In this document: positions 1-64,000 of the stretch, in pieces | Numbering within the stretch: position 1 is the first letter of the stretch | Layout: each line of letters starts with the position of its first letter | NCBI RefSeq assembly: GCF_949628265.1 | Contig: NC_088790.1 | Span: forward strand, 7,072,545-7,136,544 | From: Cloeon dipterum | Taxonomy: Eukaryota > Arthropoda > Insecta > Ephemeroptera > Baetidae | Length of the DNA: 64,000 nt | Direction: 5' to 3' | Translations under genes and position numbers: made by a program | The notes under the pieces: model-generated | Database searches by the model: none | The model's input: only the letters and a program-made list of their open reading frames with translations | Told to the model about the DNA's origin: nothing

Positions 1-3000
1 GGGGGTGCGATTTCATATAAATATCTCACGTTGACCATTAGGCACTTCCTCTCCACCAGCCGTCTCGTGAGCTAAGGCTTTTCAATAAAGCATCGCATTA
101 TTGGTCAGCAGGCATATTATTACTTCTTATGCCACTGAAAACGGGTGTGGTGTTGCGCCGCTTGTCGGTGGTGCGCGCGTGTATTATTGGCTCTCCTTAT
201 TTTTTATGTATTTATTATTCATATACGAACCTACCACTTCCAACATACACAAAGTCAACATTCAATTAAAACCAAAAACCAACTATTGTGCAGTTGAAGG
301 AATCACCAATACATTGTATTTAATGGCAAGTAATATCCAATTGGACCAATCAACTGGTTCACAGGAAAGGTAACAATTATCATTCACTCTTTCTGTGAGT
401 GTAAATAATTAAATTTTGATACCACATCCTTTGAAAAACAAGAGAATCCGTGTTGTGACTTTACATTTATTAATAGAAAAAGTTAGAAAGTATAAAGCTA
501 CTTCCAATTTATCTAAAATTTGTTATTGTTACTCATTTTGCTTTAGCAAAAATGTCTAAATCCTAGAACTTACGTTAGCTTTTCATTTTGCAGGTAATGA
601 TTACTTTGAATCTTTGCTGTAGTCAGCGGTCTTGAGTTGGCGGATTTTGCCCAAATCATGCCGCCAAAAGCTGGCATTTTCCGCCTCTTAGTATCCACAA
701 TTGTCGCATAATTGCAAACGTTTACGGCTGTCATTGTCGCCGTCGCATTCTTTTCATTGCGTCGAAAAGGCAGCTTTCTTTGAAAATCAAAGAGCGTGCG
801 CAAAAAATCGGCGGTTAACGTCTGTTGGCTTGCAAAATTTCCCAAGGTTGAGTGGCTATAAATGTGAGCAAATTTATACACAGCTTGAATTAAAAGGCTG
901 ATTTCATATGCCGATTCTTTTGTATGTAAAATTTTTACAAAATCATGCAGGTCTGGTAGGCAGCTCGGCGAGAGAAAAGGAAAGATCCATTTTCGTATGT
1001 ATTTCCAACGCACAAACACACACATGGCGCTCTTTGAAAAAAGCAGGCAAAGTGATGGAAATCATAAAATAAAACCGCGCATTCAACGCACACCGGAGCG
1101 GCAAAGTGCTCGGCTGTTTTTATTCTAAAAGCCTGGTGCACGATAAAAAAGCTTTTTATCATTTCAATTCTTGTGCTTTTCTTGAAAAGAACTCCTCGCT
1201 CATTCTCCTGCGCGCTCGCTCGCTCTCGGCCGTTATAATCTGTAAATTTGAATTTATCGTATCAACAGCTGGAGGAGAAAAACTCTTTACATACATTTAT
1301 TTGTCGGTGTGTTTTCTTCTTGGGCTTAAATCTCGAGAATTATTCTAATGTGCACGCTGCCTCCTTTTATCTCTCACACTCGCCTTGCTAAGCATTTTGT
1401 ACGCTTTACATTCTGCTTTATTCTCTCTCACGGGCCTCAATACGATACACACGCTCGGAGCGAATAGCAGGGACGCAACGAGGCACACATTGTGTGTTAA
1501 ATATTCTTCCGAAAGACCGTTTTCGCAAAGTGAGCTTACATTTTTATGGTATTCCGCTGATAAAAATCTTTCATTAGAGCCGAAATAATAAAATCGCCGG
1601 CCAAGAGTAAGTAAAGGCGAAAATAGCGCCCGCAGTTTCATTGCTCTTTTTTATATGTAGTGGGTGGATACTCTTTGTGTATGTTTGTCTGCTGTCTATA
1701 AAATTGGAATGAAGTGAGCTGAGTTGATTTAACCTTGAAAACCTGTACACAGGACTTGTTGTGGTCAAGCTAAAAAGCTGCAATTTTGAAATAATTCCCT
1801 GAAAATTTAGAAAATTTAAATCGTATATGTAAGCAGAATAATTTGGGTGCAGGTCAATCATAATATTGGGAACAACGCTTTTTTGGAATTTAGTATTTTG
1901 GTACTTTCTCCGTCAAATTTGTGGGAAGATCTTCGCTTCATGAACAAGTTTATGAGCAAAGCCAAATAAAAAGCAGTAAAAATGAGACTTCCGTTCACTC
2001 CTATGGGAAAGTCAGGATTTAACACTTTTCACTGTCAAAAACCTCCTTAAACATCACACTTATTGCACCAAAAATCATAAAAACACATTTTATGGTAAAC
2101 ATTTTTATGGTAAATTGTTCTCTTTTGAAAATGCTTAAATGTCTTTTAATAATTCATACTTGCAAATTCTTATTTTTTTTCGCTGCTATAGATATCTGAG
2201 ACACTTTTTTTAATTTTAATATAGCTTTGAATTTAACAAGATGGAAAAAAATTCAATTATTTAGATTATTTAATTCAAATCTAAAGAATTTAAAAAAACC
2301 CTGATACAACGCCAATTGGTCTAGAAAATGTTTATTCGATGTTGATTATGAACGTCGTAGAAAAGATTTGATCTTGGACAAATAATTAGTGTGAAAAGGA
2401 TGAGACATGGACGTTGAGATACACTTGAATTAGTGCTATTTTATCACTTCGAGAAGCTAATGAGAAGATGCATCAAAAATTAATTTCCGCACAGCCCTCG
2501 TCTCGTTGGTATGCGGGTCTGGAAATTCGCATCAGTCTGGCAAAAAGGTGCCCAACCGCCGATAATCACATGCTCTTTAGAGAGAGCTTGCTGCCGTTGA
2601 GAGTGAATGATTTCAATATTATGCACAAAGTTGCGCTTAATGTCTCAAATTTCTTCATCCTCTCTGCAGCACCCGGAGCTTTTGCTGTGCGCCGCGAACA
2701 TTATAATATAATTCGCGCGGCCCGGTTTTGTTTTTTGCCCGACTTTAATGACTTTTCTTGCCCAGAAAGAAGAGGCAGCACGATGTAATTACTGTTATAC
2801 CTCGAGCGGCACATTATTAAAATAGCGCCGCGAGTCGGATTGTTACGTTAGAGGAAGGAGCCGGGGCGAATTTTCATAATTGTCTTCTGTCAAAATCACA
2901 CTTTATTCAAAACAGCAGCCCTCCGCTTTCGGATTGTGGCTGTTTTGCATAAATAAATCCATATCTCCCTGGGCGTTGTAAAAAGGCAACTGTTCTTGAT

Positions 3001-4771
3001 GGCTGTTTGTGTGATTTATCAGTGATAAAGCGCAAATTTGCACGTAAAAAGTTTCGGGCATTAAGCTAGAAGATGCAGACTAATGACGACAGACTCGGAA
3101 TAATATACACAACGTGTGCGTGAAATATTATAATAAATCGTGCTAATGCTCGCTCGCTTCTCTCTCTTCTCTCGATAATTCTCTCGCGCAGGCTGATGAT
3201 CATTTTATAATAGCCTGAAAACGGCAAGCTGCTCCTCCACAATTGGTCGATGTGGCTATTTTGGCAAAAAGCTGATAATTTCTTCAGCCGCAGGCAGATT
3301 TATTGGTAATTAAATTGCCGATTATGCCAGCCAGTGCTGCAAGCAGCTTCGTGCTTTTTGATTTCGTGCGCGCTTTTGCGTTTTTTTTTGTTCATTACAA
3401 AAGCGAAGCATGGCGGGTTCAAAAAGGTCGTCGCTTTTGAGAGAATATGAGCATGAAAATAATGTACGCGAACACCATTGTGCGGGGATTGTGGAAAAAA
3501 GCTAGTTCGCCGCCGCCGGAATGCTGAGAAACAATACACAAACACGATACAATGCAGTGTGAGCTATGGATTTATTTATGGGGTTTGCTGATCACTTCAA
3601 AGGCGAAATTGCTCACGATCTGCTCCACGAATGGCTGAGAAAGAAAGCATTTCAGCTCATTTGCCGCTTTTAATAATAATCAGACGGTGCCCTGCGCCTC
3701 TCTGCTGATTGCAAAATGAGATTCCCGTGAATTTTTCTCAAAACGGTATGTAGAATATTTTGCAATATCCCTACTACTTTTAACAGACAACACGGAAGAG
3801 GATTCATCTAAGAGAACAAATAAATGTTTTAGTTTTATTCACGTTCGCACAGCAAATTTTAAAATCGAAAGATATTTATTAGGTTTCCTCCAAATTTCAA
3901 TAAAAATACAGACGTCTCATACAAATGTCGGGAAGTCTTCAATTCGTAGATTTGGAAAATTTGGCTTATTGCATCAGAGGTTTAAACTATTAAAACAAAT
4001 TTTTAATTATTATATTTAACTAAACTCGCCTTAGTTCACATATTTTCCACTTAAATTTAAAATGAAACTTTAAAATTATTTATGAAGCCTCGGCCTATAA
4101 AGCCAAACAGTGTGATTTAAAACTAACTCCAAAATGATATCTGCGTCTCGGTTGATTGCTGTTTTAATATTTTATTGCCGCAATTGGCGGAATAACTTTG
4201 CTCCTATTTTTTTTCTTTTTAATTCGGCGCAGGATGCGTAAACTGAAGGAGCGCGGGCGTGGTTCATAAAGTGAAATAAATCCTCTTTTACACGCTACAT
4301 CATTAAAAGATCAAGTGCAATTTCCTCGCGATTCATATCTCCACACCATCTCCGCAGCTATTTGGACATAAAGCAACTCGTCTGTTCTCTCGCGCTGCTT
4401 TTTATTGGGTACTCTCATCGACACTTTTTCTGCCAGCTAGCGACCAAATAAACAGAATCCCGGCGTTTTATGCTAGTTGCAGAGTCTGGCAGGGCGTCGT
4501 GGTGCTTGTAATTAGGCGACTGGCTACTCGAATCGCTCGTCTGATAATTGAAGCAAACATGATTAGTGGCCCCTTTTTTCAAAGTAGCAATTTACTCTTG
4601 GCCGAAAGTGTTTAGATTTCCGATTCGGGAAGCTCGCTCTTGATACCATCTTTCGTAATTTCTGTGCGTATTACGTTCTGCTTAATTATTTTGATAAATG
4701 TGTGCCATCGTTATTATTTGCTGATTAGCATTTTTCCCAGCCGCTCCGAAAGGACGATATGATCGCATATC

Positions 4772-4787
4772 CGCGCGCGCGCGCGCG
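4772..4787. repeat. (CG)n dinucleotide run
   Basis: Eight CG dinucleotides in a row in an AT-rich neighbourhood. Alternating CG of this length is the classical Z-DNA-forming sequence. Confidence 0.8.
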
Positions 4788-7700
4788 GTCCGTACCTGGA
4801 AGCAAATTAGCCAGCCAAACATGCCCGATTTCGAGCCAATCCATCTAATTCTGATGAATATGATGAAAAAATTCCAAGGTCTTATCGTGCATTAATCATT
4901 ATTTCTTTTGACACCTCCCAATTTATATGTACACCTTTGAAATTTTATTTTATCCGAACCGCGTGTTGTATACGCTCTCCTCTCTTGAGCAGAGCCGCGC
5001 GCGTATTATACGTGTACGTTTTTTCCAATAAGAGATACCATCGAATTCTATAATAAAAATCCTTTTACATAGTAAAAAACCTTGAATTGTCATTGAGTTA
5101 AAATATAATAGTCAGAATAAGAGGTATCGAGGTGAACAAAAAATGATCCAGCAGAGAGAATTGTTTGCTGCGCGAGACGCTTGCAGCAACATCGCTCATT
5201 GCATTGTTTCCCGGCTTGTTGTTATATGCCGTAAAAGGAGAAAAATTATTTTGAGCGGGCTGAAATCATGTCAGGCAAATAAAATATTGGCCGCTTATTC
5301 CGAACTGCGCGTTTATTTACTCTTTGTGCTGCGGAATTTTTTGTTCCACGTGAAATTGTCTCTCCTGCTTTATCAAACTTTTCAATCTTTGCCTTTGAAT
5401 AAAGAGCTGCTTTGCATGACAAACGCACTGCAAAACGGCGGAAATCGTATATTTATTCCAACTATAGTCAATTATATTTATTTCTTCGATATTTAAAAGG
5501 GAAACTTTCAGTGGAGAGGTGAGAATGGAGGGAAAACAACATTCAGGAAACACTAAAGATGATGATGATAATAATTTAATGATATTTTATTTTGTTCTTC
5601 AGGTTTGAAACTATGTTATAGTTATTGCACCATTGAGATCAATACAATAATTATTAAATGATTTTGCAATATAGCTATTACCATATTACGAATGGAAGGC
5701 TAATTTGTGAAATAAATTAATAATTTATTTAACCTCATATGGATTTTTATGAAGTCAAAATACATTTATATAGTTCTAGAAACAGTCACGGTTTAATAGC
5801 GATATCTGGCACAAAATTCAGGTCCATTTATGACTACGCTCGCTTTGTTTTGAGGTACCTGACCGCAGTTTCGAATCCAGAAATAATACTAACGTACCAG
5901 ATCTGGCCATAATGATGCGGCAATGTGTATAATTTGAAATTCTGCTTTTTATACCGGTGTCATTGTGGGAACGGGGAAAAATTGACGAATCTCTACGTAT
6001 TTGGCCCGCGAGTTTTATATCAAAAAATCAAAACCATAAATTAGAGGTATTGGCGGCGGTCTGGAGAATTTCGGCTGTTATTTATTTTTCCCCAGAGGGA
6101 CTGAAAATAATAATGTGATTACTACTCACCTCGTAATACGAAGACCTCCTGCAAGGATGCAGACTCAGTCGCCCCTCTCGATTTCCAGAAACACTAATGC
6201 GAAGCAATTTGGGAATATTATGCTACAGTTTTTCAGAAGCACACTCACTTCCCGCACCATCCTTAAAATTACAAGTGAGCCCCTTCGAGCGAGATAAGTT
6301 TTTAGACGAAATGTCCATAATTGCAAGTAATCTAATAAATAATCCCTTATCAGTTAAACGAAGTCAAATCCTCATCTTTCAATTGACATATATTATAGAC
6401 ACAATATTTGCTACAATTCGTTTGAATTGATAAAAACATATGAGAAGACACTGCCCGCGCGTGTAATTCGTCCATCAGCGATAGTGTTTTGCGATCATTA
6501 TCGGTAAGAATTAATAATTCATCATTTTAGCTAAGAAAGTGCTCGGCCTTGTCTCTCGAGAGATATCAAATGATGAGTCGAAATTAGTTACACCACTGAG
6601 AGCTGCAATTATATTTTCGGTATTTATCACGTTGATTGGCACAAGTTAGCAAGCGCTCTCGTCAAACCTTATCTTTTGAAGATTTTAATGAAAAAGTACC
6701 CAAATTGACATGCTTTTAATCAGCCGTTAAATTCAAACCTTCGAATTCTCGTTACTTATTTGGAAAAGCCTCTGCGAGATAAGATAAAGCAAGCAAAGAG
6801 CTTTAAGAAAGCGCAGACCAATTGCTCTTTTTATGCGAATTACAGCGAGAAATACACCAGCAGCGAGACAAATTGCTTTTTGTCGCTCTATATCGTAACA
6901 ATATGTAAATTCAGCAGCGAGTGACGTCATAAATTTGATGGTTTATTTGCGTGTTTCGTACTCTTTGACAAATTTGCTTGAAAAAATCTCAGCTGAGAAA
7001 GAGCTTTTAGCTCTCAAATAATTAAAGAGTTTAGCATTTTGTTGTATACATTTTCCTGACAGCAAGTTCAAAGCCGACTACACTGCTGTGAAAAAAAGTG
7101 GCCTTCGTTACTTCTGAATGGAAGTTTGACTTTTCCTGCTTGAATATACACACACGTGCACACGGCTTCTGCACGTAAAAAACCAACCGTGTCCCTTTCA
7201 AAGAGCAGCTAGCACACGCGCTTCTGTGCACTCGAGACCTTTGACCCCTCGACACTCTTCATTATGCTCCTTTTGGAACAAATCTCGGCAGGACCGGACC
7301 AGAAGATTATCCAGCAGGATAGTAAAAAGGCTTTCTTAGTGAATAGAACGAGCGATTCAATCTGTGCGGAAGCAGAAATTGCAGCCTAGCTTTTCTGCTC
7401 AAAGTGGAGGCACCATGTATATAATTGAAACGACTTTTCATAATTATGCAAATAGCCTGACTAAATTCTTTTGAAGCATCTGCTATATTCATAAAACTGC
7501 TATCTTTTAAAATGTAAAGCACGTACTTGAGAGATATTGAGATGTTCGATGGATGAATTAATTAATTTTGGAGATAATCAAAATAGCCACTAAATTTTCT
7601 TTTGTATAGAGATTAAATATCTTTCAGTAGCCATCAAGATAACAACAAGCAAAAAATTAGGATATGCAAAAAAGCCGAGATCTATAATTAATCTAATCGA

Positions 7701-8201
7701 ATACTAATAAAAATATTAATTTTTTCAAATTTTCAATTAAAATTAAAAGTATTTTCTTCGGTGTAGAGTGAGCTGTTTATCTGTTTACATTACTTGTCCT
7801 GCTCCTACAGATAGTTTCATCTGCTGATTGCAGCCCTAATGTATGAGCTATAATTGAACTATAATTCATTATGTTCCATTTGAACTAAATGCTTGAATAA
7901 ATCAATTGAAACCTTCAAACAGCGTCATATTTATTGCCAAATTTTATAATTTAATTTGTCATACATGCTAGAAAATACAACTCATTATAGTGCTCTCACC
8001 TGGTTTATAGCGAACATTTTTTAACATTGTTTACAAGCAAACCTTAAAAAATCCTTAAAATTTTAAATATTTTGGTATGATATTGTTTATTCCTGATAAT
8101 AATTTAAAAGCTAAAATACAATTTTAATTTAGACAAATTGCAAAACTACTTTTAATTTGTAAAAAATTCAATCATCGCATGTGAATAACCTTTGGTTGGC
8201 A

Positions 8202-8223
8202 GATCGGATCACGTGATCCGATC
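8202..8223. promoter_or_regulatory. 22-bp perfect palindrome centred on CACGTG
   Basis: The 22 bases equal their own reverse complement, with no spacer, and the centre is the canonical E-box CACGTG flanked on each side by GATCGGAT and its complement. E-boxes of this type are bound by bHLH or bHLH-ZIP dimers such as Myc/Max. Function here is inferred only from the motif. Confidence 0.45.
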
Positions 8224-11200
8224 GCCTGATTATTTATTGACGCATAAATCGCCGTATTTAATATGTTAGTTCATTGTTTATTCATTCAGCAAGCGCGAGT
8301 GAACTCGTGTCCCAACACCTTCTTGAAAAGCGCCGACCGCGACTTCTTGCACTTGCGTCGCGCTGCAAAATAATGTGTTTATCTGAGAACAATAGAGTCC
8401 GCTCCAATCACTTTATTCACTTGTGCAGGAAGAGCGTGATGAGATGCTACCTGTGAGTGAGAACAAGAAAGGGCGCCGCGCAGAGCGTGATATCTGGAAC
8501 GTCACGTCCACGACTTAGCACCACTTCCCTGACTCCGGCTCCTGTGTTTGCTTTAGCCAATTAAATGGGAAAAATCTTGATAAATGCATTCTATAATTAT
8601 AGACTGAAATTGTCAGCAATATTGAGAAATTTTTAAAGATTTCGTTTGAAACTATAGGTGCAAAACGGATGTTTAAAAAATAAATTAATGTTTTAAGTGA
8701 TGTTGACTCGCCAAGCTAGAGACAAACCATTTTTATTGATGTTTTGAGAAAAAATGAGACTAAATCTTGTTGTTGTGTGTCTTTGTAGATTGGTGTTTTT
8801 ATTTTACATCTGGGAAAACATAGGCAGACTCTCTCGAGATTGGTTTTTCCATTGACGTCGAATTTGCTCTTTTTCGCAAGCTCTATAGACATCAACTGTT
8901 AGCACGAATCTTCACCAATTCATGAAATTCTTAGTTACATAATCCACTAAAGCAAACTAAATTGACTCGCATGAACAAAAATCTCGCAAAATTCAGACAG
9001 TCATCGATATTTAGCTTTGAAATCTTCATCACTTGCTCCGTAAAAATTTGACTTCAAATAAAACTTTTCAAATAATATTTTGTTCTCCAAAGAGCTCAAA
9101 AATGAATAATCCTAAATTTAAGTGGTGTCAATAGCTCAAAAAAGAAGTGTAGCTAAGAACGTGTCGTTTTTCAATTACTAAAACGTAAAAAAATTAACTT
9201 TGCTCTAAAATTCTTGCCCTATGTCACTTTTAAACTCCCTGGAAACCTAGCTCATTTAAAATTACAAATAAATCTTATTTGGTCGAAAATCCTACTTAAC
9301 AGAGTTTTGACTCCTTTCGATTTTTTAAGAGATAGAATTAATGAGCAAGTAGTGATTTTCACGAGTCCAGCTTTCTACATTCCATCCAGCAACAGCCTCT
9401 CCAGGGATCAATTTTATAGTTCACAGAAACGCGAAACGCGCATTTCATGCAAAACCATTAGAGGAACGATCAAGCACTATTGCTGTTGTGTGCTAATGCA
9501 CTTAAAGCGCAGGTGGAGGAGAGGGAGAAAAGTATTCAGTGGATAAGTGTCAGTCGACAAATATGGGTACATCAAGCCGTCAATAAGCAATGCTACATAA
9601 AATTTTCCAATAAATCTGAGGAATTTTTTATTGCCAGACGCTTTTATGACGCTACTTTCTGCCTTTTGTCGTCGTTTATTAGCGGTGGTGTTGGTGTTTC
9701 AAATCCATAATCCGTTCAGCTTATTTCCCTGGGGAATGAGCCACGCAAAAACCCACGCAATGCGCAACTATCTGAAAAAGCGGTGTAATTTAAGGCGCGC
9801 TTCTGAAGACATGCACGCATTGTAATTGAGTATTGTTATTCCTGGAAGTGCTAATGTGAATGCGCCAATGAGGCAATCATTTTTCATGTCATTAAAATAT
9901 AGATTGCAGCAACAGATTCCATTGAAATAAAATTTATTGCAGTTCCAATTCATTTCCGCTCTGCATAAATCGAGTCAAGTGCATTTATTGATAGCAATAA
10001 TAAAAAAAACTCTGTAATTCTATAGCTATAACGAAGCAATTCTTGGTGAGAATTTCCCGATTCATGACGCACACCTTAACCCCTTTAAAACGAGGCGAAT
10101 ATTTTCTCAGAGACACGGAGAGTGATATTTATGCGGCATTGCGAGACTTAAGCTATGTGTGTGTCAGGCTCAGACGCCGCGAAACTCATTTTCACGCAAC
10201 TTCCGCCAAAAAGGGTTTAAATGGAACGCCAGAGAGTGCTTCGTTATGTCCGTTAGTTAAAATTCGAGGGAGAAGCATGCATAATGAATAGATTTGTGAA
10301 GGGTAGATCTGATGCTGTGATTTCACCCTCCGCCTCGCTTTTGACTCACGTGTGCTATCGCCGGCAAAATCGGCCGTTGTCATTGCGTTTTATTTCGCTT
10401 CCAAAACGCTCCGCGCACGCAACTTTGGCTTATGCAATTAAAAAGAGCCTTCGAAATCGGCTCGGCGAGGGTCTGCAGTGCTTTACTTTGCCCTCTCTGA
10501 GGTGCCTGACTAAACAGTAGTGTTAAAGTCTTAAAATGTAAATGTGTTGTTGTGTCTCAAAATTTAATAGCAATATTGGAACAGGATTACTTCTGCTTAC
10601 TATTTTGATAAAATGTTTTGGAATCATTTTAATAGATTTTATATGATAGAATATCTCGAATCAAATAATTCCAAGGTCGTTCACTGATCAACGCCTGGAA
10701 ATTGTCTCCTCAATAGTCAGCCCTGAGAAACAACCAAAATTAATTTTTTATTGCATGTTTAATCCAAACAATTTTTCAAATAATTAATTCAAAATTTCAC
10801 CTAAATTCACGCACCTATTACAATAATGCGTGTTTTGTGAAGTCATAACGTTTTTGTATACGGTTGTTCTGTTTTGCTGAGTATTATTTTGAAGAAATCG
10901 AAATATTGCTTCCTTTGGAAACTTGCGATGTTGCTTAAAAACGATCAATGCAAAAAGGTTTAAGCCAAGACCATTATGATTAAGCGTACCAAGGATTTGT
11001 TCTTAGAGAAAGACTTAGTAGTAATAAATTAGAAATCATCAGGTTTGTTCCTGGAACACAAACTGAATGAAAAAGAAGATCAGAAACATGAAGTAGCATC
11101 TTTTGCATATACCTCATTTTTTCGTTGACTAGCTGTAGCAATTAATAAGTTAGTAAATTATTATTTTTTCTCTTCCTGTAAAAATTACCTGAAATATAGA

Positions 11201-14200
11201 ATATGAAATTTAAAACTCCATTTGTACAAATGCCGTAGAATCCTATTAAAATTAGGAAATAGAAATTGCATCACAATATTCTATATCGCTTAAAATTTTA
11301 TAAATCTTTGTAGAAAGTCAGAAGCCACCGGCCGCCATGAAACGCATTCGAATTTCAGTGTGATACTTCAATTGCCTCACGCCAAGCTGAAATTGAGATT
11401 CAAAGAAACTGTTCACGTACTCAACGTGTGCAAACATTGATATTCACACAAAAGCGTCGCGCGCCTCATTGTAAATTCATATTTTGGCAAGTGTCGATGA
11501 GACTTACAAGTAATTCCGCGACATCCGCGCCATTTGCAGTCAAGTGTATCATTGTATGAATAACAAGCAAGCGTATTATGAGCATTTCATATGCGAGCTT
11601 CGGTCGAAAAATGGGAGAGACCCTTTCTTAGTAATTTACACGCGTAAGGGTTGCGTGATGCGTGTTTATTCAAGGATGCTCAGCTTCTGGGGCAAACAGA
11701 CAGTCAAGCGCAGACGTTTAGCGTAATAGAGGCGTGGGTGGAGATTATACTATGTGGAAATCCTCATTTTGGGCTCGCAGACACGTCGCAGACCGCGTGT
11801 CTTCCCTCCTTCCCCTGGCCCCCTGCCAGATGAATATTTAAAACCCTCTCTGACATATTTCAACTTAATTAAAATGGTTAAATAAATTATTAACGTGTCG
11901 GAAGCATGGTGTTGAAATATTTCGCGAATTGTTTTGGTGTTTCTTCAAGGAGAGTAAAGAAAAGAAAACCATTAGGAATAAGCACCCAATATTTTTCGTT
12001 TTCTATTTTTTTATTCAAATCAACGCATTACTTTTATATCCTTCTCCTTTTAAACTGCGTTCAAAATGCGTGCAGACACAGTATTTTCCCCGAGAATAAT
12101 GGATTGATCGGCACGGCAACCCAATCTGATAGAGCTATAAAATTTAATGCCGTGCAATTAAAGAGACAAATTTACAAGAAAATGAGATCGCCCACCAGGT
12201 ACCGGCGACGATATTTATTTAGTCAATAACAAATAATTTCTTTTATCGAAACCGAATCCTCACAGCACTTTCCAGAAGAGTAATGTTCCTCGTCTCGCCG
12301 TTTCAAGACAAATCCTTAATTACCCGAAGTTGGAATTTTAACTCGACCTCTTCAAGTCGCTACACCACGCAAAATGGCTTTGTCTTGCGAATATTTCAAC
12401 GCGCCGCAGATGTTAGTGCCTCGCGCACATTTATTTATTTTATTTTTCCACTAAAATAAACACATACAGAAAGCCGTACGTGTGTGTTGATTTTATGGTC
12501 GAAGCTGTTGAGTCTTCTCGTGTTCTCTCGCAACTCTTGCTTTATGTGTTTATTGGGCTTTTTAACGCGACAGCCCAGCCAAACGGACGTGAATGACTCA
12601 ACTCTCTCGCCAAGCTGAATTATTTTAATAGTTTCCATTTCTGCAGAATTACTCGCCGCGCGGCTCTCGATTATTATCACTTCACACTCTTCCAGAGACC
12701 AGCTGTCGCTGCGACCACTCTGCTATACATGTATCGCAAAAATATACAAATTGTTCACAGTTGAGTGGGGCTTTTAATTTTGTTTTAGGATATCCTAAAT
12801 CGATTTGTTACCCGACAGATTGGGATATTTCAATTAGCACGATATCAAATTTTCACAAAAAAAGTCGTAAATTAATTTAAAACAAAAAAATAATTTTTTC
12901 CGAGTGGAAAATAATTGAAGCAAAGCTCGATGATTCAATTTGTTATTTTTTCTCTCGCTGAAACCAATTTTCGTCACGTGAAAGGAAAGCACGTTTTGTT
13001 CTTTTATGTGCGCACTCAGCACCAATAATTATTTCCCCTTGTGCGAATGTATATTTTTTGCTCGTTCTCGCGTCATGTGCGCGCGGTTTTCCAATTCCCA
13101 TTTACACCAGAGGGCTGTTGCTCACGGGGTGCTTGCTTAATGGTGATAATGGCGATGATGAGGTAATTAATACACCTCTCCCGCAGCATCCTTTTGCTCT
13201 CTGCACTCTTTTCCGCTCCAGCTTTTTATAACCATTCTCATTTCGCCGCGCTCTGTGTGTGTTATCAAAAGGAGTCGCGCGCACTGCTCCGAGCTAAGAA
13301 CGGCGCGCAAGCAGTTATTTTCGTTTTGGAAATAATAATAGGGATTCGAACGAGGCCGTAATGGGGCTGCTCTTAAACAGTAGCCCTTTCCAACCGAATT
13401 ATGCGTAAACTCGAGATCTATTCCTTATCCCGTAAGACTCGGCAGCGACAGAAGGAATCCGAGCCGTCAAATTTTATTCAGGATGCTTTAATTCCCACTA
13501 GAAATTTTAAGAGCCCTCTGAGTCACGTCAAAAAGCCATTCCCTTACCCTTTAAAAGCTATAGTGTTACATCGATAAAAAGTCTAAAAACTGGTAGACAG
13601 CAAGAAAGCGCCGATTTTAAACCTAAATGTTAATGAACTTAATAGAGAATAGATAATTTGAAAGACTAGCAAATTATTGCATGCACAACTTTATTTGCAT
13701 GTCCTCTTATATAGTCAGCATTGTTTTATCTTCTGACGTTGCAATTTTCCCTGTATATATGTAAACAACCGGAAACTGAACCAAATTGATAAGCTTTTTT
13801 GAAGGAAAAGGTTTTGACTCTTGATATACGCTATATAATTCATTTTCTTGTCCGCACATCGTTCACTCAACGTTCATTCATTCATTTTTTATCGCATCAG
13901 GGTAAAAACCGTCAGCAACACATGTAGAATGTATTCGTGCTGGTGCATTTGTCAGATCCACTTGACGCGGACCAGGAAACAGTTTCCATGTCATGGGAAC
14001 CAAAAGGGGTGTTCTCTCTCCCGAAATGAATATTCAAATTCTTCTAACACATGCTTCCTTCCTCGTTTGGTGAGTAATTAAAAACTGCAGCAGCGAGATT
14101 TCATCCCCCTCGCGCTATTAGGAGAATAAATTGAGATTTATTGCGCCTTTTCGGGTCATTTTGGGGCGGGGAAAAATATCAACCGAGGAAAACACGAGAG

Positions 14201-17200
14201 AGCTGCACCCAGAAGAGCGTGTGAATCTTGGGGAACGCGTTGGAAATAGAACTAGACCGGCTGGCGGGACATGCTTCGGTGTTTTTTGCACAATTTGTTC
14301 TAAAAACGGGCTCGGCTTTTTGTAGGTGCGCGCGCTCGAAAAGGGGTGCGCGTCATTAATCATATTCACGAATGCCGCGCTGCGCTTGATTTTGGGCTGT
14401 GCTGCGCGACGGTGACGTGCAAGTGCACACTTTGAGGGTTGATTCAGCCGCACCCAGGCAAAAATTCTGCACCCTCTTAAAAGACCATTAATTTTGCTTT
14501 TAGCTCCTCATTTTCATAACTAATTGGACCCAACTGAGCAAACTTTGCAAAAAAGCTACGTGTGCTTTTCAGCTGGAAGTAAATAATGTTAACTTCCTTT
14601 GGCTTTTGATCTCTTTTAGAAGAAAATGATAAAATTATTATAGACAGATTCACTGAATGATATTTGTTAATACTTGTATCCTTTAATATGTGTTTTCAGA
14701 GCTGAAGTATCAAAGTTATAGCTCAACTTATTACTAAAAATCATTAATTAGGTATAAATAACTTACATGTGATGCCAAGAAATGTAATGATCAGTGAGCT
14801 CTTGCGCAATTCGACCACCAGCAGGTCCTCACCGCTCATAAATAAAACAATTATTGCACAAAAAGAGCATTCAGCTAAAAATTATCGAGGTTGAGGAATT
14901 TATTCGGGCGGCCATGAAATTACACGGACTGTGTGATTAATTCGAGCGTAATTACAGACTACTTATTAATGACAAGTGAGTAGAAGCACTTCATTTGAAC
15001 AGCAGCTCGTTGTCATAATTTTTTGTTTCATGCGGTTGCTCCCTCTCAAAAATCTGTGATGTCCGTCTTTTTTCAAGTCCGTATGATTGGCGAGTTGAGA
15101 GATGAACTTGCAAAGGTTTTAATTGCATCAGAGAATAATAGTGAAAAATAATTATATCGTGACGCGCCGCGTGTGTAATTTATCGGATGCGAGAATGCTA
15201 ATAGCAATGCTGATCATTGAGTGACTACGCAGCTTTTTTCGCGAAAACAATTACGGAGGGCGAAATTTTATTACCAAAACGACTAGCGAGAAGGACTGAT
15301 TTATTCAAAAGCAGCGCGTAATCCTTTAATTTTGGTTCATAAATTTGGCACCAACACGGATTCCGGCCACGCAGCTCATGCCTTTGCTTGCGCACAAGTC
15401 GGCAATTATTGGGCTTAAGAAAACACAGAAGTTTGCGCTGCTTGATTTTATGTTTGCAGAGGCATAAAACAGTTTTAATTGCGTATTGGGGCCATAAAGG
15501 TGGCGCAAATAAAAGTAGTGAGACTCCCTTTGGACCATAAAAACGCGTAGTATTCCTTATAAGTGCTCTGTGATTTATTGTATTATTTATTTTCGCTTGG
15601 GTGAATGCCGAGCGATTGTTATTTTCCTACTTTAGCAATTTGTTCCTTTCCTTCACAGTCACTAACCCACTTCTTTACAATTTTTTACTCGTGCCACTGC
15701 AAATAAATTTACGAATAGTTGATTGACTAATTGTTACGATAAAATAAATTGCATATTATTCACCTTTTCATTTACAATTACGAATTTGCAAGAAATGTTT
15801 TAGACACAATTGAAATTTCTGTGCCATTTTTAATTAAAATATAGAGAAGAACGTTTAATATTACTTCAGTACACTTAGCCACATTTAGCAAGACAATAAA
15901 AAGCAAACGTTTGTAGTAGTGACCTTTATGTGTGTCACATGCACAAGGAAATTACATCAAATATCGTTGACTAGACGAAACGTGGCAAAAAGAGTAAAAA
16001 CCTCTAGCCTCAATACCTTTTCGTGAATAGTGGCCACCTTGATAAATAATACAAAAACGGACAGACCATTTGTACACGCTGTCTAGACAGAGTAATAATT
16101 CCTCTTGGTCCGTCTATGATAATTAATTCCTTTCATTCGCCACTGGAGTGAATATATTTTAATATCACATAACCAGCGAATTACAAAAAGAATTTATAAT
16201 TAAAACGCGGCATTTCATTTCAATTCTGCGCCCTGCCCCATTGTGCTGCGCGCCGACAATCGGACAAATTATTAATTATATTTTCAGCGTTATTAATGGT
16301 CGTCGGCTTGTTTTGACTGCGAAGGATAATCACTTTTCTATTCAGCTGAAGGAAAATTTGCTGGCGTATAATTTGAAATAAACATAAAGTGACTGTGATT
16401 CTCTACGATTCCACGAAAAGCATTTTCGTAATTTTACGAGCGTGCGAGAAACTTTTTTGACATGCTCGTGCTAATAGCATTAAAAGGATTGACTTGGTGT
16501 ATAACAAAAGCCAAAAAGAGAAAAGAATGTCGCTTTAAGTCGGTTTTATTAAAACAAAAAGAAAAAATGACATAATAGCTCGCGGGCCGCTGCTTTTTAT
16601 TATATTGCATTCTCTCTCCTTTACTCGCGCGTACTTTTATTAGCAGCAACGTTGGAGTTTAATTGAATAACATTCATTCAGTCGCACACAGAGATGGATA
16701 ATAAAAAATATGTAAAATAAATTGGATGAGAGCAGCTAATGCAAAGCCTTATTTTTCGAGATTGTCTTCGGGTGAAGCGCGCAACCTGCTGAGAGAACAG
16801 TGGCGCGTACGTCTGCCAAAGAACACATGCAGACAATTGGAAACTTTTGGCAGTAAAATTTTTACGATGACCATAATTTTGACTTCCGTGTTGTTCCACG
16901 TAGGTCCGTCATAAGTGATTTGATTTGAGATGGAAAAGATAAAAAAACAGCTTCGAATGATACAAAACTTGATTCCACCAAATGGCATAAATATTAATCC
17001 ACACTTAAATGGTCCACCCCTGCAGATTGTTCCAAACACGCCCCTGCTCCACATTGAGCTAATTAAGCAGCACGAGAGCAGAGAAAATGCACACTTTAAC
17101 TGGGAAATGCGAGCGTTCGTATAAGGAAGCAATGCCGTTTCCTCTTCCTTTTATCGGGGGAGCGAAAAAACTGCGCGAAATATCGGATTCACCCTGTCGT

Positions 17201-20200
17201 ACATCTGGTTCCTCGTGCACACATACATATTCGCGAGAGGCCTGAGCGCTGGCATAAAAGCGCGGGCTGCATTGTCGTATATATGTATTATGCTCAATTA
17301 ATTAGCACACTATGCGCGCGGTGGCGGTGGGGCATTCAATCCGGGCTGGAGATAAATAAGTATGCATGCAGCGTTGTTATCCAAATCCAATGAGCGCAGC
17401 TTTCATTAAAAACAGCCTCGCGCGCGCACCGCGGCCAACCGACATTGTGTGTCGTTTTATCATTTCATTGTTCGATCGCCGCGCCGGTTCGGTGTTTGCA
17501 TTTTTACAATATCACTGCCGGCGTATCGCACTGATGCATGCACTATCTGCACGCTGTGTTTGTCAATTAATTAGATAGACTCAATAACATAGTGGTGTGC
17601 ACTGCACACGGTGCTGTTTGCGCCTGCTGCAATGAAATAAAAAACCACAACGATGCTTCATAGAATGAATAGATATGCACTTGCAATTAGAGGCTTTTGT
17701 ACACAGTGCGTAGGGAGATTTTCACTTTAAACTTGCGTCATATATGCTGCGGTAATGGATTTTTTACAAGTGGATTTTAATAGAGGTGTGCTAGAACAAT
17801 TCGAAATGCACACATTTTAAAGTGGGATGATGAAGGAAAAAAGTTATAAACAATTTGGTAAGACGTGGAGAGTACAGAATAACATGTCTTCAATGTCAAC
17901 ATTTATTGTTTAAATTTTAAATGATCTTTCAAATAGTAAAACGATACTCCCCCGCACAAATCAGGAATATCATTTTTCACTTGTACTTAAATATAGATAT
18001 CTTTTTTAAAAATATTCACTAAAAAAATTGGGTTTTAGCATATATTAACGGGAAAATCAGCTCCAAAGAAGTGCTGTTTCCCACTGAAAATGCGTTGATT
18101 TACTCCAAAAATAAATTGTAACTTTCCTCACAAACTTTACAATACCTGAGCATTTCGCGAAAAGAAGAACCAAACTCATAATCGAAAAAATGGTCGATTC
18201 ATTCAAAGTATGAATTTTATTTTTTGTTCAGTTCATTTTTGCTTAGTGCAGTCATACATTGGTGCTAAATTTTATAAAAAATATCAACATAATTAAAATA
18301 TTAAAACAATCTTTTGTTTAAGTGTACACAGTAAAATGTTCATAGTTTTTTGACACAATATATTACATACTAAAAAAGCAATGATCAAAATATAACTTAA
18401 TTTGCAACAATAGATTTTACTGCATTGTCACTTTTAAAGGTTCTTATTTTCGATTACTTTTGTTGAGATTGTATTTAGAGTTGACGTGTGAAAGGCAAAA
18501 ACAAAAATGGCAAGTAATCTGACGATTTTTGCTTGCCATTTGATAGTACAAAAACTGTATATTATGCACTTCATTTTCTCGACTACTATTAACTTTAGCT
18601 TTTGCTGAAAACTCAAGAAAAGTTAGTTTTTCTGCACTTGACTGTGTATTCACTCCTCTTTAACCTAGCAATAACCTGGCAATAAGAAGTTTCGGTGATT
18701 TTGCAAATTAGTTTTAAGCTCTAGCAGACAAAAATACGTAAATCAAGGATTGTGCTGAATAAGGTAGTCTTGAAATTAAATTTTTCCCAACTCTCCCATG
18801 CAATTGAACAAAATCAATAAACTTTTGCAGTCTGCACCACTTGGTGACGAAGCTTTTGTATCTAAGTAGGCACTAGCTCTTATCAGCATTGTCTCGTATT
18901 CGTTCACTCGTAGTAAGCGAATACTTTTACAAAAAATTTCCATTCGAGAAAAAACGCGACAGCGATAATTCGAGAGGCCGGGTAATATAAGTGCCAATAG
19001 CTTCCTCATAAAGTAAGCACACACATTGCGCGATAAGCCGGCAGAGACAAGTTTATTTACACCGAGTGTTCGCCTCACAACATTAACTCTCTATTTCTCT
19101 GCTCTCTCAGTGTTCTTTCGCGAGCCGACTGAGCTGAGACTGAGTTGTGTGTGTGGGTTCAAAACTAACCCTTGAGTGTGCGGCGACACTCTCGGCGCAG
19201 GATAACTTCATCGTCGTCGTCGTTGAACCGCTCTTTTCTCTTATCCGCAAAGCTGGAGCTTTATTGCTTCCTCGTATTTTACTCTCTCAGGTCCTCCGTG
19301 AATATCGCTGGCCGAGTGTATTTATGAAGTTTGATAAACGCCGAGCAAATGAATAAATTCTAGAATCTGCTCTCGAGCGCATGTCGCGCCTGACGCTCTT
19401 TGTACCCACATGCGGTATTCTCTCGCGTACGTACGTACTCCTTACACAACGCTTGCTCGCGAGAAGAAGGTATTACGTACAAATAATGGGCGCCGGCGAA
19501 ATTTGTTAATGCATTAAGATTTTATTTATTAACAGGTTTCTCCCTTGTTGTTCTCCGCTTTCAGCAGAGATGTAGTTTTTGATGTGCGAGTTTATGTTTA
19601 CCTCTTTCGCATAATTACAAGCACCATAAACAACACGCACTTGCACTTACACAGCCGCTAAATATTAAATAAAATTTACTTTAATCGCTGTCCTAAAGAG
19701 TGACACCTTGAAAAAGGCATACATTGTATCCTTTCTTATTGTAAGGTATTATCAATGAATAATTTGGCTACGTGAGGAAAGAAATTTTCCAATGCATTCA
19801 AATCGAGCAGTTGTAATTAATAGATCGACCTGGGCGCCGTTGACAGTATCAAGACAAGCAATAATGATGAATATTCCAGCTTCCCGCTAATGAATACTGT
19901 CAGCCGAATTAAACGAACGGCCCAGCTGATAATTAGCGAGAGGGTTTAATTATCCGCGTCAGGCCGGTATCACGAGAGGAAAGGAGACGCGCGATTGCCG
20001 CCCGTTGAATCTCATTGTCCGTTCGAGTGGAAAAGAAAATACTTTGTGAGGTGGCCGCAGGGGCAGTTTTATTCAAAATAAAGGTGGATGATAAAATCTG
20101 CTGCCACGACGCGCGTAATTAATGTTCCTATTGGCAGAAATCCCCGCGGTCATCTCTTCAGTGGCGGCGGCGGCAGAAATATCTAGCAGCGGGGAAAATG

Positions 20201-23200
20201 GAATAATAAATTACGACCGTATTATTTTAATTCCTTCGCGCTCCATTCAAAATATTATTATCATTCCTCGTTTTATGAATTATTGTGCGTGTTTCGAGCC
20301 GAGAATTCGTTTTCCTCAGAAAGCCCCTAATTTGTCTCGGAGGCAAAGTATTTTTATCTGCTCTTAGCATCGGATTTATTTTTTCAAGGTGCAAAGAGAA
20401 GGCGAGTATTAAACACGTTTGCCGAAATAAGCGCAAGAAAAGGATTAAATTATGAAAGGGAGAAATTTCACACGAGAATCCAAGTGAAATAATGTCACTG
20501 CTAGACGCCGCCGCCGCGGTTTCTTCTTACAACGGCGCAAAAAATACCCGAATCAGCCAGAGGGACGCTCTTGTCTGCATCCTTCTCGTGTCTCACGTCG
20601 ATTTTGCAGCGAAATCAAAAGAAAAAATATCGATACGATGCTTGTTTGGCGGCAGGAGCCCGATGAGAAAAACACTACACAGATGTAAAAGGGTGATACT
20701 TGATACAAATTACAAGAGAGTGAGATAATACGCCGCAGCAGAAAAGGCTGCTTTTTAGTGAGAAAATCTAGACGTGCGGAGAAAGAGGCAGAGAGATAAA
20801 TTACCGGCGTCTCGCTTGTAAAACATACTTGCTGCCCTTTTCCAGCGCAAATCGCACCTCCCGTATGAATGAGTGCATGCAACTGACTCTCTGATCCGCG
20901 CCTTTTCGAGGGAATAATTTTCCTCTACACGCTCATTTCTCTCTTCCTCCGGCCGGCCGGCAGATCGAATTTCCGCAAGTGATGTTGCAGCCCTTCTTTT
21001 TGCACTGAAACCCTACACCTCGACTTCATCTCTTGCCACTTTTCTCATTGCCGGCCCAGCCGTTCGGGGCTTGTGCGACGCTCAAGTTATGTTTATTTGT
21101 AGAATTTTTAATAAAATAAAGCAGATTCTTTATGCTCATGTTAATTTGAATGCTGTACCGAGTTTAGCAATGGGTTTTACAATATATCATCTCTATTTTT
21201 ACTCACAGATTTTTCTTACTTCTTTCATTTGCTAAAAATTATTTAGTTTTGTTTTAATAAAAATTAAAACATTCTTTATTTTAGATAGTTTGAATTTTTT
21301 ATATGGAAATTCAATGTCAACACAGTGTATATAGGGATTTAATATCTACAGAACTTTCCGTTAGTGGGAGGTTTGAAATATCACACTTCATTTTTGCTGC
21401 GGAGGTGTCGTGTCACAATTAAAATTCGCGAGTGTCCAGGGTAATGCGATCCTTAAGACTTTTTTGCAATAAAAACGTGTCGGCCGGAGACAATAATATT
21501 TAATGACGCCACTCAATCTTGGCGAGACCGGTGTCTTTCGACGCGGGGCAATATCAGTCGAGCAAAAAAAGGAGTGGCCCCGCCTAAAACACAAAGAGAC
21601 AAGATTTCGGAAGAGAATTATTTACCGTGAATCCGAGACTCTTAAAGAAACTCGAGAAAAGTACCATATTTCTCTTAAGCGGCCGCAGGTAAAAAATAGA
21701 AGAAACCCTTTTCTTCCCACGATTTTCCTGTCTATTATTATCGTCACCGGCTGTGCAATGTGCACCCTTCCAGGAGTAAAGAGCGCGCACCCTCGCTCGC
21801 ATTTTAGTTTTTTATACGATGAATGAGTGCTTTTTTATTTCTGGGATTCCAGCTGTCAGCGGAAAAATAATGTATTAGGCAGGAATAGACTAGAAATAAT
21901 GCATTCTCCTTCGACGTGCGCAGCAGTCGCGCACACAAATGTAATTATCATTGGCCTGAATTGAAAGGGGTGCTTTTCGGAGCATTTTTAAGACCCCTCC
22001 TTAGAAGCTCACGTGTGTATTATTTTTTGAATATGCGTGATTGGCGCCTAACTTCATTAGGCATATCCGGCGACGAGCACTTGCTGCTGACTAAAAATAC
22101 AACCCATTTTTCGCTGCCGATGCACCCTTTCTTGTGGGTTTCATTTCTTTCCCATGCTTGCAGCGGACGGCTGAGCAACGAGCCATCCGTCTCTGTGCTG
22201 TTATTTGATGTCTTACTTTACAAACGAGATGCTCCCGATTATGAACATTGTCTTCCTCTCGCCGCCCTAACAGCTTCACCCAGACTACTTCCTATTTTTT
22301 TATCCACATCCTTTGAAAAAAAAATCAAATGGATTCTCCTTTATCTTGGGAAATTTTCAGACTCCAATTGAATCGTTAAACTATAAGTATTAAATGAACT
22401 AAAAAGTTTCAACACTTGAAACTATTACAAAAATTAAGAAGCACTCAGCTGCCTTTCTCAGACTCACTTTATTGCCAAACATTTTTGAATGTGGTATTTT
22501 TCACAACACTCACAGCCTAATTAAAAATTAAACGCCTGATTATTATTTTAAAACAACACTGGATTTTATTTTATTCATTCTAACCAACTTAACAGAAAAT
22601 TGTTGAAACATAAAATGTTTTTAGAATTTTAATGAGCATCTGCATAGATGAATCGACGAAATTTACTATGGGATTTTTAAAATTATAAGGCCAAATGTGT
22701 TAATTGAAGGATAGTGACAAAAAGGAATACCAGATGAGATGAGCTCTGCCTCTAGCATATTTCCTTATGAAGCAATTATCAAGCCGATTTTTGAAGAAAA
22801 AGTCCGATTTATCGACAACTTTCATTTGTTGGTGTCGTAAAAGTCATCCCGTTCCCAAAATTAGGACGAGTTGCGATAGTAAAATTTTACGGGCCCTTAA
22901 AAAAGCTCTAAAATGTGAGATTTCCACTTTTTAAGGGTCCATTAACAAGAAGAAAAATACCGACCGGCTACCAAAAAGTATCCAATTAAATGCTACGTAA
23001 TTAATTAAGGCTTTTCCACTTTTTAGTGGAACGAGCAAGTCCTTCCTCCTGGAATCCGCGCAAAAATCTTTTGGCAGTACGCAAAGGAGCCAGAACGGAT
23101 TTTAGTATCTTTTATGGCCTATAAACCGCTCTTTTATCACGTTTTATGTGCATTTTAAGATCTGCTGGCTCTCGGGATAGAACGCTCCCGCCTGAATGAT

Positions 23201-26200
23201 AATAAGTTGAGAGTGAGACGCTCCTTTTTCCACAGATGCTGAATTTATGAGCCGGCCCTGTTGTTTCTTCAATTCAAATGTGCTTGAAATTATCATTTTT
23301 ATGCTGCGGCGACCGTAAAACCCTACCTGCACTCATTTTTAACGATTATTGCTTGTGTTCAGTCCGCTGTCGATGCCAAGACTGACAGAGGATTTTTCCT
23401 TTTAATTACAATTATAAAGCAGACTTTATTGGGTCACATGCTACAAAACGCGGGCGCACACTCGAAAACGAGGCCTTAATAAAACACTTTGCCATTAAAA
23501 AGATGGCTAAAATCGACTCTCAACGGCGTGTTTTATTGGCGAATAAAGTTACTTTTTGTACGGCACTGGTTCAATTTTATCATCAGCGAAGCTCGAAACG
23601 AGCGAGACGCGAATTTCAATTTCCATAAAAGAGGCACCCAGACGTTCGGGCCTTGTTTTTCACAGAATAATCTGCTTCAATCTGGTGCCACTTATTTCTG
23701 AAGAAACGGTCATAAAATGTGGCACATTAAATTTCGCGCAAAACCCGCCTTCGTCCCACCTTAAAAGCTGCCGAAATGTACAAATAACGAGAGTCTTAAA
23801 ATTGTCATTCGAATCCAAAAGACAGCCGCATGCTGAGCGCAGTGCTAAAATAAAGGCTTCAAGAAATATGTTCCTGAGTAAATTGTACTGTTGCAAATTT
23901 TATTATGCTGAAACAAGACGTAGAGATACGTAGATGAAAATTTAATCCTATCCAAACTGTTGCTGTTGCTTCAAATACTTCAATTTAAGGAAAATTTTTA
24001 AAAAATTATTTTCTGATGTTCTAAATATTTTCTCTGGAAATCAAGTATCACCAAATTTACGATGGTGTACAACAAAGTTTTCTGTGAGAAGTTCTAACGG
24101 TTGTAAGCCTAGGGCGCTCCCAAAAGGGGTAGATTTCCAAGTGACACCTCCATGTCACGTCACGCGTAGTAATGATGCTGCATCTTCCTTTGCTGCTTTG
24201 TCCCTGCATTTCCTTGTCGCCGTCGGCATCCACACAATATATACACGCTCAGAAGGCGACACAATTCATTATTTACACAAAAATGCGAGAAAAAAGCATT
24301 GGAGCGGTATCCAAGATTAAGGAAGCAAGGGTTGCGCAACAAAGAAAACAGGAAAGGGCGGCTGAGTGTCCGCAAGAGAGGCACCTGGCCTCTTTTTTAG
24401 TCCACGCCGAACAATGCCGGTGTGCTGCATCATCTGGGAAATAATAACAACAACGCGTGACAACCGTTTCAATCCAACCCTTCGAGATCGGAATTTTTCA
24501 GATTTTTAATGATTGATCACTGTGAAAATAAAGCATCCATCACCAGGGAATGGAATTCAGTCGGCTTTGTCACTGATGATAGTCTGCTCTTTAGAAATCG
24601 AAAGTGCATTTTTTAATTCCACTTTGACCCTTTTCATGCTCTTGACGTAAGCAGACGAGAGTTTTCTCGGTATCTGCAGGCCACTTAAACTTTTCCTTGA
24701 ATTTCGCACTTTTGGCAACTGATTTTATGAGCCATAAACCGCCTCAGTGAAATACTTTTGGAATTCATTAACATTCCATAAAAAAGACTTGTTTTCATTG
24801 AGATTATATTCGTTTTTATAGCCACCGAAACGGCCGTTTCCGTCTCATTTGGACGCCCAATGAAACGACCAATAAATGTAATAAAACCAAAAATATATAT
24901 TCAAGCATAAATTTATTTCGGCTCTAAATGTTGAAATTTTTAACGCAGAAGTTAAGGTTTTTACTTTAATTATGTTGATATATTCCTGATGTCATTAGAG
25001 TAATTTATGCAGTGTCCAGTAAAAGGCATCTAAAAGAACATTAAATAAATATATAGTTTCATTTGGACCTTTGGAATGAAGCCGACTTTCATCTAAAAAA
25101 TTGTCATTATGCGTCAATAACTAGCTCCTTACTCAGAAGATGAAGAACACTTTTGATGTTCTGCGCAAGGAGTGTTTTCTTCTGCCTTCTGCCCGTTCGC
25201 TCTTTATGGTAATGAGAGCAGAAACGCTGACGGATGAAACCAAATACAGTATATCCCATCTGCCGAGAAATGAAAAATTGCCATAAATCTTTTGTTCTCG
25301 TATGAAAATAGGCGCAGCTCGGTCCGATTGCGCTTGAGGGCCAGAAATACATATTAAACTCTTTGAGAGCCGACTGGTTAGAGCAGAGAGAAGAGAACTC
25401 AGCGTGCTGCTGCCGATCGGAACATCGAAGGCGTGTCTTTCTCGGGGAAAAATGCTGCCCGGCTCGAAATATGAAAATAAAAATTTATTCCCGGGATAAA
25501 AGTGGCTGCTGTCTGTTGTAATAAGAAGACCATTAATCCTCTTGTTGTTGTTGTTGTTCTTGCAAGTCATTGATCATTTATACGTACCCCAGTCTGTCCC
25601 TTTTTGTACCAGCACCAGCACGGTCAGAGGAAACCGCTTTCTCAATAGGATCGGATTGACCTTTTTGATGAATTCCCGTCTATCTGGACGAAAAATTCTC
25701 CGACCAAACCCTTTCCTTAATGAAATCGCGTTTTTGTGACATGTCATGCTGCGGACGCCGGGGAAAAGATACACGTCACAAAAAGTGTCCAACAAAGAAG
25801 AATTAATGGATTTTGGAATCAGTAAAAAAACGGCCGGCCGTAAACCACTACGGGAAATTCCATCTTACACGGAATAAAAGTGAAACAACGTAGAGGGAAA
25901 GGCGTGAAAATGGTAGAGAAAACGCGTTTTCGTTATATTGCGGCCCGTCAAGTGCGTCTCAAATGACAACAATGGGAGGCTGGACGACTGCTCTCTGTGC
26001 TGCCGCTGCAGCCGACGGTGCATCTCATCTCAGAGAGATCGTTACGACGACAAAGCCCGGCTGCACATGCAAATGACAATGGTCTGCAACAAAGATGCTG
26101 CGGCGACAATTCATGTGCATCTTCCATCTCGTCTGTAGCGTATCACCACGCAAGAGAAAATAATATAATACACACACTGAAAATGACCAGTACACCAGCC

Positions 26201-27631
26201 CGCCTGCGTTTGTTATGAAACTTGGCTATTATAATTGCCAGATGCGCTAACTTGCATATGATTGTCATGAGAGCAGAATGGATGCTGCCGACAGGCAGTT
26301 GGATAGTTCGTTAAGAGTTGTGCACTAGAAATTTTTACTGGCATCATGGTTGAGCCATGGTACATATATTATATACAAGTATTTTAAAATAAAAATTGTA
26401 TGTGGTATAAGTCTCTCTCTTGTATTTATGACAAGGCAGAATAAACAAGAATAAGTCAACTCTAGGTTTTATTTGTTTTTAATTTGTCATTTTACAAAAG
26501 TTGTAAATAAAATGATAGTAAACGTTTTAAAGATTTCTGTTCATTGCAGCAGCAATTTGTAAAGAAAAAAGCATTGAAATATATTTTCAATAGATAAAAA
26601 ATGGCTTATCATGATATATGCTGAATTAAGTGAAAAATAAATTTTATTAATTTTGATTTTTTTTTGTATTTTTTTCTATTTTACTTTCATAATCAACAAA
26701 AATCGCCAGTTCCGAAATGTCATTTAATCACAATCCTGTCGGAACATTTGTCTGGATACCGAATGCGAATGTAATATTTGTGCCAGTGATTTAATAACAA
26801 CCAACAGCATAATGCCCAATGTAAAAGAGCCCCTATTGTGCTGTATATTGTCACTTGTTGCGCTCGTTTATCATGTTTCCACATTCACGGATGCGATCAT
26901 GTAATCTTCTTTTGTGATGAACGTGCATTTGTAGCGATGTAATCAAGCATGTCGCCAATGGGGAGAGCACGGTGGGCGACAGACAGGGCGAGCAGCAAAT
27001 AATAAGAATAACAAAAAAGGCGTTTTCGTTGCGTAAAAGTCGCTTTTTGTCACATAAAGGTGAGAGGGCGACTGACTGAGTGAGCTATGCGGAAATAATG
27101 CACACAAAATCCATTAATCAATATGCGGCAGGAAGCCAGCTGAGGAATTTTTCGGTGTTTTTCTATGGATTTTTTTTTAATCTTGTCATCTATTAGATTT
27201 TCTCCATTGATAAGAAAAAGCGTATAAGGATCAAACTTGTTCATGCTTGTGTTTTTTTTTTAGAAAAAAATCGCTTATTTTCTGTTCTCACTGCCAGCAA
27301 GCTTCCTTTCTCCTGTTAAATTTGCCATAAAATAAATAAATGGATCTGCAAATATGATGCAGTTAAAAACATTCATTAAATAACTTATTTTTTAAAGTAA
27401 ACGTTTCCCTGTTAAGTTTGAACCTAAGTTTTGCTATGTTTGAGACGTGAAAACGTTTGAGACGTGAAAGAAAACGTTATAAACAAGAATAGAATAATAT
27501 CGTATACATGTGTTTTCAAGTAATAATAAACGATAACTGGTATGTTGCATATTTTTCTAATTAAACTGTGGATTGGTCTGTTGAGAGGTCATCCACCAAT
27601 GAGTGTTTTGAATGTTTACACTGTTTTTCAG

Positions 27632-27712
27632 GAAATCGATCAGTTATGCGGCAGCTGACGACGAGGATATTGTTTCGGCGTCTAATTTAACCAACAAAAA
27701 ATCCAGAAAATG
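27632..27712 (+). other. candidate upstream coding exon of the PAQR gene
   Basis: An 81-nt open stretch is bounded by a good acceptor (a T-rich tract ending TTTTTCAG) and a consensus donor (GTGAGT). Only one frame is open. It ends with two bases of a codon. It joins in frame if the next exon starts at a weak acceptor at 30161-30162, but not if it starts at the strong acceptor at 30121-30122. It may be an N-terminal exon, an alternative exon or a chance hit. Confidence 0.3.
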
Positions 27713-30122
27713 GTGAGTACGCAGCACCATTTTATTTCGGTTCTAGACTAATTTTTGGGCTGCTCATTCATACGTTAAAGAAAAATTTGGATCAAAGATA
27801 TAGAAACAGTGAAAAAGAACAGTTTTTCTCGGGAATATCGTAAAGAAGAGCAAAAGCAAAATTTTTGTTTTGTTTTTGTCACAGAGATTTTCCACTCTTG
27901 AATCTTGGATTCACTGATTTACCAATATTATTTCTAACTATGGCTATTCCCACAGCAAACAATCATTTTCTCTTTCGCTCGTTTAAAAAAATCCGTTATG
28001 CTTGAATTTAATTAATTAAATAATATCCGATCGTAATAGCAGCTATACGTATTGCAAAAACATGTTTTTAATGGAAAAATTAAAGTTTCCACCGGATTAA
28101 ACTTCTTACCAGTTCATATGGAAAGCTCATATGAAAGTATGGGTGGCGAAAAAAGCCGCGGTGAAAAGTACAATTTTTGCACAGCAATCATTTTGACATT
28201 TGAATGGATGCCGACAGCCTCAGCGTTTACCACCTTCATGCATGATTAACAACCGCAAAGAGTTCGCGCCAATCAAGCCGAGCACAGCCGGATCGTCTCA
28301 TTACGCTTTAAGCTGCTTGCACTGTGCATCTCTGACAAAAGAACAAAGATTTCCATGCCGGCTGCTGGACCTGCTGGACAGTTGGAGTTGCATAATAGGC
28401 TGGCTGCTTTCGGAGCAGTGTGCCGTGTCGGCGTGGCGCGTGCCTCGAATGAAAGGGAAATTATGAGAATGCGTGCGCGGCGCTCTCTTCCTTAGGACCG
28501 CCGTCTCAACGACAGCAAACGGACGGACGAGAGAGATGCTGCGTGGACCGGCGAGGATGAAAAGAACAAGCAGAGCGTGCAGCCTATACGTTTGACAGCA
28601 GGTGTGATTTGCTGCGCACACGGCAGCAGGGTCGGCTTTCGGCTTGCTCTTGTGCCGCGCTGCAGACCGATCCTCGCGTTTACCTCCCTATCTGCATTTC
28701 TTTTGCAGCTTCTGATTCAATTTAGCGGCCAGATAGGACCTGTAGAGAGAAAATTCTACGTGGTTTTGCAATTTTTAAAATTTAACCTACTGCTCATTAT
28801 CTCTGAACAAGATGTAACACCACTGGTTCATTATTGAGCATCAATTAATAAAAAATAATAATAACGCATATTTTATATTTGAAAGCCAAGTTTGTTTTTT
28901 ATAAGTCCAGCCAGCTATATGCATAATTATTGCTCCCTGGAGCAATTCCAAAACCGTCGAGGATTAGCTGCCAAAGAGGATGCCAATCAGTTTTTTGTCA
29001 AGCCTCTCAAATATTTGAAATTCTGGCCCGAGCTTCTTTTTAAGGTTCACGGCAGAAAAAAGGGATAAAATTGCCTAGCGTGATGAGAGCTCTCTGTTAT
29101 TTTTGATGGTTCATTCTAACCGATATTAGGGGCAATGCTGGCTAATGGAAAGCACTTAGACTCCTCTACTAAATATGGTGTGCGCCATGCCGGGGCATTT
29201 TTTCCGTCTTGTCGTTTCTTTTATAATACAAAATCAATTCCCGATTATATGCTTACTCATGTTTGTTTCAGTGTTATTAAAATTTTTATGTCTGAATGTG
29301 ATGTTTGATGTCTGAAAAGCCGGCTTTGGAATTAAAAAAGAGAGAAATTATATTGGATGCTGTGTTCGGTGTATTTTCCCCGCTGAGTCTGCTTTATTTA
29401 AATCAACCTGGCGGCCGTCGTGCATTCAAATTTCCACCTATCGAGTATTAAAAAGGCGCGGAGACCTTTTGAAAATCAGCGGCTGCGTTTCGCCGAGTCA
29501 TTCTCCACACAATGTGAAACAAAATTCGTGGTCGCGGCACCGGCGATATTTCTGATATTTCTCCAAGTCGGTGTTTGTTAGCATTATTGATTGCCGCCGA
29601 TCCTTTGCATGTGATCAAGTTGAGTATGAAATTCTCCGAGGCCATTAGATCACGGTCTTTTAATAGGAATTATATGTAACTCTGAATGCACCTCACAATC
29701 AGCTAGCCTTCCTAAAATAAATACAAAGCCATACTGAGTAAATATTTAATAGGTTTTTAATGTGTTGGCTTGCCCCATCATTTAACTAGGCCTAATCCTC
29801 TTATCAAACATTGCACTACTGCTGTCCTCTAATTGAGATAACCCCGGTACCAGACGGTCGAAGGTCGCGCAAAAAGCTAATCTTTTTAAGTGTGAATAGT
29901 AAAAGTCGTTCACTCACTGTCACCGCGTCAGCGGAGCGGGGTAGCAATGTCTAGTGTTATTTGAAGCAATAATAGTGCCCTTCTTGTGCAAGGGAAGAAA
30001 CGCAGGTAGAGAAATATTTCCGAAGTAGCCTTGTGGCAAGCAAGCTGACAAGCATGGCATTACTGGACTCAAAGATCTTCCATCTACCTAGAAAGTGGGT
30101 TTGATTTTTTATTTGTTTCCAG
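27713..30122. other. non-coding stretch upstream of PAQR exons
   Basis: No exon supported. It is probably an intron or the 5' region of the PAQR gene. A more GC-rich patch at about 28270-28720 and a segment at 29905-30005 ending in a donor-like CAG/GTAGAG could be untranslated first exons, but nothing confirms this. Confidence 0.4.
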
Positions 30123-31034
30123 TGTTTATCCGCTCAAATCTTGTTCCGCAAAAAATTGGCAGGTGGATGAACGAAAAAGCTCCGCCAAATAGACCTTACA
30201 AGCCGACTAACGTCGAACACGCCGCTAATGTCATCACGAATGGGGTAATGTTAAAATATTTTATTGATTCTCTTATACATTTTTTTTTAAATTCAGATCT
30301 GGATTCCATTCAGCATTTGGGGATCATTTTCCCTGTTGCACCGCTCCACAAATTGGCCACAACTTTTAGTCGCTGTTGTTTATGGAGTGTCGATAATTTC
30401 AATTTTCACCCTGTCAACTGTTTTCCACTATACGCTTTTCTGCCGCCGAGAAGGGTAACAGATATTTAAATGTTTATAATACTTTTTTATTAATTGATAT
30501 CGCAGGCCTATCAAAGAAGCCCTCCACAGATGCGACCGGGCCATGATTTACGTTTTCATAGCAGCCTCCTACTTTCCCTGGCTGACTCTGACTAGAGTAC
30601 CTACCGAAGGTCTCGTTGCCGAGATGTGGTGGTTGATTTGGGTGTTTGCCTCCTTAGGAATAATTTACCAGCAGATTTACCATGAGCGATTTAAGTGGCT
30701 GGAAACTATTTTCTACCTGACAATGGGAATCGCACCTGGACTCGCGTTTTTATCAATTGTGAGTAAAAATTTTAATATATATGTGCTAAATTTTAACTAT
30801 CTTTGCTTTTACTGAATGCAGGATATTCCGTCAATTTTTAAAATTCAAGTTGGAGGTGCATTTTATATTTTGGGCGTATTTTTCTTCAAAATGGATGGAA
30901 GAATTCCTTTTGCCCATGCGATTTGGCATTTTCTTGGAGCAATCGCTGCTTGCATCCATCTATTGACTGTCCTTGAAACTTTGTACGTTGAAGATCCGTC
31001 CGTTACTGAAGGGCTTCTCAAGTTCGAGCCGTGA
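30123..31034 (+). CDS. PAQR-family membrane protein, MMD-like (monocyte to macrophage differentiation factor type)
   Basis: Exons are 30123-30244, 30297-30454, 30506-30758 and 30822-31034, with phases that match. Taking the ATG at 30167 gives 233 residues, close to vertebrate MMD (about 238). The N-terminus may extend upstream. Visible hallmarks are PTNVEHAANVITNG (residues 13-26), STVFH with the PAQR Ser-x3-His (S66, H70), HRCDRAMIY with the conserved Asp89, and FAHAIWH with His-x3-His (H195, H199). In PAQR proteins these residues form the intramembrane metal site. Several hydrophobic segments fit the seven-helix fold. Human MMD/MMD2 are endomembrane proteins linked to MAPK signalling; the same role here is inference. 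The 5' end is unresolved: the strong acceptor at 30121-30122 opens in a frame that does not join the candidate exon at 27632. Confidence 0.88.
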
Positions 31035-31318
31035 ATATCGTAGCAAACGTGTAGTTCAATACTAAAATTACAATCAGAATCATTAAGACCTTGGAGAGTG
31101 ATACAGTATTGTTTTTCATTAAATTCCACAACGCAGAAATATATTTTGGGAAACTAAAATTACCAAGAGAAAATTTCTTCCACATTTTCCACGTTTCAAA
31201 CTCTCACTTTTATCTAAACGTAGCATAATTTAAAAGTGATTTTGTGTAATAGGAGTAAAGCACGGGCCTCACACTAGTTTGACTACCTCATATTATGTTT
31301 GCTAAGTGTTTGTAAGCC

Positions 31319-31324
31319 AATAAA
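31319..31324 (+). terminator. polyadenylation signal AATAAA of the PAQR gene
   Basis: Canonical AATAAA about 285 bases after the PAQR stop codon, in AT-rich 3' sequence. Confidence 0.5.
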
Positions 31325-32550
31325 ATGCGGATATCACTTAACTTCTCCAACTAATTTTATTATAATACAAAGTAGATGAACTTATTATAAAGAACATCTT
31401 TGAGAGCTGTGTTGAAAATCATTCGTAATGCTCCGTGCAGCCTCGCCTCACTAGAAATAATACAATTTCAATCCAAGGATAGAGATAATTACACGGCATT
31501 TCAATATTCGGTGTATTGCCGCCTTCTCATTTTTTTCCTATACCGGGAGGAATAAATTGTGTACGCTACAAGGCAGCAGCAGCAGCAGCAATATAGCCAC
31601 CCGTTGGAAGCGCGTCCCTCTCGTAAATACACACACGGCATAAATATTTTCCCTTTCGAGCAGCAACAAGCCCTCAAGTTCCAGCCGGCAATAAATAATA
31701 ACAATGTGCTCGACGCGCATATATAGTAGTAATATGCTGGGCACTCATTCATTTTGCCTTTAATATTAATATATTTTCCAGCAATGGCACAACAATTACT
31801 GGTTTCGAACAGAGTCGACGACAGTGGGAATAAAGGTGCTGCTTCTTCTCCGTGCCGGCACCAAAATCGATATTTCATTTATATTTATGCATTCTATATG
31901 TATCATTATCAGATAGGCTGATCAAGGCTGGTAATTAAAACTTCCAAGTGTGCTCATTTCGGTTTTAGCTACTGGCGTCGAATTTTTCAGAATGGGTGAG
32001 GCCACACACTCAAGCGCGTTGCCCGTTTCATTCAGAAGCAGATGTTTTACTTCGCAGAGGTCTCGCTAAATTATTTCATTCATAAATTGCAGACAGAGAT
32101 GACTTTAAGTGTACGGGAAAAAATTACATCTCTGAGATCAGCATTGACTCGTAATATTAGGAAAAGCATTAAAACATTCAAAAAATTTTATTCAGCACAC
32201 ACTTGTCAACCATTGGTAATAATAAATTCGATAAATTCAGCCATCCAATTTTTTTATCTTTTCAATTTCTCTTGGCAGCAATAAAGATTTTTCAAGTACT
32301 CCTCGCTCAATATTAACCTGACTTGTTCAAAAATCAAATCGAGAGATATGCGGTGGAAATAATTATTCTGAAGCAGGGTTACTAGCGCAATCTACCGCCG
32401 CTGATCGAAACGCGGTGCTTCTCGTGTTATCCCGCGGAGCGTATTTGCGCAATTAACTTCTAGCATAAATTTATGGCTATTTCGTTTCTTAAAATTGAAA
32501 TTAAAATGCGTTTCTTATAATATTGTTATCTATTGGTTTGGTGACATAAT
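31325..32550. other. intergenic, no gene seen
   Basis: Non-coding AT-rich DNA with a short CAG trinucleotide run at about 31574-31590. The open frame through the CAG run gives low-complexity cysteine and leucine and is not convincing. Confidence 0.5.
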
Positions 32551-33070
32551 ATAAAGAATTCAATAAATTAGAAAGTGCTAAATCTAGATTTTTTAAAAAG
32601 GCGCTAGGAGTTGATAAACGAATGCGTTCTAGATTGGTTTATGAACTTGTACAGACCGACCTATTCGTAAATGAGCTAAAATCAAAATTCTCTCTCACTT
32701 GTTCCGAAGCTTTTGTCAAGTTTGTATAAGTAATATGAATATATGATATATCAAAAAGCAAAATATTGATCCAAAATTATATTATACTCCCGCAATGTTA
32801 AATACTGATTGGAAGAAAACGAATTGTAAGGATCGTTCCATGTTAACCAGATATTCTTTTCATGGATATCATTTTCTTATTTGCACAAATTCTTGTTTTC
32901 ACCTGGATGTTCCTGACAAATGTAAATGTAGTTATTGTAATGCTGATCTGTATAGTATCTACCATATTCTTGATTGTCCTCTGAAACCTTTGACTTTAAC
33001 CAAAGCTGCCTCATATAAATGCTGGAAATAGTTGTACGCCGTTGGCGTTTAATAAATATTCTATTCTATA
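32551..33070 (+). mobile_element. decayed non-LTR retrotransposon (LINE) 3' fragment
   Basis: Two open pieces in different frames resemble the C-terminal tail of a LINE ORF2. The first, 32551 to about 32728, contains SRFFKKALGVDKRMRSRLVY. The second, about 32797-33031, contains LTRYSFHGYHF and a cysteine/histidine knuckle of the form CKCSYC...HILDC, as in Jockey- or R1-like elements. It ends at an AT-rich tail with a short repeated TATTCTA unit (about 33056-33070). The reverse transcriptase core is missing and the frames are broken, so this is a 5'-truncated dead copy. The clade is uncertain. Confidence 0.7.
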
Positions 33071-33126
33071 ATATAAAGAATGAATGTTTGTGATAAAAAA
33101 GGTATTTTTTTTACTTAAATTTATGC

Positions 33127-33132
33127 TTTATT
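33127..33132 (-). terminator. polyadenylation signal AATAAA of the beta-mannosidase gene
   Basis: AATAAA on the minus strand about 50 bases after the stop codon of the beta-mannosidase gene. Confidence 0.6.
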
Positions 33133-33181
33133 ACATTTTTCCTGCTTAAAGAAAAATAGCTGAAAACATAAACACACGTTC

Positions 33182-36100
33182 TTATGGCCAGTTGTGCGTT
33201 AGCGAAGTCACAGTCAACTTCGACTGCAATTCTTCAGGCGTTATATCCACCAGGGCGAAATACTGAACGGTTTTAGTGGCAGTAGCTTGGATGAACCCAT
33301 TTTCAGAGAATCTGCCCTTAGCGTCTGCAGCATCCAGCCAAACAAATGGTGCCACGCTGTCAGTGCTTACAACAACGTCAAATGCACGCACGTAGCGGGA
33401 TGAAGGAAGGCTTGCAACGGAATCGGAGACACCAGAAACCTGCATTTGCGAATAAAAAAAAATTATAAAATAAAAATAAGTTTTTTATCCAACTCAAAAA
33501 TTTAAACCTGAAGTTGAGGCTTGTTTACGATTCCCAAAACCGAGCTGAATTTGGCAGGCAACACGAAGTTCTCAGACAAGACCTGGGACTCGTCACTAGA
33601 GAGCATTTGGACTGTCAAAAAGCATGAATCTTCTGGAATTCGACTTCCAGCTTTCCTTGATAAACTTTCGCAGCCAGCGGTGTTTAAAATCGTTGTTAAA
33701 GGTTGCGAAAATACTTCAACAGCTGAATTGTTAGTCTGGAACAAATACCCAACAAAATGTACATTTAAAACTCGTCAATTTTAAGATTTGCGCAATCAAA
33801 CCAGTATAAATGGCTGTGTGAATGAGTAAATGGAATCCAGCTTGGACCACGAGAAAACGTTCACTTTAATAACTGCATCTCCAAATTCTTCCAAATTATC
33901 ATTAATCGCATGGACGGAAAGCCTTTGGTCGGGAGTAACATAGGGAGAAACGAGGAACGGGTTGTACATTTTTGCCGCGTAGTAGTGCATCATTTTCCAA
34001 GTTCCATCATGTTCTGTTTTGCATTGCAACTAAGTATATAATTAATTATTTGCAAATTATTTTTACGGATTCCTGCCCAGGTGGGGGCATTCCAAATGTC
34101 ATTCAGTTGCCAATACAAGGATCCCATCGTGAGGCCTTCCCCTGTTGGTGCATCGTACCAGCCCCTCCAACGCCTGTGACATTCTGCCTCGGTTTTAGTG
34201 GACATTGCTTGATAAATCTGGTGAAATGACAATGGCACACTATACTTTGGGCGATCCAGCCACATTTAAAGTTTACCTGGGTGAGGTACGTGAATTTTTC
34301 AAACGTTTCACGCGTATTCCAATTAAACTGACCGCCAGGCAACAGTCTACTCTCAACCTGATAGGTAAGCTCGAAATTTCCATTTGGGTGATGCTGTCTT
34401 TGATTGATTATTTCACTGTTCAGGCCCAAGTCCAGGTCATTGATGCTAATATCCTGATTAAGTGCCCACATCGAAGGGAAGGATTGGAATCCGAATTCCG
34501 AGGCGAACCGCGTGCGTGGATAAATAGCGGGGTCCCATCCGTCAGACAGATAAATATAGAAGTGGACTATAAATAATAATTGCAATGATATATTATTTCA
34601 AGTAAACTTATAGGACATACTATCTCCATAGAGAGCGCTGTATGGGTCATCAGAAACATACCCATCTTCCTCGGATTTTATTCCATTTGAAGGACTAGAC
34701 ACTAAATAGTTTCTTGTCGGATCTTCGGCGTTAACTAGGGGCTTTACCGTGTCAACGTAAAGTTTGATGTAATCTGCTTTGTAGGCAGAAAAATTAGATG
34801 CTGTTTGGTACCTGAAATAGAAATTTATCTTAAACTACATTAACTACTCAACTATAAATTATACCAATTTCCTATAAGTGCAGCCTCGTTTTCATTATTA
34901 CCAGCCCAAAGGGCAATGCTTGTGTGGTGCTGCAACCGGCGGACGGTTTGGACAATCTCAGTGCGGACGCTGCTCAAGAACGGCTCGTCCACCGGGTACA
35001 TGCTGCACGCAAATAAAAAGTCTTGCCACACCAGAATGCCCAGCTCGTCGCACAACTGAAATTATGCAACGCGCGTTACGTCCAAGTTGCGCAGGCTGCC
35101 TTGTTGCGTGAACCTGATAAAAGCGGTCGCTCTCATATACTCCGCCGCCCCACACACGCAGCATATTAAAGCCTGCCTCAGCGGATGCCCTCAATAGATT
35201 TTCAGCATACTGGTCGGTGGAACCAAACTCAGGTAGTACATGTGCTGGAATCCAGTTGGAACCCTTCATGAAGATTGGGGACCCATTAACCTCAAAATAA
35301 AAGTGACGGCCTGTTGAGTTGTTTAAACATAAGCAAATTCTTGAAATATTTGACAATTTCTTGTAAACCTTTTGTTTGGTCATTTGGGTCAACGAAATCT
35401 TGCACGACCTTTAAAGTCCTGAAAGCAATCGTATCATTTTTTTCTGCAGTTTCAGCTACGCCATCGGGAATGTATCGAACTGTTGCTTGGTACAACTTGC
35501 GTCCACGTCCAATGCCATTCGGATACCATGTTTGAACCGAACCCTAATTAAATGTTAAATGAATGGCCTATATGTTTCCTGTTTAAATGTTAATCCTTAC
35601 TGCTGGGACGTTTAATGATGTCGTGAAAACAATTTCTCCTTGCTGCCCCTGATAGTTAACTTTTTTCGTTGCACTTTGCAAAACATCATCAAGTTGGATT
35701 TCAAACTGCAAATCTCCAGAGCCGGATGACTGCTCTCTAGATAAAAGTTCGGCGTACACAGTGAGTTGTACCTATTATTCGATATAAATGAGTGTCTTGG
35801 CAAGATAAAACTAAGATTTTTACAATCCATTGCTGATTTGCGTCCGAGTACTGAATATCGTAAACTGTGTCTCTGATTAGCAACGTGTCATACGCTTCAA
35901 CATAAACCTTTTTCCTAGAATAACATTGCATATAAATTTCGAAAACTGTTAATTGATACCAGTACTAGAGTGTGAATTATATATAATTAAAAATGTGTAT
36001 ATTCACCAAATCCCGGCAGAAGGGAAAGCTGGTCCCCAATCCCAGCTAAAGGATGCTTGCATTTTCCTGACTTGGTTGGCATGACACTCGCCTTGAAATT

Positions 36101-37541
36101 CGGGAGCAACGCACTCAGGTGCGACAAATGTTTCGGCAGACCTGTTTGCAGCGTACTCAATTGCAGATGGCAGAACGACCGTCAGTGTGTTCACCTAGTT
36201 TATCTCAATTTTAATTATCGCTCTTTTATTCTTTTCCGCAAACATACAGTTTCTGGTGTGAATGGAATAACGTATCGCACAAACATGTTGCCCACGGTGA
36301 CTGGTTGCTCATTGTTGATGTGAATTTGCCCGTAGGTGTCAACGCCCTCAAAGACAAGATTTACTTGCCGTTTTCCTACGAACTCGGCAGGAACTACAAA
36401 TATATAACACGTAGTACAGATTCATGAAACCAAATTTCCCCCAATGCGTGTTGAACTGATTTTGATTTATTGCAGACTTGGTAATGAATGTGGTGATCTG
36501 CGAACTACTTGAGTATTTAAAATCATTTATGCTGCGGTGAAATGGCCGATATAGACTTAATCGCATTTTTAAGAAAGTACTGCGAAATTTTTGCCAAAGG
36601 TAATATTGATCGAATTCAATTTTTTACATCATGGTGCTCTTGGTGAAGGCGACTTCACCCTTAACACGGGACTGTGGTTATAGAATCGTGTTTTGCCACA
36701 GCAATAGTGGGATCGACCAAAATTATACCGTTTTAAATACAATATGTGACAAAGTCTAGACTGGCCAATAAATCGCAGTATGAATGAAATGCCATTTTGC
36801 GCCTCGTTATTTGACAAGTTAATAAAAAATTATTTATTTTGAATTAATGCCTGCCACAGCATTAGCATGCCAAGTTTTTAATATTCAAATTTATTTAATT
36901 TTTAGGTGAATTTAATTAATTCATTTAAGTGAATCATTTATGCAAGAAGTTTTGACTGTCTAAGAATGTTGTGGTGCGGTCCTCTGTTATATAATGAATC
37001 TGTATTATGTAATCAGTAAATAATTTTTGATGGTTTTTGCCAACAAACACGATTGTGTAAATCAATATTAGTTGATTTACTAAAAAAATATCTGAAAAAT
37101 ATGAGAAAATTCGTAAAGTGTGTCATTTAATTTTAGTTCTATATAGATAAAATACTGATAAGTGTGTGATGTGTGATATATCTAATACCTTGAAACTGCC
37201 TGGTGAAAGTCCATGTGTCGTAACCCACCCAGCGATACATATGGTCGTTGAAACGATAGTAAAAATCTGTATCCAAAATTCCAGCATTTTTTAAATCAGA
37301 GTAAATCCCTCCAGGCACAGTTGCAGCAATGTTAATAGCTATAATATATGATTAATTTGAACGGTTTTTTATAGATTTCAACTAATTAAGATAAGCACAA
37401 AAATAGCTTACAGCCGTTGTTGTTAGCCACCGTCCAAATGTTTTCGCTTGCCGCCGCACCAAGATCCAATCGAAGGGCACATTGGGCTAAACCAGCGAAA
37501 GCCAAAACGAAACTTGTCACTATAAACAAGTTGACCCCCAT
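33182..37541 (-). CDS. beta-mannosidase (glycoside hydrolase family 2), one frameshift in exon 3
   Basis: Fifteen exons: 37412-37541, 37189-37338, 36248-36394, 36007-36194, 35824-35914, 35601-35771, 35369-35543, 35114-35310, 34865-35055, 34621-34811, 34277-34566, 34067-34217, 33802-34013, 33508-33735, 33182-33439. Apart from one extra base in exon 3, all phases join, giving about 922 residues (human MANBA is about 879). Residues 1-21 are a signal peptide, so the product is lysosomal or secreted. It would remove terminal beta-mannose from N-glycan breakdown products or dietary mannan oligosaccharides. Visible motifs are LCDELGILVWQDF, WAGNNENE (acid/base Glu about 471), RFASEFGFQS (nucleophile Glu about 567) and GSLYWQLNDIW, all typical of the GH2 beta-mannosidase barrel. 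A GATA-type site lies upstream. Exon 3 carries a four-base A run where three keep the frame (see 36360-36363). Confidence 0.93.
36360..36363 (-). other. single-base frameshift in beta-mannosidase exon 3
   Basis: On the coding strand the run is GTAAAATCTT. The upstream frame reads VPAEFVGKRQV and the downstream frame reads LVFEGVDTYGQ. Both match the N-terminal GH2 domain, but they are offset by one base, and the first frame meets TGA soon after. Flanking exon phases agree only if one A is removed. Either the base is an assembly or homopolymer error, or this allele is non-functional. Confidence 0.8.
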
Positions 37542-37627
37542 TGCGGCGTTTCTCTCTTACAATAATAGAGTGTTCTGGTAGCCTCTGCTTTCTTGCTTTT
37601 GGAGTTTGTCCGCTCGTTCATATATTA

Positions 37628-37635
37628 TCTTATCA
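37628..37635 (-). promoter_or_regulatory. GATA-type site upstream of beta-mannosidase
   Basis: On the minus strand the sequence reads TGATAAGA, overlapping a second GATAA, about 90 bases upstream of the start codon and next to an AT-rich TATA-like stretch. TGATAAGA is the classic site of gut GATA factors in insect digestive-enzyme promoters. The role here is inferred. Confidence 0.4.
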
Positions 37636-37641
37636 AGCCAC

Positions 37642-38910
37642 TCGACATTCGGTTAAAAATATATTTTTGTCGGGTCACTTGATCCACACAGTCAATCATT
37701 TTTTATGCGTTGATTTTTCCAAAGCCACATTCAAAATTGTTTTGTTTCAAAAATGGATAGCCCGATGGCCCTCTGTGTATAAATTTTGTTTTACCTCATT
37801 TTCAATATAGGATTTTAGGCCAAGTGCCTGAGATATCTTCCCATCAGAGAAATGCATTTTAGGAAAAAAGTTAGAAATACACGCGCAGATTAATCTTTAA
37901 ATTTAAATGATCTGAATTACTTTACACTGCACAGAAAATTAATTCAATATCGAATGGTTAACTATAATTCTAATTCTATTAGGAAAAACTCAAATAACAC
38001 ATACGTTTTCTGAAAGTATATAGTAGCGTAAGTTTCGAACCCTTAGGCCTCATCAGCAAATCAGTTGATTTTCTTTTAAAATAGTTTAAGATCAGTATGA
38101 CTCACCACTAGTGAATCATACTGATACATGATGAGTTAGCAGCACCAGTATTGTCTGTACCATCGAATGACAATTCGTTTTATTTGTATCGCAATCCACA
38201 TAACATGATATATTTGGCACTTGATAAATTTGTGAAATACCGAATCAATCTTTTAATTTGTTATGCAAAATGTTGATCTAAAACAAATGAAAAACTAAAC
38301 TTACAATGTCAGAGTAAATTTAGATGATATATGAAGCATAAATTTAATACTTAATTGACACTAGCACAATATTGTAATCTTTATTGATGCATGTACATAG
38401 GACATTATCTCCTCTTTTATGTCTAAATCGAGTTGAATAATGAGCTTGAGTTGTTGCTCAAGTATCAAATATACCCGCATGTTTGCTAACTCATGTTTTC
38501 CACGAAAATTGCTACGATTGCACGTCACACATGCCGGTCCTCCTCATCGGTCCAAAACGTTTCACCTGTCAATATGCAATTAATTTCACTCTACTAAACC
38601 TTCATCAATGACAAAAGCTATTCGCTGTAGACATTTCGAGTGAATATTTATTTAAGATAGATCTCAACTACGTAGAAGCCTCTAGTCATAAATCAAATAT
38701 GCGGTCGTTGCTTTGTTATTTACTTTTCTTACTCATCGGTCCACTTTTGTCATTACATTGATAAAAATCTTGTCATGATGTTGCTGCCTTTTTGAGAGGA
38801 GACGTTTCTTTATTTCAACAGAAAAATTAGAGAATTTCTTTCTTATATCAATGAATTTTTCATTTTTATTATTTTTATGTGTATAATAAATTATTTGAAA
38901 TGCAGGAAAT
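37642..38910. other. intergenic between beta-mannosidase and EB-A
   Basis: AT-rich, no coding signal. It contains a short hairpin (38091-38125). It separates the 5' end of the beta-mannosidase gene from the 3' end of EB-A. Confidence 0.5.
38091..38125. repeat. 35-bp inverted repeat (hairpin)
   Basis: ATCAGTATGA and TCATACTGAT are exact reverse complements. Inside them, after a one-base mismatch, lie TCAC and GTGA around a five-base loop. No gene or known element is attached. Confidence 0.7.
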
Positions 38911-39388
38911 TTAACACATTTTTAATAAAAGTGCAGCAATTGCGAAGATAATGATGGCCACACTGTTTCGGACACCTAGAATGCAATTAAAAAATTAAAA
39001 CCAATTCCTGCATGCATGTTAAGAGCTATTTACCTGAATTGCATTTATTTTGATTTAAATCAGCAACATAAGCTGACGTGCAGGTACACTTATTTTCAAT
39101 GCAATCCACCCGATCTGTTTGGCCGTCACTCAGGATGCATTCTTTTTTGTCAGTGCACTGCTCATCCAGTTCTGCAAAGGAAATAGCAATTGGTTAATTT
39201 CCGTTCTTTAAATTAATATTTCAAATCTATAAAGAAAATTAATTTTGGGCTCTTTAAATAAGTTTATCACAATTTATATGGTACATTCGAACCATCCAGA
39301 TGAAGTGCTTGTTAAGGGATTTACTGTAAAAACACTTCTCTTAAAAAAAAAAAATAGCAGATACCAGATATCTCTCAGTCAATTTTAT

Positions 39389-39458
<70 letters not shown>

Positions 39459-41145
39459 GAATTTTCCTAACAGTTGAATGAGATGCTGCAGAAATTGCCG
39501 GTAAAAAAATCTCTTAAAACTAAGCTCTAGTCTTAAAACTTGAGCACTTACTGCGGTCAAACCAGCATTTTGGTGTGATGTAATGATTTTCAGGTTTGCA
39601 TTGACAAATTGACTTTCCATCGACTGGCACACACGACACCAGTCCATCAGTTTCCGCACTGCATTGACTGTTTTCCTCGCACTCTTCACCATAACCGGCA
39701 TCTGAGAAATAATTTCGTAGAATAACTCTTGATTCAATTATTATATAATAGCTTACAAGCAAGACAAGATGTTGCAGTTATATCACCAACAAAATTTATT
39801 TTGCAAGCACATTTGTTGTCCACGCACTCGGTGTTAGGAATTTTTGGATTACACTGGGAGTTTTCCTCGCAAGGGTTCCCCAGGGAGCCATCAACAACTG
39901 AAAACAGTTAAGGAGTCTATTTTAAAATCAAATTATTATGTATAAAAAATATGTTACCAGCAAGGCACTTCTCTCCAGTCAATGACGCAACGAAGGAATC
40001 TTTGCAAGCGCACTTTTTCTCGGCATTGCACTCAGAATCTGCCACCGTGTTGCAAACATTGGGATCTTCTGTGCAGTCCTCTCCGAGGCGTGAAGCACCT
40101 TATGAAAACGTTTGTAAGCGCTAGAGCGTAAGTTATATTTTTTTCCAACCTTGGATGCACTTGTTTCCAGCGCTGTTCTCTACTGAACCCTCAGAGCACG
40201 TGCATTTACCAGAATCGCCGCACACTGCTGTAGCTCCTAGGTCTCCTGAACTACACTGTGCTGACTCTTCACATGCTTCGTTGAAATCCGATAGAACTGC
40301 AATCATAGCAAATATTTTAACATTGCATATTCCATTTTACGTTATATTTAGCATTTTTATCAAAATTTCTTGGAATCTCGACTTATTCTCTGTTTTACAC
40401 ACTATATTTGCTTCAAAAGTTGTTTGTTAGACATATGAGTTTTCACTGAAACGCTGATTATTTCCTTAAAAAAATTCACTTTTTTGCACATCCCTAGAAA
40501 TTTTGCTACCTTATTTAATTTATAATTAGAAAATCGAATTTTTTAACATAAAAAATGTGCAAATGCACTCGGACAAGTTGAAACTAGTATTTTTCCACTA
40601 ATTATGAATATATGAGAGTGTTCAAAATATAGAGCTGAGCGAGATGATTTCCCATTACCTTTCAAACATTGTATCAAGTTAGATTTAACCACCCAGCCAG
40701 GATTGCATTGACATTTCGATTCAATGCAAGAAGATTCTGCAATTTGGCATTGACCGTTTTGCTCGCAAGCTTCATCTATTGCGGACGTAACTATTTAAAA
40801 AAAATTTATAAATTAAATAAAGTTTAATTGAAATTACATATACTCATATTTTTGCTATGTTACGAGTCAATGTGGTTATTTATTACCTTTAAGACATCTT
40901 CCTTTGTCATCACTTGAAACGTAGCCATCCACACAATCACATAAGGATTCACCTCCTACTTCCTTGCATTCAGCGTTTTCAGGGCACTCAGGAGCTGCTA
41001 CGTCGCACGTTTCTCCATTGTTAGCTGCTGTAATAGGAAAAATTCAATAGTTTGTTTCATAAAAAAAAATAATGCAATTTTTACCTCTGCTTAGAACAAC
41101 TAGACTAGCTAGGAAAACGAACAAAAAAATCCTTATTGAAGCCAT
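38911..41145 (-). CDS. EB-A: secreted/GPI-anchored protein with 7 six-cysteine EB-like modules
   Basis: Nine exons: 41085-41145, 40887-41027, 40659-40790, 40150-40296, 39958-40098, 39757-39897, 39552-39701, 39034-39171, 38911-38975; all introns are phase 1 and the total is 371 residues. Exon 1 is a signal peptide (MASIRIFLFVFLASLVVLSR). Exons 2-8 each encode one module of the form C-x(3-5)-C-x(5-9)-C-x(2-9)-C-x-C-x(9-16)-C, for example TCDVAAPECPENAEC followed by LCDC. This resembles Pfam EB modules and insect proteins labelled prion-like Q/N-rich domain-bearing protein 25. Exon 9 gives a short hydrophobic tail (SVAIIIFAIAALLLKMC) after a Cys-Asn-Ser-Gly, as in GPI-anchor signals. Function is unknown; a cell-surface, ligand-binding or adhesive role is only inference. 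It is the last gene of a five-gene tandem array. Confidence 0.88.
39392..39452. repeat. (TA)n microsatellite in EB-A intron
   Basis: About 30 uninterrupted TA dinucleotides between EB-A exons 7 and 8. The open frame reading Ile-Tyr repeats through it is an artefact. Confidence 0.95.
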
Positions 41146-41209
41146 TGCAGAACCTCGTTGACTCTCTGAAGGTGGAAGTATGAAGTGACCATCTGCACAG
41201 ATAATCTCT

Positions 41210-41216
41210 TTTTATA
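41210..41216 (-). promoter_or_regulatory. TATA box of EB-A
   Basis: TATAAAA on the minus strand, about 65 bases before the EB-A start codon. This leaves a short 5' leader. Confidence 0.6.
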
Positions 41217-42442
41217 TTGCATATATGCCGATAAGGCCGACACAATAGATTAACCTGCTTTGTGTGATTGATTTTTTCAAAGGCAAATGCTTGCCTCGAT
41301 ATCAGTGGCACACTTGAAAATAATCAAATGATATAGTGTGCTAGGTAATTATACAGCCAAGAGCTATTTTGCGTCACAAAATCCGTCACTTGCGATTGCT
41401 AGTATATTGAAATGATTTAGGAATTTATAGTTTATCTACGATATTTTGTAACTTCATCACTTTTGGATGAAGTCACTTTCTGCACTACCAATAAAGGGCG
41501 TGTAAATAATATAGTCTTGGTCTGAATAAATAAATTAAATTCATACTTTGAAACAAGATTAAAAAGAGTATATTTTGGTAAAAGCTTATTTTACGCCGAG
41601 GAACCTTAACTGTAATTATCGCCCGAGTGTGTTATAGTGGATTTTTTTTTATTTTCATGATCATTTTATAATCTCCTTGTGCAAAAAATACTGGCTAAAA
41701 TTTTTAAGAGGTTTTATCACATTGATTGAGCTCGCATTGATCAAACACTGAATTAATCATTAATTATACACCATCGACTCTTCTTGGAAATTATTCACGC
41801 ACCAAATATTCAATAATACTAATGTATAGAAGTGTTGATAATATCAGCATGATAATTTCAAAATGTAGAAAATATAAATGAGCTGCCAAAAACAACTAGT
41901 ATTGAATCACGCCAGTCTTATCGGTATAAACACTTGAAACTAAAATATTAGTAGAAGAAAGACACAAGGAATATCACCGCACGTATGCAGATAAGTCGAA
42001 TGATTCAAATTGTATACCAAGCCCCTATTGATCAATCGTTCAACCAATCGATAAGTGGACATCTCGCTCTGATTTTTTTTGCATTGGCCCCTTTTGAAAA
42101 CAAATGTATTAATTGAACCCAATGCAATGCCATCTTTAAAAGTGAAATACGTGTAAATATTATTACGGAATCCGTTTCTATTACAAAATTTTATCAGCAT
42201 AAGTGTGAAAATAACGTAAGAATTGTTCCTGGACTAAACTAATCTTCATTATATAGGCAACCATGCTTTAGCCACGGTCGGCCACGAGCCATTGTGCGCC
42301 CAATGTCAATTTCGTCACTAACGAATATCATAATATGATGTGACAGAATAGGTCGCATAAGGGATGAGCCCGGTCCTATTGAAAGGGACAGCCATTGCCT
42401 CGTCATTAGGATCTTTAATTAAAATGCTAGACATTTCTACCG
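41217..42442. other. intergenic between EB-A and the inverted-repeat element
   Basis: AT-rich, no coding or RNA signal recognised. Confidence 0.5.
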
Positions 42443-43288
42443 GAGCAGTTATTTGCGAGATTGGAGGTCGATTGGACGCGATTTTTCAGCGTTGAAATTT
42501 GTAGGTGGCAGTCATATTTGCTTAAAGTACTTGTTAATAGATGGTGAAATTCCAAATTTGAAACTCGGGAATGGGGGCGTTCCCTATTTTTTCGGTATCT
42601 CAAAAATACCCGAAAAACGAATTCTGTTAATGAATTGTAAACTGCAACTCTTGACTGCGTTGAGTTATCACCTTGAAACTTTCACTGCCCAACCTAGTTT
42701 TTGATCCTGAACAACTTTTGCATTTACAAAAAATACCAGGTCGAAGGTCAAGGTCACCTTTGGCGACCTTTTTTTGAAAATTCAAATTTAAGGGATGATA
42801 GCCCCCTACGATTTTTTCGGGTTCAGGGCTGAAATGTAGCCCGTGAAATTCTACACAAGCACACCAAGTTTCATAGGTGCAATCGCGATACTTTTGCTGC
42901 AATTCGAATTTGAAGTTTGAAAACCTGCTCGAGGCCGCTTTACCGCGCATGCACTTTGAGCGGCGAGTTCGCCTCTCGTTCTTCAAGTTGATTTTTTTTC
43001 GCATTTCATTTGCTTAGAAACACTAATGGGGCCTAGGGTAGACCAAGGAAGGTTGAAATCGCCCTTCAGGGTCTGTCCCTGACGTGACCCTGAGATGAAA
43101 AATTTCTAAAATTTCCAATTCCATCGAAATTGGTGTCTTTTTATAGGTTTTCGCCACTGTACAGCTCAAATTTACAGCCAAAACTGCCGAATGACAATCC
43201 TGAAACCGGTTCTTGAAATAATTGTGGTAGCCATTAATCCAGACGTGATGTGTTAAATGGTCAAAAATTTGAAATCTTTAATTTATGA
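42443..43288 (+). repeat. left arm of the inverted repeat
   Basis: Begins near GCAGTTATTTGCGAGATT and ends near AATTTATGA. It pairs base for base with the right arm, with single-base differences such as TCGGTATC versus TCGATATC. Confidence 0.85.
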
Positions 43289-43552
43289 TACGACTCTTCT
43301 GTTTTGTACACACAAAGTTCATATTGAGTGTTAAAATTAACGATCGTTTTTATACTAACAAAAGTTAAAAAATGTATATCGAGCAATAACAAATCAATTT
43401 TTCTTAAAAAAGTAGAGAAACAACATTTTTTAGTTTTTAAAATTAGCGTATTTGCCAGTGCATTTCATAACATTTTTTCATAGTATTACGCATAAGATCC
43501 TTTATTATCAACTCATATCATGAACTTCATGTGTGCAAAATTAAAGTATCTT

Positions 43553-44399
43553 TTCATAAATTTATGATTTCAAATTTTTGACCATTTAACACATCACGTC
43601 TGGATTAATGGCTACCACAATTATTTCAAGAACCGGTTTCAGGATTGTCATTCGGCAGTTTTGGCTGTAAATTTGAGCTGTACAGTGGCGAAAACCTATA
43701 AAAAGACACCAATTTCGATGGAATTGGAAATTTTCGAAATTTTTCATCTCAGGGTCACGTCAGGGACAGACCCTGAAGGGCGATTTCAACCTTCCTTGGT
43801 CTACCCTAGGCCCCATTAGTGTTTCTAAGCAAATGAAATGCGAAAAAAATCAACTTGAAGAACGAGAGGCGAACTCTCCGCTCAAAGTGCATGCGCGGTA
43901 AAGCGGCCTCGAGCAGGTTTTCAAACTTCAAATTCGAATTGCAGCAAAAGTATCGCGATTGCACCTATGAAACTTGGTGTGCTTGTGCAGAATTTCACGG
44001 GCTACATTTCAGCCCTAAACCCGAAAAAATCGTAGGGGGCTATCATCCCTTAAATTTGAATTATCAAAAAAAGGTCGCCAAAGGTGACCTTGACCTTCGA
44101 CCTGGGATTTTTTGTAAATGCAAAAGTTGTTCAGGATCAAAAACTAGGTTGGGCAGTGAAAGTTTCAAGGTGATAACTCAACGCAGTCAAGAGTTGCAGT
44201 TTACAATTCATTAACAGAATTCGTTTTTCGGGTATTTTTGAGATATCGAAAAAATAGGGAACGCCCCCATTCCCGAGTTTCAAATTTGGAATTTCACCAT
44301 CTATTAACAAGTACTTTAAGCAAATATGACTGCCACCTACAAATTTCAACGCTGAAAAATCGCGTCCAATCGACCTCCAATCTCGCAAATAACTGCTCA
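43553..44399 (-). repeat. right arm of the inverted repeat
   Basis: Reverse complement of the left arm. Beyond 44399 the flanking sequence no longer matches the left flank. Confidence 0.85.
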
Positions 44400-44871
44400 C
44401 CGTGAAATTTATTCGCTCAAAACTAGAAAGGTACAAACTGGCGAGCTGCAAGACGGAAATATTTCGCATATTTTATAAATCCGAATGGACTTAAAAGTAA
44501 GTCGAACGCTCGCAAACAGCCAGCACTCACCCTTAATCATCACTCACAATCAGATTGCCGCAATTTGCTTAGATGAAGCCTTTATTATAATACATATTTG
44601 TTATTATGATTACAATCAGGAAATTATTCCCTGTTCATTTGCTCTTTTCCTCAAAAATGTATATTTTATAATAAATTTTTTTCCAACATTGCTTCAAGAT
44701 ATTTCAGTTTATTTCAAGGTATTCCTAAAACTCCCTAAAATATCGTAGCTAAGTTGGTTAATTAATGTGCAAAATGTTTTTCGGATTATCTTCTTTTTAA
44801 TAAACAATATAATAAGTTTTAATTAGCTCTTGCCAAGGTTTTGATATGTTTGTTGGTATGGTTGATTCAAA
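44400..44871. other. intergenic, 3' of EB-B
   Basis: AT-rich sequence between the inverted repeat and the EB-B stop codon. It holds the EB-B 3' UTR and an ATTAAA-like polyadenylation signal in minus orientation near 44818. No gene is seen. Confidence 0.4.
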
Positions 44872-47800
44872 TCACCGAGAAATATAAACTGTTATTAATA
44901 CTGAAAGAAGCGATGCCATTGCAATAGAGATTTGGGCGCCTGAAATAATAAAAAATGAAGCATTATTATTAGCAGAAAATAAGTGAATCTGTCTGCATTA
45001 CCTGTATTGCAAATGTTATTAGTTTTGTCTGGTATGTAGCTTGCCTTGCACTGACATTTATCGTCCAAACAATGAACTCTCTCATTATTTTCGGCTAATT
45101 GGCACTGTATTGTCTTATTGCATTGCTCATCAAGCGCTGGAACAAAATTGGAGGTTTTATTTTTCATCATGCTAAATAAAATAGTGTAAATAGTATTTTG
45201 ACTAGTCATAATTACTTACATTTTCGCTGCCAGCACGTATTTTCGGCGAAAATATTGCCCGCGTCGCATGCACACTTTCCTTCGCTAGAGCACGTGACTT
45301 CTCCTTCAGTGAGTGTGCATTGAGCCAGTTCCAGGCATGGTTCATCGAAGTCAACCACTGAAAGAAGCGTCAAGCAAATTGCTTCAGGTGTCATTGTCAC
45401 TTACGTGGCAAGCATGTTTTGTTATTTTCACTCCGAACAAATTCCGTCTCGCAATCGCAAATCAATTGCCCTGCCACACACACAGAATTTGCAGGCGTGC
45501 ACTGAGCGCTGATCCTACAACCTTCGCCCAATGTATCAACTTCTGTAAATATCAAGAGCATGAATAACTGTTGCTCCCTGGACAAAAATTGAAAAAATTA
45601 CTTTCCAAACAGAAATTTCCGCCTTGTACGAAATTGTCCATACAAGTACACAGTTCATCTAAGCACTGAGCATTTGACGTTGTGCATTGACCTGACTGCT
45701 CGCAAGGTGTATTTAAACCACTTACTTCTGTAAAATTACCCACAATGTGCTAATTAGCTTTAACTGTTGAAAACAAAAAATTGTTTGAAACTAAAAATAA
45801 TTTGATCGCTTGATGCGAAATAGATTTGACAAATTTTTATATTTTTTTACCACTAACTTAATTTTTATACTAACTCTTTAAGCAAGTGGAAAGATCTAAA
45901 CTTGGCACATGTGTTGACACGCATCTGCATTCGCCTACCATTATGTTGCAAGTTGCCGAAACAATATTATTGCATTGCGCCCTCTCTTGACATGCATCAT
46001 TTAACTTTTCAGCCTCTGGAACCAGTTTAAAATTTAGCTTCGAGCAGCCTACAAGTATTTGACCACCTTACTCTTCAGGCAACTCTTTTTGTCAATACTT
46101 CCAACAAATCCGTCATTGCATTGACAAATGTTATTCACACAATTGCTGTTTTCATATGGGCAATTACCATCGACAGGACATGCACCACCTATACCTGTGA
46201 AAAATAAATTGAAATAGTTATGTTACCATCAGTATTTTAAGCCGAAAAGCGTGAATTTGAATTACCTTCTAAACATTCGCCATTAATTTCAACGTACCCC
46301 GGTGCGCATTTGCAGACTTTGCCAGAAGTTCCAGATGCGCACTCAGAGTTCTCCCAATTGATGATACAGTCTATTGATTCCAGACAAGGTGCACCCAAAA
46401 CATCTGAAACTCATTTTATTTTCCTGCGCTATGCGAATATAAATTGTGTACTTGGATTGCAGTAAGTGTTGGCTAGGTTTGGGGATGTATTCTGTTTGCA
46501 TATACACCTTTCTAATCCAAATGGCCCAAAGCAAAATCCATTGATTCTTTCGCACTGCGCGCTAGTACTGCAGAAAAATCCAATTTTATCTGCCACTATA
46601 TGCAAGAATCAATTAATTTGGATGGTGTTTAAAAAAGAACAAAGGCAGTTTACCTTGAAGACAAGATGTTCCTTGTGGATTTGACACAAATTCTTCCTTA
46701 CAACTGCATTTCTTGGCGTCGCCAAGATTCTTGCATTCAGCATTTGATGGACATTGATTTGACACTTCGCAAATATCATTTTCTAGTGTGTTTATTTCTG
46801 TAATAAAGAACATAATGCTATGTGCGTGAATGTGAATAGCTGGCGGAGAAAATTCAAAATTAATCATAGATATTTTTACCAGGGTAGCATTTTTGTAATG
46901 AATTTAAATCTGGGACGAAATCCGCATCACAATCACAATATTTTACATCTCCGTGGGCAACACAGGCAGAATTTTCGACCACACATTGAGGTGACTCTTC
47001 ACACAGCCCCCCAACAGCGTTTGTTTCTGCACATACAAAGGGAAATATTTGACTCCAAATTTTAAAGAAAAGGTTTTTCCTACTTGTTAAACAGGTAGAA
47101 AGATCTTCGGAAGCTATATGTGAAGAAATGCATCTGCATTCGCCGACAACTCTGTTACAGTAAGATGATATTATGCCAGCGCACTGTATATCCTCACTAC
47201 AACGGTCATTTAATGCTTTTGCCTCTGTAGAAATAAAATAATCAATAAATTTAGATTTTAAAAAAGAGAAAAAAGAGAACAAGCGTATATATAATACAAA
47301 ATTATTGGAAAGCAGTAAGGAACAAATAAATAAATATTTGGTGAGCCCTTTAAAAAATCAATGTAATTAATTTACCACCAAGACATGCAGTTTCTTGAAA
47401 ATTTTTCACAAATCCTTCCGTACAGCTACACTGCTTGGTATCACTCTTGCATTCAGCGTTTCGAGGGCATTGCTTTGTAATTTCACAATCATCTTTGTCA
47501 ATTGTTCCAACCTCTGAAATTGATTATATCGTAAAAATTATAGAACTTTATTTTGCAATATAATTTTACTTGGATAGCACTGTTTAAAGGAATCATCAGG
47601 CACGTAATCATCTTTGCAGAAGCAGTACTTTTGCTCACCATCCGCTGTGCAAGCACTATTCTCGAAATCACATTGAACTGTCTCATCACAATATCCTCCA
47701 ATACTGTCTCTGACTATTTAGAAGGAATTAAAATAATATTAATGGTTGGTCTCTGTAAATTTTCAAAATAATTTGACTAATTTTTCCCGTGATATCAGGA

Positions 47801-49019
47801 GGGTGTGCAAAATCATTTTTAGGACGATTGCAAACATTCAAGGCCAGCTACTGTGCAGTAAGCACTAGTAAATAAGTTAATTCTTAAAACGCGAGGAATG
47901 AAAAGAGGTGAAAGTTACTACCCTGATACATTTATTGCTCGTCAGAGGACACATAAATACTAAAATAAATAAAACGGTATATTATGTATTTTATTAATTT
48001 TTGACCAGTAGAAGCCATGATCTCGCGTACATGTTTATATTTTGATCTTCGTCTCAAAGCCGGGGTTTCACCTTTAACCAAAAATATCTCAAAATGCAAA
48101 TATTTGAGGGTAGCAAAATATCATATGTTTTGCAACTATTTTTAAGAAAAATATATCGTGTTCTTTTTTGAAATTTGATTTTAAACTAAAATTTAAAAAC
48201 GCTGACCTTGACCATTGACCTAGAAAAATATTTTCTTTGCTAAACCTTTCCGGCAAAAAAAGTTTATGGTGTTTGGTTGAGCTTGATATCGTAAATTTAT
48301 TCATAGATTTTGAGATATATGTAGTTGATTTTATTTTTTAAACTCTAAATCCAGGAAAATACTCAAAATATTTGTTCCAAACATTTACTCAGTATTTTAT
48401 TGGTCAACACCACCATCGTACCTAAAAGTCAAGAGACGATGAAAAATTTGGCAAATTAATTGAAAAAATGGCTGAGATCACCCTGATAATATTTATTTTT
48501 TTTTATGAAAATTGAAACTTGTATTTAAATATTTGTAATTAAATCAATATTAAAGAATTTGTTGTAGTTAGAAAACCGAGTGGATTTTTATCCTTCAATT
48601 TTAGCCTCCTCTGTCCCTGACATATAAAGTTCAGAACCTTTTTAAACCTTCATGCATGGCGTCCCAAAGAGACTAAACGACCAGTTAAAACAGAAACATC
48701 TCAAAGCCAATACTTGATTTTTTGAAAATTAAGAAATATACTTGCTCTTAAGGCATTTGCTTTTGTCTTGATTTTCTACGTAGCCTCTGTGGCATGCGCA
48801 TTGCTCTATTTCACCTACTGACAAGCATTCTGCATTTTCCGCAAGGCAAGTGTCGATTTCACTGTTGCAATTCACTCCAAGATTTAGCACTGCCCCAACT
48901 TAAAAATGGATAGTATAGTTTAGATTTTAAAGAAATTCTGATGCAAAGTTACCTGAATATGAAACTTGGATCCCTAAAATGAAGAGGGCAAGGGGTAGAA
49001 ATCGTCGTACATTGAGCAT
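44872..49019 (-). CDS. EB-B: secreted/GPI-anchored protein with 14 six-cysteine EB-like modules
   Basis: Sixteen exons: 48953-49019, 48746-48898, 47570-47713, 47376-47513, 47084-47224, 46880-47026, 46654-46797, 46452-46589, 46266-46403, 46072-46194, 45875-46015, 45602-45727, 45405-45542, 45220-45357, 45002-45136, 44872-44939. All introns are phase 1, for 692 residues. Exon 1 is a signal peptide (MLNVRRFLPLALFILGIQVS), exons 2-15 are one module each, and exon 16 is a hydrophobic tail after Cys-Asn-Thr-Gly, fitting a GPI-anchor signal. Modules keep C-x5-QC, C-x-C and a terminal Cys, for example CEQSGQC, CQCNDGF. Exons 5 and 11 are clearly related (both contain GECRC and end DLSTCL). Intron 2 is about 1 kb and uses a GC donor; all others use GT. 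Function unknown, as for the other array members. Confidence 0.87.
47714..48745 (-). other. large intron 2 of EB-B, with GC donor
   Basis: The donor reads AAGA/GCAAGT at 48744-48745. Using the nearest GT instead would shift the frame, whereas the GC donor gives the phase-1 join found in every other intron. GC-AG introns typically have just this GCAAGT consensus. The intron is about 1,030 bp and otherwise AT-rich, with no exon seen inside. Confidence 0.65.
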
Positions 49020-49067
49020 CTTTGAGTATTCCTTTGAAAGAGGCTTCAAAAGCAGGAGAGGTGATCA

Positions 49068-49073
49068 TTTATA
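49068..49073 (-). promoter_or_regulatory. TATA box of EB-B
   Basis: TATAAA on the minus strand, about 50 bases before the EB-B start codon. Confidence 0.6.
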
Positions 49074-49329
49074 TAGTACATCAAGTTGTCGCGTTCGTTC
49101 AAGGACTATGATATTAATTGAAACATGAAGATTTGGAAGTCTTTTATTGATGAATTTACAGCAGCATGCACCAATTAATCGATTAGTTATCTGCTGAATC
49201 GAGCTTACAAAGGGAGAAAGGATTAAAGGCATCTCGCTTATTTCTTATCTGCAGGTTTAAGTTACACTCAGTTTCAAGGACAGTTATTACAATCCATAAT
49301 TTTACACAGCTAATTAATTAATGTCCTAA

Positions 49330-49530
49330 TTTTTTTTTTATTGCTCTTTTTATCCCTGTCCGAGGACCGGAGGACCGGGAAGGGCGCGCACTGCACTAGC
49401 ACGAATGCTGAAACCCGGGTCCCAATAACACCGCGAACGGATAACATGGGCGCACCAGGCCGCACAGGGACCCAGCCTACTCAAGGGCCACTTGCCTCCG
49501 CACCGAGGACTGCATTGAAACGCTAGACAT
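49330..49530 (-). mobile_element. GC-rich, A-tailed insertion (SINE- or LINE-tail-like)
   Basis: About 170 bp of markedly GC-rich DNA stands out from AT-rich surroundings. Read on the minus strand it ends in an A-rich tail (nine T residues on the plus strand at about 49331-49339). Abrupt composition change plus an A tail suggests a retroposed short element. No RNA polymerase III boxes, protein or target-site duplication were identified with confidence, so the class is open. Confidence 0.45.
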
Positions 49531-50263
49531 TTGTCCCGTGAAGCCAAATCGAATTTAATCAAATTTGATTAAATTGATTTTTTTATTTTATATATTACTA
49601 ATACACTTACCCTAAAAGCTACCGTTTCATAGAAATGTATTTGTTCTTCATCATTAAATAAAATACGTAAATTATTTAACATGACGTATGCACTTCTCAC
49701 AAAATTGAGAAAATTTTGAACGCAATGAGTAAAGGGTGGTGATGCTTTATTTCGTCTGGGTCACCGTAGATGCACGCGTAACAAAAGAGCAGAAGGTTGG
49801 AGACGAGTCAGTCTTGAGAGACACCCCAGATGAAGAAGTCGAATTTTTTGACAACTATGCTGTGTCAATGATGACAGCAGCTCCGCAAGCATGCCCGACT
49901 TCTTAGACCGGAATTGCGCAGGACAGTGATTGAAATAAAAAGCATGAAGATTAATTGATAGCCAAAGGCTGTGTAGGATATAAAATCGATAATTTTTATT
50001 GAACCCTGAAATAATCTATTGATTAGACTGTACACATGAGCTAATTTAAAAATTTAATGCTTTCTTCTTTAGGCGGACTCAAGGTATCTATCAATTTTAG
50101 GCGTTAGAAAAAATATTTCATGTAAAACAATGCAATAATTAATAAAACACACAAGTCAAATTCGTACAATAGAAATTATTATTTACTGTTCAAGTTTTCA
50201 AAGTGATATTATTTTATCATATATAATTAAAAAATCAAGAATTCCCACACATGACGCGAAGAA
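49531..50263. other. intergenic between EB-B and EB-C
   Basis: AT-rich, no coding signal. Contains the EB-C 3' UTR at its right edge. Confidence 0.5.
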
Positions 50264-53200
50264 TTACATGAGGAGAGACAGTAGAAAATTCCAAAGGATG
50301 GCAGCAGCTGCCAAAGCGATTTCCGGTCCTGAAAAATACCATTTAGGTCAGGCTCCGAGAAAAAAAGCCAGAAATTTCACTAACCAGAACTGCAAACATT
50401 TTTCTTGGTTTGAGCCAAGAATCCCGATTTGCACTGGCACTTGTTTTCTCTGCACTCGACCCTTTCACTCTTTTCGGTTAGTTTGCACTGGACGTCTACA
50501 CTGCATTGTTCACCAAGAACTGAAATAATTTTTAGTTTAAATAAATAGTTGGTTAAACTTTACTATTAAATCTCTGCTTACCTTGATTTTTTAAACAGGA
50601 ATTTGCATCTGGATTTTTTATAAAGTCAGGTGGACATTGACAAGTGTTTTGCAGACATTTAGCATTTTCAACTGTGCATTGTGAGTTTTCCAAGCACTGC
50701 ATGCCAAGGGTGTCTCGAGCTAAAAAATTTATTCATGAAGCATATGTTTTTAAATAAAAATTTAAAACTACCTATCAAACAAATCAATTTGTTTTCTGAG
50801 CTGACATACTCGTTTATGCATTGACACTTTTTGTCTTGTCCGGAACAAGTAGATTTTTCTGGACATTGCTCATCTATTTCACAAATTTCGCCATCAAGGT
50901 TAAGTACTAGATTTTTGAAAAAATATTTTATTATATTTATGAGATCAACAGAGAAAAAAATATTTTACCCTTGTAGCATTTTTTGTCTTTTTCCAAAAAA
51001 TCTGTGTCACACGAACATTTTTTGTTCAGACATGTAGACCATTGGACTAAACACTGGATAGCCTTTTCGCATGGATCACCTAATTCGCTTCTTTCTGCGA
51101 ACCAAATGATAATTACGAATTTTTATAAGGACAACGATTTTAAAACAATCAATACCTGGGAAACACTGGTTTTCTTCGGGAACAAATTCTGTTTTGCAGA
51201 TGCACTTGTTTTCGGAACATTGAGAGTTCAGAATCTTGCACTGCGCTTTTTCCAAGCATTCTGCTTCAAGAGTGTTTTGAGCTGAAATTAATTTCCGATT
51301 GATTGAAAAGATATATCAAGAATCAAAGTTCTCCAAGTACCTGCCAAACAAATTTTGTTATTTACCGAGCTTACGGAATCATCGTTACATTGACAGCGCT
51401 CGGTTGTCAAAAGACAAGTAGAATTCGTTGGACATTGCTCGTTAACTTCGCAAATATCAACATTGAGATCGACCACTGCAAATGACATAATTAATATAAA
51501 ACGTACAATAATTAAACCAAGTTGTCCATGCTTTACATTTGTAACAATTGTTTTCCTTTCTTATGAAACCTTCTTGGCAGTCACAAATTTTGTTCTTGCA
51601 AGTAGATTGAGTTACATTGCACTGATCCGCTATCTGGCAAATGTCTCCCAAAGTGTATATTTCTACAGCAAGACGCATATTATTTTTATTAATTCGTTCT
51701 ACCCACTAGCAACGTCTGCATTTTCTACCTTTGTAGCAACAACCATCTTTTTCAATATATCCTGTGGATGGACAAGCGCATGTGCTGTTTTCACAGAGTG
51801 CATTAATGCCGCTGCACTGGGTATTATCGGAACACTCCTCGCCAGTAGCGTTAACAACTGAAATCTTCATTTTTAGCATATTTTACGGGCTAAGGTAGCT
51901 ACAATACATACCAGTAAGGCATGATAGACGTTGACTATCAGCAACAAAGTCTTCTTCGCACTGGCAATTTTTTGTTTCTTCGTCGCAGGTAGAATTTGTT
52001 GGACATTGATCGTCAATAACGCACTTGCTGCCATTTATGTCATTGATTTCTGTTCCAAGCAGAGTATTTATATAGCAAGGTTGTTATTAAATTTTATGTG
52101 ATTGTTACTTTTGTAGCAGAAATTCTCGTTTTCAACAAATCCTGTTGATGGACAAGCGCACATGCTGTTTTCACAGAGTGCATTCATATTGCTACACTGA
52201 GAACTCTCTATACACGTCTCGCCGATAGCAGAAAGAACTGAAAATCAATCTTATTAGAATATTTGTTCGTTCAAAGGCAGGTAATTTACCGGCCAGGCAT
52301 GATAGATTTTCTCTATCCGCGATAAAGTCATCTTGGCAACTGCATTTCTTTGCATCACTGTCGCAATTAGAATTAGTTGGGCACTGCTGGTCAATCACGC
52401 ACTGAGTGCCATTTATATCATTGATCTCTGTTTCAAAAAGATAAAATTTACTTAATTGAAATGCTTGCGTAAATTTCATGAATTTTGTACTCTCTAAACA
52501 TTTTAGCTCGTGGGGTATCCAGTCATCAATACAGTTACATTTTCCATCTGTACAATTGCTTCCCATAAATTGGCACTGTTCTTCAATTTCGCAGGTGGCA
52601 CCCAGCTCATATTTTTCTTTAAAAAAAGAGATCAAACAGATTATTACGTGATTATAGATTAGGTAAAATATATAAGATAAGCGGGTAAAGAACAAAAAAT
52701 AATTTGAGAAATAAACTCGAGTGAAAACCATAATTAAGATTACAGTAAATGTGTCATTACAGTTAATAATTAAACCTCGCAAGCTTATCTAAATGTAAAC
52801 GTGCTATAAAAATATTTTTGTTAAAAGCAAAGAGCTCAAGGGTGTGGCTTGAAGTACGTCGGTGAACTTAAAAGAACTCCTCGCGAATGATTCACTGGAA
52901 ATAAAACTCACTTTCATAGCATTGTGTATTCTCCGCGTCCGCAACATGCGTTTCCAAGCAGTCGCAAAATCCTGTCTCGTTACACTTGCTATCAATAAAT
53001 GGGATCTTCGCACACTGCGCATCAATTTCACATGAATCACCCAATTTACTTGCCACTAACAAATCATAGTAATATTATTAGACGATGTTTCATTTGAATG
53101 CGTTTTTCAAACCTTTGAGACATGATACATTTTGCTTGTCAGGGATGTAGGCATCCGTCTTGCACTGGCATACAAAATTTCCTTCCCCATTCATGATGCA

Positions 53201-53808
53201 CTCGGAGTTTGTAACGTTTTTGTTGCACTGCCTGGTATCACGGCATACTACACCAAGGTCCAATGGTTCGACTTAAAGAGAAAACAAATTAACTGCTGGT
53301 GATTTCGTGCAAACTTTCATTTTGGTCATCCTTACTTTCCTCGCAAGCAGTTCTAATTTCATTGGCTAAATACTCAGATGTGCACTGACACCGCTTTCTG
53401 TTATTTATTCCAGTAGGTAGACAATCTCCTTTTGTTGGGCATTGTTTTTTTATAGAACATGGGTCATCAATCAAACGCTCTGAAATTTTTAAAAATTAAT
53501 GACACATCTTAAAATGCCTTGAATCTTTTTCAAAAGTTTAATTACTGGGAAAGCAATTATCCAAATTTCCATCTTCCTGGACAAAATTTTCAGCACACTG
53601 GCAGAACCCGTTTATGCACACAGAATTTGGAACGTCTTCAGAGCAGTCAGTTTCAGTTTTACAAACTTCTTCCAAGAAGCTTGCTAAATTTGAGTAATAA
53701 ATCAGTGAATAACTTGAAATGAAATTCTAAATTTAAATTCGTACCTTTCGTGAATGATGAATGGGAGACGGCAAGCGCCAAAATCGCCACTGCTAGTTTA
53801 AAAGCCAT
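50264..53808 (-). CDS. EB-C: secreted/GPI-anchored protein with 16 six-cysteine EB-like modules
   Basis: Eighteen exons: 53745-53808, 53546-53683, 53336-53479, 53113-53271, 52912-53055, 52491-52616, 52290-52427, 52109-52237, 51912-52049, 51729-51857, 51537-51662, 51341-51475, 51156-51281, 50969-51094, 50772-50906, 50582-50719, 50385-50519, 50264-50328. All introns are phase 1, for 764 residues. Exon 1 is a signal peptide (MAFKLAVAILALAVSHSS), exons 2-17 one module each, and exon 18 a hydrophobic tail (LAAAAILWNFLLSLLM) after Cys-Ser-Ser-Gly. Exons 7-8 and 9-10 are a duplicated two-exon unit: INDINGTQCVIDQQCPTNS matches INDINGSKCVIDDQCPTNS, and ALCENSMCACPSTGF matches ALCENSTCACPSTGY. Exons 12 and 15 are also close. 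The largest member of the array; function unknown. Confidence 0.87.
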
Positions 53809-53850
53809 ATTTTCGACCGTATCACACACAGCTCTCCTCACAAGTAATCC

Positions 53851-53858
53851 CTTAAATA
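53851..53858 (-). promoter_or_regulatory. possible TATA-like box of EB-C
   Basis: TATTTAAG on the minus strand, about 45 bases before the EB-C start codon. It is a weaker match than in the other array members. Confidence 0.35.
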
Positions 53859-54515
53859 AGAACTAAGCGAAACCTAGAAAGGCTAATCGCTTATATTGCA
53901 GCGTATTCTCGCAACTATATAATAAAATAAATTAGTCAGATGTGAAATAAAGTTATCGTAATCTACGTAAGATATCATTTAATGTGACGAATTTCAGATA
54001 ATATTTTATTGCTAGCTTTAGTGCCAACGTTCTCTTTTAGACACATTTCTGATCTTTTGGGTGTGTTACTTATTATTTAGCAAATGCAAGCTTTTTCAAA
54101 TTTTTTGTTAGCTACATTATCGCGGCGAATTGCTCTTTATCGAGGACTGACAGGCCAAATTAAAACTGAGTTTTATTGCTCAGAACTTTATTGATCAATA
54201 CGTAATTTTTACAGCATGCGAATTATGCTTATCTTGCATACTATCGCAGAAAAAAAATCGCTGATTGTTTTACTTATTCCACAAAATTAGTTCAATTTTA
54301 TTAAAAAGTTTCCTGCTGGCTTTCATTTATGTTTTTTTTTATCTATACAGTGGTAATATTTTATAAAATATGAAAATGGTATTTATTAGCTTTTATTAAT
54401 GAAATATAAATGAATTACTTATTTAGTATTACAAAATGTATTCGTTTTAATTACATTTGCATTGTTTACAATTATTATGAGAGACTATATAAAAGCTAAC
54501 AAAATTACACATGTT
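53859..54515. other. intergenic between EB-C and EB-D
   Basis: AT-rich, no coding signal. Confidence 0.5.
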
Positions 54516-56648
54516 TCAAAAAATTATCTTGACCAGAAGCAAATAAATAGTCACTAGAAAAGAGGCAGCAGCTTTTCTCACGCCTGAAATACGAAACGTA
54601 TAAAAACTTCTAACTGCTTTTTATTTAATGAGACCAATACCTGAAATGCAAGCGTTTTTTCCTGGATCTTGCCTAAAGGGTTCTGAGCAGGTGCATACCT
54701 CCCTAACACAGTTTGTCCGTTCATTTTGACCCCCATCGAGAAAGCATTGCACTTTGTCCGAACAAGGTTCACCCACGTCTAGAAAATCGATTTCAAATTT
54801 GCAAAAATTTATGAATCGTGTTTTTTACGTTTCTTTTCCAAGCACGTGTTATTATGTGGCACATGAGTAACCGTATCGCATGAACATTTTTCGTTTAAAC
54901 ATTTTTGGCTTCGTATGCATTGTACGGATTCAGTGCATTCTTCTCCTAAAGCCACAACTGAAAAATTTATTTTGAAATTTTTAAGATTCATGCCCATGTA
55001 CCATTATTTGTAACCTACCCTTTAAACACTCAGATTTATTTGTGTTCAGAACAAAACCATTATTGCATTCACACGTCTGAGAAGCATTGATCGTTTTGCA
55101 TAATGAATTTTTGAGATTCAGCGTGCACTGGTTACTTTCGACACACTCATCTCCCACTTTCTTAGCACCTGGAAGAAAGAAAATCAATATTTTGTGAAAT
55201 CTTTTTTATCGTTACTTGCTACCTTCGAGGCAAGCTGAACTCTGGGCATTCCTCACAAAGCCGGCCACACAATTACAAGTTTTATCTCCGTTGCCTTCTG
55301 AGCAGGTAGAATTGTTTGGACATTGTATGTTATTTTTGCATTTTTCATTTCCAATCGACTTAACATCTTAAATAATCATGCCATTTTTTATTTGCTGAAG
55401 TACACGACATGTTTCTTACTTTTTAGGCACTCGTCTGATATCCCGAATGGTGCTTCTTCCTTACATGTGCAAATTCCAGCTTTGCAAATTGAATTTTCAA
55501 TTTTGCATTCATTGGGGTCTTCGCAACGCCCGCCCAACGTCCGAATCTCTTTAGATGATTAAAAATATATATTTTTAAAAATACTTGCCTGTGCGTTTTT
55601 TAATTTATTCTTTTCTTGTGCTTAAACATTTCGTACCTTTTAAGCAAGCGGACCCCCGGGAGTTCTTTACAAAACCAGGTATACACTTGCACGTCATATT
55701 TCCTTGGTTTCCAACGCAGGTAGAGCTGCCTGGACACTGCATGTCATCTTTGCAATTTTCATTGTCTATTGACGTAATACCTAAAATTGTTATTTCCTTG
55801 ATATTATATGTCTATAAAATTAAAAAAAGAAGGAAATTACTCTTAAGACACTCATTTTTAGTTTCAATTGGTGCGTCTTCATTGCATGAGCATTTTCCAA
55901 CTTTGCAAATTGAATTGTCAATTTTGCATTGATCGTTTTCCTGGCACACCTGACCCAACTTCGTACTCACTTTTGATTAAAAATAGATCAAAATAAGTGT
56001 GATTATCAGTTAAGTTTTGTATTAAGATATTTGTCTAAATTTAATAATCCTCAAAATGTAAACCTTGGAGGCACGCTGAGCCCTGGGTGTTCTTAACAAA
56101 ATCTTTTTTGCAGTTACATGTCTTCTTTCCCTGGATTTCTGAGCAGGAAGAGCTTTCTGGACACTGCAAGCTATCTATGCAAAGTTCCTGCCCTATGGAC
56201 TTTACACCTATAATTATATTTTAATTATATATATTTTGTAAGCCGTATATTCATATAATTAATACTTACTTAACAGACAAATTTTCGATTGTGAGTCCAT
56301 AACATAGCCATCGTTACATTCGCAAACACCATCAGCACACGAAGAATTTCCAGTCACGCAACTTTCGCTTTTGTCGCATTTTTCCTTCAATGCCGCTTTG
56401 CACGTAAAAATGAAATAAATTAAACAATTTGTTAAAAAGTTATAATTTTTGTTTATGCTTGTAACGAGTAATTGTAATCACTCGTTGAATTTTTTGTATG
56501 ACTGTTATGTTTCGCCATTAACGTGTTGATTTCGTCAAATGCCAATTACATAATCAATACAACGTTATATATGCTTACCTTCATGGGATTCCCATACTTG
56601 CTGCATTGTTAGGAAGAAAACTAGAACCACGACCCTGCAAGAAAACAT
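54516..56648 (-). CDS. EB-D: secreted/GPI-anchored protein with 9 six-cysteine EB-like modules
   Basis: Eleven exons: 56579-56648, 56270-56395, 56064-56207, 55841-55969, 55637-55780, 55420-55548, 55223-55366, 55019-55168, 54829-54957, 54641-54778, 54516-54583. All introns are phase 1, for 456 residues. Exon 1 is a signal peptide (MFSCRVVVLVFFLTMQQV). Exons 2-10 are one module each. Exon 11 is a hydrophobic tail (SFLVTIYLLLVKIIF) following Ser-Gly, a likely GPI-anchor signal. Two module types alternate: exons 3, 5 and 7 (144 nt, with SIG/SID...C...QCP) and exons 4 and 6 (129 nt, with ENDQCKIDNSIC matching DPNECKIENSIC), so the middle grew by copying a two-exon pair. Modules have the usual six cysteines, for example ECVESNQC and CECNNGF. 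Function unknown. Confidence 0.87.
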
Positions 56649-56719
56649 TTTTTAAAGAGTTTCCAGAAAGAGAGGATTTACAGAATGACAATGAGTCTCA
56701 TTTTGAGGCGAGCGTTAAA

Positions 56720-56725
56720 TTTATA
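56720..56725 (-). promoter_or_regulatory. TATA box of EB-D
   Basis: TATAAA (extended TATAAATTT) on the minus strand, about 72 bases before the EB-D start codon. Confidence 0.6.
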
Positions 56726-57948
56726 CCATTATTTAATTGTATAGAGGACATGGCATATTTGTGTTTAGTCTTCAAACAGAAATTTTTTAGGAAAACAGCT
56801 TTCCATTGCTTGGTTTGGTGATAAAACGCTCTAGTTGATGTTGTTACTCATGCGCATTATAAAGATAAAAAGCAGAGAATTTTGTGTAAATTTTTTAAAT
56901 GTCCACAAACAAATTATAGTGATTAGACAGGGTTCAAACAGGACGGTCATGATTGCGCATTATCTTTTTATGTAACTTGTATGAAAACAGTAAAGAACCG
57001 TGTGCTTTACTGTTTCCATTTTGCTCAACAATTTTTACTTCTATAGTTCAGTTAAAAATTGAGTCGTTTAAAAAAAACGAATTATTAGCAATGAACGAAC
57101 ATGTTAGGATTAAGTGTAAAAAGAAAATAACAGTAATGCCCAGTATGCAAGCCCAGTTTATTTATTTTGTGCAATATATACTACAGATCTGATTTTATTA
57201 TTTATTTCTAGCTCTGATTGAGGGCCACGATGTGTATATTTTTAAAGCATGTTGAATAAACTGGCAAAGGGACTCGCCGGCCTTAAACTTTTTTTACTTA
57301 TAGCATCATTAAATTTTCACGTTGAGCGTTTTGTATAATTTTCGAATTTGCATAAAGAATCAACTAAAGCCACGTGTAATAATGAAATGAATTTTCAGTA
57401 TAAAATCGTATTTTGCGTTCCTCACATGTAAAAACGAGAACAAAAATTGCCAAGGTGGATTCTTAAATTTGAGAATAGGATTCAAATTTTTATTTTTCCC
57501 TTAAGCATGAAATATAGTTTTTTGATCATAGTCAATTTTTGACAATTAGCATTGCCTAAAAATACATTAAATAAGACTTCTGTGCAGTAGCGGGAGGTAA
57601 AAAGATGGCCAAGCTCCTTTGCGGCCACTCAGTCTCCATGTTATCCTGTTTTGGGAATCTGCGGTGAACTCATAGCCCTCAGGATGTGCTGAGTAGAATT
57701 GAAAGACATTTAAAATAATTATTTTTATAAATAAGCAATTTTCCTTTTACGATTTGCCTTTATTTACTGACTGAGATGGAGTACACAAACACATCAATCC
57801 TTTTATGATTAATATAAAGATAATACACTTCTCCGCACAAAATATTGCCATACAGATGAGAATTATAATATTTTGAAACGAAGTAATTTTATGATTGAAA
57901 TAATTTATTAATTTATAAATTGTTCAAAACCAGGGGGTGATATTTTAT
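56726..57948. other. intergenic between EB-D and EB-E
   Basis: AT-rich, with only short chance open frames. The EB-E polyadenylation signal AATAAA overlaps its stop codon region at about 57944-57950 (minus). Confidence 0.5.
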
Positions 57949-60192
57949 TTACAGATTACGTGAAACAATGATGGAGAGAAGAATCGAAAAAATAGCAATG
58001 GCATGTTGACCGGAACCTGTATTGAGCAATAATGACGCAAATTGAGTTACTTTTCATCTGGTGCTATTTTCAACTTGCCTGAATTGCACTTGTTGTCCGC
58101 GATGTTCGCCCGGAATGGTGTTTGACACTGACAGGTGGTATCAAGACAAAGAACTCCGTCTTGTTTGTCGCCTGAAAGTACACACTGACGGCTCAGCATG
58201 CAAGTTTCATTTAAAGCTGTAAAAATGGAAATTTTAATCGGGATTACAACTTATTGCTCTTTGTCTCAGTTATTAAATACCTCGTTTTGGCCAACACGAT
58301 AAGTCAATGCCAATATATTTGTCGTCACAAGCGCATTTTGTGGTATTTACAGCTCCGCCGCACTTGCTGTTTTCAGTACACTGTGATGTTTCTTCGCACG
58401 GCTCGTTGAATCCAACTCCTAAGTAACAGCTTTTAGTGAACATATGTGCATTAAGTGTGATTTGTACAGAATACTTTTAAGACATCTCCGACTCCCTGAA
58501 TGGCTTACAAAATCACGCAGGCAAACGCACACATTTCTCTCAGCGTGGCAAACTGAGTTGTCTGGGCACTGCAGGGAAAGATCGCAGCTGTCACTAACGA
58601 ATTTTCCTGCAAGAAATTTTTAATGCAAAAAGCTCCTAACTTTGTAAAAATATTGACTTTGTTTGCAGTCATTTCCATGACTTATGAAACCAGCCTTGCA
58701 AACACAAGTTGCTTCCCTGCATTCTGCATTTGGCACTGTGCATTGCTCGTTGAAAATACAGTCGTCATTTAGTGAACCTTTTGCTGGCAAACAAAAAGCT
58801 TTTTGGCATTTTATATCATTAAAACTATTTGAAATTACCTGGTACACAAGAGGTATTACCATTCGGCACAAAACCAATGTTGCACGTGCATATTTTAGAG
58901 GTGCTGTGGCAAATTGAATTTCTGACAGTGCACTGGTCCGATATTACACAAAATTCTCTAAGTTCGTTCCTTACTTTGAAAGGATTTGTTACAGTTATAG
59001 TTTATAGCATTCTTAAGCAACTATTTTGAAATACCTGGTACACAAGAGGTTTTGCCATTCCTCACAAATCCTGCTGTGCAATCGCATATTTTAGGGTCGC
59101 CACTACAAATTGAGTTTGGAACGCTGCACTGATTGGTAATTTCACAAGATTTTTCAATCTCGTCAATAACTGAAGTGATATTGTTCTTGAGTTACATCTT
59201 TAAAATTAAAAAAAATATACATTTACCTGGCACACAAGAGGTTTTGCCATTCCTCACAAATCCAGCTGTGCAATCGCACATTTTAGGGTCACCGTTACAA
59301 ATTGAATTTGGAACGCGGCACTGATTGGTAATTTCACAAGATTTTTCAATCTCGTCAATAACTGAAGTGATATTGTTCTTGAGTTACATCTTTAAAATTA
59401 AAAAAAATATACATTTACCTGGCACACAAGAGGTTTTACCATTCCTCACAAATCCAGCTGTGCAATCGCATATTTTAGGGTCGCCACTACAAATTGAATT
59501 TGGAACGCTGCACTGATTGGTAATTTCACAAGATTTTTCAATCTCGTTTATAACTGAAATGATATTGTTCTTGAGTTACATCTTTAAAATTAAAAAAATT
59601 TATGCATTTACCTGGCACACAAAAGGTTTTACCATTCCTCACAAATCCAAGTGTGCAATCGCATATTTTAGGGTCGCCACTACAAATTGAATTTGGGACG
59701 CTGCACTGATTGGTAATTTCACAAGATATTTCAAGCTCGTTTATAACTGAAATGATATTGTTAATGAGTTACGTCTTTAAAATCAAAAAAATGTATGCAT
59801 TTACCTGGCACACAAGAGGTTTTGCTAATTTGCACAAAGTTTAATCTGCATCTACACCTATTTAGGTCATCGCCATCTTTGTTACAAGTTGAGCCATTGA
59901 CAGTGCACTCCTTTTCGCTACTGCAAATTTCCTCCAGGTCAACTGTAAAGAGTTTTACGTGAACAATTAATTATATTCAAATCCATGCAAGGTTTAAATA
60001 TTAAATTTATGTTTCCCACATTCTAATTTTGGTGGGTGAGAATTTGGTTTTAATAAAATACCATGAAGCACTTAGTTAATTTCAGTTTGCATGTATACCT
60101 CAAACGTAAAAATTAAAGATAATACCTCCAACAGCAAGGTGAAAAACAAAGGTAACACAAAGAACCACTAGAAAACAGTGTTCCTTGGCCAT
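57949..60192 (-). CDS. EB-E: secreted/GPI-anchored protein with 10 six-cysteine EB-like modules
   Basis: Twelve exons: 60126-60192, 59805-59942, 59612-59746, 59419-59553, 59227-59361, 59035-59169, 58839-58973, 58658-58783, 58475-58606, 58281-58418, 58079-58216, 57949-58016. All introns are phase 1, for 493 residues. Exon 1 is a signal peptide (core CFLVVLCVTFVFHLAVG), exons 2-11 one module each, and exon 12 a hydrophobic tail (AIAIFSILLSIIVSRNL) after Asn-Ser-Gly, a likely GPI-anchor signal. Exons 3-6 are nearly identical copies (SCEITNQCSVPNSIC), and exon 7 is a more diverged relative. The last intron has a GC donor (TTCAG/GCAAGT), and the join is in frame only with it. First gene of the array as transcribed; head-to-head with the odorant-binding-like gene. 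Confidence 0.88.
58077..58078 (-). other. GC splice donor of EB-E last intron
   Basis: The exon ends TTCAG and is followed by GCAAGT. With the acceptor at 58017-58018 the phase-1 join is kept and the GPI-like tail exon follows. No GT nearby gives the same frame and module length. Confidence 0.65.
59035..59746 (-). repeat. four tandem copies of a ~192-bp exon-plus-intron unit in EB-E
   Basis: Exons 3-6 of EB-E are each 135 nt, with exon ends spaced 192-193 bp apart. The short introns repeat as well as the exons (each contains TGATATTGTT and an A-rich stretch), so whole exon-intron units were duplicated recently. Differences are a few bases per unit. Confidence 0.9.
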
Positions 60193-60247
60193 GGCGAGTG
60201 TCTGAAATCCTACCACATATAAAGAAGTGTGGATCTAGGGACTGTAT

Positions 60248-60255
60248 TATTTATA
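60248..60255 (-). promoter_or_regulatory. TATA box of EB-E
   Basis: TATAAATA on the minus strand, about 56 bases before the EB-E start codon. Confidence 0.65.
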
Positions 60256-61773
60256 CCCTGGGGACCGAATAAGTCTTAACTATATTTTTATTGCTTTTTT
60301 ATGATGTTACGAAGCCATGTTTCATTTTTAAGGAATGGAATAGAGCAAATAATACGGTATATATACCATATAGAAACAATTAGATACTACAATCTATATA
60401 TGTGCAATAATTTTTCTCTCAGTGTAACATACTAAACATCGCAGCTTTTTTAACCAACGCTGAAGTTTTGTATATAATTTAGAAAGTTTCAGCTGGTGTT
60501 CCTAGAAAATTGAAATTTTTCCAAGAAAATTAAAATTGCCTTTTGTTGTCATTCATTTTACAGTATATAATCACTTATTGTTAAACGCAAACCCGTATCA
60601 AAAAGATTCAAAGAAAATTTCAATTTCAATTTTCTTTATACATAAAGTTGGAATATTTGCAATGATTTTTGAATTGTTGTCAATATCAGTCACAAAATAA
60701 CAAAAATAAATAATAATTCAAAAACGCATTTACACACATCATGCGTCATTTCACTCACAAAAAAATCAAATATGTACTCATTTAAGTCAAAAAATTTATA
60801 TTTGCCCAATATTTTTTTACCACTTTTACGAAACGCTTCTAATATATATGACATTATCTTTTACTTCTTGCGGAGATGATTATATTATTCTTGGTATGCT
60901 AACTGCTGGGCTTTGCGTCATCAGCCTCAAACTCACTTTTTTGTAAGCATAGCAATTAAAATCGCAAAAACCAATTGAAAATTGCTAACCAATACCTCAA
61001 TAGTTTCCCATAAAAGTACATAGATATGCGGTATCTTTGATATAAAACCTTGGAAAGTCTATTTTCCTCTGCATTGGATTTGTTATACTTCTGCAGTCCC
61101 GCCAAGCAAATGGTGAAAATGTTTTTTTAAATAAATTGATAAATTTGAAAATATTGTAAGTGTAAGATAATCACCAAGTTGAGCTATATGAAACGTCAAA
61201 AAACGCACACTTGCAATAAAATTTGTGCAAATGTCTTGATCTAAATGTTTTTGCTGTAAAATTGTGAACCGACGGCTGACAGAAACACAATTTTAGCCAT
61301 ATTTTGGCCCGGTGGCGGTGGCTGAGCATTTTCGCCAATTAGATGTTCACACTAAAAATAAAATTAAATTCCAACTTGATCCGTTCACAGTCGATAAATT
61401 TTTTCACTCCGCCAAGGTAAAGCGCTATTCCTATTTTTCTATAAATCCTTTAATAGTTAAAATATGATACCATATATGCATTGGCTTTGTTAGCTATATA
61501 GTTGTTGATATTGATACGATTAACGAACATGTTAATTTAGCTTCCTAGAGAAAATTAGTCACATTTTCAATGGGTATCGGGTTGCAAAAGCAAATGGGGA
61601 AGCAATTCTGAAAATTTTAAATGAGGGCACGAAATTGACTGGTGTAATATAAAGAGAAACGTGTGGAGCAAGCACAAAAAATATAATGATCGTGTGGCAA
61701 AGTGTAGAATTTCGACTGCAACCGAAAATTATTGGGTTATCGGCAGGAAATGTATGCAGGTTGGAACCACGCA
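60256..61773. other. shared upstream region of EB-E and the odorant-binding-like gene
   Basis: About 1.5 kb of AT-rich DNA between two divergently oriented promoters. No gene seen. Confidence 0.5.
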
Positions 61774-61781
61774 TATATAAG
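61774..61781 (+). promoter_or_regulatory. TATA box of the odorant-binding-like gene
   Basis: TATATAAG about 70 bases before the start codon, with an initiator-like GCAGTTG at about 61818-61824. Confidence 0.6.
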
Positions 61782-61849
61782 GCTGTGTCGATTTGAACTC
61801 CTAGCATAACTCCAAGTGCAGTTGTCTAACACGCGCACGCAGCATCACC

Positions 61850-63991
61850 ATGATGGGCCTTGCTAAATTGACCATGATAGCAGTCATTTTTGTAAGTTTA
61901 AACTTATTAATTTACAACTGTTACCATTTAATTAATGCCAAAATTTTATTTTTCAAGTTTTGAAATTTTAATTACTTAAGATAAATAAGTTTTTGGTACT
62001 TTATTTAAAAATAGCTAGGCCAAAAATTTTTTCCCAAAATTGTTAACTCATCTTTATAAATTTCTACGAAATTAAAAAATAATTTAATATGTTGCATGAT
62101 CGTAGTTAGCTTAAAATAATAGCCAAATATTTTTTCCTAATACGAATTATTTTGCATTAATAATAGAGCATAGACTGACCAAGCCTAAAGAGAGCATTTT
62201 TTGCACAACAAATAATACGATTTGAACTAGCCGTTTCAGCCAATAAATGCGCAGAAGTCCTACGTGGTACCTGCGCATTTTTATTTCGTGAAATTTTTTT
62301 CTGTGTGAGTGCTTTAAGATGTAATAAAACTTATTGGGGACCAGAATGAAAGATTATAAAGTAATAATAATTGCAAAATTGTCGACACCACGAAAGTTGG
62401 CTCAAGTGGTTTTTATAGTCACATATCTGATAACAAATACACCTTAAAACTTTTTTCAGTACAAGTTTCGTAAGAAAAAATATTATTTAATTATCCTTTC
62501 CTGTATAATTTTAGGTTGTTGGACTTGCTGGAGCGTCACTCCCTCGTGGTAATTTTGAATGCGAAATATCGCTCTCAAGTGTATTTTTTGAATTATATTT
62601 TAGCTAGATCAGGGCGTGGTGACTCAGTCCTTGAAGAATTTATCGAAGAATCAAGCACACCTGAAGTTGAGACCACGTCTGAAATGACGACAACCACAAA
62701 GCAGAAGAAGGTTAACTGTGGCAACCAAAATTTCGAGGTGAGTATATGCTGCAATATAATGAGCTTTTCATGTTGGCATCAACACCTATTTGGCGCACAT
62801 ATATCATTGTTAATCCTATGATAACATTAAGATAGCCACTTGAGCATCATTAACGGATTATGTATACTATACCTGAACTGACGAATAGTGCTCTTCGTCA
62901 TTCGATTGCTTTTAAGTACCTGGCCGCCACCATCACGTATCTCTTCTGTGATGCTTGTATTTTTATTCTTCTCAAACGCATCTACATATTCAGATTCAGG
63001 TGTTCTTTTATTTTGTTAAACCAAGTATATTTACAGGGGTGGCTCTTAAAATATGTCAGGTATTGCCTTTTTAGGCTGTTAAACATAATCATAATCATAG
63101 ACGGAAAAATTCGTCCAGGTCATAGAATTGGTGATTCTGCTGCTTGACATTGGAGATAAACTCTTTGCTATCATCAATTAGTTTAATTGACCTTGGAAGC
63201 GCGTTGAAGTGTCTTGGTTACATATGCTCGCTGGGTTTTGCACCACCTGTTTCAAATTACATGGTTTAACGTACAGATCATTTTGACATGCGTTATATTC
63301 TCTTCTTCGAGTCCATACCGCCTTTATGAGGAACATCTCTCTATTGTTTGGGAAATCTGCGGGGTACTTTTTGAGGAATTTCATGCATTCGAGGATGTAC
63401 AAGGAATACACTGTCATAATATTAAGCTCACAAAAGAGGTCACGACACGACTCAAGGGGTCTGTTGCTCCTACCAAAATACTTGCCACACATGGCCCGGA
63501 TCACTCTGCTTTTTTGAGCAATGAATACAGTTTTCATGTGGCTATGATCAAATGAAATTGTTCTATATATATTATTATATATATATATTATATATATATA
63601 TATATTAATTTCAATCAATCGAAATTCATGTCTATTTTTAGCGCACTGCTGATGAATGTTGCCTGTTGCCTGCAAATGATCTTTTCCCGATGGAAACAAC
63701 TCAGAAAGAGTGTAACAAAAAACAGGATAAAAAAGCTGACACTCTCTTGAATGGTGTCATGCTAAACAGACTGCAAAGTTCCCGTAAAAATTACCAGCTT
63801 GATTATTCTGGCCGGATCTTGGGTATTTATTTTTTATGAAAATCAATTGTAAACTAATTATGAAATTGTGCTAGGCAAGATTTTTGGACCTGGAGTGGTA
63901 ATTTAATAGAAATAGGTTGTCAGAGAACAACTGTAAATTAATATTTTGATTTCAGTGTTTCGCTGAATGTGTCTTTCAGTCAAATAATTTG
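61850..63991 (+). CDS. odorant-binding-protein-like gene (Plus-C type), 3' end beyond window
   Basis: Visible exons are 61850-61891, 62515-62548, 62604-62737, 63642-63822, 63875-63897 and 63956-63991, with matching phases. The first two encode a signal peptide (MMGLAKLTMIAVIF then VVGLAGASLP). An acidic, threonine-rich linker follows (EEFIEESSTP, EMTTTTK). Then come the cysteine-bearing segments VNCGNQNF, TADECCLLP, KECNKK, and CFAECVFQSNNL, reached after a 23-nt exon (GKIFGPGV). The CC...C...CxxEC pattern is typical of Plus-C or general odorant-binding proteins, small secreted carriers of hydrophobic ligands. The gene is not finished inside the window: after 63991 a donor-like GTAAAA follows and more exons are expected. 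Naming rests on the cysteine pattern only. Confidence 0.7.
62245..62280. repeat. inverted repeat (hairpin) in OBP-like intron 1
   Basis: AAATGCGCAG at 62245-62254 and CTGCGCATTT at 62271-62280 are exact reverse complements around a 16-base loop. It may be the end of a small degenerate element. Confidence 0.6.
63080..63557 (-). mobile_element. 5'-truncated LINE fragment in OBP-like intron 3
   Basis: Minus-strand translation gives a run containing VIRAMCGKYF, RPLESCRDLFCELNI and YSLYILECMKFLKK, the characteristic C-terminal tail of CR1/Jockey-like non-LTR retrotransposon ORF2. A frameshift and stop near 63180 break it. A short repeat of ATGATT units lies at the 3' end (about 63080-63100). It starts right beside an AT microsatellite. 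It is a dead fragment of a different LINE family from the one at 32551. Confidence 0.7.
63564..63605. repeat. AT microsatellite
   Basis: Imperfect run of AT/TA dinucleotides with a few ATT interruptions, adjacent to the LINE fragment in OBP-like intron 3. Confidence 0.9.
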
Positions 63992-64000
63992 GTAAAAATA

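Follow-up and report, generated by a model that had tools for sequence, protein, structure and literature searches.

A tandem array of five EB-family genes in Cloeon dipterum with one putative EGF-like module per exon and an apparently constant last module

Introduction

How are long, many-module proteins built from a single kind of small exon, and to what use might they be put? The question is raised by a minus-strand array in the mayfly Cloeon dipterum, for which the original prediction had proposed five neighbouring genes of one strict plan, with a signal-peptide exon, a series of exons each coding for one six-cysteine EB module, and a short hydrophobic tail. We have analysed the 64,000-nt stretch of DNA that holds this array (hereafter the window), together with EB-family matches in the rest of the assembly. 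Proteins with EB modules are known from both insects and nematodes; a passage of one paper labels the domain 'function unknown'. The array is a further case of this known family; its build, with a constant end and a variable front, is one of which we found no description in the open-licence literature searched. What is copied in the genome is clearly defined, namely a six-cysteine module of one exon, which is duplicated alone or in blocks before a conserved anchor module. With the unit defined in this way, the boundary of the repeat is given, the stalk is separable from the membrane-proximal part and simple tests become possible. The locus also provides a clean example of exon duplication making long surface proteins.

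Results

Five genes built on one plan

Exon models place five tandem genes on the minus strand between 60192 and 38911, with 7, 14, 16, 9 and 10 six-cysteine modules, respectively (56 in sum):

38911..41145, minus strand: gene 1; signal exon 41145-41085, 7 module exons, tail exon 38975-38911; 371 aa
44872..49019, minus strand: gene 2; signal exon 49019-48953, 14 module exons, tail exon 44939-44872; 694 aa
50264..53808, minus strand: gene 3; signal exon 53808-53745, 16 module exons, tail exon 50328-50264; 764 aa
54516..56648, minus strand: gene 4; signal exon 56648-56579, 9 module exons, tail exon 54583-54516; 456 aa
57949..60192, minus strand: gene 5; signal exon 60192-60126, 10 module exons, tail exon 58016-57949; 493 aa

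In these models the start codons of genes 1-5 lie at 41145, 49019, 53808, 56648 and 60192, the stops end at 38911, 44872, 50264, 54516 and 57949, and internal stops are absent from all five. A scan of the whole window for the six-cysteine pattern gave 56 matches, all of them on the minus strand, with one module doubled and one missing in this first list; a wider cysteine spacing, applied only to the minus strand of 38500-60500, recovered 56 distinct modules, 55 of which hold exactly six cysteines. The locus is thus real, and its first description, down to the series of 7/14/16/9/10 one-module exons, is confirmed by pattern scan and exon models as accurate almost to the base.

The first exon of every gene codes for a hydrophobic stretch (best 11-residue hydropathy 2.5-3.2) and may thus be the signal-peptide exon originally placed at the front of all five genes. 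A TATA-like box is found 56-113 nt upstream of the ATG in 5/5 genes, against a random rate of 12%, and every stop has a polyadenylation hexamer no more than 205 nt away, an uncontrolled observation in AT-rich DNA. Judged from gene anatomy, the array would fit five transcription units. One large gene in their place is unlikely, as a signal-like exon, a TATA-like box and a tail exon recur in every block.

Uniform phase of the introns

The original prediction held that every intron is in phase 1, and this is the case for all 61 introns modelled in the five genes (median length 60 nt). Two are GC-AG introns, with donors after 48746 in gene 2 and after 58079 in gene 5, and the remainder are GT-AG; both GC-AG introns share the donor GCAAGT. 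Since phase 1 had been demanded in the models, the splice search was repeated blind to phase, with 600 random Cys-like codons as control. The top-scoring donor was in phase 1 for 52 of the 56 modules (201/535 at control codons) and the top-scoring acceptor for 49 of the 56 (218/577 at control codons), so that the phase rule was upheld by both routes. In gene 1, the 380-nt intron that separates modules 6 and 7 contains a long (AT)n microsatellite (39385-39470).

EB membership and the copied unit

All five proteins score far above the gathering cut-off of 24.3 bits for the Pfam EB family (PF01683), with 95.4, 167.7, 260.1, 143.8 and 147 bits for genes 1-5 (E-values 2.1e-27, 5.6e-50, 7.5e-79, 1.5e-42 and 1.6e-43), and no other domain passes its own cut-off in the Pfam scan. 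The family named in the original prediction therefore stands; its unit is refined. Pfam describes EB as having eight cysteines per unit, whereas the exon module has six in nearly every case, and the best EB stretches of the five proteins contain 8, 7, 8, 6 and 6. Because the Pfam model starts in the end of one module and continues into the next, its match straddles an exon border and spans two exons, and it may borrow two cysteines from the preceding module. The copied unit would accordingly appear to be a six-cysteine EGF-like exon module and not an eight-cysteine EB unit. The cysteines follow each other as in EGF (C, C, C, CxC, C), and when a profile of the 56 modules was compared with solved structures, the EGF repeats of NELL1/NELL2 were the best match (E 2.4e-8 over all repeats), although single-repeat matches were weak (best 0.0032); they share the order of cysteines with the array modules and differ in loop lengths. 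In nematodes EB is commonly associated with Kunitz domains, as an association and not a requirement, according to a passage on these proteins (PMC5763927). The Kunitz family was not found among the Pfam matches of the five proteins up to E 0.01.

The resemblance to insect proteins called prion-like Q/N-rich, brought forward in the original prediction, is misleading as a label. Prion-like Q/N-rich stretches hold about 30 or more Q/N per 80 residues, and the maximum in the five proteins is 18 in any 80. Bee genes that carry the name presumably share the gene plan of the array. It is given, in the passages concerned, to one bumblebee and one honey bee gene (PMC10283033, PMC7371693). The pqn/abu proteins of C. 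elegans have this inherited name in common with the array proteins, which for their part have no Q/N-rich stretch; in an excerpt from a C. elegans pathogen experiment, pqn-25 changed by +1.45 in one of two comparisons and was unchanged in the other (PMC3364981).

Relatives dispersed through the genome

At E up to 1, EB matches in the 190 Mb assembly number at least 77, with at least 34 of them in the window; at E up to 0.001 there are at least 30, with at least 16 in the window. Those outside the window fall in 13 places, the nearest on the contig of the array being about 9 Mb off. Seven of the 13 were modelled, as eight loci (L009-L016). Four of the eight (L009, L010, L013 and L016) share the plan of the array: in each, a last module of the array type is followed by a candidate hydrophobic tail. 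A tail candidate is present in L012, where the last module was not found, and the models of L011, L014 and L015 yielded no convincing tail; these four were kept outside the comparisons below for want of a convincing tail or of a last module. For L009, two of 12 minus-strand pattern matches were dropped, namely the first, for which no acceptor was found, and the last, which is arginine-rich and likely false. When splice sites of the dispersed loci were sought blind to phase, 41 of 45 donors and 36 of 45 acceptors were in phase 1, in a test biased towards this result because only the 45 modules with phase-1 sites entered it. The gene plan, first presented as that of a single array, thus holds in the window and is widened by four dispersed genes of equal plan; on present matches the array is the largest part of a dispersed family. 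Another of the 13 places (L017:903-8788) is an EGF-repeat array, which we take to be a dumpy-like gene, weakly caught by the EB model, and it illustrates the overlap of EB and EGF profiles. Elsewhere in the assembly two DNMT1-RFD matches were obtained, whereas (TTAGG)6 gave none in a DNA search of a kind that is sensitive to simple repeats; PF11671 matched neither this genome nor the controls and is uninformative.

The tail exon and probable attachment to the membrane

The tail exon is 65-68 nt long in all five genes and codes for Gly and 20-21 mostly hydrophobic residues followed by the stop (21-22 residues from Gly to stop), as had been described. When tail-like exons were searched for 45-75 nt past module donors, they were detected behind 5/5 last modules and 0/51 other modules, compared with six cases among 408 control donors from the window, one of the six being the tail of gene 2 itself; the distance from last module to tail exon is 56-62 nt. 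The junction reads C-[NSI]-[ST]-G in every gene, the residues behind the last cysteine being N-S-G, N-T-G, S-S-G, I-S-G and N-S-G; in each case the intron interrupts the Gly codon. GPI signals consist of a small-residue site, a short spacer and a hydrophobic tail, without a cytoplasmic domain. In length, start and hydrophobic core the five tails would match this layout, which makes GPI anchoring plausible.

Two features of the tails leave room for a minimal transmembrane anchor: a basic residue lies within the last four positions in four of the five (KMC, R, KIIF, RNL), and the tail of gene 3 is no more hydrophobic than the best internal stretch of its protein (hydropathy 2.09 vs 2.20). The proteins might then be surface rods on a short single-pass segment that leaves just a few residues in the cytoplasm, the basic residues serving as stop-transfer signal. 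However, at about 13-18 residues the hydrophobic runs fall short of a usual membrane span, the five tails leave practically no cytoplasmic domain and a small residue is present at the junction in 5/5, so we regard a transmembrane anchor as unlikely.

One may also ask whether the tail is removed or lost altogether, the proteins being secreted as venom or into the salivary or gut lumen. TATA-box promoters are linked to tissue-restricted genes, and the TATA-like boxes of the 5/5 promoters would suit such expression. Two EB proteins figure among the female-specific venom-gland genes of the braconid Cotesia vestalis (PMC8228208), and others in midgut tables of silkworm and locust (PMC12379596, PMC10484617), in passages that are silent on whether these proteins have such a tail. 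Against this, the tail exon has been kept in all five genes of the array, and a candidate lies behind the last module of the four dispersed genes; a secreted fate thus strikes us as rather improbable compared with GPI anchoring. In another wasp, Microplitis demolitor, an EB family is mentioned for scaffolds that also carry nudivirus-like genes (PMC4169385). We take these placements as leads to a function.

A constant last module behind changing front modules

The exons of the last modules share one spacing:

39034-39171, minus strand: last module exon of gene 1
45002-45136, minus strand: last module exon of gene 2
50385-50519, minus strand: last module exon of gene 3
54641-54778, minus strand: last module exon of gene 4
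58079-58216, minus strand: last module exon of gene 5

This spacing is C-x5-C-x10/11-C-x4-C-x-C-x12-C. A tree of the modules of the five array genes and L009, L010, L013 and L016 (45 columns, 85 rows) is short and long-branched, with 47 of 81 inner branches open, and the likeness of modules was therefore assessed by random picks. The last modules of the five genes have a mean between-gene score of 81.9, vs 50.4 for modules at large, a value equalled by none of 5000 random picks; for the nine genes that include the same four dispersed loci the scores are 68.9 vs 45.4, again with 0/5000. In 72 comparisons between these nine genes, a last module was matched best by the last module of the other gene 52 times (9.1 expected). 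The second loop is 10-13 residues long in 9/9 last modules, and outside them it reaches 10 or more in three modules, one of gene 1 and two of L009. First and second modules displayed no comparable between-gene likeness in the random-pick test, and for penultimate modules the observed likeness was equalled by 7/5000 picks in the nine genes and by 2050/5000 in the five window genes only. By sequence likeness, the last, membrane-proximal module of the five array genes and of the four dispersed ones is thus a type of its own.

As 56 module exons, symmetrical in the models (phase 1 on both sides), end, gene by gene, in a constant last module and an anchor exon, a locus with variable and constant regions is conceivable, in which alternative splicing would skip or combine modules to set varied ectodomains on a common membrane stub. 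We hold this to be very unlikely.

Exon duplication and constraint

For 30 of the 51 non-last modules the nearest relative is in the same gene (10.5 expected), and 21 of these 30 relatives are two or three exons off. Copies are also apparent in the DNA itself, from repeat families together with the module tree in genes 3 and 4:

59035..59746, minus strand: recent exon duplicates, modules 2-5 of gene 5; spacing of units 192-193 nt, identity to the reference copy 87-96%
55223..56207, minus strand: two-exon block duplications, gene 4 modules 2/4/6 and 3/5
51729..52427, minus strand: two-exon block duplication, gene 3 modules 6-7 and 8-9

A fifth unit of gene 5 is 60% identical to the reference copy. 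The module tree seems to support some recent duplications, and not the deep order of events. Taken together, the likeness of the last modules, the same-gene relatives and the block copies in the DNA suggest that the membrane-proximal end is fixed while the distal rod gains and loses modules.

Eleven of the 12 duplicate pairs tested show a lower dN than dS, the exception being modules 2 and 3 of gene 5 (dN 0.05 vs dS 0.04); the pairs overlap, the counts are small, those from the other genes date further back and gene conversion may have occurred. The duplicate modules look constrained, with no sign of diversification in the pairs tested. A reading of the array as pseudogenes or chance ORFs is unlikely in view of this excess of dS, the uniform splice phase and the absence of internal stops.

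These values also bear on the recognition role that the original prediction had offered. The Nimrod cluster (NimA/B/C, Eater) is an insect cluster of multi-repeat, EGF-like surface proteins with a CCxGY motif, and the array resembles it in that clustered insect genes encode proteins of this kind. The CCxGY motif does not occur in the five array proteins, and their tails look like GPI signals. Tandem arrangement, variable module number, the many EGF-like repeats and phase-1 exons that allow in-frame shuffling would all befit diversifying receptors whose modules are under pathogen-driven positive selection. However, the trimmed peptides of gene 5 modules 3 and 5 are identical, and the sole test of diversification that was possible, the comparison of dN and dS, goes against it. 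Such receptors are thus a very unlikely explanation of the array.

A proposed role for the array

What we have shown concerns predicted genes: their anatomy, their EB membership, the fixed last module, exon duplication and constraint in the tested pairs. From these we propose, with moderate confidence, that the proteins are surface rods of EGF-like modules, probably GPI-anchored, whose length is set by exon duplication. The putative signal peptide would take each protein into the secretory pathway, and the six-cysteine modules would line up as a rod; the Gly and hydrophobic tail would hold it at the membrane, most likely by giving way to a GPI anchor at the small residues that follow the last cysteine. 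The fixed module would sit directly before the anchor, and the outer modules would form a stalk and a multivalent binding surface, the length of which may shift as symmetrical phase-1 exons duplicate or vanish, singly or in small blocks. Such proteins probably serve in adhesion or ligand capture, on a barrier or blood-cell surface, with tissue and ligand being our guess.

Surroundings of the array

Directly downstream of the array, reading frames at 33182-36421 (minus strand) resemble a glycosyl hydrolase family 2 gene. One of three frames scanned (36218-36421) matches PF22666 and two match nothing in Pfam; by reading of the frames, the adjoining gene is probably a beta-mannosidase-like member of this family. 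Exons of an HlyIII/PAQR-family membrane protein lie at 30498-31034 (plus strand), with one frame over the PF03006 cut-off and a second below it. Between genes 1 and 2, finally, a palindromic, foldback-like element (42443-44398) is made of nested inverted repeats with arms of 556 nt (99%) and 348 nt (94%).
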